Below, piece by piece: positions 1-64,000 of a DNA stretch of 64,000 nt; the first letter of the stretch is position 1, and each line of letters begins with the position of its first letter. Below the pieces are notes generated by a model. That model made no database searches. It was not told the origin of the DNA and saw nothing but the letters and a program-made list of their open reading frames with translations. This DNA comes from Paludibacteraceae bacterium. Its GTDB lineage: Bacteria > Bacteroidota > Bacteroidia > Bacteroidales > Paludibacteraceae. The translations under genes were made by a program, and so were the position numbers. Location: contig JAFSTO010000071.1 in assembly GCA_017450435.1 (NCBI GenBank), forward strand, positions 1 to 64,000, read 5' to 3'.

Positions 1-69
1 AGGCTCTCTAATGGGAGCTTTTATTATATCCTGCGCTTGGAATCAATAAAAATACCAACTCGCATATAA
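1..69 (+). CDS. Possible 3' end of a gene entering from the left edge
   Basis: Frame 1 is open from the window edge to TAA at 67-69, giving 22 residues. They include an LSNG...YYILRLE-like stretch that loosely resembles the last strands of a T9SS type-A sorting domain. The piece is too short to identify and could be chance. No start or domain is visible inside the window. Confidence 0.2.
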   Translation, partial: RLSNGSFYYILRLESIKIPTRI

Positions 70-89
70 GGGCTAACAATTTTTTATGT

Positions 90-135
90 CGAATAAATAA
101 AAAGAGACTATCTAACATTTTTTGTTGTTAGACAG
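90..135 (-). terminator. Rho-independent terminator of the small lipoprotein gene
   Basis: The minus strand reads CTGTCTAAC, a 10-base A-rich loop, then GTTAGATAG. This 9-bp stem (one G:T) spans 108-135 and is followed by the T-rich run TCTCTTTTTATTTATT. It starts 3 nt after the stop codon of the gene at 138-272. Confidence 0.75.
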
Positions 136-137
136 CC

Positions 138-272
138 TCACTCCCAGCATTTCTCTACAGTGTTGTCCAAGCTCTTTGGATCAAGATCCTTTACACTCGT
201 ACCGGATTTGTTGCAAGACAAAAAAGTAAGAGAACCGATAACGCACATTAGTGCGAAAAAAATTTTCTTCAT
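138..272 (-). CDS. 44-residue secreted lipoprotein, function unknown
   Basis: ATG at 272 and TGA at 138 enclose 44 codons. The product starts MKKIFFAL and has a hydrophobic core and a lipobox ending FLSC with the lipidated cysteine at residue 20. This leaves a mature peptide of only about 25 residues that ends in KCWE. Reality is supported by a full transcription unit: a consensus promoter on the minus strand (-33 at 361-358, -7 at 337-330), a leader of about 50 nt, and a hairpin terminator directly after the stop. Small lipoproteins with similar signal peptides and an LDNT...CW motif are, as I recall, common in Prevotella-like bacteria and often longer, so this copy may be a shortened family member. 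No function is assigned. Confidence 0.65.
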   Translation of the reverse strand: MKKIFFALMCVIGSLTFLSCNKSGTSVKDLDPKSLDNTVEKCWE

Positions 273-329
273 ACTCAAAATGATTTAGAAAGTTTAACAA
301 TAAAACAAGTACTACTATAGTACCATTCG

Positions 330-361
330 CAAAGTTATATATTTTTTTCCATTTGTACAAA
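330..361 (-). promoter_or_regulatory. Bacteroidetes promoter for the small lipoprotein
   Basis: On the minus strand TTTG (361-358) is followed after 20 nt by TAACTTTG (337-330), an exact match to TTTG-N20-TAnnTTTG. It lies back to back with the plus-strand promoter at 376-407. Confidence 0.8.
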
Positions 362-375
362 TAATAAACACTTTT

Positions 376-407
376 TTTGTATATTTCGTAAAAAAGTAGT
401 ACTTTTG
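376..407 (+). promoter_or_regulatory. Bacteroidetes promoter for the dipeptidyl peptidase gene
   Basis: TTTG (376-379), 20 nt, TACTTTTG (400-407), 28 nt upstream of the ATG at 436. It is an exact fit to the sigma-ABfr consensus. Confidence 0.8.
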
Positions 408-435
408 TAGCATAAACTAAAAGAAACATATAACG

Positions 436-2511
436 ATGAAAAAATCAACTCTTATCTTCAGTCTCGCATTACTGACCGGTGCTTCGTGCATCACAAGTTG
501 CCATAAAACGCAGACCAAGAACAACGAAATCAATTACAACGTGGAAAAATTTTACGACCTTGAAGTCCTGCGCTATGACGTGCCTGACTTCGACGAGTTG
601 AGTCTTCAGCAGAAGAAACTCGTCTATTTTCTGACAGAGGCTGCCCTGCAGGGGCGTGATATCCTTTACGACCAAAACTGTATGTACAACCTCGCTATCA
701 GGCGTACACTCGAAAGCATCTACGTCAATTATCCCGATAAGCAGGACGAACAATTTCTGCTGATGGAAAAATACCTGAAACGTGTATGGTTCAGCAACGG
801 CATTCACCACCACTATTCCGAGCATAAGTTCCTGCCGGAGTTCAGCAGAGAGTGGTTTGCCGATGCCTTGAAATACATTCCCGAAGAAGACCGTCTCCGC
901 ATACAAGGTGATAAGAGAGTTTGCGGCACTGAGCACGACGGTGTAAGCGGCATATTCTCCCCTATAGTGTTCGTCATGTTCGACCCTGACTACATGTCGA
1001 AGAAGGTCAACCAGACCGCAGGTGAAGACCTGCTTCTCACTTCTGCCTGCAACTATTATCAAGGTCTCTCTCAAGCCGAAGCTGAAGCCTGGTACGCCGC
1101 ACACAAGGACACGTCTGACGAACCAATGTGGGTAGGTCTGAACGCACAACTTGTGAAAAACGGCGAGGGTGACATCATTGAGCGTACCTACAAGGTAGGC
1201 GGTCTGTACAGCGAGGCGCTGGAGCGAGTAGTCTATTGGCTGAAACAAGCACGCGAAGTGGCAGAAACAGAAGAGCAACGCCTTGTCATCGACAAACTCA
1301 TCGAATACAACACCACCGGTAATCTACGCACATTCAACGAATACGCTATCGCCTGGGTCAAAGACCTTGATAGCCGCGTGGATTTCATCAATGGATTCAC
1401 AGAGGTTTATGGTGATCCGCTCGGTATCACCGGTGCGTGGGAAGCGATGGTGAACTTCAAGAACATCGAAGCCACCAAGCGAACCGAGGTTCTGGCAGCA
1501 AACGCACAGTGGTTTGAGGACAACTCGCCCACCGCGAAAGAATACAAGAAAGAGACCGTGAAAGGCGTAAGCGCCAAAGTCATCAACGCTGCCATTCTCG
1601 GTGGCGACTGCTATCCGTCAACACCTATCGGCATCAACCTGCCTAACGCCAACTGGATAAGGAAAGAGTACGGCTCCAAGTCCGTCACTATTCAGAACAT
1701 CACCGACGCCTACGACAAAGCCGCACAAGGCAACGGTTTCAACGAGGAGTTCATGCTGTCAGACAAAGAGATAGAGATGGTTCGCATGTACGGCGCGCTT
1801 GACGATAACTGCCATACCGACCTGCACGAGTGTCTGGGTCACGGGTCCGGTAAGCTGCTGCAGGGAGTGACGAAAGACGACCTCAAGGAACACGGCTCCA
1901 CCATCGAAGAGGCTCGAGCCGACCTCTTCGGTCTTTACTACATTGCCGACCCGAAGATGGTAGAACTCGGCATCATGCCTAACGCCGAAGCATACAAGGC
2001 AGAGTATTACCGGCAGATGATGAACGGCGCCATGACACAACTTGTGCGTATTGAGCCGGGGAAAGACATCGAAGAGGCGCACATGCGTAACCGCCAACTG
2101 ATTGCAGGCTGGGTACTCGACCACGTCACACCTGACGCACCCGAGGTGGAGATTATAGAGCAGGACGGCAAACACTACATGCGTGTAAACGACTATGAGG
2201 GACTCAGACGGCTCTACGGTGAACTGCTTGCTATCATTCAAGACATCACCTCCACCGGCAACTACGCCGCTGCCAAAGAGATAGTGGAACAATACGCCGT
2301 ACACGTGGATAAAAAACTACACGAAGAGATGCTCGAAAGATATAAGAAACTCAACCTTGCTCCGTATAAAGGTTTCGTCAACCCTGTCTATACCCCCGTT
2401 ACCGACAAGGACGGCAACATAACCGACATCCAACTCAACTTCACCGAAGGCTACGCCGAGCAGCACCTGCGTTACTCACGTGACTACTCACCACTGCCAA
2501 CATGGAACTAA
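436..2511 (+). CDS. Dipeptidyl peptidase III (M49) lipoprotein
   Basis: A zinc metallopeptidase that removes dipeptides from the N-termini of oligopeptides. The 691-residue length is near that of the Bacteroides thetaiotaomicron enzyme (about 675). The M49 zinc motif is HECLGH at residues 464-469 (two zinc histidines and the catalytic Glu), followed by EEARAD at 491-496, which supplies the third ligand. HECLGH, with five rather than six residues spanning the histidines, is the known Bacteroides variant of the eukaryotic HELLGH. The N-terminus MKKSTLIFSLALLTGASC is a lipoprotein signal with the lipid anchor at Cys18 or Cys22, so the enzyme probably works in the periplasm or at the cell surface. 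It has its own consensus promoter. The response-regulator gene follows after 19 nt and may be cotranscribed. Confidence 0.93.
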   Translation: MKKSTLIFSLALLTGASCITSCHKTQTKNNEINYNVEKFYDLEVLRYDVPDFDELSLQQKKLVYFLTEAALQGRDILYDQNCMYNLAIRRTLESIYVNYPDKQDEQFLLMEKYLKRVWFSNGIHHHYSEHKFLPEFSREWFADALKYIPEEDRLRIQGDKRVCGTEHDGVSGIFSPIVFVMFDPDYMSKKVNQTAGEDLLLTSACNYYQGLSQAEAEAWYAAHKDTSDEPMWVGLNAQLVKNGEGDIIERTYKVGGLYSEALERVVYWLKQAREVAETEEQRLVIDKLIEYNTTGNLRTFNEYAIAWVKDLDSRVDFINGFTEVYGDPLGITGAWEAMVNFKNIEATKRTEVLAANAQWFEDNSPTAKEYKKETVKGVSAKVINAAILGGDCYPSTPIGINLPNANWIRKEYGSKSVTIQNITDAYDKAAQGNGFNEEFMLSDKEIEMVRMYGALDDNCHTDLHECLGHGSGKLLQGVTKDDLKEHGSTIEEARADLFGLYYIADPKMVELGIMPNAEAYKAEYYRQMMNGAMTQLVRIEPGKDIEEAHMRNRQLIAGWVLDHVTPDAPEVEIIEQDGKHYMRVNDYEGLRRLYGELLAIIQDITSTGNYAAAKEIVEQYAVHVDKKLHEEMLERYKKLNLAPYKGFVNPVYTPVTDKDGNITDIQLNFTEGYAEQHLRYSRDYSPLPTWN

Positions 2512-2530
2512 GATAACTAAAAAAAATACA

Positions 2531-3688
2531 ATGTCCAACAACAAGATTCTCGTTATTGACGACGAGAGGGCTATCAGAAACACCCTTAAAGAAATTCTTG
2601 AGTTTGAGAACTACAGTGTCACCCTTGCCGAAGACGGCAAACAAGGACTGATGCTCGCACAAGACCAAGTTTTCGACCTTATCTTCTCAGACATCAAGAT
2701 GCCGGAGATGGACGGCATAGAACTCCTCACAGCACTGCGTGAGGCTGAGGTGGACTGCCCCATTGTGATGATTTCCGGGCACGGAAATATTGAGACTGCC
2801 GTCGAAGCCATACGCAACGGAGCCTTCGATTTCATAGTCAAACCTATTGACCTCAACCGACTGCTAATCACCACCAAGAACGCACTTGAGCGCAAATCAC
2901 TGGTACAAGAAGCGAAAGTACTGAAGAAAAAAGTAGTTGGTAAATACAAGATGGTTGGCACCTCTGCAAGTATCGAGCACGTTCGCGAACTGATAGAGAA
3001 AGTGGCACCGACTGATGCCAAAGTTCTCATTACCGGTGCCAATGGTACAGGTAAAGAGGTCGTCGCACACCTTATACATGCGCAGTCCAACAGATCCTCA
3101 CAGCCTATTGTCGAAGTCAACTGCGCTGCTATCCCCACCGAACTGATTGAGTCTGAGCTCTTCGGGCACGTCAAAGGCTCATTCACAGGAGCCATAAAGG
3201 ACAAAGCCGGCAAGTTCGAACAAGCCAACGGAGGGACTCTCTTCCTTGACGAGATTGGCGACATGTCGCTCTCTGCACAGTCGAAAGTGCTAAGGGCACT
3301 GCAAGACAACGAGATAACACGAGTAGGAGGAGACAAGGCAATAAAAGTAAACGTGAGAATCCTCGCCGCTACCAACAAAAACCTTAAAGAGGAAATAGAA
3401 AAAGGCAACTTCCGTGAGGACCTTTACCACCGGCTGTCAGTTATCCCTATTCACGTCCCGTCACTTGATGAGCGAAAAGAAGACATACCCGCACTCGTGG
3501 CACATTTCACCGACCTTATCTGCTCCGAACAAGGCATTCCACAAAAGACTTTTACAGACGACGCCATCAAAGCACTGCAACAACGCAGCTGGACCGGCAA
3601 TATCCGCGAACTGAGGAACGTTGTGGAACGACTGATTATACTCTCCGGAGCGACTATCACCGCTGCCGAAGTCGAGAAATTCGCATAA
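2531..3688 (+). CDS. NtrC-type sigma-54 response regulator without DNA-binding domain
   Basis: Activates sigma-54 RNA polymerase by ATP hydrolysis when phosphorylated. The receiver domain (about 3-120) has the acidic pair D10/D11, phospho-acceptor D54 and K104. The AAA+ domain (about 145-380) has Walker A GANGTGKE at 169-176, the sigma-54 contact loop GSFTGA at 216-221 (Ser in place of the first Ala of GAFTGA) and Walker B LFLDE ending D240/E241. The protein stops at 385 residues, immediately after the NIRELRN segment and C-terminal helices, so the usual Fis-type helix-turn-helix is absent. The start at 2531 is chosen because it gives the canonical MSNNKILVIDDE; an upstream in-frame start would add an unrelated 17-residue extension overlapping the peptidase gene. 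No sensor kinase is nearby, so it is an orphan here. A sigma-54 gene lies at 24178-25677. Confidence 0.9.
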   Translation: MSNNKILVIDDERAIRNTLKEILEFENYSVTLAEDGKQGLMLAQDQVFDLIFSDIKMPEMDGIELLTALREAEVDCPIVMISGHGNIETAVEAIRNGAFDFIVKPIDLNRLLITTKNALERKSLVQEAKVLKKKVVGKYKMVGTSASIEHVRELIEKVAPTDAKVLITGANGTGKEVVAHLIHAQSNRSSQPIVEVNCAAIPTELIESELFGHVKGSFTGAIKDKAGKFEQANGGTLFLDEIGDMSLSAQSKVLRALQDNEITRVGGDKAIKVNVRILAATNKNLKEEIEKGNFREDLYHRLSVIPIHVPSLDERKEDIPALVAHFTDLICSEQGIPQKTFTDDAIKALQQRSWTGNIRELRNVVERLIILSGATITAAEVEKFA

Positions 3689-3701
3689 AGCGGGAACGCG
3701 C

Positions 3702-3790
3702 ATGGTAGAGACGGTGTTTTTCATCGTCTCTCTACAATGAGAGACGCTCGAACACACACAATGAGAAACGCTCGAAAAGAGCGTCTCTAC
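3702..3790 (+). repeat. Cluster of GTAGAGACG-type inverted repeats
   Basis: The core GTAGAGACG appears at 3705-3713, imperfectly inverted at 3726-3736, and inverted at 3781-3789. AGAGACGCTC (3740-3749) pairs with GAGCGTCTCT (3779-3788), and ACAATGAGARACGCTCGAA occurs twice as a direct repeat in between. The same core returns at 39.2-39.4 kb. It may act as a terminator or be a dispersed palindromic element. Confidence 0.6.
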
Positions 3791-3842
3791 CGGAATCGGT
3801 GCACCGTCGTCAGCTTGCGGTCGATAACTACCATATATTAAC

Positions 3843-3884
3843 ACTCGGAAACTTTTATTGTAAAAAAAGTTTCCGAGTTTCTTG
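3843..3884 (+). terminator. Strong hairpin terminator between the response regulator and tetR
   Basis: A perfect 13-bp stem, ACTCGGAAACTTT (3843-3855) with AAAGTTTCCGAGT (3866-3878), followed by TTTCTTGTG. It separates the upstream unit from the efflux operon. The rest of the 394-base gap 3689-4082 holds the repeat cluster at 3702-3790, the promoter at 3881-3912 and an untranslated leader of about 165 nt with no convincing ORF. Confidence 0.75.
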
Positions 3885-3912
3885 TGTATATCAAAAAAAA
3901 GCAGTACCTTTG
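3881..3912 (+). promoter_or_regulatory. Promoter of the efflux operon
   Basis: CTTG (3881-3884), 20 nt, TACCTTTG (3905-3912). The ATG of the TetR gene lies 170 nt downstream, so the leader is unusually long. TGTG-A-CACA near 3983-3991 is a small palindrome that could be an autoregulatory operator, but that is speculative. Confidence 0.6.
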
Positions 3913-4082
3913 CACCCGATTTCGGATTACCAAAACAGTTAACGCCCGTCTCACATCCCACAAATAACAAGGATTATGTAACGTGTGACACAGATAACTG
4001 CATATGAATCCGCAAATAAATCCGTCAGCTCCGTGGGCAGACACCTCTGCTACCACCGTTCAGTGCTATCACCTATAAAAAC

Positions 4083-4697
4083 ATGGACGAACAACAAATT
4101 CAAATTATTACCACAGCACAAACACTCTTTAAGAAATACGGTATCAAGAGTGTTTCCGTTGACGACATTTGCCGCGAACTGGGCATGTCAAAAAAGACCT
4201 TCTACGTATTCTTCCCCGGCAAAGAGGAACTGCTTGCCGCTGTTCTTGAAAAGATGAACCAAGACGTCATAACCGGCGCCGACAAGTATATGTCAGGCAA
4301 GTCGGCTTTAGAGTGTGTGCGCGTTTTAATGAACATGCACGACAAGGTGAGCGACGTTCACAAAGAGCCGCCGATGATTTATGACCTCAAAAAGTATTAC
4401 CCAAAGCTTTACAAAGAACACATCAGAAACGTACACAAGGGGACGAAAGACATCCTGATGCGTCACCTGCAACAAGGCATACAAGAGGGCGTCTATCGGC
4501 AGGACCTTGACGTAGAGATGTGCGCCGTCATGTTCTCTATTATTCAGCAGAGCTTCATGCGAAACGAAGATGAGATACGCTCCGTCAGCCCAAAGAGACT
4601 AATGCGTTTCACAATGGAGAGTTTCGTACGCTCCATAGTATCGGAAGAAGGAGCACGACTAATAAGACAAGAAATAGAAAATAACAAAAAACAATAA
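4083..4697 (+). CDS. TetR/AcrR-family repressor of the efflux operon
   Basis: A 204-residue regulator whose N-terminal helix-turn-helix (about residues 10-55: KYGIKSVSVDDICRELGMSK, then KTFYVFFPGKEELL) is the classic TetR signature. The C-terminal ligand domain is unspecific, as usual. It is first in an operon with the outer membrane, adaptor and RND pump genes; the next ATG is 9 nt after its stop. It is therefore very likely the local repressor, with a pump substrate or similar small hydrophobic molecule as inducer. The operator itself cannot be recognised with confidence. Confidence 0.9.
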   Translation: MDEQQIQIITTAQTLFKKYGIKSVSVDDICRELGMSKKTFYVFFPGKEELLAAVLEKMNQDVITGADKYMSGKSALECVRVLMNMHDKVSDVHKEPPMIYDLKKYYPKLYKEHIRNVHKGTKDILMRHLQQGIQEGVYRQDLDVEMCAVMFSIIQQSFMRNEDEIRSVSPKRLMRFTMESFVRSIVSEEGARLIRQEIENNKKQ

Positions 4698-4706
4698 GGT
4701 ACAAAA

Positions 4707-6068
4707 ATGAAAACAAAAAAACTATTCACTGCTGCGTGCGTGTTGACCATGCTACTTGCCTCCGTTACTTCAGTGGCAGAAGACCATGTTTTGGCAGCCA
4801 CTAAAGAGCAGCCACAACCCGCAGCACCTGCACAACTCACGCTCACACTCACTGAGGCGCAGGACTACGCTGTCAAGCAGAACCGAACACTGCGCAACGC
4901 ATCACTCGCCGTACAGGAAGCCTACGCACAACGATGGCAGACCATCGCCGCCATGCTACCCAGCGTTGACGGAAGCCTAACTAAAAACGTGATGTACGAC
5001 GAGGACTTCAAAGAAAAGATGATTCTCTTCCCCGGAACTACACAACCGATGTCCATGTCACCTTGGGTTTATGGCGTAACGGCTGCCGTCGGACTAAACG
5101 GACAAGGGATAGTGGGAACGCTACTCAACAATATTGCTATCGACATGAAGAAAATTTCACTCGAACAAAGCGAAAGCAACATCCGAGCCAGCATAACCAC
5201 CTCATACGTATCTGTGCTTATCATGCAGGACATTGAGCACCTGCTTGACAGCAGCCTTGTTAATATCCAAGCACTCGCAGACATGACTCAAAAGACCGTT
5301 GATGCCGGAGCAGCCGAACAAACCACTGCCGACCAGATACTTGTGCGCGTGAATACTCTTAAGAACAACATCAACTCTACCAAACGCAACACCGAACTTG
5401 CCAAGAACTCACTCAGAGTACTGCTCGCCGTTCCTGCCGAGACGGAACTTATTCTCACGCAAACAGTGGACGAACTGCTCTCACATGAGGCTATTCTTGC
5501 TCTACTCGGCGAAGAGTTCAACCTCAACAACAACCTCAACTACCAACTTCTGCAAAAGAGCACCGACCTCGCGCGAACCAACGTCCACATGGCTGCATGG
5601 GCATACGGACCGACCATCAGCTTGGCGTACCAATATAACAAACGCGACTACGGCAAAGATGCCGGCTTCGAAATGATGAACTCACCACACACACTCGCCT
5701 TCTCCGTAAAGATGCCACTCTGGTCAAGCGGAAAACGCGCTGCAGGAGTAATAGAGAAAAAAATCGCGTACGAAGAGGCAAAGAACACCCTCGCCGAAAC
5801 AACAGACAACCTCGGTATACAATATCAGCAACTGAGATTCAATCTTCAAAACGCTTTCGAAACATACATGAACGAGAAGGAGAATATTGCTGTAACAGAA
5901 AGAGTGTTTACAAGCACTACAAATAAATATCAGTGGGGAGCGGCCTCCAATCTGGAACTAACCAACGCCTCCAACGACCTCATATCCGCACAATCGACAT
6001 ACGTACAAGCAGTACTAACACTCGTCAACGCTCAAGTCGAACTCGACAAGTTCCTAAATAATCATTAA
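4707..6068 (+). CDS. TolC-family outer membrane efflux protein
   Basis: Trimeric outer-membrane channel of a tripartite pump. The 453-residue protein has a cleavable signal peptide (MKTKKLFTAACVLTMLLASVTSVAE) and the two OEP repeats rich in long amphipathic helices: LTLTEAQDYAVKQNRTLRNA near the N-terminus and LAETTDNLGIQYQQLRFNLQ with NAFETYMNEKENI near the C-terminus. It has no lipobox, unlike many OprM-type partners. It sits between tetR and the adaptor gene (16-nt gap), so here the channel gene precedes the adaptor and pump. Confidence 0.9.
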   Translation: MKTKKLFTAACVLTMLLASVTSVAEDHVLAATKEQPQPAAPAQLTLTLTEAQDYAVKQNRTLRNASLAVQEAYAQRWQTIAAMLPSVDGSLTKNVMYDEDFKEKMILFPGTTQPMSMSPWVYGVTAAVGLNGQGIVGTLLNNIAIDMKKISLEQSESNIRASITTSYVSVLIMQDIEHLLDSSLVNIQALADMTQKTVDAGAAEQTTADQILVRVNTLKNNINSTKRNTELAKNSLRVLLAVPAETELILTQTVDELLSHEAILALLGEEFNLNNNLNYQLLQKSTDLARTNVHMAAWAYGPTISLAYQYNKRDYGKDAGFEMMNSPHTLAFSVKMPLWSSGKRAAGVIEKKIAYEEAKNTLAETTDNLGIQYQQLRFNLQNAFETYMNEKENIAVTERVFTSTTNKYQWGAASNLELTNASNDLISAQSTYVQAVLTLVNAQVELDKFLNNH

Positions 6069-6084
6069 AAAAACTAAACACTAT

Positions 6085-7095
6085 ATGAAGAAAATTTTGA
6101 TTACCGCGCTTGCTGTTATATCAATGGCAAGTTGCACTAAACAGACGACAACAACCTCTGACACTGCGGCAGAACGTGTAGAGCAAGTACGCACCACCGT
6201 CCTGCACTCACGCGAGATACAACGCGAGATTAACCTCTCAACCAACCTACAAGGCTACCTCACGCAGAACGTAGCTCCGTCACTTACCGGCAAGATAGAA
6301 CATATCTACTGCGAAGTAGGCGACAAGAAACAGAAGGGAGACATGCTCGTTCGCATGGACCAGACACAGTACAAAACAACTAAAATCTCACTGGGCAACC
6401 TCAAAGTAGAGCTCAACCGTGTAGAGAACCTACTCCGCTCAGGTTCAGCCACCCAACAGCAGTACGACCAGCTGAAAGCACAGTATGACCAAGCCTTAGA
6501 GCAGTTAGAGTTCTTAGAGCAGAACACCTACGTCAAAGCCCCGTTTGCCGGAGTCATCTCCGCCAAGACCTACGAGGACGGCGAGCTTTACGGCGGGCAG
6601 CCTATCGTGGTACTTACACAGATAGACAAACTGAAGGCTTTGGTGGCTGTGCCGGAGACATATTTCCCGCTTATCAAAGCCGGTATGCCGCTCACACTCA
6701 CGTCAGAGATTTATCCTGACAAGGTATTCGACGCCACGGTAGAAGTGGTTTATCCTACTATTGATGCATCCAGCCACACCTTCCAGTGCAAACTGCAGAT
6801 ACCTAACAAGAAAGAGCTTCTCCGCCCGGGTATGTATGTCACCACCACCATCGGCTTAGGCAAAGCCAAAGCTATTGTGGCACCGTATCAAGCAGTGGAG
6901 AAACTGGTGGGCGCCAACGACAGATATGTATTCATTAACGAAAACGGACGTGCCAAACGTGTAGCAGTGACATTGGGACAACGCTTTGACCAAGATATAG
7001 AGATTATAGCACCTGAGATAACCGAAGGAGTGGAAATGGTAACAACAGGTCAGCACAAATTAGTGGACGGCGTAAAACTGAACGTAGTAGAGTAA
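6085..7095 (+). CDS. RND efflux periplasmic adaptor (MFP) lipoprotein
   Basis: Bridges the inner-membrane pump and the outer-membrane channel. The 336-residue protein has a lipoprotein signal ending MASC (Cys17), a short alpha-hairpin (about residues 95-150), the flanking lipoyl/barrel halves (VAPSLTGKIEHIYCEVGDKKxKGD before it and YVKAPFAGVISAKTYEDGE after it), and a C-terminal membrane-proximal domain. This is the HlyD/AcrA architecture. It is 71 nt upstream of the pump gene; that gap contains short GTTATAAG repeats and no obvious terminator. Confidence 0.92.
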   Translation: MKKILITALAVISMASCTKQTTTTSDTAAERVEQVRTTVLHSREIQREINLSTNLQGYLTQNVAPSLTGKIEHIYCEVGDKKQKGDMLVRMDQTQYKTTKISLGNLKVELNRVENLLRSGSATQQQYDQLKAQYDQALEQLEFLEQNTYVKAPFAGVISAKTYEDGELYGGQPIVVLTQIDKLKALVAVPETYFPLIKAGMPLTLTSEIYPDKVFDATVEVVYPTIDASSHTFQCKLQIPNKKELLRPGMYVTTTIGLGKAKAIVAPYQAVEKLVGANDRYVFINENGRAKRVAVTLGQRFDQDIEIIAPEITEGVEMVTTGQHKLVDGVKLNVVE

Positions 7096-7166
7096 GTTAA
7101 CAGTTACAAGTTATAAGATAAGAAGTTATAAGTCATCTGTCAGATTAATAAATCGCAAATAGAATT

Positions 7167-10100
7167 ATGGCAATATACAAATCAGCTATAGAAAAGCCGG
7201 TGACCACCGCCTTAATCTTCGTGGCGGTGATTGTAATAGGTATCTTCAGTTTCCTGAGGCTGCCTATTGACCAGTTTCCTGAAATGGACCCTCCATACAT
7301 CACGGTAATGACCACGTACCCCGGTGCATCGGCATCGGAGATGGAAACCAACGTGACGAAGATAATGGAGAACGCCCTCACCTCTGTGGATCACCTGAAG
7401 CATATTACTTCCCAATCGAAGGACAACATCTCCGTTGTGACGCTTGAGTTGGAATGGGGCTCAAACATGGACGAGGCGGTAAACGACGTCCGTTCATTTG
7501 TAGATATGGCAGCCAATAACCTGCCTGACAACTGCTCCAAGCCGGTTATCTTTAAGTTGTCCACGTCGTCGATGCCTATCTGTCAGTATTCAATCACAGC
7601 CGACGAGACCTACGCCGGTTTGGATAAGATTCTCAATGACGAGGTAGTGCCTCAGCTCAACCACATAGACGGTATAGGTAACATCTCACTCTCAGGTTCA
7701 CCCGACCGCTACGTCTATGTTAATATTGACCAGCAGAAACTTGACGCTTACGGTCTGTCGCTTGAGCAGGTAGGTCAGGTGGTAACCGCCAACAACCTCA
7801 ACCTATCCTCAGGAACGGTGAAGATGCAGCAGGAGCAGTATCAGATGCAGGTGCGCTCCGAGTACCTTGAATCGTCAGAGATAGAGAACCTTATGGTGAG
7901 CATGACACCTCAAGGACAGCAGGTCTTCATTCGCGACATCGCCACAGTCAAAGACACCATCAAAGACCTGTCTCTTGACGAGAAGACCAACGGCCGCGAG
8001 GCAGTGCGTCTTATCATCGCCAAACAGACCGGTGCCAACACTGTACAGGTATGCCGCGACGTGCGCAAGGAGCTCGCGCTCATTCAGCAACAGCTGCCGA
8101 CAGACGTGAAGATTGAAAAGATTTACGACTCGTCGGAAAACATTCAAAACAGTATCAACTCTCTTGAGGAATCGGTGCTGTACGCCCTATTGTTCGTGGT
8201 ACTTGTCGTCTTGTTCTTCTTGGGCAAATGGCGTGCTACCATCATCATCGGTATCACTATCCCTATCGCTCTTATCGTTGCGTTTATCTACCTTGGCGTA
8301 GCCGACTCATCAATCAACATCATCTCCCTCTGCTCCTTGACCATTGCCATCGGAATGGTGGTGGATGATGCTATCGTCGTACTTGAGAACATCACTCGCC
8401 ACGTAGAACGTGGTGAGGACCCGCACGAGGCCTCTATCTACGCCACCAACGAGGTGTGGGTCAGCGTCATTGCCACTACCCTCGTTCTCGTGGCAGTATT
8501 CGTGCCGCTGACGATGCTTTCCGGAATGGCGGGTATCATGTTCCACGAACTGGGTTGGATAGTGACAGTCGTGTGCTGCACGTCCACACTCGTGGCTATA
8601 TCTCTCACCCCTATGCTCTGCTCTAAGCTGCTTAAGGCCAAAAAGGTACACGTTGACGAAAACGGCAACCTTGTGGAGGATGATAAGGACAAGAAGAACT
8701 TTTACGAGCGCACCGTGGTTAGAATGCTGGACAAGATTGACGAAGCATACGCTAAGTCTCTCGGCTGGTGTCTTAGCCACAAAGCCATCACCCTAATCGT
8801 TCTTCTCGGCTTGTTCGTCGCTTCGCTCACACCTGTCTTTATGGGTAAGATCGGTACAGACTTCATGCAGCAGCAGGATAACGGTCGTCTATCCGTGACC
8901 GTCAAGCTGCAACGTGGTACACGTATTGAGGAGACACTGAAGACTGCCCGTAGGCTTGAGGCTCGTTTCGTTGAGTTGGTGCCGGAGATTCAACTTATTA
9001 ACACCTCCGCCGGTTCGAACGACGATGCCACTATTGCAGCATTGTTCTCCTCAACGATGAACAACAAGATTTCAATGACCATTCGTCTGCCCAAGAAATG
9101 GGAACGTGAACGTGACATTTGGACAATAGCCGAGATTCTGCGTCAGGAGATGGCCACATACCCTGAGATTAACGAATATCAGTGTAACGTCTCGTCCGGT
9201 GGTCCCGGCGGCGGTGGCAACACCGTTGACCTTGAGATTTACGGCTACGACTTTGACAAGACGAGTCAACTTGCCGAACAGTGCCGTCAGCTCATCTCCG
9301 CCCTACCCGGTGCACGCGACGTGAACATCTCCCGTGAGGATGACCGTCCGGACATCAAGATTACCGTTGACAAAGAAAAAGCGTCCCGCCTTGGTCTCTC
9401 GTCCGCCACCATCTCCACTTACCTTCGCAACCGCGTTGCCGGCATGGCATGCGGCTACCTCAAAGACGACGGTTCGGAGTATGATATAGTGGTTCGTTTG
9501 GAGGAAGAAGACCGCAACTCTATCTCCGATGTAATGGACCTTTCCATTCCCACAGCAACGGGTAAGACGGTGAAGTTGTCAGAGGTGGCCACTGTCGGCG
9601 AATATTGGGCGCCGCCAACCATCGAGCGTAAGGCACGTCAACGTATAGTCACTATCAAGGCAACGCCTTACAACACCACCTTGGGCGAGTTGGCGCAAGC
9701 GATACAGACCGAAGTGGTGCCCCAGTTAGACCTGCCCGTCGGCTACTCAACGCATATAGGCGGTAACTATGAGACGCAGCAGGACACGTTCTCCGACATG
9801 ATTCTGCTGGCAGCACTGATTATCCTGCTCGTTTATATAGTAATGGCATCGCAGTTCGAGTCGCTAATGAAACCTGCAATCATCATGTTCACCGTACCTT
9901 TCGCCTTGTCGGGCGTTATCATCGCCTTGTGGCTCACCGGTCGCTCACTGGATATGATTGGTGCTCTTGGTCTGGTGTTGCTGGTAGGTATCGTAGTGAA
10001 GAACGGTATTGTGTTAGTGGACTATATCAACCTTATGCGTGAGCGCGGCTACGAACTGAACGAGGCTATACAGTTGTCCGGTCGGAGCCGTATCCGCCCT

Positions 10101-10358
10101 GTGTTGATGACCGCATTTACCACAGTGCTCGGTATGGTGCCGATGGCAGTATCCTCAGGCGAAGGAGCCGAGATGTGGCAGCCGCTCGGTATAGTCGTTA
10201 TCGGTGGTCTTACCGTCTCCACCTTCCTTACATTGTATATAGTGCCGGTACTATACGGCGTGATGTCAAAACGAGGAGAGAGAGACAAGCAGAAGAAACT
10301 GCGCGAGAAGTTTATCTTTATGAACATTCGCCTTAAGGATAAGGATAATCATGAATAA
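7167..10358 (+). CDS. RND-family multidrug efflux transporter
   Basis: Proton-driven inner-membrane pump of the AcrB/MexB superfamily; 1063 residues is the normal length. The first transmembrane helix follows MAIYKSAIEKPVTTALIFVA, periplasmic pore loops include YPGASASEMETNVT, and the fourth transmembrane helix has the proton-relay acidic pair in AIGMVVDDAIVVLENI. The C-terminal half repeats the fold and ends with a charged cytoplasmic tail. The drug-type HAE1 signature (FPEMDPPYITV) argues for organic substrates rather than metals. Substrates cannot be read from sequence. It is followed after 18 nt by a PII-like gene. Confidence 0.94.
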   Translation: MAIYKSAIEKPVTTALIFVAVIVIGIFSFLRLPIDQFPEMDPPYITVMTTYPGASASEMETNVTKIMENALTSVDHLKHITSQSKDNISVVTLELEWGSNMDEAVNDVRSFVDMAANNLPDNCSKPVIFKLSTSSMPICQYSITADETYAGLDKILNDEVVPQLNHIDGIGNISLSGSPDRYVYVNIDQQKLDAYGLSLEQVGQVVTANNLNLSSGTVKMQQEQYQMQVRSEYLESSEIENLMVSMTPQGQQVFIRDIATVKDTIKDLSLDEKTNGREAVRLIIAKQTGANTVQVCRDVRKELALIQQQLPTDVKIEKIYDSSENIQNSINSLEESVLYALLFVVLVVLFFLGKWRATIIIGITIPIALIVAFIYLGVADSSINIISLCSLTIAIGMVVDDAIVVLENITRHVERGEDPHEASIYATNEVWVSVIATTLVLVAVFVPLTMLSGMAGIMFHELGWIVTVVCCTSTLVAISLTPMLCSKLLKAKKVHVDENGNLVEDDKDKKNFYERTVVRMLDKIDEAYAKSLGWCLSHKAITLIVLLGLFVASLTPVFMGKIGTDFMQQQDNGRLSVTVKLQRGTRIEETLKTARRLEARFVELVPEIQLINTSAGSNDDATIAALFSSTMNNKISMTIRLPKKWERERDIWTIAEILRQEMATYPEINEYQCNVSSGGPGGGGNTVDLEIYGYDFDKTSQLAEQCRQLISALPGARDVNISREDDRPDIKITVDKEKASRLGLSSATISTYLRNRVAGMACGYLKDDGSEYDIVVRLEEEDRNSISDVMDLSIPTATGKTVKLSEVATVGEYWAPPTIERKARQRIVTIKATPYNTTLGELAQAIQTEVVPQLDLPVGYSTHIGGNYETQQDTFSDMILLAALIILLVYIVMASQFESLMKPAIIMFTVPFALSGVIIALWLTGRSLDMIGALGLVLLVGIVVKNGIVLVDYINLMRERGYELNEAIQLSGRSRIRPVLMTAFTTVLGMVPMAVSSGEGAEMWQPLGIVVIGGLTVSTFLTLYIVPVLYGVMSKRGERDKQKKLREKFIFMNIRLKDKDNHE

Positions 10359-10376
10359 TCAACAGAAGAATTAAAC

Positions 10377-10670
10377 ATGAAATCAGTATTTATAGTATTC
10401 AATCAAGCCAGTACCGAGCGTGTGGAGTATATGCTCGATATGCTTGGCATCAAAGGTTTCACGTTCTTTGAGCAAGTGCAAGGTCGCGGCACCAATGGTG
10501 GTGAACCTCGTCGCGGCACACATACATGGCCGGAGATGAACAGCGCCGTGATAACCATTGTTGACGACGATAAAGTATCGGAACTGCTTGACTCCGTCAG
10601 GAAGCTTGACATGCGAAATAAAGAAGTAGGAGTACGCGCTTTCACATGGAACGTGGAGCAGACAGTGTGA
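10377..10670 (+). CDS. PII-like small protein linked to the RND pump
   Basis: A 97-residue protein with the beta-alpha-beta pattern of a ferredoxin-like or PII fold: MKSVFIVFNQ, a helix RVEYMLDMLGI, strand FTFFEQVQGRG, a Gly/Arg-rich loop in the T-loop position (about 38-55), then a strand SAVITIVDDDKV and a helix. Related small proteins (such as DUF3240) occur beside RND transporters in other bacteria and are described as PII-like. It lacks the classic GlnB uridylylation motif. The gene is last in the efflux operon and its 3' end overlaps gluQ by 25 nt. A role in sensing or tuning pump activity is inference. Confidence 0.7.
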   Translation: MKSVFIVFNQASTERVEYMLDMLGIKGFTFFEQVQGRGTNGGEPRRGTHTWPEMNSAVITIVDDDKVSELLDSVRKLDMRNKEVGVRAFTWNVEQTV

Positions 10671-11569
10671 TTGGTCGTTTTGCTCCGTCTCCGACGGGCA
10701 GAATGCACCTTGGCAATATCTATACCGCCCTTCTCTCTTGGCTCAGCGCCAAGAGTAAGGGCGGTAGATGGTTGCTCCGCATTGAAGACCTTGACCCGCA
10801 ACGAAGTCGGCACGAGTACGCAATGCAACTGATGGACGATCTGCATTGGCTCGGGCTCGAATGGGACGGCGAACCGCTATGGCAATCGGAGAGAACGGAT
10901 ATTTATTCCAAACATTTCAGCATGTTGCAGCAACAGAAGCTTGTCTATCCGTGTTACTGCAGCAGAGCTGACATCCTCGGTGCGGCAGGCGCCCCGCATG
11001 AGTCGGACGGACGAGTAGTCTATCCCGGCACATGCCGCAGGCTGTTCGAAGAACAAGCGGAAAGTGCCGTAAGAACTGACGAACCGCCGACACGAAGGGA
11101 TAACGGACGACATCCGGCGTGGCGGCTTATTGTACCTAATAAGACGATAGTCTTCACCGACGGGCATTGTGGTGAGCAATCGTACAACCTCGCCCGCCAT
11201 TGCGGAGACTTTGTAGTTAGACGCTCGGACGGAGTTTTCGCCTATCAGTTAGCCGTGGTAGTGGACGATGCCTTGTCTGGAGTAACAGAAGTGGTGCGAG
11301 GAGAAGACCTGCTTCTCTCCACAGCACAGCAGATTTACCTCTACAGGCTGTTTGGCTACAAGATACCTCATTTCTGTCATCTGTCTCTATTACGTAACGC
11401 CGCAGGACAACGATTATCAAAACGAGATAAGGCGCAGGACATGAGTTATCTTCGCACTCATTACACGGCTGAACAGATAGTGGGAATGGTGGCATACAAA
11501 GCAGGACTGACACAAACAGAAGCCCCGATTAATCTGCAAGAACTACTGACGCAAACAAATGTCGGATAA
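10646..11569 (+). CDS. gluQ: Glutamyl-Q tRNA(Asp) synthetase
   Basis: Attaches glutamate to queuosine at position 34 of tRNA-Asp. The 307-residue protein has the class I HIGH-type motif in FAPSPTGRMHLGN near the start, RIEDLDPQRSR, and the KMSKS equivalent RLSKRDKAQ. It lacks the anticodon-binding domain of full GluRS, which defines this paralog. CYC, then Y and C in VVYPGTCRR, fit the zinc site. The start at 10646 overlaps the preceding gene by 25 nt, suggesting translational coupling; no later ATG preserves the catalytic motif. Confidence 0.92.
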   Translation: MERGADSVIGRFAPSPTGRMHLGNIYTALLSWLSAKSKGGRWLLRIEDLDPQRSRHEYAMQLMDDLHWLGLEWDGEPLWQSERTDIYSKHFSMLQQQKLVYPCYCSRADILGAAGAPHESDGRVVYPGTCRRLFEEQAESAVRTDEPPTRRDNGRHPAWRLIVPNKTIVFTDGHCGEQSYNLARHCGDFVVRRSDGVFAYQLAVVVDDALSGVTEVVRGEDLLLSTAQQIYLYRLFGYKIPHFCHLSLLRNAAGQRLSKRDKAQDMSYLRTHYTAEQIVGMVAYKAGLTQTEAPINLQELLTQTNVG

Positions 11570-11620
11570 CAATTGTCAACACCTACTGACAAATATCACA
11601 ACACACTACTTTTCACAACT

Positions 11621-12238
11621 ATGAAGATAGGAATATACTCCGGCTCATTCAACCCGATACATAAGGGGCACACACGTTTGGCAGAATACATTGTCAAACA
11701 GGGTTTAGTTGACGAGGTGTGGCTTGTAGTGTCGCCCAACAACCCGCTCAAACAGCGTTCAGAGTTAGCCGATGAGCAGTTGCGTTATGAAATGGCATGT
11801 CTCGCCACAAAGCATATAAAAAACATACGCGTAAGCGACATTGAGTTTGACATGCCCAAACCCAACTATACAGTTAACACGTTACGCAAGCTGAACGAAA
11901 AATATCCCGAACATGATTTTAGTCTGATAATAGGTTCGGATAACATGTCGCTCTTCCATCGTTGGCGCGACTACGAAACTATCCTCCGCGACTATCCAGT
12001 TCTGGTTTATCCTCGCAAGGGTGACGATATAACAGCTCTCGAAAAACTTTATCCGCAAATGAAGGTTATAAGCGGTGCGCCAATGCTTCCCATAAGCGCA
12101 ACAGAGATACGAGCCGCATTACAACAAGGGTCACACCAATACGACGACTGGTTGGAAGAGGAAGTGAGAAAGTTTTTTTTGCGATTTTGCTTGCACATAT
12201 CGGATAAAAATAGTACTTTTGCAAACGAAACCAAATAG
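11621..12238 (+). CDS. nadD: Nicotinate-nucleotide adenylyltransferase
   Basis: Makes deamido-NAD from nicotinate mononucleotide and ATP. The 205-residue protein has the nucleotidyltransferase motif GSFNPIHKGH at residues 8-17 and the C-terminal ISATEIRAAL helix motif. ATG 11621 is chosen over an upstream in-frame start at 11573 because the family begins MKIGxYxGSFNP. The last codons run through the promoter of the next gene (12190-12221), so the final roughly 15 residues are constrained by DNA signals rather than by protein function. Confidence 0.93.
   Translation: MKIGIYSGSFNPIHKGHTRLAEYIVKQGLVDEVWLVVSPNNPLKQRSELADEQLRYEMACLATKHIKNIRVSDIEFDMPKPNYTVNTLRKLNEKYPEHDFSLIIGSDNMSLFHRWRDYETILRDYPVLVYPRKGDDITALEKLYPQMKVISGAPMLPISATEIRAALQQGSHQYDDWLEEEVRKFFLRFCLHISDKNSTFANETK
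12190..12221 (+). promoter_or_regulatory. Promoter inside the 3' end of nadD
   Basis: CTTG (12190-12193), 20 nt, TACTTTTG (12214-12221). It lies entirely within the nadD coding region and 66 nt before the ATG at 12287. Confidence 0.65.
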
Positions 12239-12286
12239 GAGTTGGTTTCACATCAATTACAAACTTAACATAAAAAAGATATAACT

Positions 12287-12508
12287 ATGATTACAACCAC
12301 TTTCAATCGTCTTCGTCAGGTAAAGGACAGCCTGCCCAGCGGCAGCATGGCACGTATTGGAGAAGAATTAGGAGTCAGCGCCGATGATGTTCGCGCATAT
12401 TTTAGCGGTGGCAACCACATAGAGCAAGGTCCGGATGGCGGTATTGTCACTCTTGATGACACACGAATATTGGAAGTGGCACTTCGCATCGCTTGGGAGA
12501 ACTCCTAA
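12287..12508 (+). CDS. Small DNA-binding-like protein (73 aa)
   Basis: A 73-residue protein in which SMARIGEELGVSADDVRAYF has the spacing of a helix-turn-helix: helix, turn at G28/V29, recognition helix. It is followed by a short tail with an aspartate-rich strand. Short proteins of this kind with an N-terminal NRLRQVKDSLPSGS are widespread in Bacteroidales, but I know of no function. It has its own promoter within nadD. The downstream 275 bp hold hairpins and a terminator but no clear gene. Confidence 0.7.
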   Translation: MITTTFNRLRQVKDSLPSGSMARIGEELGVSADDVRAYFSGGNHIEQGPDGGIVTLDDTRILEVALRIAWENS

Positions 12509-12665
12509 GGTTGCAGAGTTATCAGTTGTCTGCTTTCAGCCGATATGGTGATTGTAACAACTGAGATTAAATGCTACGATGAACAACTTTTTCTACCTGC
12601 GCCTCTGAGGAGGTTAAGATAAATCTGAGCACGGGAAAACACCCCTGACAACAGGGTTGTTTTTT
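12509..12665 (+). ncRNA. Structured 3' region or small RNA candidate
   Basis: After the 73-aa gene lies a non-coding stretch with an 8-bp helix, TCAGTTGT (12522-12529) with ACAACTGA (12557-12564), around a 27-nt loop. A terminator hairpin follows. No promoter of the TAnnTTTG type lies just upstream, so it may simply be a structured 3' untranslated region. It matches no RNA family that I recognise. Confidence 0.25.
12638..12665 (+). terminator. Terminator after the 73-aa gene
   Basis: A stem of about CACCCCTG with CAGGGTTG around ACAA, followed by a run of T (12660-12665). It closes the transcript starting near 12228. Confidence 0.65.
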
Positions 12666-12783
12666 CGCGCTCTGTTTTATATAATCGTCATTGACGGCTG
12701 ATTAAACGCATCGACAAATAAATTTAAGAGCAGTCATCAGAGACGCAGACGACTTATCCACAAAAACAACAAATCCATAACGA

Positions 12784-13818
12784 TTGAGACGTATTGATAG
12801 ACATATTGCATTACTAACGATTGCTGTTGTTGGTCTTGTTGCCTGCAACATAGCGCATCGTGTAGGTAAGTACACTACAACGTCTGATGCAATACCGCCA
12901 TTCACCTACCCTCTTCAGGCGCAGATACTTATGACTGACAGCGACAGACAAGCTCTGTTTCCTGAAAAAAGAAAAGAAATATTTGCAGCAGATAAGCCGT
13001 ACATCATACTTGACTGGCAGGACAGTTTGACAATCGTTTACCACGACAGCATACAATTCTCGGCATATAACTTTATCGGGGATGACACCATCAAGCTATA
13101 CGCCCCACAGCAACAAGAGGCTGATAGTGTTGAAAAAACAATGCGCTCCGTACAATATACTATTCCCGTAAAGAACGGACTCGAAAGACTGACTATTGTA
13201 ACGCCTGACTCAATGGCATACCCGATGTTTTGCAAAAACAACGTAACAGCGTATCCGGCAGGAAAATTCAAGTTACCAAAACATTTTATAAGTAATATTT
13301 TTCAATTATCTACAGAAGTATTATGCAGAGCTCCGTGGTTATATTTCGATGCTGTTTACAATGACCCAAATCACTATAGAAATTCTTATCACGCAGATAG
13401 CAGTTTATTATATTTCAAATTAGATGGAACCTGGGTCGAAACATTGAAAGACACAATAACCGATATTGGAGTGTATCGCCCAATACAAATAAAGACACTA
13501 TATGTCGGATATGACTGCAACATGTTTGATATTTACACAATAGATAGAAGTCTCTGGACACATAGATGGCAACAAGAACACAATATGATATACAAAAGAA
13601 AATCCGGAACATGCGAAGGCTCCGACATTTTCGCAATTGGGAAAGAGTCTTGGCCATACTATATATTCAATTCGTACCACAACCACAACACCATCAAAGA
13701 CACGCTCATAGTTCTCATGGACGAAGATATTCTATTTGACTCACGAGTTGAAGGATGGACACGATTAAACAAGTCCTATTATAAAAAGTTACGCCAAAAC
13801 ACAAACAAAAAAAACTGA
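12784..13818 (+). CDS. Uncharacterised lipoprotein with forced TTG start
   Basis: A 344-residue protein that I do not recognise. An in-frame TAA at 12778-12780 stands directly before TTG 12784, and the first residues form a good lipoprotein signal ending GLVAC (Cys21), so TTG is the likely start. The mature part is rich in Tyr, Asp and Asn with no repeats or transmembrane helices. Base composition is visibly more AT-rich than neighbouring genes, as is the following gene, which starts 4 nt after this stop. The two are probably cotranscribed. A partner or inhibitor role for the adjacent protease is possible but is only an inference from context. Confidence 0.75.
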   Translation: MRRIDRHIALLTIAVVGLVACNIAHRVGKYTTTSDAIPPFTYPLQAQILMTDSDRQALFPEKRKEIFAADKPYIILDWQDSLTIVYHDSIQFSAYNFIGDDTIKLYAPQQQEADSVEKTMRSVQYTIPVKNGLERLTIVTPDSMAYPMFCKNNVTAYPAGKFKLPKHFISNIFQLSTEVLCRAPWLYFDAVYNDPNHYRNSYHADSSLLYFKLDGTWVETLKDTITDIGVYRPIQIKTLYVGYDCNMFDIYTIDRSLWTHRWQQEHNMIYKRKSGTCEGSDIFAIGKESWPYYIFNSYHNHNTIKDTLIVLMDEDILFDSRVEGWTRLNKSYYKKLRQNTNKKN

Positions 13819-13822
13819 TATT

Positions 13823-15616
13823 ATGAAAAGAAATATCTTATTATTTGTAACAACAATCTTTTGTCTTTTATCAAGAGCCGAAATTATAGAGCAACAGGAA
13901 GGGATTAATATGTCAAACTCTCAACGAGAATATATGATGATTCCCACAATAAATCTACAACGATTATCCTTAATATCATTAAGTAACACTATTGCATACA
14001 ACTGCGAAGACTCCATTTTAGAATTAGTTACGCCTCCAGTCGGCAATCAAGGTAGCCAAAACTCATGTACTGCATGGGCATGTGCATATACTGCTGCAAG
14101 CATAGTCACATATAGTCTTGTACAGGATTGGAACATAGCACTGAGAAGTCCGGCTTTTCTCTTTCACATATATCAAAATCACGAAATCAATGCGAACTGT
14201 GATAGCATCATATTTCCTCGAATAGCTTTTTACCTTCATTCTTACGGTGTCTGCTCATATTCTCTAATGCCCTACGATGAAGACGACTGTTCAAGTGCAC
14301 CAAATTCCATACAAACAGCAGATGCTATTGCAAATAAATACCAATATAACAAGTTGAATTCCGAAACGAATGTCAACGAATATAAACAAATACTAAGATT
14401 GGGATATCCTATTGTTGTCTCTACTCAATACGTTAATAGTTTTAACAATATGTGGAACAATAACAACGGCATCTGGACTTCCTTATCAGACACGACACAC
14501 ACAGATATTGAACATGTTACATGTATCATCGGATACGATGACCATCAACAAATGTTCAAAGTAATGAATTCCTGGGGAACAGACGGAGGTGACAACGGTT
14601 TTTATTGGGTATCATATAACTTAGTGGCAGCAGGGTGTTTTACACACGCAATAATCTTTGAACTTGAGACAAACCAACTATACGGCAGAATTGACGGACC
14701 GGACGAGATATGCGACGACACAATAAGCTACACAATACATAATGTTCCGGAAGATGCTAATATCACATGGTCATACGAAAGAAACGCTCCCATAAACATC
14801 GTGCCTTATGACCCCGTAATGATAATCGGTCCGCACTCTGACAGCACTATGCATATCACACGCGATTTTATACCTGTTTTCAAAAATACAACACAGGAAA
14901 GTTCGCCAGCAAGAACACTTACAACATTCTCAGCTCCGACTGACTCCGTGATACTAATAAAAGTCAATCTCAATGTACCATATACAAATTCAGTGACATT
15001 CATTAAAGAAGTAAAACTGCCGGTTAGATATCAACCACATATATCACCAAACTACTCAAGATATTATGTTCGAACACAATATACCTTTGAAGAAGATAAT
15101 ATCAACGACACGTACATCAACTATGTGAAATGGGAAATAACCCCTATGGCTATTAACCCTCCAACTACGATTAACCTCGGAACCGGACGCTCAAAAAACT
15201 ACACTCCATCAATCATCGGACCACACACAATCAAACTTACCAACAATTACGGCTGCGAAGGAAATAATACCTTTACATATAGTTTCTTTGCCCTTCCAAG
15301 ACTAATAGCATCGTACAATAATCCGGTTAGAACAGACATTGTAAATATAACACTTAACGAGGATATACTTGAAACGAGTGTAAACAACACTTTCATAACA
15401 TCCAATGAACAGAACTATTCGGTATTGGATTTTTGCAATAACGATTATCAAGTAGAGCTATGGAGTGAACAATTCGGATGTGTTAGGAAAATGGACATAC
15501 ACAGCACAGACATACAACTCAATGTTGGTGAATTACCTAACGGAATATACCATCTTATCATCAAATATAAAAACGACATATTAAATCAAAGCAAGATGAT
15601 GATAATGAACAAATAA
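13823..15616 (+). CDS. Papain-like (C1) cysteine protease, T9SS-exported
   Basis: A secreted protein of 597 residues. The catalytic domain has the C1 order: oxyanion Gln76 (GNQGSQNSCTAW), nucleophile Cys82, His231 in EHVTCIIGYDD, and Asn249 in MNSWGTDGGDNGFYWVSY. A signal peptide precedes it (MKRNILLFVTTIFCLLSRA). After about residue 290 come Ig/PKD-like beta modules of the kind common in Bacteroidetes secreted proteins (GPDEICDDTISYTI). The C-terminus (LPNGIYHLIIKYKN with MMIMNK) matches a T9SS type-A sorting domain, so the protein should cross the outer membrane and be anchored or released at the surface. There is no long propeptide. The gene is AT-rich and paired with the lipoprotein gene 4 nt upstream. 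Confidence 0.85.
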   Translation: MKRNILLFVTTIFCLLSRAEIIEQQEGINMSNSQREYMMIPTINLQRLSLISLSNTIAYNCEDSILELVTPPVGNQGSQNSCTAWACAYTAASIVTYSLVQDWNIALRSPAFLFHIYQNHEINANCDSIIFPRIAFYLHSYGVCSYSLMPYDEDDCSSAPNSIQTADAIANKYQYNKLNSETNVNEYKQILRLGYPIVVSTQYVNSFNNMWNNNNGIWTSLSDTTHTDIEHVTCIIGYDDHQQMFKVMNSWGTDGGDNGFYWVSYNLVAAGCFTHAIIFELETNQLYGRIDGPDEICDDTISYTIHNVPEDANITWSYERNAPINIVPYDPVMIIGPHSDSTMHITRDFIPVFKNTTQESSPARTLTTFSAPTDSVILIKVNLNVPYTNSVTFIKEVKLPVRYQPHISPNYSRYYVRTQYTFEEDNINDTYINYVKWEITPMAINPPTTINLGTGRSKNYTPSIIGPHTIKLTNNYGCEGNNTFTYSFFALPRLIASYNNPVRTDIVNITLNEDILETSVNNTFITSNEQNYSVLDFCNNDYQVELWSEQFGCVRKMDIHSTDIQLNVGELPNGIYHLIIKYKNDILNQSKMMIMNK

Positions 15617-15671
15617 AAACTCATAACCAACACAACCATACAACTTACAATACAAAAAAACATTTACAACA

Positions 15672-16529
15672 ATGAAGAAACTTTTTCCCTTTCTGATGTT
15701 CGCATTGGTAGCTGTTATGCCTGCCCGTGCGTATGAGTTCCCCGGTTTTGAGTGGGAAGTCGGTGCAGACATCACAAGCGCCTACCTTTGGCGTGGTATC
15801 AAGCTTGGAGGTCTTGCTTTTCAGCCTGACGTCAGCATCGGTTATGGCGGTCTGAAATTAGAGGGTTGGGCAAACATCTCTCCTGTGGACTACACCTTCA
15901 AGGAGTTAGCACCGGAGCTTGACCTTACCCTATCCTACACCATCGCCGGTTTCACAATCGGTGTTAACCACCAGTACTACTTCGATGGCTCACGGTTCAT
16001 CGACTATCGTACACCTGTTCTGGCAGACTATGAGGCAGAAAACTACGGCAAGAACTACGCAGGAAATGAGACAGAGGTTTTCGCACAGTTCGCTTTAGGC
16101 GATGTGGTTGAAAAAGTGCCGTTGACGGTAATGTGGTCAACCTACGTAGGCGGCGATGACTGGATTCCCTTATACGAAGACGCAACTGACCCCGAAAAAC
16201 TGACAGGACTCAAGCGAGCTTACTCGTCATACCTTGAGTTTACCTACGATGCCGAGTTGCCGCTTGGTTTCACCCTCAGTCCGACAATAGGTATGACCCC
16301 GTGGAAAAGTATGTACAACTACTACGAGGGCAACTTCTCTGTCAATAACATCTCTCTGAAACTCAATTGGGAGTTAGAGGTCGGTGACCATTTTGCTTTA
16401 GACGTTTATGCTATCGGTATGCTCAACACAGCGGGTATCAATAAGAACAACATCATTCCCGCCATCTCAAACAGTTATAACAACCAGCGTCTGAACGGAG
16501 CCATCGGCGTCGGACTATGGTTCTTCTAA
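15672..16529 (+). CDS. Outer-membrane beta-barrel protein (TorF-like)
   Basis: A 285-residue protein with a signal peptide (MKKLFPFLMFALVAVMPARA) followed by alternating amphipathic strands. WEVGADITSAYLWRGIKLGG with FQPDVSIGYGG resembles the TIGR02001/TorF group of exported proteins. The terminal aromatic residue (GLWFF) fits an outer-membrane barrel. The apbE gene begins 6 nt after its stop, suggesting cotranscription. Transported substrate unknown. Confidence 0.7.
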   Translation: MKKLFPFLMFALVAVMPARAYEFPGFEWEVGADITSAYLWRGIKLGGLAFQPDVSIGYGGLKLEGWANISPVDYTFKELAPELDLTLSYTIAGFTIGVNHQYYFDGSRFIDYRTPVLADYEAENYGKNYAGNETEVFAQFALGDVVEKVPLTVMWSTYVGGDDWIPLYEDATDPEKLTGLKRAYSSYLEFTYDAELPLGFTLSPTIGMTPWKSMYNYYEGNFSVNNISLKLNWELEVGDHFALDVYAIGMLNTAGINKNNIIPAISNSYNNQRLNGAIGVGLWFF

Positions 16530-16535
16530 AACATA

Positions 16536-17558
16536 ATGAAAGATCAAATACAAAAAATCATTCTACCACTGCTGCTTGTTGGAGCAGCAGTGGTAGTCCT
16601 TGTATGGCAGCATGACGAGAAAGCGGTATATCACTGTCATCAGGGCTACGTTTTCGGCACGTACTACAACATTCGCTACTCTTCAACAAAAGACCTTGAG
16701 CAGTTGGTCCTAAAAACGATGCAGGACTTTGATAACAGCATGTCAACCTTCAACAAAGCATCGACCATCTCTCGTATCAACACCAACCAAAGCGACACGA
16801 CAGACCTGTTTTTCGAGCAGATGTACGCCGTTGCCCAAGAGATTTCCCAGTTAAGCGACGGTGCCTTCGACATCACTGTTGCGCCGCTTGTTAATGCTTG
16901 GGGGTTCGGTTTTCGAAACAAAGAGAAGGTTACGCCTCAACTGATTGACAGTCTGCGAAGCATCGTCGGCTACCGAACCATCAGTATTCATAATCATCAC
17001 CTTGTCAAGACTAACCCCTCCACAATGATTGACGCTTCTGCCATAGCCAAAGGTCAGGCATGCGACGTAGTGGCACAAGTGCTGAGCGACAATGGGTGCA
17101 AAAACGTGTTAGTCGATATAGGTGGCGAAGTGGTGTGTCGCGGCGTGAACGACAAAGGCGAGCCTTGGCGAGTAGGAATAACCAAACCGCAGGACGACCC
17201 CGATGGCAGCAAGCAGGAGTTACAAGAGATTATCAGCACCACCGGTCTCAATATGGCCACCTCAGGCAACTACCGTCAGTTCTACTACGACGGTGACGTA
17301 CGTCGCAGCCACACCATTGACCCACGTACAGGGTATCCTGCAGAGAGCGACATCCTCTCAGCCACCATTGCCACCACGTCGTGTATGCGCGCCGACGCTC
17401 TCGCCACAGCATGTATGGTTCTCGGCTCGGACAGCGCACTCGCACTGATAAACAGGCTGCCGGACACCGAATGCTATCTCATCTGCGCGACACAGGAAGA
17501 TAGCTTAATTATCAAAAAAACAACGGATTTTTTTGCACATGTCGAAAAAAAAGAGTAA
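16536..17558 (+). CDS. apbE: FAD:protein FMN transferase
   Basis: Covalently attaches FMN to Thr/Ser of target flavoproteins (for example RnfG/NqrC-type subunits) outside the cytoplasmic membrane. The 340-residue protein has an N-terminal membrane anchor or signal (IILPLLLVGAAVVVLVW) and ApbE motifs in order: YYNIRYS, FDITVAPLVNAWGFG, MIDASAIAKGQACD, VDIGGEVVCRG, TSGNYRQFYYDG and SHTIDPRTGYP. No Rnf/Nqr or other flavin-accepting gene is in the window. The stop codon TAA (17556-17558) is part of the -7 element of the next gene's promoter. Confidence 0.93.
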   Translation: MKDQIQKIILPLLLVGAAVVVLVWQHDEKAVYHCHQGYVFGTYYNIRYSSTKDLEQLVLKTMQDFDNSMSTFNKASTISRINTNQSDTTDLFFEQMYAVAQEISQLSDGAFDITVAPLVNAWGFGFRNKEKVTPQLIDSLRSIVGYRTISIHNHHLVKTNPSTMIDASAIAKGQACDVVAQVLSDNGCKNVLVDIGGEVVCRGVNDKGEPWRVGITKPQDDPDGSKQELQEIISTTGLNMATSGNYRQFYYDGDVRRSHTIDPRTGYPAESDILSATIATTSCMRADALATACMVLGSDSALALINRLPDTECYLICATQEDSLIIKKTTDFFAHVEKKE

Positions 17559-17563
17559 CTTTG
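17532..17563 (+). promoter_or_regulatory. Promoter of bamD, overlapping the apbE stop codon
   Basis: TTTG (17532-17535), 20 nt, TAACTTTG (17556-17563): a full consensus match. The TAA of the -7 element is also the apbE stop codon. Confidence 0.8.
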
Positions 17564-17603
17564 CACACTAATTTGGAATATTGTGCCGTTGTCGGACAGA
17601 CTA

Positions 17604-18416
17604 ATGCAGAAAAAAGTATATAAAATATTTCTTTCCGTCCTGTTAACACTATGTGTAACAGGTTGTGGCGAGTTTCAGAAACTGCAGAAGTCCACAGACC
17701 CTGAACTCAAGTACACCAAAGCGATAGAATACTTCAACGCCGGCAAGTATTCAAAAGCGCAAATGCTCTTTGACGATGTGAGTGCTTATTACAAAGGGAC
17801 TGAGCGTTCTGAAGACGTGTTAATATATCTTGCCCGTTGCTACATGGGTCAGAAAGACTACGCCTCTGCAGCAGAATACTACTCCGCCTACACGCGCAAC
17901 TATCCCAAAGGTAAAAGCATCATGGAGGCGAGTTTCATGGTAGCACACGCCAACTATATGGACTCACCCGACGCCAGGCTTGACCAGGCGCAGACAAAAA
18001 AAGCCATTGAGTATTACACCATCTTCGTGGAGCACTACCCCGATAGCCAGTATGCAACTCAGGCATACGACGAGATGCGGGAGATGCTTGACAAACTGGC
18101 GCAAAAAGAGCTGTATTCAGCTCAACTATACTACAACCTCGGCACCTACCTCGGCAACAACTATCTATCAGCAGAGACCGTAGCACGCAACGCGATAAAG
18201 AAGTATCCATCAAACAAATACCTTGAGGAGTTTGCGTGGATAATACTCAAGTCAAAGTACCAACAGACGCTCAACAGCATTGAGTCACTGAAAGACGAGC
18301 GCGCACGCGACACACAGGACGAGTATTACAACTTCATAACCGACTATCCCGGGTCAAAACACCGCCGCGAAGCGGACAATATTAACAAACAGATACTGAA
18401 GATTATCGGAGGATAG
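17604..18416 (+). CDS. bamD: Outer membrane assembly lipoprotein BamD
   Basis: Lipoprotein of the beta-barrel assembly machine at the inner face of the outer membrane. The 270-residue protein has a signal peptide ending CVTGC (Cys21) and about five TPR-like helix pairs (YTKAIEYFNAGKYSKAQMLF, EDVLIYLARCYMGQKDYASA, and a later AQLYYNLGTYLGNNYLSAET). ATG 17604 is preferred: it gives a clean basic start (MQKKVYK), while an in-frame GTG at 17583 would add seven residues and lies close to the expected transcription start. In Bacteroidetes bamD is often followed by an omega-like subunit gene and coaBC, as here. Confidence 0.92.
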   Translation: MQKKVYKIFLSVLLTLCVTGCGEFQKLQKSTDPELKYTKAIEYFNAGKYSKAQMLFDDVSAYYKGTERSEDVLIYLARCYMGQKDYASAAEYYSAYTRNYPKGKSIMEASFMVAHANYMDSPDARLDQAQTKKAIEYYTIFVEHYPDSQYATQAYDEMREMLDKLAQKELYSAQLYYNLGTYLGNNYLSAETVARNAIKKYPSNKYLEEFAWIILKSKYQQTLNSIESLKDERARDTQDEYYNFITDYPGSKHRREADNINKQILKIIGG

Positions 18417-18501
18417 AATTTGAAGATTGAATTTCAATAACAAAGTTAAGCCTTCGCCTAAAAACGCTGAAAAACGAAACTAATAAAACAACAATTATAT
18501 T

Positions 18502-18840
18502 ATGGATTACAAGAAAATTCATGCCCCTCATACCACGGTCACCCGCGATATGAACCAACTTGCAGATGAGGTTGGAAATGTTTATGAGACAGTGGCAATC
18601 ATCAGCAAACGTGCCAACCAGATTTCGTCAGCCCTAAAGAAAGAGCTGGATGCCAAACTTCAAGACTTCTCGGTACCTCAGGAGGGAATAGACGAGGTGT
18701 TTGAGAACAAAGAGCAGATAGAGATTTCCAAGAGCTACGAGCGTCTTCCGAAGCCTACGTTGATGGCAACTCAGGAACTTATTGACCACCAGCTCATCTA
18801 TCGTAACGGCTCACGCGATGCCGCTCTACAAGCCGAGTAA
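18502..18840 (+). CDS. RNA polymerase omega-like (Rpb6-type) subunit
   Basis: A 112-residue protein of the Bacteroidetes omega/Rpb6 family. VYETVAIISKRANQISSALKKELDAKL contains the omega-type helix pattern (A-x-x-R-A-x-Q) that clamps the beta' subunit; the rest is charged and specific to the phylum. Its position between bamD and coaBC parallels the rpoZ/coaBC neighbourhood of many bacteria. coaBC starts 1 nt after the stop (TAA, C, ATG), so translation is probably coupled. Confidence 0.8.
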   Translation: MDYKKIHAPHTTVTRDMNQLADEVGNVYETVAIISKRANQISSALKKELDAKLQDFSVPQEGIDEVFENKEQIEISKSYERLPKPTLMATQELIDHQLIYRNGSRDAALQAE

Positions 18841-18841
18841 C

Positions 18842-20056
18842 ATGTTACAAGGCAAACATATAGTAGTAGGTATCAGCGGGGGAATAGCTGCATACAAGAT
18901 ACCTGCTTTAATCCGTCTTCTGAAGAAAGGCGGAGCAGAAGTGAAAGTCACGACCACAAGGAACGCCCTTGAGTTCGTGACTCCACTTGTTTTAGAGGCC
19001 TTATCCAACAACAAAGTATATACGGACGTGTTTGCTACAGGTAATGACCACACGACCGAGCATATATCTTTGCCTGATTGGGCAGACCTGATGATTATAG
19101 CCCCCGCCACCGCCAATATCATCGGCAAATGTGCTAACGGCATAGCCGATGATGCGCTCAGTACCACGTTTCTTGCGATGCGCAAGCCCGTGCTTATTGC
19201 TCCTGCGATGAACGCCAATATGCTCAGCCACCCCGCCCTACAACAGAACCTCGAACGTCTTGGTCAATACGACAACTGCACTATACTGCCGACCGCTAAC
19301 GGCTTTTTAGCCTGCGGCACAACCGGTGACGGCAGGATGTTGGAGCCTGAAGAGATTATTCTTCAGGCAGAGACACTACTTACCAAACAAGACTTGAAAG
19401 GCAGACGGGTGGTGATAACCGGTGGACCGACACGGGAAAAAATTGACCCCGTACGATTTATTTCCAATTTCTCTACCGGCAAGATGTCGGTTGCGTTAGC
19501 AGAGGAGTGTGCCGGACGCGGTGCAGAAGTAACATTAGTGCTCGGTCCGTGCGAAGCGCATCCACAGCAGCTTCCGCTAAACAAGATAAAAACGATAAAC
19601 GTCGAGTCCGCAAGAGATATGTATTCAGCAGCTGTTGAAGCATCCAATGATGCTGATATGGTTATTCTTTGTGCTGCCGTAGCAGATTACCGCCCGTCAG
19701 AAACAGCGGAGCATAAAATAAAGCGCTCGGCAGATGACGGAGGCAGTGAACGACTGCAGCTGAACCTGACAGAGAACCCCGATATATCGGCTGCAATAGC
19801 GGAAAACAAACACGACGGACAAAGACTTATAGGCTTTGCCTTAGAGACGGACAACGAACTGGAGCACGCCCGCCATAAGCTTCATCGCAAAGGACTGGAT
19901 TATATTGTTCTCAATTCTCTACGCGACCAAGGTGCCGGATTTGGGGGCGACACCAACAAAGTGACCATCATAGCCCGCGATGGCAGACAAGCTGAATGTC
20001 CGTTGGAGAGCAAACGACAGACAGCAAAAGATATAATTGACTTTGTTTGCAGATAA
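18842..20056 (+). CDS. coaBC: Bifunctional phosphopantothenoylcysteine synthetase/decarboxylase
   Basis: Two steps of coenzyme A synthesis. The 404-residue protein has the flavoprotein decarboxylase CoaC first (GISGGIAAYKIP, PAMNANMLSHP, then NGFLACGTTGDGRM with the catalytic Cys at 158 as in E. coli), then CoaB with GGPTREKIDPVRFISNFSTG and CAAVADYRPSE. The start at 18842 is chosen because it begins MLQGKHIVVGISGG; an earlier in-frame start would overlap the preceding gene by 59 nt. Confidence 0.95.
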   Translation: MLQGKHIVVGISGGIAAYKIPALIRLLKKGGAEVKVTTTRNALEFVTPLVLEALSNNKVYTDVFATGNDHTTEHISLPDWADLMIIAPATANIIGKCANGIADDALSTTFLAMRKPVLIAPAMNANMLSHPALQQNLERLGQYDNCTILPTANGFLACGTTGDGRMLEPEEIILQAETLLTKQDLKGRRVVITGGPTREKIDPVRFISNFSTGKMSVALAEECAGRGAEVTLVLGPCEAHPQQLPLNKIKTINVESARDMYSAAVEASNDADMVILCAAVADYRPSETAEHKIKRSADDGGSERLQLNLTENPDISAAIAENKHDGQRLIGFALETDNELEHARHKLHRKGLDYIVLNSLRDQGAGFGGDTNKVTIIARDGRQAECPLESKRQTAKDIIDFVCR

Positions 20057-20271
20057 CACATGATGCAGGGAACCTACCGAGCCTTCACCTTCTTTTATCG
20101 TTGTTCACAAATTTAACAACATAAACCTTCTGTTCACTAATTTAGCAAATTTAACGAATTATACGAAGTAACTTTTCTACGGATTTTACATATTAAACAA
20201 AAAACCAAGTTTTATGTTTGTATGTTGATACCTATGTACATTTTGCCGTGCAAAGACTCGTAATTCAACGA

Positions 20272-20319
20272 AATAGTCGGACGAGATGTTTTACACATCG
20301 TCCGACTATTTTCTTTTCA
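20272..20319. terminator. Bidirectional terminator between coaBC and the DUF3276 gene
   Basis: A perfect 13-bp stem, AATAGTCGGACGA (20272-20284) with TCGTCCGACTATT (20298-20310), followed by TTTCTTTTC on the plus strand and TTTCGTT on the minus strand. It serves two convergent genes. Between coaBC and this hairpin (20057-20271) I see no gene. Confidence 0.85.
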
Positions 20320-20337
20320 GGAACAACTGTTTAATGC

Positions 20338-20730
20338 TTATTTTCTATTGAAAAAACCGAACAAACCGGCTTTCTGCTCCTTGTTATCAGAAGTTTCATT
20401 CTTCTCTTGCTCAACTGCCTGATCATCATTCGGAACAAAAGGCACACGCTCTTCGATATCGCCCAATTGCTCCTTAACATATCCTATGACGTCCTCCAAG
20501 CCCTCTACAAAATGAGCGAAATCCTCCTTGTAAAGAAATAGCTTATGTTTCTCGAAACTTGGAGGTTCAGCCTCACCCATTGAGCGCTTCTTACTCTCGG
20601 TAATGCACACATACAAGTCTGCATTACGAGCCTTCTTTACATCCAAATAATAGATGCGCTTACCTGCCTTTACTGAACGGGAATAAACAATCTCCGGTTC
20701 TCTGCGGTCATCTGCTTTACGATTGTCCAT
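20338..20730 (-). CDS. PUR-alpha-like DUF3276 protein
   Basis: A 130-residue protein of the Bacteroidetes DUF3276 family, whose fold resembles the nucleic-acid-binding PUR repeat of eukaryotic PUR-alpha. The core is IVYSRSVKAGKRIYYLDVKK, then DLYVCITESKK and KHKLFLYKEDFAHFVEGLEDV; the tail is acidic and ends in GLFGFFNRK. A consensus promoter lies upstream on the minus strand. Binding to single-stranded nucleic acid is known only for the fold, not shown for this protein. Confidence 0.88.
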   Translation of the reverse strand: MDNRKADDRREPEIVYSRSVKAGKRIYYLDVKKARNADLYVCITESKKRSMGEAEPPSFEKHKLFLYKEDFAHFVEGLEDVIGYVKEQLGDIEERVPFVPNDDQAVEQEKNETSDNKEQKAGLFGFFNRK

Positions 20731-20764
20731 AATAAGTTTGAAAGTTAATTGATAAAAGCCGACA

Positions 20765-20796
20765 CAAAATTACAACTAAATATTCACACATGCAAA
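20765..20796 (-). promoter_or_regulatory. Promoter of the DUF3276 gene
   Basis: On the minus strand TTTG (20796-20793), 20 nt, TAATTTTG (20772-20765). Full consensus, 35 nt upstream of the ATG. Confidence 0.8.
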
Positions 20797-20886
20797 TAAT
20801 TGACCAAAAAAAACGCATTAAAAACAAGTTTTTAATCATTTTTCGAATAAAAAAAGAATTTTATTGTATAACCGCAAAAAAAATAG

Positions 20887-20894
20887 TAACTTTG
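20887..20894 (+). promoter_or_regulatory. Promoter -7 element of nusB
   Basis: TAACTTTG at 20887-20894, with TTG ending 20 nt upstream at 20866 in place of a full TTTG. The ATG is 118 nt downstream, leaving a leader of about 110 nt. Confidence 0.65.
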
Positions 20895-21012
20895 CACAAT
20901 ATTATTTGTAACATACGCTTATTGTGAACATAGGTCTCCCATGCGCACGTTGCAAGGCAATAAACAGCATAATTAAAGCAGTAACAAATAGAACATAATT
21001 AACACAAAGAAT

Positions 21013-21966
21013 ATGATAAACCGCACACTGATTCGTACCAAGGTCATCCAGACATTGTTTGCACACTACAAAAACGAGGGGAACACGCTGCTAACAGCCA
21101 AGAAGGAACTTCTACATAGTTTTGACGATGTGTATTGTCTATACATGTTGATGCTTGAGATGTTCAACGAGATGGTCAATCAGGCAGAAGAGCGCAATGA
21201 GTCAGAGAAAGAGCGCGCACGCATAACTCATCAGAGCTACAAGCAGAACCTGAATTTCATCAACAACCGCCTCGCATCGCAGTTGTTCAACAACCGTCAG
21301 CTCCGTTCCTTCATTGAGCAAAACCACTTAGGCTGGGATGCCGCACATGAGTCACTGCGCCTGCTTTGGAAAGAGATATCCGAATCGGAAGCATATACGG
21401 AATATATGAGTATAGAGTTCCCCACATACGAAGACGACAAACAAGTGTGGAGAAAGATTATAACCAACGTCTTGGCCGACAACCCCACATTAGAAGATGC
21501 CTTAGACGAACTGGAGGTTGCGCTTGACCACAAGGGTTGGACAACGGATATGAACATCGTACTCTCATACGTAGTAAAAACCATCAAACGCTTCAAGTCG
21601 GACAGCAATCCCGACCATAGACTTCTTGAGATGTTCGACTCAGAGGACGAGTTAACATTTGGCAAAACCCTATTACAGAACGCCATTACCAACGAAGCAG
21701 AATACCGTACGATGATTGAGGCGCACCTGAAGAACTGGGACATCAACAGAATAGCGTACATCGACCTTATCATCATGCAGACTGCTATCGCCGAACTTAC
21801 CTCGTTTCCTGAGATTCCCATACAAGTCACACTCAATGAATACATAGAGATTGCAAAGGAATATTCAACTAACAAAAGTCACGGTTTTATCAACGGAGTA
21901 CTTGACGAGATTATTAAAGAACTGAAACAACAAAACAAACTCATTAAAGCGATCACGATAGATTAA
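21013..21966 (+). CDS. nusB: Transcription antitermination factor NusB (long form)
   Basis: RNA-binding component of the rRNA antitermination complex. The 317-residue protein has the NusB fold at the C-terminus (NRIAYIDLIIMQTAIAELTS, IPIQVTLNEYIEIAKEYS, then SHGFINGVLDEI) and begins RTLIRTKVIQTLFAHY. The middle roughly 150 residues are an insertion typical of Bacteroidetes NusB; proteobacterial NusB is about 140 residues. It is followed by yajC after 118 nt, the usual order in this phylum. Confidence 0.93.
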   Translation: MINRTLIRTKVIQTLFAHYKNEGNTLLTAKKELLHSFDDVYCLYMLMLEMFNEMVNQAEERNESEKERARITHQSYKQNLNFINNRLASQLFNNRQLRSFIEQNHLGWDAAHESLRLLWKEISESEAYTEYMSIEFPTYEDDKQVWRKIITNVLADNPTLEDALDELEVALDHKGWTTDMNIVLSYVVKTIKRFKSDSNPDHRLLEMFDSEDELTFGKTLLQNAITNEAEYRTMIEAHLKNWDINRIAYIDLIIMQTAIAELTSFPEIPIQVTLNEYIEIAKEYSTNKSHGFINGVLDEIIKELKQQNKLIKAITID

Positions 21967-22084
21967 GTCATATCATTTACTTTTCCTTCTCCACCAATTT
22001 GGAAAACCAAACGAATGAATTAATAAAATGGAGAAAGGCAAAAAACATAATTAAACATAAACTATTAAAAATAATTATACAACT

Positions 22085-22429
22085 ATGGAATTATTAACTA
22101 TTTTACTCCAAGCAGAGCTGGAGAATCAGACCGGTAGCCAGTGGGGTTTCTGGATTATGATGATTGCAGTATTCGTAATCATGTGGTTATTTATGATTCG
22201 TCCCCAACAAAAGAAACAAAAAGAACTGGAACAGAAACGCAGCAGCATGAAAGCCGGCGACAAGGTCGTGACAGCCGGTGGCTTGCACGGCAAGATTGAC
22301 AAAGTGCAGGATGACACATTCATGATAGAGATTGCCAAAGGCATTATAATCAAAGTGGACAAAGCCTCTGTTTTCGAAGAACCCACTGTGGAAAAGAAGG
22401 AAGATAAGAAAGAGGATAAGAAAGACTGA
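22085..22429 (+). CDS. yajC: Preprotein translocase subunit YajC
   Basis: Accessory inner-membrane protein of the SecDF-YajC complex. The 114-residue protein has one transmembrane helix (WGFWIMMIAVFVIMWLFMI), then the conserved RPQQKKQKELEQKRSSMKAG and DKVVTAGGLHGKIDKV. The C-terminus is a Lys/Glu/Asp-rich tail. Its stop overlaps the next start (TGATG), implying coupled translation. Confidence 0.93.
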   Translation: MELLTILLQAELENQTGSQWGFWIMMIAVFVIMWLFMIRPQQKKQKELEQKRSSMKAGDKVVTAGGLHGKIDKVQDDTFMIEIAKGIIIKVDKASVFEEPTVEKKEDKKEDKKD

Positions 22430-22914
22430 TGCCAAACTCTTTAGATAGTAATTTCAAAAAGTCTCTGCAACAAATATTGCAGAGACTGAAGGCGTTTGTG
22501 ATATCAACGGATGCGTTGATGTTCTGCTTTTTTATCATCTTAGCAACAGGCATTTGGTATATACACTCACTGAAAAAGGAGTCCAATACCGGCACTCAAC
22601 AAGAGCAATCGTCATCACAACAGATAATCAACTACACAGACAAACAGCTTGTCCAGCAAGTTAAGCCTCGTGGCGAGCCTCGTGGTAGCGAGATAATACT
22701 TTTCCCGTCAGAGGTGAAGATTACGGCACGTATTGACATGGAGCATTACCATGACATAAGCGCAGACGACTTTAGCGCTGTATGTACATACTCGCCCAAG
22801 GCGGACACACAGCTGCCAATAGAAGTGAGTTGTTCATCTCCATACGTAACGTCATTCCGCTTTCAGCCACAAACAGCAGAATACATAATACAAAAGGACG
22901 CTTCTAAAAATTAG
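22429..22914 (+). CDS. Short YbbR/CdaR-like membrane protein
   Basis: A 161-residue protein with one N-terminal transmembrane helix (ALMFCFFIILATGIWYIHSL) and a periplasmic tail (LFPSEVKITARI, IEVSCSSPYVTSFRFQP, EYIIQKD) that resembles the C-terminal part of the YbbR-domain protein found after yajC in Bacteroidetes. Family members there are, to my knowledge, about twice as long, so most of the YbbR repeat region seems absent. The usual next gene, coaE, is also missing; a sugar aminotransferase gene follows after 38 nt. Confidence 0.65.
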   Translation: MPNSLDSNFKKSLQQILQRLKAFVISTDALMFCFFIILATGIWYIHSLKKESNTGTQQEQSSSQQIINYTDKQLVQQVKPRGEPRGSEIILFPSEVKITARIDMEHYHDISADDFSAVCTYSPKADTQLPIEVSCSSPYVTSFRFQPQTAEYIIQKDASKN

Positions 22915-22952
22915 TTTTAGTGTTGTCCAATAAAAATAATTAAGCAAGACCT

Positions 22953-24101
22953 ATGAGAAAAATTCAGATGGTTGACCTGCAGACCCAGTATCAGGAGATT
23001 AAGGAGCCGGTAGATGCAGGCATACAAGAGGTTATAGATAGTGCCTCATTCGTCAAAGGCGAGAAGGTGCAGCTATTTCAGGAGCACCTTGCCCAATGGT
23101 TAGGTGTAAAGCACGTGATAGCCGTTGGAAATGGCACTGACGCTTTACAGATAGCACTTATGTCATTAGGACTCAAGCCCGGCGACGAGGTTATCACACC
23201 GACCTTCACCTTTATAGCCACCGCAGAGGTGGCCGGACTGCTGGGTTTCACACCGGTGGTGGTAGATGTTGATTTTGACACATTCAACATGTCGGCAGAC
23301 GCAGTTCGTCGAGCCATCACCCCAAAGACCAAAGCAATAGTGCCCGTACACCTCTTCGGTCAGTGCGCCGAGATGGAGGAGTTACTTAGTATAGCACGTG
23401 AGCACAACTTGTACGTAGTAGAAGACGCCTGCCAAGCTATCGGCAGCGAATATACGTTCAGTGATGGTCAAAAGCGCCAAGCAGGCTGTATGGGACATAT
23501 AGGTTGCACCTCGTTCTTTCCCTCGAAGAACCTCGGTTGCTACGGTGATGGCGGAGCACTATTCACCGATGATGACGCTTTAGCAGAGCGGATCCGAGTG
23601 ATTGCCAACCACGGCATGACCATACGTTACCACCATGACCTGATAGGTGTCAACTCTCGTTTGGACTCTATTCAAGCAGCAGTTTTAGAGGCAAAGCTGC
23701 CTCATCTGAAAGCCTATACCGCAGCGCGTCAGTCGGCAGCAGCGTATTACGACAAGGCTTTTGCGGGTAATCCGCACCTGCTCATCCCCGGGCGCTCGCC
23801 CCACTCCACTCATGTCTTCCATCAGTACACCCTGCGCTTAGTGCCACCGGCAGGCGTGGAAGCCTCAGTTTATCGCGACAATGTACGCAACGAGCTGCAA
23901 CAACGAGGCATACCGGCAATGATTTATTATCCTGTGCCGCTACACATGCAGAAGGCATACCTTGACCCACGCTATAAGCAAGGCGACTTTCCATCGGCAG
24001 AACGACTGGCAGCATGCGTACTATCGCTACCGATGCACACCTGTCTCGACCAAGAGCAACTTGAGTACATAACCACGAACCTGCTGCAGATAGTGAAATA
24101 G
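22953..24101 (+). CDS. DegT/DnrJ aminotransferase, WbpE-like
   Basis: A PLP-dependent sugar aminotransferase of 382 residues. GNGTDALQIAL, PTFTFIATAEV, VHLFGQCAEM and the PLP-lysine segment CTSFFPSKNLGCYGDGGA (Lys192), with RYHHDLIGVNSRLDSIQAA, closely follow Pseudomonas WbpE. WbpE aminates the C3 keto group of UDP-3-keto-GlcNAcA on the way to diacetamido-uronic acids. In Porphyromonas gingivalis the related PorR is needed for anionic LPS, to which T9SS cargo is attached. A WlbA-like dehydrogenase for the preceding step lies at 29096-30082. The exact substrate is inferred from similarity. Confidence 0.85.
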   Translation: MRKIQMVDLQTQYQEIKEPVDAGIQEVIDSASFVKGEKVQLFQEHLAQWLGVKHVIAVGNGTDALQIALMSLGLKPGDEVITPTFTFIATAEVAGLLGFTPVVVDVDFDTFNMSADAVRRAITPKTKAIVPVHLFGQCAEMEELLSIAREHNLYVVEDACQAIGSEYTFSDGQKRQAGCMGHIGCTSFFPSKNLGCYGDGGALFTDDDALAERIRVIANHGMTIRYHHDLIGVNSRLDSIQAAVLEAKLPHLKAYTAARQSAAAYYDKAFAGNPHLLIPGRSPHSTHVFHQYTLRLVPPAGVEASVYRDNVRNELQQRGIPAMIYYPVPLHMQKAYLDPRYKQGDFPSAERLAACVLSLPMHTCLDQEQLEYITTNLLQIVK

Positions 24102-24177
24102 AACGGGGAAATGCCTAAAAGACGTCTCCCTGAAAGAAGCGAACATATTAATATCCGAAAAAGTCTGACTCACCGTC

Positions 24178-25677
24178 ATGGCTGTATCATTGCAACAAAT
24201 ACAAACCCAGAAGATGCTCCTTACTCCGGAGCAGATTCAGGTCATCAAGATGTTGGAGCTCCCGACCACAGAGCTTCAGCAACGTATCAATGAAGAGTTG
24301 CAAGAGAACCCCGTATTAGAGCTTGGCGAGGACTTGGACAAACCTGACGCTTCGGAAGAAGAGAATGACTATTCTCTGGATGACGACATGGCAGACGTGT
24401 TCGGAGAAGAGCAAGACAATGACGCTCTTCAGAACGAGGATTTCGACTACTCGACATACACCGATGACGATGAGCCTGACGACTACTACGATGGTTATGG
24501 AGCACGTCAGCAAGACGATGACATGCCTGAGTCACCGGTGGTGGCGGAGAATGACTTTTACGACTATCTACGAACTCAAGCAGGCGAACAACGACTGACG
24601 GAACAACAACGGCAGATAGTGGAGTATATCATCGGCAACATTGACGGCCGCGGTTACCTCACTCGCACTCCCGAACAGATGGTTGATGACCTTGCCTTTC
24701 ACGTAGGTATAGACATCAGTGACGAAGAGATGCTGCATTTGGTGGACATTGTACGCCACTTCGACCCGATAGGCGTAGGGGCGTACAACCTCAAGGACTG
24801 CCTCTTAATGCAACTAAACGCAAAAAAGAAAACCGATGCAGTACGCCACGCTATAACCTTCATTGAGAAGGACTTTACCGAGGTAGGCAAACACCACTAC
24901 AGCAGACTGCAAAAGAAATACAATATCACAGAGGAGGAAGTGAAGGCCGCTATCAACGAGATAACGACCCTCACCCCAACTCCAAGTAGCAGTTTTGGCG
25001 GAAATATTTACGAAGTTCAGCGTAGCCATATTATCCCCGACTTTCGAGTAGAGACATACAACGATGAAATTGTTGTGTCATTATGCGACGAGGACATTCC
25101 GGCGCTACACGTGTCAGAGGACTATCAAGACATGCTCGCCAAGATGCAGAACACGAAAGGAAAGAAGAGCAAGACCGACCGTGATGGTATTCGCTTTCTG
25201 AAACAAAAGATTGACTCCGCCAAATGGTTTATTGACGCCATTCGCCAAAGGAACGAGACGTTGCTGAACACAATGAAAGCTATTGTAGCCTTCCAAAGGG
25301 ACTACTTCATTGAGGGCGACGACAGTTTTCTCAAACCTATGATACTGGACGACATTGCCAAAGTGACCGGCTATGACCCGTCCACCATTTCGCGCGTAAG
25401 CAACTCAAAATACGTACTTACAGACTTCGGCATTATCCCGCTCAAGCACTTCTTCTCCGAGTCGCTTACAACCGACCAAGGTGACGAAGTGTCGACACGG
25501 GAGGTGAAGAAAATTCTGAAGGATGTTATTTCAGCAGAGGACAAACGTCACCCGCTGACGGACGAGCAGTTGGTGACACTACTTGCTAAAGACGGCTATG
25601 TGGTGGCAAGACGAACAATATCCAAATACCGCGAACAATTAGGTATTCGCGTGGCGCGACTCAGAAAAAAAGCATAA
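24178..25677 (+). CDS. rpoN: RNA polymerase sigma-54 factor
   Basis: Alternative sigma factor of 499 residues. Region I is Gln/Leu-rich (LQQIQTQKMLLTPEQIQVIKMLELP), region II is an acidic linker (about 55-110, EEENDYSLDDDMADVFGEE), and region III has the core-binding and helix-turn-helix segments (STISRVSNSKYVLTDFGIIPLKHFFS). The RpoN box is ARRTISKYREQLGI near the C-terminus. It is the partner of the NtrC-type activator at 2531-3688, which is not adjacent. No promoter was found just upstream. Confidence 0.95.
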   Translation: MAVSLQQIQTQKMLLTPEQIQVIKMLELPTTELQQRINEELQENPVLELGEDLDKPDASEEENDYSLDDDMADVFGEEQDNDALQNEDFDYSTYTDDDEPDDYYDGYGARQQDDDMPESPVVAENDFYDYLRTQAGEQRLTEQQRQIVEYIIGNIDGRGYLTRTPEQMVDDLAFHVGIDISDEEMLHLVDIVRHFDPIGVGAYNLKDCLLMQLNAKKKTDAVRHAITFIEKDFTEVGKHHYSRLQKKYNITEEEVKAAINEITTLTPTPSSSFGGNIYEVQRSHIIPDFRVETYNDEIVVSLCDEDIPALHVSEDYQDMLAKMQNTKGKKSKTDRDGIRFLKQKIDSAKWFIDAIRQRNETLLNTMKAIVAFQRDYFIEGDDSFLKPMILDDIAKVTGYDPSTISRVSNSKYVLTDFGIIPLKHFFSESLTTDQGDEVSTREVKKILKDVISAEDKRHPLTDEQLVTLLAKDGYVVARRTISKYREQLGIRVARLRKKA

Positions 25678-25693
25678 CGCACAATTCTGACAA

Positions 25694-26344
25694 ATGACTG
25701 AGAAGAAAGACATATTTTACTACTTATCATACGGTTACTCCGTGCTTTGCTACCCGTTGTTCAGTCCGACGATACTGGCCGGTGTTTATGCATTATTATA
25801 TACCAACAGAGTGACTGAATTGGATTATCTGAGCGACTATCTCCCCACTTATTGGCTTATCCTTATCGGAGGAACGTTTCTCTTCACTTGCCTTATTCCA
25901 CTGATTGTACTGCTTGTAATGAAACATCACGGTGATATCACTGACCTTGACGTCAGTGACCCGAGTCAGCGCACATTGCCTTACCTATATACATTATTCT
26001 CAATGTCGTTTTGGTGCGCGTTGCTGCTGGTAATGCAAACACCCCGCTTTTTGTTCTACTCAGCTGTCAGTTCTGTAGTGGCACTCATCATCGTTTCGCT
26101 TATTACACCAAAATGGAAAATCAGCGCTCACCTAACGTCTTTGGGGTGCTGCACAGCAATGCTCGCCGGAATGCTATGGTACTTGTGCTACCCGACAACG
26201 GCAGCTATTTGCATCATGGCTTTGCTGGCATGGATGCTGATGTTGGCACGTGTATATCTTGACGCACACACTCCCGCACAAGTAGTGTGCGGATACCTGC
26301 TTGGACTACTGGTCGTACTGATACCCAATATAATATTAAGTTAA
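25694..26344 (+). CDS. PAP2-like integral membrane protein
   Basis: A 216-residue protein with about six transmembrane helices. The C-terminal pair carries RVYLDAHTPAQVVCGYLLG, which resembles the SRxxxxxHxxxDV phosphatase motif of PAP2 lipid phosphatases, with KISAHLTSLG as the preceding motif. The first PAP2 motif (KxxxxxxRP) is represented only by DPSQRTLPYL. It may be a lipid or undecaprenyl pyrophosphate phosphatase, or an inactive relative. The gene follows rpoN by 16 nt and precedes the DUF4105 fusion gene by 8 nt. Confidence 0.65.
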   Translation: MTEKKDIFYYLSYGYSVLCYPLFSPTILAGVYALLYTNRVTELDYLSDYLPTYWLILIGGTFLFTCLIPLIVLLVMKHHGDITDLDVSDPSQRTLPYLYTLFSMSFWCALLLVMQTPRFLFYSAVSSVVALIIVSLITPKWKISAHLTSLGCCTAMLAGMLWYLCYPTTAAICIMALLAWMLMLARVYLDAHTPAQVVCGYLLGLLVVLIPNIILS

Positions 26345-26352
26345 CATTATTC

Positions 26353-29052
26353 ATGCACTTTATATCCAAACATATCGCCCTCATTACCTGCTTGTTTCTT
26401 AGTCTCAACTCACTCTATGCCCAACACCTGAGTAACGACGCCAGAATAAGCCTACTGACATGCTCTCCGGGTGCGCCGCTCTATTTCCATTACGGACACT
26501 CTGCGCTACGCATTGAAGACCCGTCCTACACAGATGCACGCGGGAACACCACTGCTATTGACTGGACCTTCAACTACGGAGTTTTCAACTTCAACACCGA
26601 GCATTTCTACCTTAAGTTCACACGTGGCGAGACAGACTACATGCTCGCCCTTGAATACACCCCGGACTTTGAATATAGCGCAGCACTGGCAGACAGACAA
26701 ATGTCATATCAGCCTCTGCTTCTCGACTCTGCCGAACGACAAGCGGTATTAGATGCTTTACTTATCAACTACCGACCGGAGAATAGGAAGTACCGCTATA
26801 ACTTCGTTTACGACAACTGCGCCACCCGCCCGTGGCATATCATACGCGCAGCCACACACATGCCGGAAAACAACAACATGTCCGGCAGAACATGGCGCAA
26901 CAATATCGACTATTATACAGGGAAGTACACATGGGGGCGCTACGGCATAAACCTCGTCTTCGGCTATGAAGCAGACCAAGAGATGACAGTGGAGCAGTCA
27001 CTATTCCTACCGGAGAATCTCATGAATTACGTATCTACCTGCGGACTAAGCGAGGACGAGTATATCACCCCTTTCATACCTCGTGACGGCAACCTACTGA
27101 CTTCACCCGAACTGATTGAAATTCTTCTACTGCTGCTGATAGTCATTTTCACCGCTGTTGATTATTATAAACGCCGATTTACTTGGCAGTTAGATATGCT
27201 GTTCGCATCATTGTTCAGCATTGTAGGAATAATAATTTTCGTATTATATTTCTTCTCTACCCACCCATTTGTCGGTTCGAACCTGAATATTCTTCTCTTG
27301 AACCCTCTTTGGTTAGCTGTTGTAGCACTACTATGCTTCAAGAGCACTCGTTCTTTAGCTCCTCGTTTCTCGGCTTATCTGCTTCTATATGCAGCACTGT
27401 GCTTTGTCATAGAGTTCGTCTATGGTCAGCGTCTGCACCCGATGTCGGCACTGCCGGTGACATTATTCTTCCGCTGGTACGTACTGAGAAAAAGAGTACA
27501 AAAGACAGATAGCTACACACAGACGCAAAACAACAATTGCAAAACGCAACGTCATATCGGAGCAGTTCTGCTGCTTGGCTGTATATCCCTGAATTTTTCC
27601 CAAACAGTTCTTGCTGCTCCCGCCAATATGCCACGTCTGACAGTAGTAGTGGCTGTTGACGGCCTGCATCAGCAGGATCTCAACGCACTCAGACCTTATT
27701 GGCAGCAAGGCGGACTGAGAATGATGCACGAAGAGGCTTTTCAGACCGAGCTCACTCTGCCTAATATCGTTTATGGCGGGGCAGAAACACCTGCCACACT
27801 TTTTAGCGGACGTACACCTGCGGAGAACGGAATAACCTATGACCAATATTTCAACCGCACCGACCGAACACTGCATGACATCTTCGAGGACAACACGCAG
27901 TCGGGTATAGGATGCCAAAAATCAGTTTCCCCCGCAGCAATACGTGTTCTGGCCCTTACCGACCGTTTTCGTCTGCTCGTCGGCGACAAAGCCGCAATCT
28001 ACGCTATCGGTTTAGACGCTAATACAACACTTTGCATGGCAGGGCATAGCGCCAATACCTGCTGTTGGTTCAACACCGAAACCGAACAATGGGCAACAAC
28101 GACATACTACGATGAGGGACTGCCGGATGCTGCCGACAAACAAAACACAGGAGGCAGAATTGAACAATTGAAAGAAAGGACATGGTCACCAAGGATGGAC
28201 ATCAGCCAGTATATGTGTCCAACAGATGAAGAACGTAAACGCGGATTCACATACACCGGTTTTGCCAATGGGCATAGTGCCATCACCAACACTCTGGTTT
28301 GCGAACTTGCTCTTGACTTACAAAAAGAGAAACACCTCGGCGAAGATGCGACAGCAGACCTACTGCTACTGCAGATGAATGTACTATCACCGGCTGCGAA
28401 GGCTGACCACATAAACACAGCCGAACAGGAAGATATGTATCTGTCACTTAACCAAGACCTCGGTTATCTCATTGAACAATTGTCCAAACGCGTGGGTAAA
28501 CACAATTTACAGATGCTCATAGTCGGATTACCCCGTCTTGGCACAGACGCCGACAAACTGTCAACAATACGTATGGACAAACGTTACTTCAACGTTGACC
28601 GAGCCGTGGCTCTTACGGGGACCTACCTAATGGCATTATACGGCCACGAGCGATGGGTGGACGGCGGCTATGGACAATCACTATACCTCAACCGAACATT
28701 GATTGAACAAAAGAAACTCTCACTACCAATGCTGCAACGACAGGTTAGCGATTTTCTCATCGCCTTTGAGGGAGTACAAGGTGCTTGTCCGGCCAATGAG
28801 CTCTTATTACTTAGGAGCAGTGGAAACGAAGAAGAACGTTTGCAACAGTCGCTTAACAAACGCACCGCCGGAGACGTAGTCTTCTGGTTGGAAGATAACT
28901 ACGTAAGTATGACAAGCGACAACAGCATTCCTGACAAGGTTGCCGACCGCTCACCACGAGTGCCGCTATACCTCTGGTCAGGAGCACTCAGACAATTCCC
29001 CGAGAAAGACAATGTGTCAGCCTTGGGGTTGTTTGAGCTATTGTTTGAATAA
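26353..29052 (+). CDS. DUF4105 (Lnb-like) domain fused to a degenerate alkaline phosphatase domain
   Basis: An 899-residue membrane protein in two parts. Residues 1-24 are a signal peptide, and about 25-250 are the DUF4105 domain (DARISLLTCSPGAPLYFHYGHSA, YNFVYDNCATRPWHII), which contains the His and Cys typical of that family. About 252-380 hold five transmembrane helices. Residues 396-421 (QRHIGAVLLLGCISLNFSQT) look like a former signal peptide, then an alkaline-phosphatase-superfamily domain follows (LTVVVAVDGLHQQDL with Asp436). By hand alignment to PafA-type enzymes the nucleophile Thr is Gly476, the metal ligands of the STDYxGH segment are replaced by NVLSPAA, and TADHG by VGLPRLG, so this half should be catalytically dead. 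ATG 26353 is chosen because it starts the signal peptide; an earlier in-frame start overlaps the upstream gene. Confidence 0.8.
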   Translation: MHFISKHIALITCLFLSLNSLYAQHLSNDARISLLTCSPGAPLYFHYGHSALRIEDPSYTDARGNTTAIDWTFNYGVFNFNTEHFYLKFTRGETDYMLALEYTPDFEYSAALADRQMSYQPLLLDSAERQAVLDALLINYRPENRKYRYNFVYDNCATRPWHIIRAATHMPENNNMSGRTWRNNIDYYTGKYTWGRYGINLVFGYEADQEMTVEQSLFLPENLMNYVSTCGLSEDEYITPFIPRDGNLLTSPELIEILLLLLIVIFTAVDYYKRRFTWQLDMLFASLFSIVGIIIFVLYFFSTHPFVGSNLNILLLNPLWLAVVALLCFKSTRSLAPRFSAYLLLYAALCFVIEFVYGQRLHPMSALPVTLFFRWYVLRKRVQKTDSYTQTQNNNCKTQRHIGAVLLLGCISLNFSQTVLAAPANMPRLTVVVAVDGLHQQDLNALRPYWQQGGLRMMHEEAFQTELTLPNIVYGGAETPATLFSGRTPAENGITYDQYFNRTDRTLHDIFEDNTQSGIGCQKSVSPAAIRVLALTDRFRLLVGDKAAIYAIGLDANTTLCMAGHSANTCCWFNTETEQWATTTYYDEGLPDAADKQNTGGRIEQLKERTWSPRMDISQYMCPTDEERKRGFTYTGFANGHSAITNTLVCELALDLQKEKHLGEDATADLLLLQMNVLSPAAKADHINTAEQEDMYLSLNQDLGYLIEQLSKRVGKHNLQMLIVGLPRLGTDADKLSTIRMDKRYFNVDRAVALTGTYLMALYGHERWVDGGYGQSLYLNRTLIEQKKLSLPMLQRQVSDFLIAFEGVQGACPANELLLLRSSGNEEERLQQSLNKRTAGDVVFWLEDNYVSMTSDNSIPDKVADRSPRVPLYLWSGALRQFPEKDNVSALGLFELLFE

Positions 29053-29095
29053 TATAGAGCAACTCATTTGAATAATATAAATAACAATCAAGAAT

Positions 29096-30082
29096 ATGGA
29101 AAAACAACTTAATTTTGGTCTGATCGGTGCCGCCGGCTATATAGCCCCGCGCCATATCAAAGCGATTGCCGACACCGGCAACAATCTGATGGTAGCATAC
29201 GACAAGTTCGACTCAGTAGGTCGTCTTGACAGTTCGTTCCCCGAGTGTTCGTTCTTCACAGAGAATGAACAGTTCGACCGCTTCTGTTCCAAACAGATGC
29301 GTACCAATGAGCCGCTTCACTGGCTATCTATATGTACGCCAAATTACACACATGATGCCTTTATCCGCTACGGCCTTAGGCTCGGGTGCAACGTCATCTG
29401 CGAAAAACCGTTGGTTCTCAATCCTTATAACATTGACAACCTCGTGGAGCTGGAGAAAGAGACGGGGCACGAAGCTTATACTATTCTTCAACTTCGCCTG
29501 CACGACAAGATTCGTGCACTGAAAGAGAAAGTGGAGAACGGCCCGAAAGACAAGGTTTATGACGTTGACCTCACATATATCACCTCACGCGGCAAATGGT
29601 ACTACTCATCATGGAAAGGTGATGTACATAAGTCCGGCGGAATAGCCACGAATATCGGCGTGCACTTCTACGACATGTTGCAGTGGATTTTCGGTCCGGT
29701 ACGTCAGAACATTGTTCACGTTATGTCGTTCGACCGCGTAGCCGGCTTTCTTGACCTTGAGCGCGCACGCGTTCGCTACTTCCTTTCTATCAACGCCGCA
29801 TGTCTGCCAGAGAATGCCGTGCAGGGAGAAAAAAGGACGTTCCGCACATTGTCGATTGATGGCGAAGAATTCGAATTTTCAGCAGGATTCACAGAACTGC
29901 ATACCGAATCGTATAAACAGATTCTCGCCGGTAACGGTTTCCGTATATCAGAGGCTCGCAACTGCATTCAGACCGTATCAGAGATACGCCACTCTACCCC
30001 AATCGGCCTAAAGGGCGACTACCATCCGCTGGCTAAACTGCCATTGGCTCCACACCCGTTCGGATGGGACGAGAAGAGATAA
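29096..30082 (+). CDS. Gfo/Idh/MocA dehydrogenase, WlbA/WbpB-like
   Basis: An NAD-dependent sugar dehydrogenase of 328 residues. The Rossmann motif is LIGAAGYIAPRHIKAI; the catalytic EKP is in CNVICEKPLVLNPYNID; then GGIATNIGVHFYDMLQWIFG. The C-terminal block EFEFSAGFTELHTESYKQILAG with FRISEARNCIQTVSEIR matches WlbA/WbpB, which oxidise UDP-GlcNAcA at C3. Together with the WbpE-like aminotransferase at 22953-24101 it would give the 3-amino sugar of diacetamido-uronic acids. The acetyltransferase and the UDP-GlcNAc 6-dehydrogenase of the pathway are not in the window. Confidence 0.88.
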   Translation: MEKQLNFGLIGAAGYIAPRHIKAIADTGNNLMVAYDKFDSVGRLDSSFPECSFFTENEQFDRFCSKQMRTNEPLHWLSICTPNYTHDAFIRYGLRLGCNVICEKPLVLNPYNIDNLVELEKETGHEAYTILQLRLHDKIRALKEKVENGPKDKVYDVDLTYITSRGKWYYSSWKGDVHKSGGIATNIGVHFYDMLQWIFGPVRQNIVHVMSFDRVAGFLDLERARVRYFLSINAACLPENAVQGEKRTFRTLSIDGEEFEFSAGFTELHTESYKQILAGNGFRISEARNCIQTVSEIRHSTPIGLKGDYHPLAKLPLAPHPFGWDEKR

Positions 30083-30123
30083 TAAAGACTTTTGGGCACA
30101 TCTAATAATTAGTGAAGCATACG

Positions 30124-30155
30124 TTTTAGATAACCCGAATTAAACCATATTTTTG
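30124..30155 (+). promoter_or_regulatory. Promoter of cstA
   Basis: TATTTTTG at 30148-30155, with TTTT (30124-30127) 20 nt upstream as a 3-of-4 match to the -33 TTTG. The ATG is 28 nt downstream. Confidence 0.6.
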
Positions 30156-30183
30156 GCAATAGACTAAATAAATAATCAGAACA

Positions 30184-31707
30184 ATGATTACGTTTTTTAT
30201 AGCAGTAATAGCCCTTGTGCTTGGCTACGTGTTCTACAGCAGGGTTGTAGAGCGCGTGTTCGGCATCGAGCCTGAACGAAAGACACCAGCCCTAACACTA
30301 ACTGATGGAGTGGACTATGTACCACTGCCTGCATGGAGAATTTTCCTTATCCAGTTTTTGAACATAGCCGGCTTAGGTCCAATCTTCGGAGCAATACTCG
30401 GCATCTTTTACGGTCCGGCAGCTTTCCTTTGGATAGTGCTCGGCAGTATCTTCGCAGGCGGAGTACACGACTACATGGCGGGAATGATGTCTATTCGCAA
30501 AAACGGTGCTTCTCTGCCGGAAATTGTCGGAAGCGAACTGGGTATGCCAATCAGACAGTTTATGCGTTTGTTGTCAATAGTGCTTCTTGTTCTACTGACC
30601 ACCAACTTTATGACTTCTCCTGCTACACTGCTTGCAAATCTGTGCGGCGGGTCGGAAACAGACAGCATATTCACAACGCAGATGTTCTGGCTGATAGTTA
30701 TTTTCGCCTACTACGCCCTTGCTACCGTCCTTCCTATTGACAAACTTATCGGCAAGTTTTATCCTATCTTCGGCGGTTTGCTACTATTCATGGGCGTAGG
30801 TATAGCTGTAGTAATGGTAGGTTGGCATAGCACAGACATGCTGGAGGTCACTGACGGATTGCAGAACCGCCAACCTGGCGACTTGCCAATCTTCCCGATG
30901 ATGTTCGTATCAATAGCCTGCGGTGCCATCAGCGGCTTTCACGGTACACAGTCGCCACTAATGGCACGTTGCTGCACCTCTGAACGACAAGGCAGACATA
31001 TCTTCTACGGAGCGATGATAGCCGAAGGAATCCTTGCTCTTATATGGGCAGCCGCAGCAGGTTCTTTCCGTTTTCCAGACGCAGACGGTAACGCATGTCT
31101 GACTATACAAGAGTTTGCCGCAATACATCCTAAAGAGAACGTAGCAGCACTCGTCATCAACGTCATCTCACGCTCGTGGTTAGGTGTAGTGGGAGGTATA
31201 TTAGCCGTCATCGGAGTGATATCCGCCTCCGTCACTTCAGGTGACACTGCCCTGCGCTCTGCCCGACTGATAGTGGCAGACTTCCTCCAAATGGAGCAGA
31301 AGAGTATATGGAAACGTCTGGTGATATCCGTGCCTATGTTTGTCGTAGTGTTCGGTATGTCGTTTGTTAACTATAATATAGTGTGGCGCTACTTCGCATG
31401 GACCAACCAGACACTGGCAGTCTTCACCCTGTGGGCGGCAACCGTATGGCTGTACAGGCAATACGCGAACAACACACAAACGGCGCCAAGCAGCAAGCAT
31501 ACCCCACACTTCGGATACTTTATCACACTCATACCTGCACTATTTATGACAATGGTATCTGTGTCGTATATACTCATAGCCCCCGAAGGACTGCATCTGC
31601 CGGTCGAATCAAGATGGATTGGATATACAATAGCAGGAGTCACTACAATACTTTTGCTAATTATGTTTACCCTTTGGACAAAACGACAGAATAAAAGGGT
31701 TAAATAG
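30184..31707 (+). CDS. cstA: CstA-family peptide/pyruvate transporter
   Basis: An inner-membrane transporter of the carbon-starvation CstA family, 507 residues with about a dozen transmembrane helices. Conserved segments are FLNIAGLGPIFGAILGIFYG, GSIFAGGVHDYMAGMMSIRK, NGASLPEIVG and GFHGTQSPLMARC. It is shorter than E. coli CstA (about 700), as in other Bacteroidetes, mainly at the N- and C-termini. Members take up peptides or pyruvate; the substrate here is not known. It has its own promoter. Confidence 0.92.
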   Translation: MITFFIAVIALVLGYVFYSRVVERVFGIEPERKTPALTLTDGVDYVPLPAWRIFLIQFLNIAGLGPIFGAILGIFYGPAAFLWIVLGSIFAGGVHDYMAGMMSIRKNGASLPEIVGSELGMPIRQFMRLLSIVLLVLLTTNFMTSPATLLANLCGGSETDSIFTTQMFWLIVIFAYYALATVLPIDKLIGKFYPIFGGLLLFMGVGIAVVMVGWHSTDMLEVTDGLQNRQPGDLPIFPMMFVSIACGAISGFHGTQSPLMARCCTSERQGRHIFYGAMIAEGILALIWAAAAGSFRFPDADGNACLTIQEFAAIHPKENVAALVINVISRSWLGVVGGILAVIGVISASVTSGDTALRSARLIVADFLQMEQKSIWKRLVISVPMFVVVFGMSFVNYNIVWRYFAWTNQTLAVFTLWAATVWLYRQYANNTQTAPSSKHTPHFGYFITLIPALFMTMVSVSYILIAPEGLHLPVESRWIGYTIAGVTTILLLIMFTLWTKRQNKRVK

Positions 31708-31791
31708 TTCATCAGGTATAGCTTACCAATAATGTGACAAAAAATACACACTTTGCGGCAAAAAATACACCTATATATAAGATAAATGTTG

Positions 31792-31799
31792 TAATTTTG
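31792..31799 (+). promoter_or_regulatory. Promoter -7 element of the first IgGFc-like gene
   Basis: TAATTTTG at 31792-31799, 27 nt before the ATG. No TTTG is present at the expected -33 position, so the promoter may be weak or assisted. The 118-bp gap upstream also has the direct repeat CAAAAAATACAC (31737-31748 and again at about 31759). Confidence 0.5.
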
Positions 31800-31825
31800 C
31801 GCAAAATAATTAAACTAACAATATT

Positions 31826-34456
31826 ATGCTTAAATCTCGTTATCTTAAGCATGCCTTATCGGCATTGTGCTTAATATTCCCGTTGCTTGCCGGCGCACAG
31901 ACGACAGAGGGCACCGATTTCTGGGTGACCTTTCTTCAGGCAGACCAAGACAACAACAATAGTCTGGCTCTGTCGCTGACCATCTCGTCGCGCTACAATT
32001 GCAACGTCACGATTTCTCATCCGTTTACCGACTTCTCACAAAATGTGAGCGTTACAGCTAACGAGAATAAAATAGTTCAACTATACAGCGGTTCTGTTAT
32101 CTGCGACGATGCACGTACTGCTCAGCAAGGTACCGGCAAAGTGTGCTATTCATTCAAGTCGGAGAAAGCCGACTCAAGCGCACTGCACATAGTGTCAGAC
32201 CAGCCTATATCACTATTCGCGTCATCTTACAAGAAAGCCACGTTTGACGCAACAAACGTGCTACCGACAACCACTCTGCAGGACGACTACATCATTCAGA
32301 CCTACTCACCTTCCGATCATGGGATGAGCAATACATCACAAGGCAGCCACTTTGCTGTTGTAGCAGCGGAGGACGGCGTGGTGGTAGATTATTACCCGAC
32401 AGTTGCTACAAAGAAATTCAATGATGTTCAGGTAAAAAAGAACAACGGCTACGTTCTCACAGCCGAAGACTCTCTCTACCTGACTTTTACGCCTAAGACC
32501 AAAGTCAGTTCGCCAGTGTTAAACCGAGGCGAAGTGTTCTATGTATGGACAGGCAAAGCCGACTGGACATCAGGCGACCTGAGTGGTACGCGCGTCACTG
32601 CACGCAACGAAAAGAAGATTGCTGTGTTCCAAGGCTGTCCGCATACCAATATCCCTTACAACGTGAAACAACGTGACCATATCTTTTCGCAAGCAATGCC
32701 GACCAAGACATGGGGCAACACCTTCGTACTCACCAGTTCACAGGGACGCAAGCGCGACATCTACCGCATTCTTGCACTGAACGACGGAACGGAAGTGTAT
32801 TGGGGTGACTCGCTTGTACACACCTTCGACTTCACCGTTGATACCAAGCAGTATTGGGAGTTTGAGATAGGTGATGCCAACGTCACTTGCAAGACCAAAA
32901 ACGTTCCCACCTCCGGCACCCTGCCGGCACCGCTTGTTGTGGGCAACAATGCATACATCCACACATCCTGCCCATGCGCAGTACACCAATTCCTTGCATC
33001 ACAGGAGTACGACAGTTCATCGGACGGTGACCCGGCTATGGTGTGGATTAATCCTGTAGAACAGCAGATTGACCAAATCACTTTCTCAACCTTCCAATCC
33101 AATAACGGCACCACTTATCACTACGCTAATATTGTCACTGCTTTCCCCGCCGGCATGACGCTTGACGGCACTGACATCAGTAGCGATTTCTCGCCCGTAG
33201 CAGGAAACAACACATATTATTTTGCACGCAAATCGCTCGGTACCTCTGCAGACAGCCACACATTGAAAGCAGCACAAGGCGGTTTCATAGCGCACGTATA
33301 TGGCTTCACCGACAACGAGAGCTACGCTTACTCGGCAGGCGGTTCCGCCAAATCGCTGGAACAATATATAACTATCAACGGAGAGATATTCTCCGCCGAC
33401 ACTAAGAACACTCTCTGCGGCAAAGATACAATACATTTTGCCTGTGACCTCAACTACGACATTGAGAATATCAGTTGGTTCTTCGGCGATGGCACCTCTG
33501 AAAGCGGAAAGACAAAAACAGCGGTTGACCACTACTACGCCAAGACCGGCACATACCAAGCCTACGTCCTTGTTGAGCGTGAATCATCCAACCTCTGCCA
33601 AGGACAGTTGGCTGTGGACTCTATTCCAATTGAAGTAACCATCGGCAAACTTGAGTTCTCTGTTGTTGACACCGTTAACGACATCTGCGCTTCCCGTCAG
33701 CTACGCCTCTACTATGAGAACACAGGTACCAAACTTACGACACAGAACTGCACTTTTTCTTTCAACCAACAAGCCCAAAACGCGGGTATCAACTCTTTGC
33801 AGATGGCAAATGACGAAAAGGGCATGTGTTTCCTCCTCACCATTCCTGAGGGCGCACCTCAAGGCGACGGATACTCATTCACCATTGATATCAACACAGG
33901 CTGTGGAGACACCACCGTCAACGTAGGATTCACACTGCCGCTCGATCCTAACAGTCTTGTCAAACAACTATGGGACAATATCCTTGTAGTGAAGAACGCT
34001 GAGGATAACGGCGGCTACGACTTCGTAGCATTCCAATGGTTCAAGAACGGCGAACTGATGGAGGGCGAGAATGCTCAGATGCTTGACCTGCATGGTGTAG
34101 TTGACACCGAAGGAGAGTACGTTGTGAGAATGACTACTGCCACGGGCGAGATAATAGAGACCTGCCCATATCTGTTCAAACACCAAGATGTGGCACAAGC
34201 CAAAGACGGTGAGTTCAGCTATGGTGACTATGATGAGATACGCGCGATAACCATGCAAGCAGGTGAACGTATCTATATATCCACCACCGCCGAAGGCACA
34301 GCCGACCTGTATGATATAACCGGCAATAAGATAGGCGACACTCTTCAGTTCGGCAAAGACGGCGGCTTCATTACTCTACCCAAAGAACGTGGTATATACA
34401 TACTTCGGGTGGCAACGCCTAACGAGAAACGCAACTTCAAAGTATATGTATTATAA
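31826..34456 (+). CDS. IgGFc-binding-like surface protein with PKD domain and T9SS sorting domain
   Basis: An 876-residue secreted protein. A signal peptide (ALCLIFPLLAGAQ) leads into TEGTDFWVTFLQ, the start of a module resembling the N-terminal IgGFc-binding region (about residues 25-500), including IVSDQPISLFASSYKKATFDATNVLPT and KKIAVFQGCPHTNIP. A PKD domain (ISWFFGDGTSESGKTK, about 550-590) follows. The C-terminus (GTADLYDITGNKIGD, GIYILRVATPNEKRNFKVYVL split across the last strands) is a T9SS type-A sorting domain. It is paralogous to the protein at 36454-39123 and separated from it by an OmpA-family gene, which starts 26 nt downstream. It is probably an adhesin or surface-layer component; no ligand can be inferred. 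Confidence 0.8.
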   Translation: MLKSRYLKHALSALCLIFPLLAGAQTTEGTDFWVTFLQADQDNNNSLALSLTISSRYNCNVTISHPFTDFSQNVSVTANENKIVQLYSGSVICDDARTAQQGTGKVCYSFKSEKADSSALHIVSDQPISLFASSYKKATFDATNVLPTTTLQDDYIIQTYSPSDHGMSNTSQGSHFAVVAAEDGVVVDYYPTVATKKFNDVQVKKNNGYVLTAEDSLYLTFTPKTKVSSPVLNRGEVFYVWTGKADWTSGDLSGTRVTARNEKKIAVFQGCPHTNIPYNVKQRDHIFSQAMPTKTWGNTFVLTSSQGRKRDIYRILALNDGTEVYWGDSLVHTFDFTVDTKQYWEFEIGDANVTCKTKNVPTSGTLPAPLVVGNNAYIHTSCPCAVHQFLASQEYDSSSDGDPAMVWINPVEQQIDQITFSTFQSNNGTTYHYANIVTAFPAGMTLDGTDISSDFSPVAGNNTYYFARKSLGTSADSHTLKAAQGGFIAHVYGFTDNESYAYSAGGSAKSLEQYITINGEIFSADTKNTLCGKDTIHFACDLNYDIENISWFFGDGTSESGKTKTAVDHYYAKTGTYQAYVLVERESSNLCQGQLAVDSIPIEVTIGKLEFSVVDTVNDICASRQLRLYYENTGTKLTTQNCTFSFNQQAQNAGINSLQMANDEKGMCFLLTIPEGAPQGDGYSFTIDINTGCGDTTVNVGFTLPLDPNSLVKQLWDNILVVKNAEDNGGYDFVAFQWFKNGELMEGENAQMLDLHGVVDTEGEYVVRMTTATGEIIETCPYLFKHQDVAQAKDGEFSYGDYDEIRAITMQAGERIYISTTAEGTADLYDITGNKIGDTLQFGKDGGFITLPKERGIYILRVATPNEKRNFKVYVL

Positions 34457-34482
34457 TTTTCGCCTATAACTCATCACTGATA

Positions 34483-36345
34483 ATGAAAAAGCAACTATAT
34501 ATATTATTAGCCGTTAGCGCATTGAGCATGTCGCTTCGTGCACAGGATGACGATGTTATATCTAATACTCCCGTCCATTACATCAATCTGTCTCCCAAGG
34601 TAGGTTACTCCGCCGGTTTTGACAACCTTGGTAAGCTTTACATGCCGGGAACAGGCAGTGTCAACGTCCCATACGCAGACAGCAAGACCATAGGCGGCTG
34701 GGGAGCAGGACTTGCACTGGAGTATGAACTGGAATACAACCATTTCCTCTTTAACGTTGGCTTGGACTTCGATTTCCTTTCAGCCACCTCACGCTATAAT
34801 TTCGGCTTTGAGCGCCCGATGACTTCACCCTACGACCTGACCTACAGATACCGTTTCTTCGACTATGCTGAAAACAGAAACATAGCCACCATCGGTTTGC
34901 CGATACGTCTCGGCGCACAGTTCGGCGACTTCTACTTTCTTGTCGGAGCCAAGGTCGGATATGGTCTTTTTGGCAGCTATAAGAGCTACGGCGATTATCA
35001 GATTACCGCCTTTGAGCCTACCTCTAAATCAGAGATTCAGACCAATCCCGATGCCGGAACCGGTCTGTTCAATATAGCCAAAGGCAGTAACACACAAGAC
35101 GGAAAGTTAGCTATAAAACCGCTCGATGTCAGAGCGTTGGCTGAAATAGGATTAGACCTTGACCGCTGGTTGCAGGCTCCTGTACCTAAGAAAAAGCCGA
35201 AAGTAGCCAAAGGCGCCAAACGCCAACCATTCACTGCCAATGACGTACACTACCGCATAGGTCTGTTCGCCGAGTACGACGTGCTTAGCGTGAACAACCA
35301 ACAAGCAGGCACGGCAGACTTCGTGGCAGGCAAAAGCGAGGTTGCAGGCTTACCTTCACTTCTGGCAGAGAAGAGCAACGGCATGCCCGCTCTCAACAAC
35401 CTATTGGCAGGAGTTAAATTTACCATACAATTCGCAGTGCCCGAGAAAATTAAGCGCGCAGGAGGCGGTAAAGCCGTTCCGCCTGCTGTCGTAGATATCA
35501 TTGTCAGAGACGAGGATACAAAAAAGCCGTTGGAGCAGTCGTTCCTCGCTATCAAGAACCTCAAGTCCGGCAAGATGTCGCTGCAAGGTTTGGAAGTCAA
35601 AAACGGAAAGACAACACGCCGTTTCAGCCGTGGCAACTACGAGCTTTATTTCTCGCACAACGACTATTATCCTGACACAGCGGTTTACGAGTCGTCCGTA
35701 CCTAATGCAAAAGACACACTATATGTATATATGAAGCATCGTCCTGTGCTGAAAGTGAGAGTAAGCGATGCAGAGACCGGCAAGACACTATCGTCTCTTG
35801 TCAAGATTCGTCACTCTTCTCTCAAGAAACCAATCGTACTCCGCACAACAGCAAAGACCGGTGCTAACGACACTATACTACAAGAAGTGCCTGACCACTA
35901 TCGTATCACCATAGACAAGAAAGGTTACGAGCCCTACTCTATCGTACTTCAGTCGCTCGGAGAAGACCTCGATATTCGTCTGTCACCTATCAAAGTGGGA
36001 CGCACGTTCGTGCTTAAAAACATGTTCTTTGCGACCAACAAGACACAAATTCTGCCGGAATCAGAAGAGGCATTGCAGACCTTGTACGAGTACCTCACTG
36101 ATGAACAGAACGTAGGACGCCGGATTCGCATCGTCGGTCATACAGACAACGTCGGTAAGGACGCAGCAAACCAACGCCTATCCGAAGGACGTGCCAACGC
36201 TATTCGCAACGAGCTCATTAACAGAGGTATCGAGCCCGCACGTATAGAGGCAGAGGGTAAAGGCGAAAAAGAGCCTGTTGATACCAATGATACCGAAGAA
36301 GGACGCGCAAACAACAGACGCGTGGAAATCGTGGTGCTGGAGTAA
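34483..36345 (+). CDS. Outer-membrane barrel with regulatory-like repeats and OmpA peptidoglycan-binding domain
   Basis: A 620-residue protein. After the signal peptide (LLAVSALSMSLRAQ) about 270 residues of alternating aromatic strands (INLSPKVGYSAGFD, GWGAGLALEYELEYN, YRIGLFAEYDVLSV) look like an outer-membrane barrel. Two carboxypeptidase-regulatory/CnaB-like beta modules follow (VDIIVRDEDTKKPLEQSFLA and LKVRVSDAETGKTLSSLV). The OmpA_C domain occupies about 510-620 (FFATNKTQILPES, IRIVGHTDNVGKD, NQRLSEGRANAIRNEL, NNRRVEIVVLE), with the Arg that contacts diaminopimelate. It would tie an outer-membrane complex to the cell wall. It lies between two paralogous IgGFc-like genes and probably works with them. 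Confidence 0.8.
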   Translation: MKKQLYILLAVSALSMSLRAQDDDVISNTPVHYINLSPKVGYSAGFDNLGKLYMPGTGSVNVPYADSKTIGGWGAGLALEYELEYNHFLFNVGLDFDFLSATSRYNFGFERPMTSPYDLTYRYRFFDYAENRNIATIGLPIRLGAQFGDFYFLVGAKVGYGLFGSYKSYGDYQITAFEPTSKSEIQTNPDAGTGLFNIAKGSNTQDGKLAIKPLDVRALAEIGLDLDRWLQAPVPKKKPKVAKGAKRQPFTANDVHYRIGLFAEYDVLSVNNQQAGTADFVAGKSEVAGLPSLLAEKSNGMPALNNLLAGVKFTIQFAVPEKIKRAGGGKAVPPAVVDIIVRDEDTKKPLEQSFLAIKNLKSGKMSLQGLEVKNGKTTRRFSRGNYELYFSHNDYYPDTAVYESSVPNAKDTLYVYMKHRPVLKVRVSDAETGKTLSSLVKIRHSSLKKPIVLRTTAKTGANDTILQEVPDHYRITIDKKGYEPYSIVLQSLGEDLDIRLSPIKVGRTFVLKNMFFATNKTQILPESEEALQTLYEYLTDEQNVGRRIRIVGHTDNVGKDAANQRLSEGRANAIRNELINRGIEPARIEAEGKGEKEPVDTNDTEEGRANNRRVEIVVLE

Positions 36346-36453
36346 AAACAAACAGACACACGGACTGCTGTAAGCAAGACAAAGGGTATAAAATAAACAA
36401 AACCGATAAGCAAAACTTATCAGAAAAACACAATACTATAATATCCCGAAAGA

Positions 36454-39123
36454 ATGAGAAGGACGTTGTATTTGATAGTGGCTATTCTTGCCGCAAGTTG
36501 CTTGCTGTGTGAGCGAGCCAATGCTCAGGCCTCAACGGAGGGCAAGGATTTCTGGGTAGCACTAACCTTATGTGCAGCTCCCAGTAGCGGTTTGCCGGAA
36601 CCGTTTATTGCGGTATCGACAAAGAAGGTGACCAACATCACCATCACTAACCCCAACGACCCGTCATGGCCCGGCGTGACACGTCGCGTACAAGCTGACG
36701 TATGGACAACATTCACCTTGCAAGACATACCACTCTCGCAGTGGTACCCGACAGCCGCTGACAGAATCCAAAACTGTCCCGCCCAAGCAGGTCAGACACA
36801 CAACTACGGCCTGCATGTACAGACCGACGAAGAAGTGTCAGTGTTCGCCGCACTATGGATGTTAAACTCGTTTGATGCTGCCAATATTCTCCCGACGCCT
36901 GTGCTGCAATCCGAATACTACACACAGGACTATCCTCCATACATCAAGCCCTCTGACGGAGATGCATTGTCAATGTTCACTATACTTGCGATAGAAGACG
37001 GCACTACAATACATATCACCCCTTCTACCACAACAGCCGACAACCATGCGGCCGGCGTCACATACCCTGTCACACTCAATAAAGGTCAGACGTATTACGT
37101 CATATCTCAGACCCTGCAGAGCCTATCCGGCTCACACGTAGTGGCACAGAACGGCAAGAAGATTGCCGTGTTCCAAGGCAATGTGTTTACACAAATCCCC
37201 GGTGGCAAAGCCGCACGCGACTGCACATACGAGCAAGCGATGCCTATCGATTATTGGGGAACGAACTTCGTTGTGACCCGTTCGTTGGAGAAAGATGCCA
37301 ACCGTGTGCGCATAACGGCAATGGAGAACGGCACCGACATCAAGATTAACGGACTTCTGAAAGCCACTATCGATGCAGGCAATACTTACGAAATTGAGTT
37401 ATGCAACAGCACCCTGTCACTGAGTTCAGAGCACCCTGCCTCAGCCAAATATACGCAAGAAGCAGTGGTCATTGAGTCGTCATGCCCCGTAGCCGTCTAT
37501 TCGTACGACGTGAGCAACGGCTACAAAGCCGCCACAACGGAGATGGTGGACGATAGGGGTGACCCGTCGATGGTGTGGATTTCACCATTAGAGCAGAAGA
37601 TTAACAAAATCACCTTCGGTGTCTGCGGCACAAGTAAGACCAAGCGCCACTGCATTGACATAGTGTGTCTGACTGCCGACGCTCCACTCACTACGCTAAC
37701 CTCAAAGAACCGGCCTAACGGTGTACCGATGACGTTCCAGACAGTGAACGGCTACCCGCAATACTCATACGCACGAGTATTCCTTGCCAATGACGAAGAC
37801 GGACTGAACGAGAAAGTGTTTCACCTTGCCAACCCCCACGGCGTGATAGCACATGTTTACGGCAACGGTGACGACGAGAGTTACGCCTATTCAGTGGGTT
37901 CAGCGGCAGTGAAACGAGGAGTGGATATCAATGGAACAGTGTTCGTTGACGGCTATAGGACAGACGGCGAGGGCAACTTCTGCCTCAACCAAACACTAAA
38001 TTTCAACGCACAAGTAGGTTCGGATATAGTTGACCGTGTTGACTGGGACTTCGGTGATGGTGTGACACTGTCAGGCACAGTTTCCAACCCTAACATACAA
38101 GTAGAACACCTATACGACTCACCGGGCTGGTACGATGTGACAGCAGTTATCTACGCACATAAAGACTGCCCGGAGACCACCTATCCTGCCGAGCCTGTGT
38201 CATTCACTTTCCGTGTGACACGTCCGGACACAGTAAGACGCGAATACTTCATCTGCGAAGGAGAGACGCTCAACCTCAATGGCAAGAACTACACAACTGC
38301 CACCAGCGACACCGCCTATTTCGATTGTGACTCAGTGGTCATCTTCACGCTTGCCGTCGGACAACACTCGCAGACAGAGTTCGACACGATAGCCAAGGAC
38401 GAGTTCCGTCTCGGCGGGAAGACCTACTACGACAGCGGCACCTACCACGACACGTTAGTGAACGCCGTAGGTTGCGACTCTGTAGTGACGGCCCACGTGC
38501 GCGTGATACAATGTCTGAACATGACTCTCGGCTCCGTAAGCGGCCCTATATGCGGCGACCAGAACGAGCTCTTCATACCATATAACCGCACACGCGGTGA
38601 TGTAGGAGAGGCGGAACTTATTGTCGGTCAGACTCACATTGCATTGGAAGACAACGGTAGCGGCTGGTACGTACCGATGGAGCAACTTAAGCCTGGCAGT
38701 TATCCGACAGCCTATGTGGCAGTGCAGGACACCAACTGCGGCGAGGCAAAACAATACAGCATGCCGTTAGAGGTATTGTACCCGTCCTCTATCTTCCAAC
38801 AGAAATGGGAGGACGTGCTGGCAGTACTGAACAAACAGTACAACGGCGGCTATGATGTGATAGCTTACCAATGGTATTTAGACGACCAACCGATAATCGG
38901 CGCCACATCTTCCGTTTATTACGTCGGACCGGATGATACTCTTGTTGACGGTGGCTCGTACTCTGTAGCACTAACCACGACCGATGGCAAGACCTTGCGC
39001 TCATGTCCGAAGGTTATACACATCGCATCGTCAGCAGCACCCGCCGCTGACAAAAAGGCGGTTCTTGTAGCACCGGGAGTGCTGATGCTGGAGGTTGAGG
39101 GACAACAGTTTATGATTAGATAA
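36454..39123 (+). CDS. Second IgGFc-binding-like surface protein with PKD domain
   Basis: An 889-residue secreted protein paralogous to 31826-34456. The signal peptide ends NAQ, then STEGKDFWVALTLC opens the IgGFc-binding-like module, with VQTDEEVSVFAALWMLNSFDAANILPT and KKIAVFQGNVFTQIPG. A PKD domain (VDWDFGDGVTLSG, about 525-570) is followed by two CDSVV-type repeats (YFDCDSVVIFTLAVGQ and VGCDSVVTAHVRVI) common in large Bacteroidetes surface proteins. The end (KAVLVAPGVLMLEVEGQQFMIR, split) resembles only the last strands of a sorting domain, so T9SS export is less certain than for its paralog. It is 108 nt after the OmpA-family gene. Confidence 0.78.
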   Translation: MRRTLYLIVAILAASCLLCERANAQASTEGKDFWVALTLCAAPSSGLPEPFIAVSTKKVTNITITNPNDPSWPGVTRRVQADVWTTFTLQDIPLSQWYPTAADRIQNCPAQAGQTHNYGLHVQTDEEVSVFAALWMLNSFDAANILPTPVLQSEYYTQDYPPYIKPSDGDALSMFTILAIEDGTTIHITPSTTTADNHAAGVTYPVTLNKGQTYYVISQTLQSLSGSHVVAQNGKKIAVFQGNVFTQIPGGKAARDCTYEQAMPIDYWGTNFVVTRSLEKDANRVRITAMENGTDIKINGLLKATIDAGNTYEIELCNSTLSLSSEHPASAKYTQEAVVIESSCPVAVYSYDVSNGYKAATTEMVDDRGDPSMVWISPLEQKINKITFGVCGTSKTKRHCIDIVCLTADAPLTTLTSKNRPNGVPMTFQTVNGYPQYSYARVFLANDEDGLNEKVFHLANPHGVIAHVYGNGDDESYAYSVGSAAVKRGVDINGTVFVDGYRTDGEGNFCLNQTLNFNAQVGSDIVDRVDWDFGDGVTLSGTVSNPNIQVEHLYDSPGWYDVTAVIYAHKDCPETTYPAEPVSFTFRVTRPDTVRREYFICEGETLNLNGKNYTTATSDTAYFDCDSVVIFTLAVGQHSQTEFDTIAKDEFRLGGKTYYDSGTYHDTLVNAVGCDSVVTAHVRVIQCLNMTLGSVSGPICGDQNELFIPYNRTRGDVGEAELIVGQTHIALEDNGSGWYVPMEQLKPGSYPTAYVAVQDTNCGEAKQYSMPLEVLYPSSIFQQKWEDVLAVLNKQYNGGYDVIAYQWYLDDQPIIGATSSVYYVGPDDTLVDGGSYSVALTTTDGKTLRSCPKVIHIASSAAPAADKKAVLVAPGVLMLEVEGQQFMIR

Positions 39124-39270
39124 ATGCTTACGTACAAAAACACGTGGGCGAGATGTTGTTCGCAAAGAATCGTGACTGGAGAGACGGTAAAAAAATACCG
39201 TCTCTACACTTGGGCGAAACAAGGTTGGTAGGCTCAGTTCTCACAAGGCCAGCGGTCTCTACAAAAAAAA

Positions 39271-39301
39271 GCTGAATACTTTTGGTATTCGGCGTTTTTT
39301 T
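39271..39301 (+). terminator. Terminator hairpin in repeat copy 1
   Basis: GCTGAATAC (39271-39279) pairs with GTATTCGGC (39285-39293) around TTTTG, followed by G and seven T. It probably ends the transcript of the surface-protein cluster. Confidence 0.75.
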
Positions 39302-39408
39302 GCAATACGAAATTTTAAGAGGCGGTAAAAAATTCCGTCTCTACACTTGGGCGAAACAAAGCCGGTAGGCTCAGTTCTCACAAGGCCTGCGGTCTCTACA
39401 AAAAAAAA

Positions 39409-39441
39409 CGCTAAATACTTTTGGTATTCGGCGTTTTTTTT
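39409..39441 (+). terminator. Terminator hairpin in repeat copy 2, overlapping the asnS promoter
   Basis: CGCTAAATAC (39409-39418) pairs with GTATTCGGCG (39424-39433, one mismatch), followed by eight T. The hairpin loop contains the TTTG used as the -33 element of the asnS promoter. Confidence 0.7.
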
Positions 39442-39450
39442 GTAACTTTG
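39420..39450 (+). promoter_or_regulatory. Promoter of asnS
   Basis: TTTG (39420-39423), 19 nt, TAACTTTG (39443-39450), 49 nt before the ATG. Confidence 0.75.
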
Positions 39451-39499
39451 CACAAATAAACAATTTCACATAAAAAAGACAATATATTCAGTCAAAAAA

Positions 39500-40897
39500 A
39501 TGAAAAGGACAGAGATTAAAGAAGTGCTCGGAATGCCGGGCGATGAGAGACAAATTAACGTCAAAGGATGGGTAAGAAGTCGTAGAGGTAACAAAAACGT
39601 TAGTTTCATAGCTCTCAACGACGGCTCAACAATAAAAAACATACAAATAGTAGCAGACTCGGAGAAATTCTCAGACGAAGTGTTACGTCCTATAACGACA
39701 GGTGCTTGCATTAGCGTTACCGGCAAGTTGGTGGAGTCGATGGGCAAAGGTCAGACAGTGGAGATACAGGCAGAAGAGATAGAGGTATATGGCACAGCCG
39801 ATCCGCTAACCTATCCTTTGCAAAAGAAAGGTCACTCTCTTGAGTATCTTCGCGAGATAGCTCACCTCCGCCCACGTACCAACACCTTTGGTGCGGTGCT
39901 CCGCATCAGACACAACATGGCCATTGCAATTCACACCTATTTCCACGAGCACGGCTACTTCTATTTCCATACCCCTCTTATCACGGCAAGCGACTGCGAG
40001 GGTGCCGGACAGATGTTCCAGGTAACCACTAAAAACCTATATAACCTCAAGAAAGACAAAGACGGTCAGATTGACTACTCAGATGACTTCTTCGGCAAGA
40101 TGGCTGCACTGACTGTGAGCGGCCAGTTAGAGGGTGAACTCGGGGCGATGGCCTTGGGCAAGATATACACCTTTGGTCCGACTTTCCGCGCAGAGAACAG
40201 CAACACTCCGCGTCACTTGGCAGAGTTCTGGATGATAGAGCCTGAGGTCGCCTTCATACAGAAAGACGAACTGATGGATTTGGAGGAAGACTTCCTCAAG
40301 TTCTGCGTGCGCTGGGCATTAGAGCATTGTGAAGACGATTTGCAGTTCCTTAACGATATGTTCGACAAGGGTTTGATAGAGCGTCTTAAGAGCGTCATCA
40401 ACACGGAATTTGTGCGCCTGCCTTATACAGAGGGAATCAATATTCTGCAAGAAGCAATAAAGAACGGCAAAAAATTCGAGTTCCCCTGCAACTGGGGCGA
40501 CGACCTTGCTTCCGAGCACGAGCGCTACCTCGTGGAAGAGCATTTCGGCAAGCCTGTCATCATGACCGATTATCCGAAGGAGATAAAAGCTTTCTACATG
40601 AAGCTGAACGATGACCAGAAAACCGTTCAGGGCACGGATGTGTTGTTCCCGTCAATTGGTGAGATTATCGGCGGTTCGGTTCGCGAAGAGGATTACGACA
40701 AACTGATGTCAGAGATTGAGCGCCGTCAGATTCCGATGAAGGATATGTGGTGGTATCTTGACACACGCCGTTACGGCTCTGCTCCACACGCCGGTTTCGG
40801 ACTCGGCTTCGAAAGACTGATGCTGTTCGTAACGGGTATGCAGAATATTCGCGACGTTATACCTTTCCCGCGAACACCCAAGAGCGCCGAGTTCTAA
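39500..40897 (+). CDS. asnS: Asparaginyl-tRNA synthetase
   Basis: Class IIb synthetase of 465 residues, the usual length. It has an N-terminal OB-fold anticodon-binding domain ([25 protein letters not shown]), class II motif 2 in [25 protein letters not shown], and motif 3 in [29 protein letters not shown] split across the C-terminus. [11 protein letters not shown] and the Asn-type [11 protein letters not shown] distinguish it from AspRS. It is a single-gene unit with its own promoter. Confidence 0.96.
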
Positions 40898-40984
40898 AAA
40901 AATGATATGAACACAACACCGCAACCACAACATTTAAACACGCTAACCAATTCTACCAATTAAACTCATGAAGAGTATATTACA

Positions 40985-41120
40985 ATGGAAGAACTGAAGC
41001 GACGTTTAGAACCGCAAATAAGAGCACTTTTACGATGAAGAGGAAACCGGCAATGATATACGACTCCTTTATCTTGCGACCAATCATACTATCGGACATT
41101 TACTCTACCTTGATATCTAA
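40985..41120 (+). pseudogene. Possible frameshifted remnant of a small gene
   Basis: ATG 40985 opens 17 codons (MEELKRRLEPQIRALLR) ending in TGA at 41036. A +1 shift at 41034 continues DEEETGNDIRLLYLATNHTI and on to TAA at 41120, about 45 residues in all. Both halves look protein-like in composition. No homologous family is recognised, and chance cannot be excluded. The remainder of the gap 40898-41138 shows nothing. Confidence 0.25.
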
Positions 41121-41138
41121 TTTCAAAAATAAACAGAA

Positions 41139-44100
41139 ATGCGAAAATTCTTTCCTACCCTACTTGTCTGTCTGATGAGTATGAGCCTGTTTGCGCAGAC
41201 CATGTCATTGTCAGGCGGCGCAACATCACTGCGAGGAGTGATAGTTGACGAAAACGACAACCACGCCCTATCCGGCATCAAAGTGTCCCTCGCCAACCAG
41301 AACATTGCCACCACGACAAACGCCAACGGTGAGTTTGCACTTATCTATTTGGAGCCGATGGACGAGGAGGTAATTATTGAAGGCGACGGTTACGTGTCAG
41401 ACATCATCCTTGTCAGCATCGAGGAAGGTAAGACTACCGACCTTGGCAACATCTCTCTAAAGCAGGACATCCGGCGTGAGATGCAAGACGAGATTATCCT
41501 CAACCTCTCGGAAGCCGACCTTAACGATGATGAGGGTAAGTCACAATCGATGGCAAGCGGCATGTCGGCATCGGTGGACGTGTTTAATAACACCACTGCA
41601 TTTGCTTGGTCGTCCGCTCGTTACCGCAACCGCGGCTACGCCCAGTCAGACGAGGTAACCTACATCAACGGCATCGCCTTCAACGGCGCAGAACGCGGCA
41701 CCTTCAACTACTCTGCTCTCGGTGGCTTAAACGACGCCAGCCGCAACAAAGAGGTAGTGAACGGAATCGAAGCAAACAACTTCACATTCGGTTCTATTGG
41801 TCAGGCCACCAATATCCAGATGAGCGCCACCAATTATGCACAGGGATGGAAAGTAGGCGTAGCAGCCACCAACAGGAACTACAAAGGTCGCGTAACAGCC
41901 ACCTACGCCAGCGGAATGCTTGAGAACGGCTGGGCTTTTGTTGGTCAGATAGCAATGCGCTACGCTCCCGCAACAAAGCTGAACATCATCGGTTCAGGTA
42001 GCGACTATATGTCGTTGGGCTACTTCTTCTCGGCAGAGAAACGCTGGGGAGACCGCCACCGTCTCTCGCTTCTCACCTTCGGTGCGCCGACGATGCGCGG
42101 ACAGAGCGGGGCAGTGACGCAAGAGGTTTATACCCTATACGGCAGCAATTACTACAACCCCTATTGGGGCTTCCAACAGGGCAAGGTACGTAACTCGCGC
42201 GAAGTACACTCGTACGACCCGACACTGATAGCCTCATACGAGTGGAAGATAACAGACAAACACGTGCTGAAGATTGGCGTAGGCGCTCACTACTCTCTAT
42301 ACAGCAACTCCGCGCTCACGTTCTTCAACGCTCCGGACCCTCGCCCCGACTACTATCGCAATATGCCATCGTTCTATTGGGACGGTCAGTTCGACAACCA
42401 CGGCAATTGGGTTGACAAGACATGGACTCACACCGGCGCCTACGACGGCACCTACGACCACTGGGACGGCGCAGCGCTGGGTAGCCAATGGACAGCCAAC
42501 GACGGCAGATTAATAGGTCCGACTATCGACCCGGCTTCGTACAACGCATTGGTTGATGCGTGGAAGTCGCGCGACCCGCAGACGACACAAATCAACTGGG
42601 ATAACCTATATGCCGCCAACTACGCCAACAACGCAACCAATCCCGGCAGTTCTGCCAAATATATGGTAGAGCGCAGACATAACGACATCCGCGAAGCGAC
42701 AGCCAACATCCTTTACACTAACGACGTGGTTGATCATCTTCACCTCACCGCCGGCCTGGAGATGCGCAGCTCGCAGGGCGTACACTATAAGTCAGTAGAT
42801 GACCTGCTCGGAGCACAACAATGGATTGACGTTGACCCGTTTGCCGACCGTGACTTGAAAGAGTTGGCTGCAAACATCGGATTATCACAAGACCAGATTG
42901 ACCATGTCCGCCAAAACGATGTAGCCAATCCTAACAAGGTGGTGAAAGACGGCAACAAGTTCGGCTACGACTATGATATAAACATAACCGGAGTGAAACT
43001 CTGGGCACAAAACGAGTGGCACTGGAACGAGGTTGACCTTTATTATGCATTGCAATTCAACGTATCGGAGTTTGACCGCACCAGTCGCATGTTAAACGGA
43101 CGAGCATATTACCTTGCTAACCGCCTTGACGACAAATCAGACGCATATTACTACCTTGGTCCGCAATATAAGAACATTCTCAACGGCACGTTCTATTCAT
43201 CTTACCGTGGTTATCAGCATGTTTTCTTTGACCCGTCGTTCAAGATAGGTGCGACCTATCGCATAGATGGTCATAACAAACTGCGTGTCAACGCTCTTGC
43301 CCAGACCACTCCTCCATTGGCTCGCGATGCATATCTCTCACCTCGTGTACACGACCGTGCCATCTCCAGCATCTATACTCACGACCGTGCGCGTAACCTG
43401 AGTGAGTTCTACGCAGCTTCAGAGAAACGCGTATCAGCCGACCTCACGTACGAATTCACCTACCCCATTGTCCGTGGTCGTATCACCGCCTACTACACCC
43501 AAATGTGGAACGGCACGGAGCTTAACGGCTACTATGATGACGAGGTTCGCACTTTTGTAAACCAGTCGCTTACGGGCATCAACCGCCGCCATGTAGGCGT
43601 AGAGGCTGCCGCAGCAGTGAAATTAGGCAAATACTTCACCCTTACCCCCGTGGTAGCATACGGTGACTTCCGCTACACCTCCGACGCAATGGCTGTAACC
43701 AGCGCCGAGAACGGAATGGCAATGGAAGACAACGCAGACGGCAACGTATATGAAGTGACCGACAAAGTGCTAATCAATGGTCTGCACGTAGCCAGCGGTC
43801 CACAACTCAACGCATCACTCAAGCTGTCGTTCTTCCATCCGAAGATGTGGTTTGCAGATATCACCATTTCTTACTTCGACAAGAATTATCTTGACTACGC
43901 TCCGTCTCGCCGAATGTACGGCTTGTACTACGGTCAGCGTTGGTCCGCTGACGGTACCGGCTCGCTTGTCAACGGCTCATACGCTTCGGCTAACGCTATT
44001 CGCAAGGACGAGGCAGGTAACGTCGTTACCGACAAATATGGTACCCCACTCTTTGCGGAAGACCCAAGCCGCAACGATGGTCTGTCAATCTACCATTTGT

Positions 44101-44405
44101 TTTCCGACCAAGAAAGTCTTGTTGACAGCAAGGTATGGAATCGCTTTATGATTGATGCCTCTGTAGGCAAGCTCATCTACCTGCCTAATCGTCAGTCGCT
44201 GAGCATCAACCTGTCGGTCAGCAACCTGACCAACAACACTCACATGAAGACCGGCGGCTACCAACAGGCTCGTCTGCCGAGAGGAACACAAGGAATGGAC
44301 GCAAAAGGAACATCATACATAACACCTAACGTGTATAAGTTCCCTGCTAAATACTACTACGCTTGGGGTGTAAACTTCTTCCTCAGCGCTACATACAAGT
44401 TCTAA
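41139..44405 (+). CDS. TonB-dependent outer-membrane receptor
   Basis: A 1088-residue protein. A signal peptide (LLVCLMSMSLFAQ) is followed by a carboxypeptidase-regulatory-like domain (LRGVIVDENDNHALSGIKVSLANQNIATTTNANGEF, about 30-110), a plug (about 130-250, with TYINGIAFNGAERGTFNYSAL) and a large beta-barrel ending FFLSATYKF with the terminal aromatic. There is no SusC-style signature motif and the partner gene is not SusD: 29 nt downstream lies a DUF5689 lipoprotein. The substrate is unknown. Confidence 0.88.
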   Translation: MRKFFPTLLVCLMSMSLFAQTMSLSGGATSLRGVIVDENDNHALSGIKVSLANQNIATTTNANGEFALIYLEPMDEEVIIEGDGYVSDIILVSIEEGKTTDLGNISLKQDIRREMQDEIILNLSEADLNDDEGKSQSMASGMSASVDVFNNTTAFAWSSARYRNRGYAQSDEVTYINGIAFNGAERGTFNYSALGGLNDASRNKEVVNGIEANNFTFGSIGQATNIQMSATNYAQGWKVGVAATNRNYKGRVTATYASGMLENGWAFVGQIAMRYAPATKLNIIGSGSDYMSLGYFFSAEKRWGDRHRLSLLTFGAPTMRGQSGAVTQEVYTLYGSNYYNPYWGFQQGKVRNSREVHSYDPTLIASYEWKITDKHVLKIGVGAHYSLYSNSALTFFNAPDPRPDYYRNMPSFYWDGQFDNHGNWVDKTWTHTGAYDGTYDHWDGAALGSQWTANDGRLIGPTIDPASYNALVDAWKSRDPQTTQINWDNLYAANYANNATNPGSSAKYMVERRHNDIREATANILYTNDVVDHLHLTAGLEMRSSQGVHYKSVDDLLGAQQWIDVDPFADRDLKELAANIGLSQDQIDHVRQNDVANPNKVVKDGNKFGYDYDINITGVKLWAQNEWHWNEVDLYYALQFNVSEFDRTSRMLNGRAYYLANRLDDKSDAYYYLGPQYKNILNGTFYSSYRGYQHVFFDPSFKIGATYRIDGHNKLRVNALAQTTPPLARDAYLSPRVHDRAISSIYTHDRARNLSEFYAASEKRVSADLTYEFTYPIVRGRITAYYTQMWNGTELNGYYDDEVRTFVNQSLTGINRRHVGVEAAAAVKLGKYFTLTPVVAYGDFRYTSDAMAVTSAENGMAMEDNADGNVYEVTDKVLINGLHVASGPQLNASLKLSFFHPKMWFADITISYFDKNYLDYAPSRRMYGLYYGQRWSADGTGSLVNGSYASANAIRKDEAGNVVTDKYGTPLFAEDPSRNDGLSIYHLFSDQESLVDSKVWNRFMIDASVGKLIYLPNRQSLSINLSVSNLTNNTHMKTGGYQQARLPRGTQGMDAKGTSYITPNVYKFPAKYYYAWGVNFFLSATYKF

Positions 44406-44434
44406 AAATGTTGAACATCTAAGCACCTATTGTT

Positions 44435-45517
44435 ATGAAAAGACATTATATATATCCGGCAGTAGCGGCATTCATTCTTCTTGTGTCGTGCAATGCACCT
44501 GTTCCCGAAGAGAACAAGCTGTTTGTCAGCGAAAGCGACGCCGCAGCTGCAACGCATACTATCAACGAGTTGCTTGACCAATATATGGTTGAGAATGACT
44601 TCACCCCTGTCCGCACCAACGATGGCGGCGCAGGCTTGTATATGATTGACTCCATCCCGTCCGAGGGTCCGGATATTATCATCCGCGGCCGAGTAGTAAC
44701 CGAAGATTACGCCGGCAACTTCTATAAGACCATCGTCATACAAGACGCTGCTCATCCAGAGCAGGGCTTGCGAATATCCGTTGATATGAGTAATGCGGGA
44801 GGACAGTACGCTATAGGCCAGCTGATGAATATCCGCGTTAACGGTTTGTCTATCGGCAAATACGCTAACCAGCCGCAACTATGCGTGCCGTCATACAATG
44901 ATAATATATACGCCTATCACGCCGGTCAGAAAGTAGGCTGGGCTCCCGGACGTATTCCCGCAGCACGCTTTGCAAAAGCCGTCACACTGATTGGTCTGCC
45001 GGATAAGAGCAAGATTGACACGATAGAAATAACCATTCCCGAGATAAAAGCCTTGGCTGACAAAGTGAAAGCAGACGGAATGTTTATCCGCATTAAGAAT
45101 GTCCGCTTCAACGGCAAGGACAGCGACGGCACCGATCTCAATCCGTCTCTTGACCCCAGTGATCCCAACTTGCAGTTCGACAACTACTCCAACACTTTTG
45201 CTCCGTCCACCGGCAATGTGGGATTTCCTCGGTCAAGGCAGATAGAGGATAATAATGGTAATATCTTCTATGTTTCCACCAGCGAATACGCTAAGTTCGC
45301 CTATGCCCTTATCCCTTGTAGCACTTACGAAGGCAGCGTTACGGGCGTTCTCGGCTATTATCAGGACAAAGCGAGCGGTGCCGGCGATGACACGAACTGG
45401 AGTCTCTCTATCAGTTCGCTCGCAGCCCTTAACCTCGTTGACGATGAGGGAAACGCATGGGACTACAACAACCCGCGCTATTGGAACAAAGGCGCAGATA
45501 ATAATAGTTGTAAGTAA
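44435..45517 (+). CDS. DUF5689 lipoprotein, partner of the TonB receptor
   Basis: A 360-residue lipoprotein with signal MKRHYIYPAVAAFILLVSC (Cys19). The DUF5689-like core includes IIIRGRVVTEDYAGNFYKTIVIQD and LRISVDMSNAGGQYAIGQLMNIRVNGLSIGKY, an OB-fold-like arrangement, ending with GSVTGVLGYY. It has the position usually occupied by a SusD-type lid lipoprotein and may likewise bind ligand at the surface. Its stop overlaps the cvpA start by one base (TAATG). Confidence 0.75.
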   Translation: MKRHYIYPAVAAFILLVSCNAPVPEENKLFVSESDAAAATHTINELLDQYMVENDFTPVRTNDGGAGLYMIDSIPSEGPDIIIRGRVVTEDYAGNFYKTIVIQDAAHPEQGLRISVDMSNAGGQYAIGQLMNIRVNGLSIGKYANQPQLCVPSYNDNIYAYHAGQKVGWAPGRIPAARFAKAVTLIGLPDKSKIDTIEITIPEIKALADKVKADGMFIRIKNVRFNGKDSDGTDLNPSLDPSDPNLQFDNYSNTFAPSTGNVGFPRSRQIEDNNGNIFYVSTSEYAKFAYALIPCSTYEGSVTGVLGYYQDKASGAGDDTNWSLSISSLAALNLVDDEGNAWDYNNPRYWNKGADNNSCK

Positions 45518-46002
45518 TGCTTGATATAATCATTCTTTTACCTTTGGTTTACGGACTCGCGCGTGGCATCATGCGCGGGTTCTTTAAGGAAATAGTGGCA
45601 GTGTTCGGACTGCTGATTGCGTTTGTATTCGCCAAACTGTTTGCCGACGACCTTGCACCGGCAGTGCAATCGTGGTTTACATGGGAGACTGACCTAAGCA
45701 GAACAGTAGCTTTTCTCATTATTTTCTTTGCCGTAACAATAGTTCTTAATCTCATAGCTTGGCTGATGACCAAACTGCTTAAAGCAATAAATCTGGGTTG
45801 GTTAGACAGAATGGGCGGAGCATTTGTAGGATTGTTCAAATGGGCATTTATCGTATCTATTATCATCAACTGCGTGGAGTTCTTAGACAGTCACTTTCAT
45901 ATTATCGAACCGTCTGTGAAAGCAGAATCATACACCTATAAACCTGTAGAAAAGATTGCCTCAGTCTTTCTTGCCGCTTGGGATAAAGCAACAGACGACT
46001 AA
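45517..46002 (+). CDS. CvpA-family membrane protein
   Basis: A 161-residue inner-membrane protein with four predicted transmembrane helices and the family start MLDIIILLPLVYGLARGIMRGFFKEI, followed by AVFGLLIAFVFAKLF and LDRMGGAFVGLFKW. CvpA proteins are linked to colicin V production, purine metabolism and envelope stress in other bacteria; the molecular role is unsettled. One-base overlap with the upstream DUF5689 gene suggests coupling. Confidence 0.88.
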   Translation: MLDIIILLPLVYGLARGIMRGFFKEIVAVFGLLIAFVFAKLFADDLAPAVQSWFTWETDLSRTVAFLIIFFAVTIVLNLIAWLMTKLLKAINLGWLDRMGGAFVGLFKWAFIVSIIINCVEFLDSHFHIIEPSVKAESYTYKPVEKIASVFLAAWDKATDD

Positions 46003-46069
46003 TGCTTAAAATCACCTCTAAGAAAAGGCTTATTCAAAACAGTTCATCTCCAACAGTTTATTATTTTCG

Positions 46070-46489
46070 ATGCACTACTATCTCTCCCTTGGCAGCAATA
46101 TCGGCGAGCGTGAGTACACTATTCGCAAGGCAGTATCATTACTGAATGAACGCGCAGGCATAGTCCTGCGCGTCTCTTCGTTTTTCTACTCCGAGCCGTG
46201 GGGATTTGAATCAACGAACCAATTTGCCAATATCGCTCTGCTCCTGCAAAGCGACTTGTTGCCACAAAACTTATTAACCACAACGCAAGCAATAGAGCGC
46301 GAGCTTGGCAGGACGCACAAAACAATCGACCGCTGCTATCACGACCGCACAATAGATATCGACCTGCTGCAATGCTTCGATGACACAGGTCAAGAGCTGC
46401 ATGTAAACACCACAACTCTTACCTTGCCACACCCGCTGATGAACGAGCGCGACTTTGTAACACAACCATTGCAGGAACTGAAAGATTGA
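46070..46489 (+). CDS. folK: Hydroxymethyldihydropteridine pyrophosphokinase
   Basis: Transfers pyrophosphate from ATP to 6-hydroxymethyl-dihydropterin in folate synthesis. The 139-residue protein has SLGSNIGERE at the start, SSFFYSEPWGFESTNQFANIAL, then IERELGRT and DRTIDIDLLQ. The end LPHPLMNERDFVTQPLQEL is also canonical, so the gene is complete although slightly short. Its last 35 bp are copied just downstream (46493-46527). Confidence 0.93.
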   Translation: MHYYLSLGSNIGEREYTIRKAVSLLNERAGIVLRVSSFFYSEPWGFESTNQFANIALLLQSDLLPQNLLTTTQAIERELGRTHKTIDRCYHDRTIDIDLLQCFDDTGQELHVNTTTLTLPHPLMNERDFVTQPLQELKD

Positions 46490-46527
46490 AAGCTTGTAAC
46501 TCAACCATTGAGGGAACTGAAAGATTG
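46454..46527 (+). repeat. Imperfect tandem duplication of the folK 3' end
   Basis: 46454-46488 and 46493-46527 are 35-bp copies with four mismatches, separated by 4 bp. The second copy lies between the folK stop and the prfC promoter. Confidence 0.8.
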
Positions 46528-46559
46528 TTTGCACAATTCGGAAAAAAGCAGTACCTTTG
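46528..46559 (+). promoter_or_regulatory. Promoter of prfC
   Basis: TTTG (46528-46531), 20 nt, TACCTTTG (46552-46559), 70 nt before the ATG. It begins immediately after the duplicated folK segment. Confidence 0.78.
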
Positions 46560-46629
46560 CAAAAGATTTGAAAAATAAACAACTCGTATATAAAACAATA
46601 AACCGTACATTGTAAATCGTCTTTTTTAT

Positions 46630-48288
46630 ATGTCTTTACAAGAAGAAATATCCCGCCGCCGCACCTTCGCCATTATTTCCCACCCTGATGCAGGTAAGAC
46701 AACATTGACCGAGAAACTGCTGCTCTATGGAGGAGCCATACACGTAGCCGGTGCAGTCAAGTCGAACAAGATTCGCAAGACAGCCACCTCCGACTGGATG
46801 GAAATAGAGAAACAGCGCGGTATATCTGTTGCAACATCTGTAATGGGGTTTGAATACACTCCTCAAAGCAATCAGATAACAGGTGTGAGCGGTCAACCGA
46901 TAACATATAAAATCAACATTCTCGACACTCCGGGTCACCAAGACTTCGCAGAAGACACCTTCCGCACACTGACCGCCGTTGATTCGGTTATTATTGTTAT
47001 TGACGCCGCCAAAGGTGTAGAGACCCAGACCCGCCGTCTAATGCAGGTCTGCCGTATGCGTAAGACACCGGTGATGGTATTCATCAACAAGATGGACCGT
47101 GAGGGTAAAGACCCGTTTGATTTGCTTGACGAGATAGAAGCAGAGCTTGGCATCAATGTCACTCCACTCTCCTGGCCCATCAACTCCGGCCAACGCTTCA
47201 AAGGAGTATATAACATTTTCCAGCGCACCTTAGACCTTTATACTCCTGACAAAACCCATGTGACCGAATCAATACGTTACGATGACATTAACAATCCTGA
47301 AATAGACTCGTTGGTTGGTAACGCTGATGCCGACAAACTGCGTCAGGACCTCGAACTGATAACCGAAGTCTATCCCGCCTTCCGCGGCGAAGCTTCAGAC
47401 GATAGTTGTCAGCAATACCTCTCCGGCGACTTAGCTCCCGTTTTCTTCGGTTCCGCTCTGAACACCTTCGGTGTAAAAGAACTGTTGGAATGTTTTGTAC
47501 AGATAGCACCATCTCCGCGTCCGGTGCAAGCAGAGGAACGTCAAGTAGTGCCTACAGAAGAAAGTTTCAGCGGGTTTGTATTTAAGATACACGCCAATAT
47601 GGACCCTAACCACCGCTCGTGTATTGCTTTCGTCAAGGTGTGCTCCGGTCGCTTCGAACGTAATGTCTATTACAAACACATGCGTCTCGACCAAAAGATG
47701 CGTTTTTCGGCTCCTACAGCGTTCATGGCACAGAAAAAAGAGACGGTTGACGAAGCTTACGCCGGAGATATAGTGGGTCTGCCGGACACGGGAAACTTCA
47801 AGATTGGTGACACCATCACCTCCGGTGAAACACTTCACTTCAAAGGTCTGCCCAGTTTTTCACCTGAACTATTCAAATATATAGAAAACGCAGACCCTAT
47901 GAAGCAGAAGCAGCTTGACAAAGGTGTTAACCAACTGATGGACGAGGGCGTGGCTCAGCTCTTTGTCAACCAAGCCACAGGGCGCAAGATTATCGGCACC
48001 GTAGGTCAGCTGCAGTTTGAGGTTATCCAGTATCGTCTTGAACACGAGTATCAGGCCAAGTGTCGCTGGGAGCCAATCAACCTATACAAGGCGTGCTGGA
48101 TAGAGTGCGACCCGGACAATATGCAAGAAGCAGAGCAGGAACTGGCGTTATTCAAAAAACGCAAGGCACAATACCTTGCGTTTGATAAAGAAGGGCGCGA
48201 CGTGTTTCTCGCAGACTCGGCATATCTCCTTCAGATGGCTCAGCAGGACTATAAGCACATCCGTTTCCACTTTACCAGTGAATTTTAA
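46630..48288 (+). CDS. prfC: Peptide chain release factor 3
   Basis: GTPase that recycles RF1/RF2 from the ribosome. The 552-residue protein has G1 [16 protein letters not shown], the switch region [21 protein letters not shown]3 [12 protein letters not shown] and G4 NKMDREG, followed by the RF3-type C-terminal domains ([17 protein letters not shown]). [14 protein letters not shown] is diagnostic of RF3 against EF-G. It has its own promoter. Confidence 0.95.
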
Positions 48289-48323
48289 CGGACACTTCTA
48301 AAAAGAGGTTAATATCCGATTTT

Positions 48324-48959
48324 TTACTCGAACAACCGGCTGCCAATCCTCACCATATTAGCTCCTTCACGGATAGCCATTTGGTAGTCGTCCGACATTC
48401 CCATCGATAGTATTCCCCCACCGGGGAACAATGTCTTGAACAAAGTCGCAACAGTGCGGAAATCCTGCCTGATGCGACTTTCGTCATCAGTATGAGAAGC
48501 CATTGCCATCAAGCCACGTACAGCCACGCCCTGCGGTGGAGCGGCGATTACCTGACGAAGAGTATCAACATCAGATACCGAAAACCCTGTTTTCGTTTCC
48601 TCCTGCGCCACGTGCAACTCAAGCAATACATTTACCGTTCTGCCACAGCGAACAGCTTCCTTGCTGATACACTCCAAGAGATGAACGGAGTCAACCGACT
48701 GAATGAGATACACGAACGGAACTAACTGGCGGACCTTATTAGTCTGAAGATGTCCGATAAAGTGCCAACGTATATCAGCCGGCAGTGCTTCCTTCTTCTG
48801 CAACATTTCTTGCAAGCGGCTCTCCGCAAAGTCACGCTCCCCTGCGTCATACACCGCCTCAGTCTCTTCAAGCGAGTGATACTTGGTCACACAGACAAGA
48901 GTGACATCGTCAGGTAACGTGCGTCTTACTTCAGCAATATTGGATAATACAGATTTCAA
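48324..48959 (-). CDS. YggS-family PLP homeostasis protein
   Basis: A cytosolic PLP-binding protein (PLPBP/YggS) that keeps vitamin B6 and amino-acid pools in balance. The 211-residue protein has the PLP lysine in LVCVTKYHS (Lys26), FAESRLQEM in place of the usual GENRVQE, WHFIGHLQTNKVR, KTGF and LSMGMSDDYQMAIREGANMVRIGSRLF. The start is TTG (48959), supported by GAGGAAGC just upstream; no in-frame ATG lies near and the family begins in this region. It converges with prfC across 35 bp that contain only a weak hairpin. Confidence 0.9.
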   Translation of the reverse strand: MKSVLSNIAEVRRTLPDDVTLVCVTKYHSLEETEAVYDAGERDFAESRLQEMLQKKEALPADIRWHFIGHLQTNKVRQLVPFVYLIQSVDSVHLLECISKEAVRCGRTVNVLLELHVAQEETKTGFSVSDVDTLRQVIAAPPQGVAVRGLMAMASHTDDESRIRQDFRTVATLFKTLFPGGGILSMGMSDDYQMAIREGANMVRIGSRLFE

Positions 48960-49056
48960 AGCTTCCTCAAATAAAACGGAATTATAATTTCCAACGGATT
49001 TATACGGATTGATTACGAATCGAATGAGACAGCTCCAATTATAGCGCCTTTCCTGA

Positions 49057-49518
49057 TTATTCTTGCTCCGATTTTGTGTCTGCTATAGCGAAATCATAAA
49101 AATCAAGAATCAGCGTCTCGGCAATCGTATGAATACTATAGTCAGAAGCCGTGCCGCCAAGGTTCTTCTCCAAAGCTTGCAAAGCCGACTGAACACTCCA
49201 CGCCTGCACGAGGAAGAGGTTAGCCACCTTCTTTTCTTTCAGTTGCTCGCCGTCTCCTTCCAACGAGGTATAAATAACCTTAGCCTTGTAGAACTTGTCG
49301 GCATTGGGATTATCAGATGTAAACACATCAACATATTTCACTTTCTTTATGTCACACTCCGGCAGTCCGTCATGACTATATACGGAGACTGCCTCAATGA
49401 TACGTGACTCAGCATCGGCATAGTTAAGTGCGCGACACAGATATACTTCCTTTGCTTTTTGCAACTTGCCGTCGCCTATTTCTTTGGCATACGACACTTT
49501 CGTTTCATAAAAAATCAT
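49057..49518 (-). CDS. DUF4494 protein
   Basis: A 153-residue protein of the Bacteroidetes DUF4494 family: MIFYETKVSYAKEIGDGKLQKAKEVYLCRALNYADAESRIIE (split), with a later KVANLFLVQAWSVQSALQAL. The Y-E-C-K-like start and the AEARI-like motif are typical. No function is known; homologues in phages and in Bacteroides genomes are reported only as conserved hypotheticals. It sits 26 nt downstream of the U32 peptidase gene in transcription order and 97 nt before yggS-like. Confidence 0.8.
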   Translation of the reverse strand: MIFYETKVSYAKEIGDGKLQKAKEVYLCRALNYADAESRIIEAVSVYSHDGLPECDIKKVKYVDVFTSDNPNADKFYKAKVIYTSLEGDGEQLKEKKVANLFLVQAWSVQSALQALEKNLGGTASDYSIHTIAETLILDFYDFAIADTKSEQE

Positions 49519-49544
49519 ATTGTCAATAAGTTATTTTCAACATA

Positions 49545-51305
49545 TTACGCATCTTCCGCCACAAGCATCATCTCACACCGCTTACAATCGGTCTGAATAC
49601 GCAGCAGTGTTTTTCCTGTTCTCAAAAAAGTAGGACGATGAGACGCCGTCGGACTATTCTTCTTGCAACACCCAAGCTCATACAGAATGCAATATTTGCA
49701 GGTCATAAGCGCCTCGGGTAATACACTGTTATTACCCGTATAAGGCACTGAATGTTCTATTGTAGTAATGCAACTGTATTTATCAGCGGCAGCCGAAGAC
49801 ATGGTATCCTGCGTTGTCAAAGAGAACTGCGAGAGGAAGTGCTCTGTCAGCCTTCGACGACAATCGTTCAAGAAAGCAGCTGATAGGAAAAGCGGCTGCG
49901 ACCACCGAACAGAAATATTCTCAGCCACAAGAGGTGTACCACCTAACTTAGAGAGCTGCTGCTTCAACACAGCTTCTGCGCGTTCAGGATTGCTTGCAAC
50001 AGTCTTCTCACAATCAAAGACGAGCGACACTCCATCGCCGTTTGCACTTTTATCCTCTGAGTCCGACAAAGTATGCATTGACATTTGAATGCCGTTTAAA
50101 CACTCTTCAAACGTTATTTGAACGGGTAGTTTACGGATAGCTGCCTTGTCACCCGATATCTGCCTGTTGAACTCCGCATCATAATTACGATACACTGCCG
50201 TTCCTTTTCTTGCATCTATCTTCGCTCCGGGTTGCCAGTACATGCCGACTCCGTCATAAGTCAGACCATCGCCATTATGCAGAGCCTTGCCGGCAATTAG
50301 TCCCTCCGGCAAAGGAGCATAACCTATCAATTCACCTGTTGATTTAGGTGTAAGTTGATTAACCAGATTATCCGGTCTTGTGAAAGAAAAGTATTCCGTT
50401 GAACCGCGGTGAAAAGTCTTCTCAGGGTCAGGCTGAAAGTTCAGCTCTACTCTTCCGCGAGCCGTGCGTCTGCAGCCCAGATGCTCTAATAACCGGTTAT
50501 AGTAAGCCGTGATGTTTCTGACGTAGGAAATATCTTTCAAGCGTCCTTCAATCTTCAGTGTTGTTACCCCTGTCTGTAGCAGTTCCTTGAGATGAGCAGA
50601 GCGGTCAAGGTCGTAGAGCGAGAGGATATGCCGGTCCTTTGCTATCAACTGCTTCTTTTCATCCAATATATCATACGGTAACCTACACATCTGTGCGCAC
50701 TCGCCTCTGTTGGCAGATCTGCCGCATACAGCTTCGCTTAAGAAACAGCGTCCTGAATATGAAACACACAAGGCACCATGCACAAAAGCCTCCAACTCGC
50801 AAGTGGTGTTTGCCCTGATGTCAGTTATCTCATTATAGGACAACTCGCGTGCCAGCACCACCCTGCGAAAGCCCATCTTTTCCAAAGCCTGCACCTGTTC
50901 CACTGTGCGGTTGTCACACTGCGTAGAAGCGTGCAGACGGATACCATCATCCGTTCCTGAGAAATCGCCGGTAGAGAGCAGCATGCGTGCCAGACGCAAA
51001 TCCTGAATGATAAGCGCGTGTACACCTATGCGCTTGCAGCCGTATGCTATTCGCAGCGCCTCGTCATACTCATCATCCTTGAGAAGCGTGTTCAGGGTCA
51101 CCAATACGCGCACCTGCCATAGGCGAGCATAGTCAACAAGTGCGGCAATATCTTCTATGGTATTGCCGGCATCCTTACGCGCCCCGAACGCCGGACCACC
51201 TATATAAACGGCGTCCGCACCTGCATCAATAGCGGCGCGCCCCACCTCTACGTTCTTGGCCGGCGAAAGAAGCTCTATCGGTAAACTATGTGATGGAACA
51301 GACAT
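49545..51305 (-). CDS. U32-family peptidase-like protein (RlhA-type)
   Basis: A 586-residue protein. The U32 barrel starts IELLSPAKNVEVGRAAIDAGADAVYIGG and includes EAFVHGALCVSYSGRCFLSE and GECAQMCRLPYDI with conserved cysteines. The C-terminal region (DUF3656-like) is followed by a Cys cluster (CKYCILYELGCCKK and CKRC). This arrangement resembles E. coli RlhA, which with iron and prephenate hydroxylates C2501 of 23S rRNA, rather than a true protease. Members in Bacteroidetes are annotated as collagenase-like peptidases. It lies 15 nt downstream of ftsY and may share its transcript. Confidence 0.87.
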   Translation of the reverse strand: MSVPSHSLPIELLSPAKNVEVGRAAIDAGADAVYIGGPAFGARKDAGNTIEDIAALVDYARLWQVRVLVTLNTLLKDDEYDEALRIAYGCKRIGVHALIIQDLRLARMLLSTGDFSGTDDGIRLHASTQCDNRTVEQVQALEKMGFRRVVLARELSYNEITDIRANTTCELEAFVHGALCVSYSGRCFLSEAVCGRSANRGECAQMCRLPYDILDEKKQLIAKDRHILSLYDLDRSAHLKELLQTGVTTLKIEGRLKDISYVRNITAYYNRLLEHLGCRRTARGRVELNFQPDPEKTFHRGSTEYFSFTRPDNLVNQLTPKSTGELIGYAPLPEGLIAGKALHNGDGLTYDGVGMYWQPGAKIDARKGTAVYRNYDAEFNRQISGDKAAIRKLPVQITFEECLNGIQMSMHTLSDSEDKSANGDGVSLVFDCEKTVASNPERAEAVLKQQLSKLGGTPLVAENISVRWSQPLFLSAAFLNDCRRRLTEHFLSQFSLTTQDTMSSAAADKYSCITTIEHSVPYTGNNSVLPEALMTCKYCILYELGCCKKNSPTASHRPTFLRTGKTLLRIQTDCKRCEMMLVAEDA

Positions 51306-51320
51306 CAGGTCACACTCCGA

Positions 51321-52271
51321 TTATAGCAAGCTGTTAACGAAAGCCGTACGGTCAAATACCTGCAGGTCGGTCATCTGTTCACCGAGACCTATATAACGAA
51401 CCGGGATTTTGAATTGGTCGCTGATACCAATCACCACTCCTCCCTTGGCAGTACCGTCAAGCTTGGTTACGGCAAGCGAGGTTACTTGTGTGGCACGCGT
51501 GAACTGCTTTGCCTGCTCATAAGCGTTCTGACCTGTCGAACCATCAAGTACAAGCATCACGTCATGCGGAGCACCGGGTACCACCTTCTGCATCACATTG
51601 CGTATCTTCGTCAACTCGTTCATGAGGTTAATCTTATTATGCAGACGTCCGGCAGTGTCAATGAGCACCACATCCACATCGTTCTTCACCGCAGACTGCA
51701 GCGTATCGAAGGCGACAGAAGCGGGGTCGCTACCCTGCTGCTGTTTAACGACAGGCACCCCGACGCGCTCACCCCATATACACAGCTGCTCCACGGCAGC
51801 GGCACGAAACGTGTCGGCAGCGCCGAGCATAACCTTCTTTCCTGCCTGCTTATACTGATAAGCCAGCTTACCGATAGTGGTTGTCTTGCCTACTCCGTTC
51901 ACGCCTACCACCATCACCACATAAGGTTTGGCAGGTAGCGGAGCATCGAAGTCGGGCTGCATAACAGGGTTATTCTCCTGCAGAAGTGCAGCCGTTTCCT
52001 CACGTAAGATGGTCTGCAACTCGGACGTTGTAAGATACTTATCCCGCTTGACACGCTCCTCTATACGCTCGATAATACGAAGAGTCGTTTCCACACCCAC
52101 ATCGCTGGTTACCAACGCCTCCTCAAGATTGTCAAGAACGTCATCATCCACAGTACTCTTACCGGCAACAGCACGAGCCACCTTCTGAAGAACACTCTCT
52201 TTGCTCTTTTCCAAGCCCTTGTCAAGAGTTTCTTTCTTTTCTTTATTACCAAATAATCCGAAAAATGCCAT
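51321..52271 (-). CDS. ftsY: Signal recognition particle receptor FtsY
   Basis: SRP-GTPase that docks ribosome-SRP complexes at the membrane. The 316-residue protein has an N domain, then G1 GVNGVGKTTTIGKLA, DTFRAAAVEQL, G3 VVLIDTAGRLHNK and G4 TKLDGTAKGGVV. The long acidic A domain of E. coli FtsY is missing, as usual in this phylum. Confidence 0.95.
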   Translation of the reverse strand: MAFFGLFGNKEKKETLDKGLEKSKESVLQKVARAVAGKSTVDDDVLDNLEEALVTSDVGVETTLRIIERIEERVKRDKYLTTSELQTILREETAALLQENNPVMQPDFDAPLPAKPYVVMVVGVNGVGKTTTIGKLAYQYKQAGKKVMLGAADTFRAAAVEQLCIWGERVGVPVVKQQQGSDPASVAFDTLQSAVKNDVDVVLIDTAGRLHNKINLMNELTKIRNVMQKVVPGAPHDVMLVLDGSTGQNAYEQAKQFTRATQVTSLAVTKLDGTAKGGVVIGISDQFKIPVRYIGLGEQMTDLQVFDRTAFVNSLL

Positions 52272-52307
52272 AACTTAATGATGAAATGATGGATTGATTA
52301 TAGTATT

Positions 52308-53072
52308 TTACATTCGCTGACGTACCACTTCATAGCAGAACACTCCTGCTGCGACACTGACATTAAGCGACTCCAATGGTCCGCTCATCGGGAGTTTTGC
52401 TTTCTGCTGACAGAGGTCAAGATTAGCCGGATAGATACCCTTATCCTCCGATCCCATAACGATAGCCACAGGCCCGCGATAATCCAAATTTGTATAAATA
52501 TCGTCGGTATGTTCTGTAGCCGCCACAGTCATTATCCCGCTTTCATTGAGAAACCGCAGCGTATTTTGCATGTTCTCCACCTTACAGATAGGCAAAGTAT
52601 GTAGTGCTCCGGCAGAAGTCTTCACCGCATCGCCATTGACAGCCGCTCCGCCTCGTGCCGGAACGATGATTGCATCCACACCGGCGCAGAGTGCCGTACG
52701 AGCAATAGCACCAAAGTTACGCACATCGGTGATGCCGTCAAGCACAAGCAGAAAAGGAGTCTTACCCTCTTCAAAAAGCATCGGAACAAGGTTCGTTATA
52801 TCTTGAAACTCTACAGGCGACAGAAAAGCAATCACTCCCTGGTGGTTCTTGTCGGTGAACCGGTTAAGTTTTTCCACCGGCACCTTCTGTACCGGCGTTG
52901 TTGTACCTGCCAGTTTCTGCATCAGTTCTCTTGCCAAAGCAGAGGTCATATCACGTCGTAGCAACACCTTATCAAGCGTCTTGCCCGCATCAACAGCCTC
53001 CATCACCGCCCTGATACCGAAGAGCATCTCTTTCTCTTTCGGGCGCCGTGTTTCATAATCATTGCGTACCAT
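52308..53072 (-). CDS. rlmB: 23S rRNA (guanosine-2'-O)-methyltransferase RlmB family
   Basis: SPOUT-class methyltransferase acting on G2251 of 23S rRNA in E. coli. The 254-residue protein has an N-terminal substrate-binding domain (MLFGIRAVMEAVDAGK) and the knot motifs DGITDVRNFGAIARTA, AIVMGSEDKG and ESLNVSVAAGVFCYEV. ATG 53072 is used; an in-frame TTG 15 nt upstream is less likely. The 53073-53268 gap upstream shows only three short AUG-initiated frames and no convincing promoter or gene. Confidence 0.92.
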   Translation of the reverse strand: MVRNDYETRRPKEKEMLFGIRAVMEAVDAGKTLDKVLLRRDMTSALARELMQKLAGTTTPVQKVPVEKLNRFTDKNHQGVIAFLSPVEFQDITNLVPMLFEEGKTPFLLVLDGITDVRNFGAIARTALCAGVDAIIVPARGGAAVNGDAVKTSAGALHTLPICKVENMQNTLRFLNESGIMTVAATEHTDDIYTNLDYRGPVAIVMGSEDKGIYPANLDLCQQKAKLPMSGPLESLNVSVAAGVFCYEVVRQRM

Positions 53073-53268
53073 AGTTGTATATATCAAATGATTTCAATAA
53101 CAGTCAGTTTACTGCATGCTTGATATAAAAAAGCTATCCTGACAACAGAGCGGCGCGGATAGAATAGCACATCAGCAGCCACAGCATGAGCCTGTTTGTA
53201 GATTTCCGACACTATAAATCACAAATCTGTTGTAGAGTCTTCATTTCGTCATATTAACTGACAAAGAT

Positions 53269-55239
53269 TTATTCGTCCAACTTTTCAAAAACCGAGTTCT
53301 TACTCTTATATTCCGGCACAATGCGTTTCATCATCTTGACGACGGGGAATGTTGTACCCTTCCGTGCTTCAGAAATCAGTTCGTCAATCATCGGCGCCAC
53401 CGTGTCATAGTCGTTCTCACGCACTTTGGCTATTGTTATCTTCTCGTTAGGCGTTGGCAATACTTTTTCCTTCTGATTAAGGAGTTCTTCATAGAGTTTT
53501 TCTCCAGGACGCAAACCTGTGTAAATGATTTTAATATCCTTCCCCGGCTCATAGCCTGCCAAACGAATCATGTTCTTTGCGAGGTCTGCAATCTTGACAG
53601 GTTGCCCCATGTCGAAACAGAATATCTCTCCGCCATTGCCAAGCGTAGCAGCCTCCAGCACGAGTTGACTGGCTTCCGGAATAGTCATAAAGTAACGAAT
53701 GATATCCGGGTGCGTTACAGTGACCGGTCCTCCGGCTGCAATCTGCTTCTTGAAGTAAGGTACAACAGAGCCGTTAGAGCCGAGCACATTACCAAACCGA
53801 GTAGTAATGAAGCGCGTCATCACATCCGTCCCTTTTGCATTATCTCTCAGTCTCTTGGCAAGCGACTGAACATAAATTTCCGCCACACGTTTGCTGGCTC
53901 CCATCACGTTGGTCGGGTTAACTGCCTTGTCGGTAGAAATCATCACGAATCGTTCCGCTCCGAACCTAACAGCTGCATCCGCCACATTCCTTGTACCCGA
54001 CACATTAGCGAGTACAGCCTGAGCCGGAAACTCCTCCATCAGCGGAACGTGCTTATACGCCGCAGCATGAAAGACGACGTCCGGCTTGTACTCGTCGAAT
54101 AACTCGTCCACCATCTGCCGGTCTCTCACATCGTTAATACAGCGTACGAACTGCACATCCGGACGAAGGTCTCTCATATCCATATACAAGTCATGCAGCG
54201 GCGACTCTGCCATATCAGCCATTACGAGCAGCCGCGGAGAGAAATCAGATATCTGGCGGACAATCTCACTTCCTATGCTGCCGGCGGCACCGGTAACAAG
54301 TACGACTTTGTTTTCCAAAATCCTGCGTACATTCTCCGTATTGATATTGATAGCCGGCCGCTCCAGCAAATCCTCAACTTTGATTGACTCAATAGAACCT
54401 ATACGTCGCTGCATATCAACATTGCCGCCCTCAACGCTATCGGGATTGATGTCAGAGAAATACGGCGTAGTCAGCACATTTATCCCATTATCAAAAAATA
54501 TACTAAGGTCGGTGAGCGGGTTCAGTTCTCGCATCTTTAACGGCGAGACAATGACATTACGTATATCCTCTTGCCGCATCATTTCTATGAGTTTGTCGTC
54601 AAGCTTATATACGTTCAGACCGAGGAGATTGTGCGTGCTTCTGGTCTCCTCGTCAGAGATGAAACCCACCGGACGGTACTGCGCCTCCATATTGGTTTGC
54701 AACATCTTCGCAATAGACAAACCGGCTGATTTAACACCGTAGATTAGAGCTTTCTTTGTTCGCGGTCCTTGGTGAGAGAGGTATTCAAACGACGTTTTAA
54801 CCGTAACCCGCCAAGCAAATAGAAAAACAATGCACACAAACACATACACAACAATCACCGTAGTATAAAACAACTGGTGATAAGTATGTGCACAGATAAC
54901 ATTGGCAAGCAGAACCAAAACACCGGTTAGAACAACGGCAAAAGCCGCTTTGATAGTATCAATAAACGTGGAAAATCGCAGGATACCGGAGTAGGTATGA
55001 AAAAGCCAGAAACAGATAAGTTGCACCACGAGTAGCAGTGCCGCCTGCTGCCATACGGGTAGAAGTATATGCGATGGACTATAGCCAAACAGATTACTGC
55101 CAATGGCATAACTTATGACAAAAGCCAACAGCGCCAGTAGCATATCTATCATCAGCACGCCCCAACGAGGCAAGTAGGTTATGTTGAGCAAGTGGTCGAA
55201 GATATCCGACTTCTGAAGTTCTTTGATACTATTCTTCAT
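53269..55239 (-). CDS. CapD/PglF-type nucleotide-sugar 4,6-dehydratase, membrane-bound
   Basis: A 656-residue inner-membrane enzyme. It has four N-terminal transmembrane helices (about 30-160), a CoA-binding-like domain (about 165-280) and a C-terminal SDR domain with VLVTGAAGSIGSEIVRQI, SAYKHV-type AAAYKHVPLMEE and ISTDKAVNPTNVMGASKR. It converts UDP-GlcNAc to UDP-4-keto-6-deoxy-sugar. It is last in the polysaccharide operon, 17 nt downstream of the aminotransferase gene that would use its product. ATG 55239 is used; an in-frame TTG two codons upstream is less likely. Confidence 0.9.
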   Translation of the reverse strand: MKNSIKELQKSDIFDHLLNITYLPRWGVLMIDMLLALLAFVISYAIGSNLFGYSPSHILLPVWQQAALLLVVQLICFWLFHTYSGILRFSTFIDTIKAAFAVVLTGVLVLLANVICAHTYHQLFYTTVIVVYVFVCIVFLFAWRVTVKTSFEYLSHQGPRTKKALIYGVKSAGLSIAKMLQTNMEAQYRPVGFISDEETRSTHNLLGLNVYKLDDKLIEMMRQEDIRNVIVSPLKMRELNPLTDLSIFFDNGINVLTTPYFSDINPDSVEGGNVDMQRRIGSIESIKVEDLLERPAININTENVRRILENKVVLVTGAAGSIGSEIVRQISDFSPRLLVMADMAESPLHDLYMDMRDLRPDVQFVRCINDVRDRQMVDELFDEYKPDVVFHAAAYKHVPLMEEFPAQAVLANVSGTRNVADAAVRFGAERFVMISTDKAVNPTNVMGASKRVAEIYVQSLAKRLRDNAKGTDVMTRFITTRFGNVLGSNGSVVPYFKKQIAAGGPVTVTHPDIIRYFMTIPEASQLVLEAATLGNGGEIFCFDMGQPVKIADLAKNMIRLAGYEPGKDIKIIYTGLRPGEKLYEELLNQKEKVLPTPNEKITIAKVRENDYDTVAPMIDELISEARKGTTFPVVKMMKRIVPEYKSKNSVFEKLDE

Positions 55240-55256
55240 AAGCAAGACAAGGATAA

Positions 55257-56501
55257 TCAGTAAATGATATTTTCTTTTATCGACTTGATGATATAGTTAA
55301 CATCCTCATCAGTGACCATAGGTCCGGAAGGCAAACAGAGTCCTCTCTTGAACAAATCCTCCGAAACACCATTTGTATAAGCAGGTGCAGCAGCAAAGAC
55401 GGGTTGTTTGTGCATCGGTTTCCAAAGCGGACGGCTCTCTATGCCCTTGGCATCCAACGCCAGCCTCATAGCCTCCACGTTGCGATTCGGCTCACAATCG
55501 GTGTGTACAGCCCCAGACTGATGAACGACTCCCGCAGCTCCACCTACAGCACCTTTGACTGCTTCAGCATAAGCGTTCTCCTCACCCTTGACATGAATAC
55601 AAGGGTCAAGCAGTATTGTATTGAGCCAGAAGTTAGAATTATAGCGTGAAGAAGGATTATCGTGGAAAGTAATACCCTTAACATCAGCGAACGCCTCTTT
55701 GTACATAGCAGCAATATGCCTGTGGTGTGCTAAGTGGTCAGCAAGTACCGTCATTTGACCACGACCTATTCCGGCGCAGATATTTGACAAGCGATAGTTA
55801 TAACCTATACTCTCATGTTGGTAGTATGGGAATGCTTCCCGAGCCTGGGTTGCATACCAGGTAATCTTATTTTTCGCATCAACGTCAGGGCACACTAAAG
55901 CACCGCCACCGGAGGTTGTAATCATCTTATTACCATTGAAGGACAGTACTCCGTATTGACCAAACGTGCCGCAGACCTGTCCATCGTACAAGCTACCCAT
56001 TCCCTCAGCGGCATCCTCAATAAGCGGAATATTATATTTATTCGCAATAGCAAGTATTTCGTCAATGCGGGCTGGCATTCCATATAGGTAAACAAGGATA
56101 ATAGCCTTAGGGTAGTTCCCTGTTTTACTCTTTCTATCGATGATTGCCTTTTCCAACAATGCCGGATCCATGTTCCAACTATCCAGTTCAGAGTCCACAA
56201 AAACCGGCGTAGCACCGATGTATGTAACAGGATTGGAAGACGCACAGAATGTGAATGATTGGCATATCACCTCATCACCGGCTGTCACGCCGCAAGCCAG
56301 CAAAGCCAAATGCACGGCTGCCGTACCTGAAGATAAAGCCACCACCTCTTTGTCCTCACCTACAAAAGCTTTAAGGTCGTCTTCAAACCCATTGACATTA
56401 GGACCAAGCGGAACAACCCAGTTTGTATCAAAAGCCTCTTGAATGTACTTCTGCTCATTACCGGACATGTGGGCAAGGCATAAATAAATTCTTTTATCCA
56501 T
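55257..56501 (-). CDS. UDP-4-keto-sugar aminotransferase (WcfR/PglE-like)
   Basis: DegT-family PLP enzyme of 414 residues. YLCLAHMSGNEQKYIQEAFD, NWVVPLGPNVNGFE, SSGTAAVHLALLACGV and the PLP-lysine segment LSFNGNKMITTSGGGA (Lys192) match the WcfR/PglE group, which aminate C4 of UDP-4-keto-6-deoxy-HexNAc. A loop at about 330-370 (VKGAVGGAAGVVHQSGAVHT) looks expanded. In B. fragilis, WcfR makes UDP-AATGal for polysaccharide A. Its neighbours here are the initiating transferase (17 nt upstream) and the dehydratase (17 nt downstream), the same functional set. Which stereoisomer is formed cannot be read from sequence. Confidence 0.87.
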   Translation of the reverse strand: MDKRIYLCLAHMSGNEQKYIQEAFDTNWVVPLGPNVNGFEDDLKAFVGEDKEVVALSSGTAAVHLALLACGVTAGDEVICQSFTFCASSNPVTYIGATPVFVDSELDSWNMDPALLEKAIIDRKSKTGNYPKAIILVYLYGMPARIDEILAIANKYNIPLIEDAAEGMGSLYDGQVCGTFGQYGVLSFNGNKMITTSGGGALVCPDVDAKNKITWYATQAREAFPYYQHESIGYNYRLSNICAGIGRGQMTVLADHLAHHRHIAAMYKEAFADVKGITFHDNPSSRYNSNFWLNTILLDPCIHVKGEENAYAEAVKGAVGGAAGVVHQSGAVHTDCEPNRNVEAMRLALDAKGIESRPLWKPMHKQPVFAAAPAYTNGVSEDLFKRGLCLPSGPMVTDEDVNYIIKSIKENIIY

Positions 56502-56518
56502 ATCAGTTTGGTTACATT

Positions 56519-57133
56519 TTATATTATTTCTCCATTATATAGCATGTGTCTGCCAAGGACGGTGCATAGTATCATCTTCAAGTCATCGATGAGCGACAAG
56601 TGATGAAGATAATAAAGGTTGATTCTCACCTTGTCAGGAAAGAGAACCGTATCATTATATTTCTGCGGGTCAGGCACAGTAGCAAGCAGTTCCTCCTCAT
56701 TACGATACTTGAGAGAAGCCGGTCCTGTTATTCCCGGTCGCAGAAGAAGTATATCCCTATTCTCACCGGTAAGCATATCAGCATATCCGGGCACATCCGG
56801 CCTCGGTCCGACGAAAGACATATCCCCTATAAATACATTCCACAACTCCGGCAGTTCATCAAGTTTATATTTACGGAGCGTTTTTCCGAGTGGTGTTATC
56901 CTGCTCTCGCCCGCCACTGACACACTGCTTCCACCATGGTTAATGTTCATCGTGCGGAACTTGTACATCAGAAACAACCTACCATGTCTGCCAACCCGTT
57001 GCTGACAAAAGAACACCGGTCCGTCAGGCATCTTCAGTTTGATTAGCGCTGCTACAACAAGCAACACAGGCCATAGGAAAAGCAGCCCGAAGAATGCTGT
57101 TAATCTGTCAAATATATATTTAATCACTTTCAC
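56519..57133 (-). CDS. Initiating sugar-phosphate transferase (WcfS/PglC-like)
   Basis: A monotopic phosphoglycosyl transferase of 204 residues that moves a sugar phosphate from UDP-sugar to undecaprenyl phosphate. It has an N-terminal re-entrant helix (ITAFFGLLFLWPVLLVVAAL-like), then VFFCQQRVGRHGRLFLMYKFRTM, the catalytic DELPELWNVFIGDMSFVGPRP (Asp-Glu dyad split from the rest) and LRPGITGPASL. The small size fits PglC/WcfS rather than the larger WbaP. It starts with GTG that overlaps the stop of the licD-like gene by one base (TAGTG). Confidence 0.92.
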   Translation of the reverse strand: MKVIKYIFDRLTAFFGLLFLWPVLLVVAALIKLKMPDGPVFFCQQRVGRHGRLFLMYKFRTMNINHGGSSVSVAGESRITPLGKTLRKYKLDELPELWNVFIGDMSFVGPRPDVPGYADMLTGENRDILLLRPGITGPASLKYRNEEELLATVPDPQKYNDTVLFPDKVRINLYYLHHLSLIDDLKMILCTVLGRHMLYNGEII

Positions 57134-58032
57134 TAAGGCAGACGAAAATCAACTATAAAATGTCGTTCTCTTTTTTCAGGAGGCGGTAACTGCATATAGT
57201 CATGATACAAATTGCGAAGGTATGCATCATAGCCGTTAGGTATAAACACCTTTTCGCCCTCAAACACGGCCTCTACCGGCGGCATATATACAGCAACGGG
57301 GAATATCTCACCATTGTAATATTTCCTCCCCGTCGGAATTCCCCAATACTTACCATCAGAAGATGCCACCAGTTTGTCAAACCACCACACCCATTTACGA
57401 TGCGGTATGATACCAAATATATGCCCCAAAAACTTCTTAAGCCGATAACGTCTGTGTGCCTTTTTGTCAAGCGACATGTATTCGTCAAGATGTTTGCTCG
57501 GATAGCAGGCGTACATTACAACAATAGAAGCAAACTGAAGCGCGTTAGCAAGTAATCCTTTGGCCGACTGCCCGAGACGAGTGTTCGGCACAGCGTCAAG
57601 CGCAAAAACATCCACATACAGTCCTTTCGGAAATGGGGAGTTGCCGCTAAAGACATCCAAGTTGAGCGAATTGCGAAGATAAATCTTCAGGAAAACTGTC
57701 TTGCTGTCGGTTTGCGGGTTAGGAGCATCATACTCATATTTATCGCCCAGTGCTCCCTGTTCAAGCAGTTGTATCAAAGCATCATAGTCCTTGCGCGGCA
57801 TCATAAGGTCGAGGTCATCGTCCCATGGAATGAACCCCTTATGCCTCACAGCACCAAGACAACTGCCGCCACACAGCATAACGGTCAGTCCGTGTGCGTT
57901 ACATAGTGCCGCAATGTCGCGGTACATTGCGACCAACGTCTTTTTCATCGCAGCAGATTCATCTGCCGTCAGTTCGCGCAAATATGACGTACGATGCGCT
58001 AATTCATTTAGTATCTCCGAGTCTGACTTCAT
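57133..58032 (-). CDS. LicD-family phosphotransferase
   Basis: A 299-residue protein with the LicD signature MLCGGSCLGAVRHKGFIPWD and DDLDLMMPRKDYDAL, in which the Asp residues bind metal. LicD proteins transfer phosphocholine from CDP-choline; the related human FKRP and fukutin transfer ribitol 5-phosphate from CDP-ribitol. The overlapping upstream gene (ATGA) encodes a fused cytidylyltransferase/SDR of the CDP-ribitol type, and no choline genes are in the window, so a ribitol-phosphate transferase is the better guess. The transfer target is presumably the glycan built by this operon. Confidence 0.87.
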   Translation of the reverse strand: MKSDSEILNELAHRTSYLRELTADESAAMKKTLVAMYRDIAALCNAHGLTVMLCGGSCLGAVRHKGFIPWDDDLDLMMPRKDYDALIQLLEQGALGDKYEYDAPNPQTDSKTVFLKIYLRNSLNLDVFSGNSPFPKGLYVDVFALDAVPNTRLGQSAKGLLANALQFASIVVMYACYPSKHLDEYMSLDKKAHRRYRLKKFLGHIFGIIPHRKWVWWFDKLVASSDGKYWGIPTGRKYYNGEIFPVAVYMPPVEAVFEGEKVFIPNGYDAYLRNLYHDYMQLPPPEKRERHFIVDFRLP

Positions 58033-59399
58033 TTCTTTCTTCTAACATCTATCACTTCCCCGGTTGCCTCTGAGAAAACAACATTAAGCGAGGCTATCGC
58101 CACCTCATCAGGCGGCAACAGCGTGTCCTCCGGCTCATTGCCGAAGTTTTGGACCCTCATCGGGGTTTTGGTTCTTTCGGGGTTGATACAATTAACACGA
58201 ATACCAAAATCGTGCCACTCCTCTGCTACAGCCTGCACAAAATTCACAATGGCAGCTTTTGTCGCCGAATACAGACTATACATCATTCGTCCGCGTGTGT
58301 AACTGCTGCTGGTATAAAACAATAGTGCCCCTCTACTCTCCTTTAGATACGGGAATGCTTCGCGTGCCACGTTGATTGTTCCTAAAAGATTGACGTTGAG
58401 CGACTGCTGTATAGTATCCGGCGTCATGCTCACCAGAGCCTGCTTTACAAGCACACCGGCAGTGTTGATTACCACATCTACCCTTCCCTCTTTTTCGTGC
58501 ACCGATTGCAACGCATGTCTTACGTTGTCACTGTCTGCCACATTGCAGCCGTTCTGCGAACGAGAGAATGAATACACATGTGCCCCGTGCTCTGTACAGA
58601 TGCCGGAAATCTCACCTCCTATTCCATAACTACCGCCGAAGACGACAATCACTTTTTCTTCCAATCCCTTCAATGCGTCAGCTGACAGATGTCTTTGGTC
58701 ACCGCGTTGCGTGCGTAGCTGGAAAAGCTTATCAAGCAGAAACAAATCCTCAACGTAAGTGAGTTTCATGTTGCTGTTTTCGCCTGCCACAACATATATT
58801 TTCTCCTCCGGCAGATAACGTCTCACCGTGCCACAGTCGTCTGTAGTGGTAAAATCAGGGTCTGCCAGAGCCAGCTCGTATGCGCGACGTATAGTACCCC
58901 GCTTAAAGCACTGCGGTGTCTGACCGTTACGCAGGGCGGCACGATTTGGAATGAAATCGATGCACTCGTCTTTATCCACAGAGATAATGGTATCAGTAGT
59001 GCGCGATGCCACATCAACGGCATTATAAGTATTAAGAGCCTCTACACAGTCAGAGATTATCCTTTCGCTGACAAGCGGACGAACAGCATCGTGGAAGAGC
59101 AAGTTGTCGTTGTCATCGGTGTAGGCATTGATAGCGGCAAGAGAGCTGTCGTAACGCTCTTTCCCGCCTGCCAATATCTTTCTCACCTTCAGATAATTGT
59201 TCTTCACGACCAGTTCTTCCACCTCGGAAATAAAGTCAGGACGGCTGACAATACAAATCTCGTCAATCAGGCGAGAGCGTTCGAACACGTCAACAGTATG
59301 CTCAATAACCTGTTTACCGGCTACCTTCATAAACTGCTTAGGTATATCATTTCCCAAACGTGTACCGCTCCCTCCGGCAAGTATAACTGCAATATTCAT
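58029..59399 (-). CDS. Fused cytidylyltransferase-SDR (Acs1/TarIJ-like CDP-ribitol synthase)
   Basis: A 456-residue two-domain protein. Residues 1-225 are an IspD/TarI-like cytidylyltransferase (AVILAGGSGTRLGNDIPKQF, LLFHDAVRPLVSE, TDDCGTVRRYL). Residues about 245-456 are a short-chain dehydrogenase (VIVVFGGSYGIGGEI, VVINTAGV, then SLYSATKAAIVNF with the Tyr-Lys pair). The order and size match Haemophilus Acs1, which reduces ribulose 5-phosphate and activates the ribitol 5-phosphate as CDP-ribitol. The alternative, that it is an IspD of the isoprenoid pathway, is unlikely given the fusion and location. The licD-like gene overlaps its stop by 4 bp. Confidence 0.88.
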   Translation of the reverse strand: MNIAVILAGGSGTRLGNDIPKQFMKVAGKQVIEHTVDVFERSRLIDEICIVSRPDFISEVEELVVKNNYLKVRKILAGGKERYDSSLAAINAYTDDNDNLLFHDAVRPLVSERIISDCVEALNTYNAVDVASRTTDTIISVDKDECIDFIPNRAALRNGQTPQCFKRGTIRRAYELALADPDFTTTDDCGTVRRYLPEEKIYVVAGENSNMKLTYVEDLFLLDKLFQLRTQRGDQRHLSADALKGLEEKVIVVFGGSYGIGGEISGICTEHGAHVYSFSRSQNGCNVADSDNVRHALQSVHEKEGRVDVVINTAGVLVKQALVSMTPDTIQQSLNVNLLGTINVAREAFPYLKESRGALLFYTSSSYTRGRMMYSLYSATKAAIVNFVQAVAEEWHDFGIRVNCINPERTKTPMRVQNFGNEPEDTLLPPDEVAIASLNVVFSEATGEVIDVRRKK

Positions 59400-59409
59400 C
59401 GTAACAAAT

Positions 59410-60207
59410 TTATTTCAAAATAACTATATCCGCAATACCGGCACAATGGTCGGAATACGCCGGCTCACATACAACAAAACTATTGATGACGCGTATGTTG
59501 TCATACCTGTCATAATACATGATATAATCGTACTTATACCTCTTGAACCACGAGCCGGGCATTGAGGCAAAAGTGCCGGAACCGTCAAGTGCATCGGTCC
59601 AATGACGGAGTATAGGCTGAACAAGTTTTTCCATAGGGTCAGCATTGAAGTCACCGGCAAGAATCTTCACCCGTCCTTTTTCTTTGTTCACAATACGTTT
59701 CACCTTCTTCATCTGTATTCTTCTGTTCACCTCATCTTCGTAGCTGAGGTGAGTACAAGCCACACAAACATCTCGTCCGCGTACATTGATATGCACCACA
59801 AGCAACGCACGCTGCTCTATTTGTCCGCCGGTGCGAGGTAACGGAATCACCTCAGTGCTAACAATATCATATTTGCTCAACAAAGCATTGCCATAGAACC
59901 CTCCTGAGGGATGGTCGATAGCTCTGCCAAAGGCGTAAAGCATATCCGTTTTGCCTGCCAATTGATTAGGCATGTTAACCCCTATTGTCCGAGGCACACT
60001 TTGTCTGTTGGTTTTGACATCCACCTCCTGCAATGCAACAATATCAGGGTTATACTGCTTTATGTACTCGCCTAAGGCGTCTAATGTTGTATCAGAGCCA
60101 TAGTGAATATTAAACGTCATTATCCGCAGGGTATCCTGCGCTAAACCAACGTTACACAAAAGAAGACAGCACAAGGCACTAATGATATATTTTGATAGTC
60201 CGTTCAT
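59410..60207 (-). CDS. Secreted endonuclease/exonuclease/phosphatase-family protein
   Basis: A 265-residue metal-dependent phosphodiesterase-fold protein with a signal peptide (ALCCLLLCNVGLAQ). The EEP motifs are IMTFNIHYG, IVALQEVD, CTHLSYEDE, KILAGDFNADP and the terminal YSDHCAGI. The substrate could be nucleic acid, lipid or sugar phosphate. It lies inside the polysaccharide operon between the CDP-ribitol synthase (10-nt gap) and a glycosyltransferase gene. A 29-bp tandem duplication covers its start region. Confidence 0.88.
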   Translation of the reverse strand: MNGLSKYIISALCCLLLCNVGLAQDTLRIMTFNIHYGSDTTLDALGEYIKQYNPDIVALQEVDVKTNRQSVPRTIGVNMPNQLAGKTDMLYAFGRAIDHPSGGFYGNALLSKYDIVSTEVIPLPRTGGQIEQRALLVVHINVRGRDVCVACTHLSYEDEVNRRIQMKKVKRIVNKEKGRVKILAGDFNADPMEKLVQPILRHWTDALDGSGTFASMPGSWFKRYKYDYIMYYDRYDNIRVINSFVVCEPAYSDHCAGIADIVILK

Positions 60208-60247
60208 ATTACCAGTGATTTTGATAGTCCGTTCATATTACCAGTGA
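60190..60247. repeat. Exact 29-bp tandem duplication over a start codon
   Basis: 60190-60218 and 60219-60247 are identical. The first copy holds the ATG of the secreted EEP gene (60205-60207, minus strand). The second copy recreates the same start upstream and opens a 10-codon frame, MNGLSKSLVI, whose TGA overlaps the main ATG. Confidence 0.9.
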
Positions 60248-60250
60248 AAA

Positions 60251-61480
60251 TCACTTTTGTTCTACAGCAACCCCTTGCATGTTTTTTATTATACAATCAA
60301 GATAAGCAGCAAACTGCTTCGCAATAATCTGATATGTGAGGTTCTGCTCTATATAGTTGTGAGCGGCAGTGCCGATGCTCTCTCTGCGCACCTTGTCATC
60401 AAGCAGTAGATTGATTTCTTTAGCCATCTGCCCGGCATGTGAAGCAATAATGATGTCTCGTCCGCTGACAACATTTTCCAGTCCCTCGGCACCGATAGGT
60501 GTGGTAACAACGCAGCACCCCATAGACATTGCCTCAAGAATCTTGTTCTGCACTCCTGCCCCTGATATCATCGGCACAACGACAACAGTGGCTTTTTCGA
60601 GATACTGCTTGGGATCATCCACAAAGCCGGTAACTATAACACTGTCTGACTGAAGGTGCTTAACCTGCTTAACCGGACGTGAGCCGACAATATAAAACTT
60701 AGTTTGCGGATGCCGACGAATCACAGCCGGCAGCACATTATGCACAAACGATGTTACTGCCACAATATTAGGTTCATAATACATCGAACCGACAAAGACC
60801 AGATTTTGCTCGTTGTTTTGCGTAATACACGGCTTTAAATCGGTACTGTTATTAACAACATAAATAGGTTTCCGGCAGTCCTTTGCATTAGATAATATAT
60901 ACTGCCTGTCAACATCTGAGATAATAAAACAACCTTGAAATTCCTGTAAGACACGTATTTCATAACGCTCCAAGCGCCGGTACTCAAGCAGATAAACAAG
61001 CTTCCATATCAGTCCGGCATTATCGGCATCGTGTTTGTAACGCATTGATAGCGCATCAACAAAGTCAATCACCTTATTACATTTCTTCCCGACGACATAT
61101 TGCGCAGCTCTGAGGTTATTACAAAACACGAAATCATACTCTGCAAGATGCTCATCGATATAACGCTGCGCCTCACGAGAATAGAAGTAACTGCACTGAA
61201 GCGGTTTGCCTGAGAACAGTCCCAATAACCCTCTTGCAACCATCGAAAAAGTTGAAGTAGTGAATTCCGTCACTTTGCCGCAATACATGTAAAGAGGCGA
61301 CACATCAGCCGGCTTTGTGGAACGACTACAAGTATAAACCACGTCCACATCACACGTCTCGGACAACATTCTCAGCATCTCAGTACTGCGAATGGTTGCC
61401 CCATCAATATTCGGCAGTAGCGTCTTGGTATTGATAAACAAGACGCGCGGACGAGAAATATTTCTATTATCTACTTCCAT
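60251..61480 (-). CDS. Group 4 glycosyltransferase
   Basis: A GT-B fold glycosyltransferase of 409 residues. The start PRVLFINTKTLLPNIDGATIRS gives the acceptor-side fold; the C-terminal domain has LVFVGSMYYEPNI and the donor site GAGVQNKILEAMSMGCCVVTTPIGAEGL, which includes the E-x7-E motif of GT4. It is cytosolic, probably adding a sugar to the lipid-linked glycan. The donor is unknown. It precedes the EEP gene in transcription order, with the duplicated 29-bp segment in between. Confidence 0.9.
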   Translation of the reverse strand: MEVDNRNISRPRVLFINTKTLLPNIDGATIRSTEMLRMLSETCDVDVVYTCSRSTKPADVSPLYMYCGKVTEFTTSTFSMVARGLLGLFSGKPLQCSYFYSREAQRYIDEHLAEYDFVFCNNLRAAQYVVGKKCNKVIDFVDALSMRYKHDADNAGLIWKLVYLLEYRRLERYEIRVLQEFQGCFIISDVDRQYILSNAKDCRKPIYVVNNSTDLKPCITQNNEQNLVFVGSMYYEPNIVAVTSFVHNVLPAVIRRHPQTKFYIVGSRPVKQVKHLQSDSVIVTGFVDDPKQYLEKATVVVVPMISGAGVQNKILEAMSMGCCVVTTPIGAEGLENVVSGRDIIIASHAGQMAKEINLLLDDKVRRESIGTAAHNYIEQNLTYQIIAKQFAAYLDCIIKNMQGVAVEQK

Positions 61481-61536
61481 CAGTTACGACATTTATCACA
61501 GATGTGACATTTTGATACCGGATTATTTAGACATGC

Positions 61537-62373
61537 CTATAACAAACATTTTCTGCAAATTTCTTCCTGCTTGAGCACACAGTACACATTGTAGAAAAAT
61601 CTGCTTTTTCTCCCCATATATTCTATTACATTCTTAAATGGGAACAACATTTTCACCGCAATTGCCATCATGGGTGCATACTCCACATTTAATTTGCAAA
61701 ACACATACCTGAACCCAATAACCTGCACAAGGAACGCCTGATAATTAGTTTCATGTTTGATATTTCGTTCCCCATCAACTAAATAGCGGAAGTGCAGATT
61801 ATGCAAATAATACTCAACCATTGAGTAAGCCAGTGCAGCATTGGCTTCTGTGTTAAGATATCGTGTCGGTATCTTGACTTGTTCCAAAAAGACATCCACA
61901 CCTTTCCGCCTGCAATATCCGTATCCGATAATCTCGTTGTCCGTCACATTCCTGCATATCCAGAAATCGGTGTCAACCAACTGACATAAATGGTTGCAAA
62001 ACTCTTCTTTATTCGGTTTAGGCCTGTATTTGTCAGGATAATCCGCAAAACAATCCTCTGCTATCTCAAAAAAACGTTCAACATATTCTTTGATAACACC
62101 TTTATGTAATCGTTCAACTCTGCAATTTCCGAGCCCGCGTTTAATCCGATAACGTTGCTTACTTTTTAGTTCTGATAATGGAGTAAAACTGTCGCAAAGA
62201 CAATACCACCATTCATTTACCGTAGTTGTATCGAAGTCTGACGTCCAACGGGCAAACATAGCTTTTTTTGAGCGAACAGCCATCTTTGCATCGTCTCGTG
62301 TAGGAGATTCTTCACCGATTGAGCCATGCCAGACAAGAGCGTTTTGATATAATATCCAATTATCGGCTGCCAT
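61537..62373 (-). CDS. GNAT/FemAB-like protein of the polysaccharide locus
   Basis: A 278-residue protein that I cannot assign firmly. RYRIKRGLGNCRVERLH, EFFEIAEDCFADYPDKYRP-like and FWICRNVTDNEIIGYGYCRRKG are reminiscent of FemAB/GNAT acyltransferase folds found in capsule loci. The C-terminus is basic and hydrophobic. It overlaps the WbsX-like gene by 14 bp. Base composition is more AT-rich than in the core genes nearby, suggesting acquisition with the locus. An acetyl or aminoacyl modification of a sugar is plausible but only inferred. Confidence 0.55.
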   Translation of the reverse strand: MAADNWILYQNALVWHGSIGEESPTRDDAKMAVRSKKAMFARWTSDFDTTTVNEWWYCLCDSFTPLSELKSKQRYRIKRGLGNCRVERLHKGVIKEYVERFFEIAEDCFADYPDKYRPKPNKEEFCNHLCQLVDTDFWICRNVTDNEIIGYGYCRRKGVDVFLEQVKIPTRYLNTEANAALAYSMVEYYLHNLHFRYLVDGERNIKHETNYQAFLVQVIGFRYVFCKLNVEYAPMMAIAVKMLFPFKNVIEYMGRKSRFFYNVYCVLKQEEICRKCLL

Positions 62374-63457
62374 ATATCACATCATGAAGAGCATTAATAT
62401 ACCCTTTTCCGAACTTGAGGTCAGGCTCCATATAATTACCTTCCGCCCACTCGTTCCACGATTTTAAGAAAAGTATTTTCTCTCCTCCATCAATAGGATG
62501 CGTTGCCTCCATAATCTGCTGAACATGCTCAGCAAATAACTCAGGTGTGGATTTGTGAAACACGGTTCCTATCATTCCACGACGTGGAGTAAGATCCCAT
62601 GAAGGATATATAGACGGAATAACATTACCGCCCTTCAGCACACTCAAGTCATATATTTTCAAAATATCCTTGTATTGCGTAATAATAGGGTGTCTAAAGA
62701 TATAAGCCCACAACTTTCTCAGTCGAGACTGACGGAAAAAGTCATATATACACTCAAAATTGATAGCGTCTAAAACAGCTAACTTCTCATTATTAAGTTC
62801 TTCTTTTTTTGCCTGTCCGATAAAGTAAAAATCAGGAAGATTGTTTACTTTTGCCAATTCGCGCCATCTGGCAATAAATGCCCGCAAATCCGGCACTGCC
62901 AAAGGAGCATATATAAGAAAGAGGAGTCGCCCGTCTATCTGCATATATCTCTTGTCACGGAACATTGGAAGCATCGTATTGAAATGCAAGTCAATGTCAT
63001 CTTTTGAATACGTCTGTTCAATCAGCATCTCCTGACTGAATCGCGAGACATCAGGGTTCCATAATTTTTTCAACCAACTATGGTTAGCCCAGCCGAGGCA
63101 GAACGGAAAATCCGGTTTGCCGGAAGCAACTACCTCTTGCAAAGGACGTTCAAGCAATTGTCTTCCGCCCCCTAACCAATAGTGCCAATAGCAAAAACCG
63201 TCCACCCCCGCCTCTCTTGCCAGTTCTGCCTGCGCTTCACGCACATCAGGCAGACGAAGGTCATAAAAACCGAGGTCTGCAGGGATACGCGGCTGGTAGT
63301 GCCCGCGAAAAAGCGGACTAGCCTTAGCCACATTGGTCCATTCGGTAAACCCTTTTCCCCACCATTCGTCGTTCTCTTTCACAGGATGAAACTGCGGAAG
63401 ATAAAAAGCTATAACCCTCGCCTTCCTACCATTCATAAAATCCTTCTTGTCTTGCAT
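62360..63457 (-). CDS. WbsX-like GH99-type glycan enzyme
   Basis: A 365-residue protein of the WbsX/GH99-like group often found in O-antigen and capsule loci: VIAFYLPQFHPVKENDEWWG, GFTEWTNVAKASPLF, GFYDLRLPDVREAQ and FCYWHYWLGGGRQLLERP. It resembles glycoside hydrolase family 99 in fold, but in such loci it is treated as a glycosyltransferase-like or processing enzyme. ATG 63457 (MQDKKDF) is chosen over an in-frame TTG 21 codons upstream. It is the first gene of the minus-strand operon and its 3' end overlaps the next gene by 14 bp. The region 63458-63540 upstream shows no clear promoter. Confidence 0.8.
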   Translation of the reverse strand: MQDKKDFMNGRKARVIAFYLPQFHPVKENDEWWGKGFTEWTNVAKASPLFRGHYQPRIPADLGFYDLRLPDVREAQAELAREAGVDGFCYWHYWLGGGRQLLERPLQEVVASGKPDFPFCLGWANHSWLKKLWNPDVSRFSQEMLIEQTYSKDDIDLHFNTMLPMFRDKRYMQIDGRLLFLIYAPLAVPDLRAFIARWRELAKVNNLPDFYFIGQAKKEELNNEKLAVLDAINFECIYDFFRQSRLRKLWAYIFRHPIITQYKDILKIYDLSVLKGGNVIPSIYPSWDLTPRRGMIGTVFHKSTPELFAEHVQQIMEATHPIDGGEKILFLKSWNEWAEGNYMEPDLKFGKGYINALHDVIYGSR

Positions 63458-63540
63458 ATATATATCTTTAACAACGGCTGACTGATACACGCTTGTACTT
63501 TGTCCTGTTGTGCTTTTCAAATTTGTTTACATTTCATTTA

Positions 63541-64000
63541 TCACCCCAGCAGCAGGGCGGCATTAACAGCCGTCACTTTGTCCGAAATCTCTTTTGTCTG
63601 CAGGTCATTCGACAGAACAAACGCATGCAGCAAAGGTTTATCGAGCATACCTTCCACCCGAAGAAGATGCCGTGCATCTGTTCTTGATACATGCTCCGTC
63701 TGCTTAAACTCAAAAGCGAAATACCCGTCTTGCGTCTCAACCAACAAATCCACTTCCATACCATCGTGCGTACGAAGGTGATAGAACGTGGCGTTTGACT
63801 GAATGTTCTTCGCCTGCTTGTATAACTCTGTCACCAACAAACTCTCGAACTCTGCCCCAGTCATACCGCCTTGCTTGCCCACCACAGCCTGAAGCACCCC
63901 ATAATCCATATAATGAATCTTAGGTGCACGCGACAGGCGCTTTGCTTGGTTAGCAGACCATGCCGGCAAAAGCAATGTCTGGTAACTGACATTAAGGTAT
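63541..64000 (-). CDS. C-terminal part of an AAA ATPase with DUF4143 domain (cut by window edge)
   Basis: The frame is open from the right edge to TGA at 63541, giving at least 152 residues. WSANQAKRLSRAPKIHYMDY with GVLQAVVG, EFESLLVTELYKQ and GMEVDLLVE, then YFAFEFKQ, matches the PD-(D/E)XK-like DUF4143 domain of ATPases named COG1373. The N-terminal Walker ATPase domain lies outside the window. These proteins are very common, often multicopy, in Bacteroidales and of unknown role. It is transcribed in the same direction as the polysaccharide operon but is probably not part of it. Confidence 0.85.
   Translation of the reverse strand, partial: YLNVSYQTLLLPAWSANQAKRLSRAPKIHYMDYGVLQAVVGKQGGMTGAEFESLLVTELYKQAKNIQSNATFYHLRTHDGMEVDLLVETQDGYFAFEFKQTEHVSRTDARHLLRVEGMLDKPLLHAFVLSNDLQTKEISDKVTAVNAALLLG

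What the first reader, a model, noticed from the sequence alone, without database searches (positions are those of the whole stretch)
53269..63457. Surface-glycan operon combining an AATGal-type initiation set with CDP-ribitol synthesis and a LicD transferase
The sequence shows, on one strand with tight or overlapping junctions, a PglF/CapD-like dehydratase, a WcfR-like aminotransferase, a PglC/WcfS-like initiating transferase, a LicD-family protein and an IspD-SDR fusion of the Acs1 type. In B. fragilis the first set starts polysaccharide A on the amino sugar AATGal; in pneumococcus AATGal, ribitol phosphate and LicD coexist in teichoic acid. The inference is a lipid-linked glycan carrying a free amine and ribitol phosphate, hence possibly zwitterionic. 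No wzx/wzy flippase or polymerase is in the window, so the polymer may be short or completed elsewhere.
Basis: partly seen in the sequence, partly recalled or inferred. Interest (0 to 1): 0.8.

Follow-up and report, generated by a model that had tools for sequence, protein, structure and literature searches.

The report
Ribitol-phosphate capsule operon in Bacteroidales
A bacterium, probably from a ruminant gut, carries a capsule gene cluster that likely starts each sugar unit with an amino sugar and decorates it with ribitol phosphate, and its ribitol-activating enzyme also looks like the only candidate for an essential step in making the cell's isoprenoid lipids.

Summary
The five genes are there as described. 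The window cuts the operon: on the next bases of the same contig, same strand, lie Wzy, a Wzx-like protein, Wzz and Wza, so the missing wzx/wzy is a window artefact. CDP-ribitol is the best-supported product of the IspD-SDR fusion: its IspD half matches TarI structures better than true IspDs, 79 of 79 recognised relatives have a TarI-type Gly before QTPQ, and 62 of 79 have a LicD or a PF04464 transferase within three genes. AATGal is not shown: the aminotransferase is PglE-like, WcfR was not compared, and close relatives mostly use another aminotransferase. Fusion plus transferase is common in Bacteroidota; the exact mixture here is local. Unforeseen: in this genome (96% complete) the fusion is the only IspD domain over the cut-off, although DXR, IspE and IspF are present. 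Of 26 high-quality congeners, five of eight with the fusion have no other IspD, while all 18 without it have one. The fusion may also serve the MEP pathway. Verdict: partly supported; new variant of a known kind.

The parts
53269..55245 (-). PglF-like membrane UDP-GlcNAc 4,6-dehydratase (658 aa)
   Evidence: Polysacc_synt_2 380 bits and CoA_binding_3; WlaL (5bju) E 2e-82 over query residues 287-647, shared ISTDKAVxPTNxMG (that WlaL is C. jejuni PglF is recalled)
55257..56501 (-). DegT/PglE-like sugar aminotransferase (WcfR role inferred)
   Evidence: DegT_DnrJ_EryC1 299 bits; nearest solved chains 1o61 and 4ztc, E 6e-89 and 5e-88 (that these are C. jejuni PglE is recalled)
56519..57133 (-). 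PglC/WcfS-like initiating phosphoglycosyl transferase (204 aa)
   Evidence: Bac_transf 180 bits; diacetylbacillosaminyl-1-phosphate transferase 8g1n E 1e-24
57133..58032 (-). LicD-family phosphotransferase (only LicD found in the genome)
   Evidence: PF04991 162 bits, full length; one match in the genome; FKRP over residues 37-89 only, E 1e-4
58029..59399 (-). [quoted passage not shown] only IspD domain over the cut-off in the genome
   Evidence: IspD 156 bits residues 3-221, adh_short 116 bits residues 249-418; ranking of solved relatives; tree; genome search
59410..60207 (-). Endonuclease/exonuclease/phosphatase-fold protein, probably secreted, recurrent near the fusion
   Evidence: Exo_endo_phos 73 bits; hydrophobic N-terminus ending AQDT judged by eye, no signal-peptide program run; homologue within three genes of the fusion in 8 of 79 named loci
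60251..61480 (-). GT4 glycosyltransferase
   Evidence: Glyco_trans_1_4 96 bits
61537..62373 (-). 278-aa protein without family match
   Evidence: No Pfam or NCBIfam match at E 0.001, none in Pfam at E 1, no solved relative, no homologue in the loci searched
62360..63520 (-).
   Evidence: PF14307 419 bits
63541..63999 (-). C-terminal part of an AAA_14/DUF4143 ATPase gene lying inside the gene run; it continues beyond the window
   Evidence: DUF4143 68 bits; whole gene 417 aa on L002

Best explanation
It is the downstream half of a Wzy-dependent capsule/exopolysaccharide operon of a Bacteroidales species close to ruminant-gut Paludibacteraceae. A PglF-like dehydratase and a PglE-like aminotransferase turn UDP-GlcNAc into a UDP-2-acetamido-4-amino-2,4,6-trideoxyhexose; the PglC-like enzyme puts it as a phosphosugar on undecaprenyl phosphate. 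Two GT4 enzymes and a WbsX enzyme extend it. The fusion reduces D-ribulose 5-phosphate with its SDR half and makes CDP-ribitol with its TarI-like half; LicD transfers ribitol phosphate onto the unit. A WbbJ-like enzyme probably O-acetylates; a Wzx-like flippase, Wzy, Wzz and Wza finish and export the polymer. Genes and families are shown; substrates, linkages, the sugar's stereochemistry and a zwitterionic charge pattern are inferred.
For: Gene content and order. IspD half: 4jis, 2vsh, 3f1c and 6xhp at E 1e-30 to 4e-26 rank above 1vpa and all other IspD chains (2e-23 or weaker); only 4jis and 6xhp are named ribitol-5-phosphate cytidylyltransferase in the listing, that 2vsh is pneumococcal TarI is recalled, and 4kt7, ranked first, is named IspD. 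An IspD beside recG in another family of the order ranks an IspD chain (5ddt) first. Tree: fusions, TarI and the genus's capsule-type IspDs on one side of a branch (97/86) from true IspDs. Gly before QTPQ: 14 of 14 fusions of the first set and 3 of 3 TarI, none of the other rows; 79 of 79 named fusions recognised. Partner: LicD or PF04464 transferase within 3 genes in 62 of 79 named fusion loci (LicD only 44, PF04464 only 12, both 6) against 12 of 51 standalone IspD frames. Partner swap: L197, fusion 80% identical, has PF04464 (151 bits) as next gene and no LicD. Three Flavobacterium genomes have the fusion but no DXR match, so there it is unlikely to serve the MEP pathway. No choline kinase.
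Against: The IspD half scores 156.5 on NCBIfam's ribitol-5-phosphate cytidylyltransferase model (cut-off 166) and 177.3 on TIGR00453 ispD (cut-off 181.3): under both; 2 of 4 named fusions scanned pass the former. In the tree the fusions are nearer to the genus's standalone IspDs, which lack the Gly, than to TarI (100/100 without TarI). 17 of 79 loci have neither transferase within three genes (some are cut by contig ends). Among 16 named loci with fusions 74% or more identical (L189-L204), 13 have LicD within three genes and L190, L197, L203 do not. No characterised Acs1 or Bcs1 sequence was at hand. The Wzx call is weak (NF041503 28 bits, cut-off 300; no relevant Pfam match). Being the sole IspD domain fits a MEP role as well.
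Confidence: 0.75

Rival explanations
1. Dual use: the TarI-like half of the fusion makes CDP-ribitol for the capsule and also CDP-methylerythritol for isoprenoids, having replaced a lost dedicated IspD. One enzyme then feeds both the polymer and the lipid that carries it.
For: One IspD domain over the Pfam cut-off in G000; the second hit (18.4 bits) is another nucleotidyltransferase by eye. DXR, IspE, IspF present. With a recG-linked IspD as query, 33 of 39 other-family genomes of the order give E 2e-31 or better; of 61 congeners only G018, G022, G023, G047 do so well (3e-29 to 3e-43), 53 give 1e-25 or weaker and 4 nothing. Of 26 congeners at least 90% complete and at most 5% contaminated, 5 of 8 with the fusion have no other IspD and 18 of 18 without it have one (Fisher p 0.0009, not corrected for relatedness). 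Four of five further named close relatives with the fusion as sole IspD have DXR (G112-G116). On a RecG tree of 25 genomes the fusion-only state needs 4 to 5 changes, so it may have arisen more than once. G031 (76% complete) keeps the IspD half without SDR, nested among the fusions, as its only IspD; no LicD or PF04464 in its locus; it passes TIGR00453 ispD at 184.4 bits.
Against: The TarI-type Gly is in all recognised fusions. Human ISPD makes CDP-ribitol as lone survivor of the pathway (PMC4873967, passages). Draft genomes may miss a gene; G001, G017, G058, G059 show no IspD but are 54-82% complete. IspE was missed in 2 of 10 genomes, one of them of high quality, so single absences mean little. 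G010, counted as fusion-only, has a second match at the cut-off (26.8-27.2 bits) in a 600-aa frame that I did not count. In the RecG tree the fusion-only label is hardly more clustered than shuffled labels (121 of 500). Four order relatives (G061, G063, G070, G075) also lack a typical IspD, so the loss is wider than the fusion. An unrelated cytidylyltransferase could do the step.
Confidence: 0.35
2. The fusion is mainly an IspD of the MEP pathway that happens to lie in a glycan operon, and its SDR half has some other role; there is no ribitol.
For: It is the only IspD domain over the cut-off in G000 while DXR, IspE and IspF are there.
Against: Bacteroides clarus, Phocaeicola coprophilus, B. 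mediterraneensis, Leyella stercorea, Prevotella sp. 885 and Sphingobacterium faecale genomes carry the fusion plus a separate IspD; three Flavobacterium genomes carry it without DXR; TarI-type Gly 79 of 79; CDP-alditol transferase nearby in 62 of 79.
Confidence: 0.06
3. The CDP-alditol is not ribitol but another polyol, made by the same kind of reductase plus cytidylyltransferase and moved by LicD.
For: CDP-6-D-glucitol is made for Campylobacter capsules (PMC10918830, title and start of abstract in the listing). SDR specificity cannot be read from sequence here.
Against: The pairing of the two activities is that described for H. [quoted passage not shown] nearest named structures are ribitol-5-phosphate enzymes.
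Confidence: 0.15
4. LicD transfers phosphocholine, as in pneumococcus and Haemophilus (recalled), and the fusion serves another enzyme.
For: LicD's only NCBIfam match is a cholinephosphotransferase (Mf1, 58 bits, far under its cut-off of 225).
Against: No choline kinase at E 0.01 in the genome (transporters and cytidylyltransferases of the choline route were not searched); LicD overlaps the fusion gene by 4 bases and lies within three genes of it in 8 of 8 loci L066-L073.
Confidence: 0.04

Closest known systems
Haemophilus influenzae Acs1/Bcs1 bifunctional CDP-ribitol synthase
   Same: Reductase and CDP-ribitol pyrophosphorylase in one protein of a capsule locus (reference titles in PMC4873967)
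   Different: Bacteroidota clade; partner is LicD or a PF04464 transferase; in part of this genus it is the only IspD domain. Acs1 was not aligned here; its domain order is recalled
Gram-positive TarI (with TarJ), teichoic acid CDP-ribitol synthesis
   Same: Named ribitol-5-phosphate enzymes are among the nearest solved relatives of the IspD half; shared Gly before QTPQ
   Different: Reductase is a fused SDR, TarJ is a separate protein of another dehydrogenase family (recalled); product goes to a Gram-negative capsule
B. fragilis polysaccharide A and other putative AATGal zwitterionic capsules (wcfR/wcfS)
   Same: 4,6-dehydratase, aminotransferase and initiating phosphoglycosyl transferase, Wzx/Wzy assembly (PMC13063421 and PMC10167101, passages)
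   Different: Dehydratase gene is in the operon, whereas ungD2 lies outside that of B. fragilis; negative charge would come from ribitol phosphate, in polysaccharide A it is pyruvate; WcfR orthology not tested
Mammalian ISPD-FKTN/FKRP ribitol-phosphate pathway
   Same: IspD-fold CDP-ribitol maker plus LicD-domain ribitol-phosphate transferases (PMC4873967, passages)
   Different: Only a short region of FKRP matches; acceptor would be a lipid-linked capsule unit
Campylobacter PglF-PglE-PglC bacillosamine start
   Same: Nearest solved structures of the three initiation enzymes
   Different: No PglD-type N-acetyltransferase recognised: the hexapeptide protein scores 64.9 on the NeuD/PglB/VioB model (cut-off 160.8) and 110.7 on WbbJ (cut-off 243)

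Membership tests
Acs1-type bifunctional CDP-ribitol synthase | IspD/TarI-fold half and SDR half in one chain | tested here: met
   IspD 3-221 and adh_short 249-418; SDR motif GGxxGIG and the Y and K of YxxxK invariant in 14 of 14 aligned fusions
Acs1-type bifunctional CDP-ribitol synthase | Cytidylyltransferase half of ribitol-5-phosphate type rather than MEP type | tested here: inconclusive
   For: ranking of solved relatives, branch from true IspDs, Gly signature. Against: 156.5 bits on NF001183 with cut-off 166; 2 of 4 named fusions pass it (173.1, 176.4; 143.0 and 156.4 do not)
Acs1-type bifunctional CDP-ribitol synthase | Makes CDP-ribitol from ribulose 5-phosphate, NADPH and CTP | not testable with these tools
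   Enzyme assay needed
LicD family | PF04991 over its cut-off | tested here: met
   162.2 bits, cut-off 22.6; GGSCLGxxRHxGFIPWDDDLD invariant in the 8 sequences aligned, window included
LicD family | Ribitol phosphate rather than choline phosphate as substrate | not testable with these tools
   Only indirect: gene neighbourhood and no choline kinase
WcfR / AATGal synthase | Orthology to B. fragilis WcfR | not tested
   No WcfR sequence was at hand; nearest solved relatives are PglE-type
WcfR / AATGal synthase | Axial (galacto) C4 amine in the product | not testable with these tools
   Product analysis needed
PglF-type 4,6-dehydratase | Nearest to WlaL/PglF rather than PseB or CapE/FnlA types | tested here: met
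   WlaL 281 bits against 155 or less for the others; PseB 170.7 under its cut-off 407.75
Small PglC-type phosphoglycosyl transferase | PF02397 core without a large N-terminal domain | tested here: met
   204 aa, 180.2 bits; 8g1n E 1e-24
Wzx/Wzy-dependent capsule operon | Wzy, Wzz and Wza on the same strand in the same gene run | tested here: met
   Wzy_C 41.8 (cut-off 31.7), Wzz 29.6 (25.5), Poly_export 60.9 (28) on L002; co-transcription not tested
Wzx/Wzy-dependent capsule operon | Wzx flippase | tested here: inconclusive
   507-aa protein, NF041503 WZX_like 28 bits with cut-off 300, no relevant Pfam match
Zwitterionic polysaccharide | Free amine and negative charge in each unit | not testable with these tools
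   Inferred from gene content only

The most novel reading that the evidence does not exclude
In a group of Paludibacteraceae-like Bacteroidales the dedicated IspD has been lost, and the capsule operon's CDP-ribitol synthase carries the MEP pathway's cytidylyltransferase step, so one bifunctional enzyme supplies both the capsule's ribitol donor and the isoprenoids, including the undecaprenyl carrier on which that capsule is built. Capsule loci, normally exchangeable, would then be tied to an essential function.
Probability: 0.35. Interest if true: 0.75.

Novelty: new variant of a known kind. Interest (0 to 1): 0.52.

Why it matters
Ribitol-phosphate polymers are known from Haemophilus capsules and Gram-positive teichoic acids. 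The full-text searches (listings only; 1 of 1, 3 of 3, 1 of 1 and 12 of 1,712 papers shown) listed no title or abstract on an IspD-SDR plus LicD pair in Bacteroidota, yet the pair is common there. A 4-amino-sugar start together with ribitol phosphate predicts zwitterionic surface glycans by a route other than that of polysaccharide A. If the fusion also serves the MEP pathway, an essential housekeeping enzyme has been displaced by a capsule enzyme, which E. coli ispD complementation would test directly.

Tried and rejected
Considered and rejected: (1) the TAL-effector matches of LicD in the PDB search are short repeat matches; the stretches printed have E of several hundred or more. (2) 226-aa frames directly before recG in several congeners looked like IspD by size but those scanned are TonB proteins (5 of 7 frames scanned; the other two are a beta-lactamase-family protein in G000 and a hydrolase). 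(3) The weak second IspD hit in G000 (18.4 bits, C31) reads as a different nucleotidyltransferase; judged by eye, no family scan was run on it. (4) HDxVRP as a TarI signature was dropped: many Bacteroidales IspDs share it. (5) Promoter and terminator scans were not run.

Led nowhere: the 278-aa protein has no match. No named WcfR or Acs1 sequence was obtained.

In one search the frames were picked by a pattern that asks for QTPQ and a GxxGIG-like motif, so only the residue before QTPQ is a free observation. Among the 13 (L066-L078), 11 have LicD within three genes, L076 only PF04464, L074 neither. The 51 standalone IspD frames are from this genus and one order relative, so they are a limited control. 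The LicD and PF04464 sets come from iterated profiles; Pfam itself was run on one neighbour in each of 20 of the 29 named loci without LicD: 8 are PF04464 over the cut-off (L197, L210, L212, L214, L220, L235, L248, L251), L238 is under it, 11 are other things or nothing. L212 was counted as 'none'. G026 and G044 IspDs were not put in the tree of 87 domains. G007 and G023 RecG rows are fragments. G011 and G026 were left out of the 26 for contamination over 5% (completeness as printed, rounded). The labels TrmH, FtsY and U32 for the genes at 49545-53087 are my reading of the sequences; no family scan was run on them.

Full report
WHAT IS THERE. Pfam assigns them as Polysacc_synt_2 with a CoA_binding_3 part, DegT aminotransferase, Bac_transf, LicD, and IspD followed by adh_short, all far over the cut-offs. 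Upstream in the same direction lie an EEP-fold protein with a signal-like N-terminus, a GT4 glycosyltransferase, an unassigned 278-aa protein and a WbsX glycosyltransferase.

THE GENE RUN GOES BEYOND THE WINDOW. The window is bases 1-64000 of a 146,100-base contig. On bases 60001-80000 (L002) the strand continues with an AAA_14/DUF4143 gene, a WbbJ-like hexapeptide acetyltransferase, a GT4 enzyme, Wzy (41.8 bits, cut-off 31.7), a Wzx-like protein (weak: 28 bits on NF041503, cut-off 300), Wzz and Wza. Between the AAA_14 gene and the acetyltransferase gene is a gap of 304 bases, so the run may be two transcripts. At the other end it stops before genes that I read as trmH and ftsY; glycan genes sit beside an ftsY homologue in several congeners too.

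WHOSE GENOME. The scan of named genomes returned as nearest relatives (fusions 74-81% identical, L189-L204) MAGs labelled Paludibacteraceae, Paludibacter, Bacteroidales or Bacteroidia, where a source is given mostly from ruminants, one from pig. The window's genome itself is unnamed, 2.65 Mb, 96% complete.

THE FUSION. Its IspD half matches chains 4kt7, 4jis, 2vsh, 3f1c and 6xhp best; 4jis and 6xhp are named ribitol-5-phosphate cytidylyltransferase, the others carry IspD-type names, though 2vsh is TarI as I recall; other IspDs follow at E 2e-23 or weaker. As a check, an IspD next to recG in another family of the order (L085) finds an IspD chain first. In a tree of 87 IspD domains the 14 fusions fall in one group of 16 (88/80) together with two standalone domains: G031, which is best read as a fusion that lost its SDR (98/85 with G045), and G049. 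Fusions, TarI and the genus's standalone capsule-type IspDs lie apart from true IspDs (97/86), but within that side the fusions are nearer to the standalone ones (100/100) than to TarI. A Gly before QTPQ marks 14 of 14 fusions and 3 of 3 TarI in that set and no other row, and 79 of 79 named fusions recognised. NCBIfam is undecided: 156.5 bits on the ribitol-5-phosphate model (cut-off 166) and 177.3 on TIGR00453 (cut-off 181.3); 2 of 4 other named fusions pass the former.

PARTNERS. Within three genes of the fusion, 50 of 79 named loci have LicD and 12 more have a PF04464 CDP-glycerol-type phosphotransferase; 17 have neither. Standalone IspD frames have one of the two in 12 of 51 cases. A close relative (L197) has PF04464 and no LicD. 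Two families of CDP-alditol transferase as alternative neighbours argue that the fusion makes a CDP-alditol. The genome has one LicD and no choline kinase at E 0.01.

THE AMINO SUGAR. PglF-like and PglE-like enzymes, a PglC-like start, and no PglD-like N-acetyltransferase recognised among the genes scanned. This fits a free 4-amine, as in AATGal, but the C4 configuration is open and WcfR was not compared. In 6 of 8 congeners whose fusion loci were fetched with closest fusions (L066-L069, L071, L073, not L070 and L072) the fusion-LicD pair goes with a different aminotransferase plus a PglC-like gene; the one scanned (L066) is nearest to PseC, 296 bits, under its cut-off of 423.5. So the window's exact mixture is local, but a 4-amino-sugar start plus ribitol-phosphate genes recurs.

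THE UNFORESEEN PART. The fusion is the only IspD domain over the Pfam cut-off in G000, while DXR, IspE and IspF are present. DXR and IspF are found in all 17 high-quality genomes among the 24 tested (16 congeners and one genome of another family); IspE in 8 of 10. With the recG-linked IspD as query, 33 of 39 other-family genomes match at E 2e-31 or better, but of 61 congeners only four come near that (G018, G022, G023, G047), and these four group with the typical IspDs in the tree. Four other-family genomes (G061, G063, G070, G075) have only weak matches and two none, so the loss is not confined to this genus. The recG loci of 24 congeners (flanks of 1.5 kb) show no IspD homologue. Among 26 high-quality congeners, the five without any other IspD all have the fusion; one of these, G010, has a further match right at the cut-off in a 600-aa frame that I did not count. 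Five more named close relatives have the fusion as sole IspD, four of them with DXR. G031 kept only the IspD half; its Gly has become Ser and it passes the ispD model. Against: Bacteroides, Phocaeicola, Leyella, Prevotella and Sphingobacterium relatives have the fusion plus a separate IspD, three Flavobacterium have the fusion without DXR (that flavobacteria use mevalonate is recalled), so the ancestral job is most likely the glycan; draft genomes and an unrelated enzyme remain possible. I give dual use 0.35.

LITERATURE. Read as passages: PMC4873967, PMC13063421, PMC10167101. Listings only. I saw no listed title or abstract on this combination in Bacteroidota; the listings are capped and subscription papers are mostly not held, so this is no proof of absence.

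VERDICT. Observation confirmed, interpretation partly supported: a Wzy-dependent capsule gene run with an Acs1-like fusion and LicD, new variant of a known kind. AATGal and zwitterionic charge remain inferences. The sole-IspD pattern is the most interesting outcome.

Noticed in passing
window 59410-60207: An EEP-fold protein with a signal-like N-terminus recurs within three genes of the fusion in close relatives (8 of 79 named loci); its role in a capsule operon is unexplained, perhaps a periplasmic phosphodiesterase.
   Followed up: partly
L079 (G031:C55) 9942-10640: A fusion relative without SDR and without LicD in its locus, kept in a glycan gene run as that genome's only IspD domain, with Ser in place of the TarI-type Gly.
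   Followed up: partly
L082, L118, L121, L150 and others: Many congeners carry another capsule-type IspD clade (40 rows in the tree), often beside a SIS-CBS gene; its substrate is unknown and it may be the usual MEP enzyme of the genus or part of another CDP-sugar route.
   Followed up: partly
G061, G063, G070, G075: Order relatives of other families that match the recG-linked IspD only weakly (E 1e-21 to 1e-25) but match the fusion's IspD half well: IspD displacement may be wider in the order.
   Followed up: no
L080 10357-11826: A protein with Asn_synthase and CTP_transf_like domains between an IspD and a LicD gene.
   Followed up: no
window 61537-62373: 278-aa operon protein with no family, structure or neighbour match; an N-acyl transfer role would abolish the free amine.
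   Followed up: partly
L002 3541-4794 (window 63541 onward): AAA_14/DUF4143 ATPase gene inside the gene run, with a 304-base gap before it.
   Followed up: no
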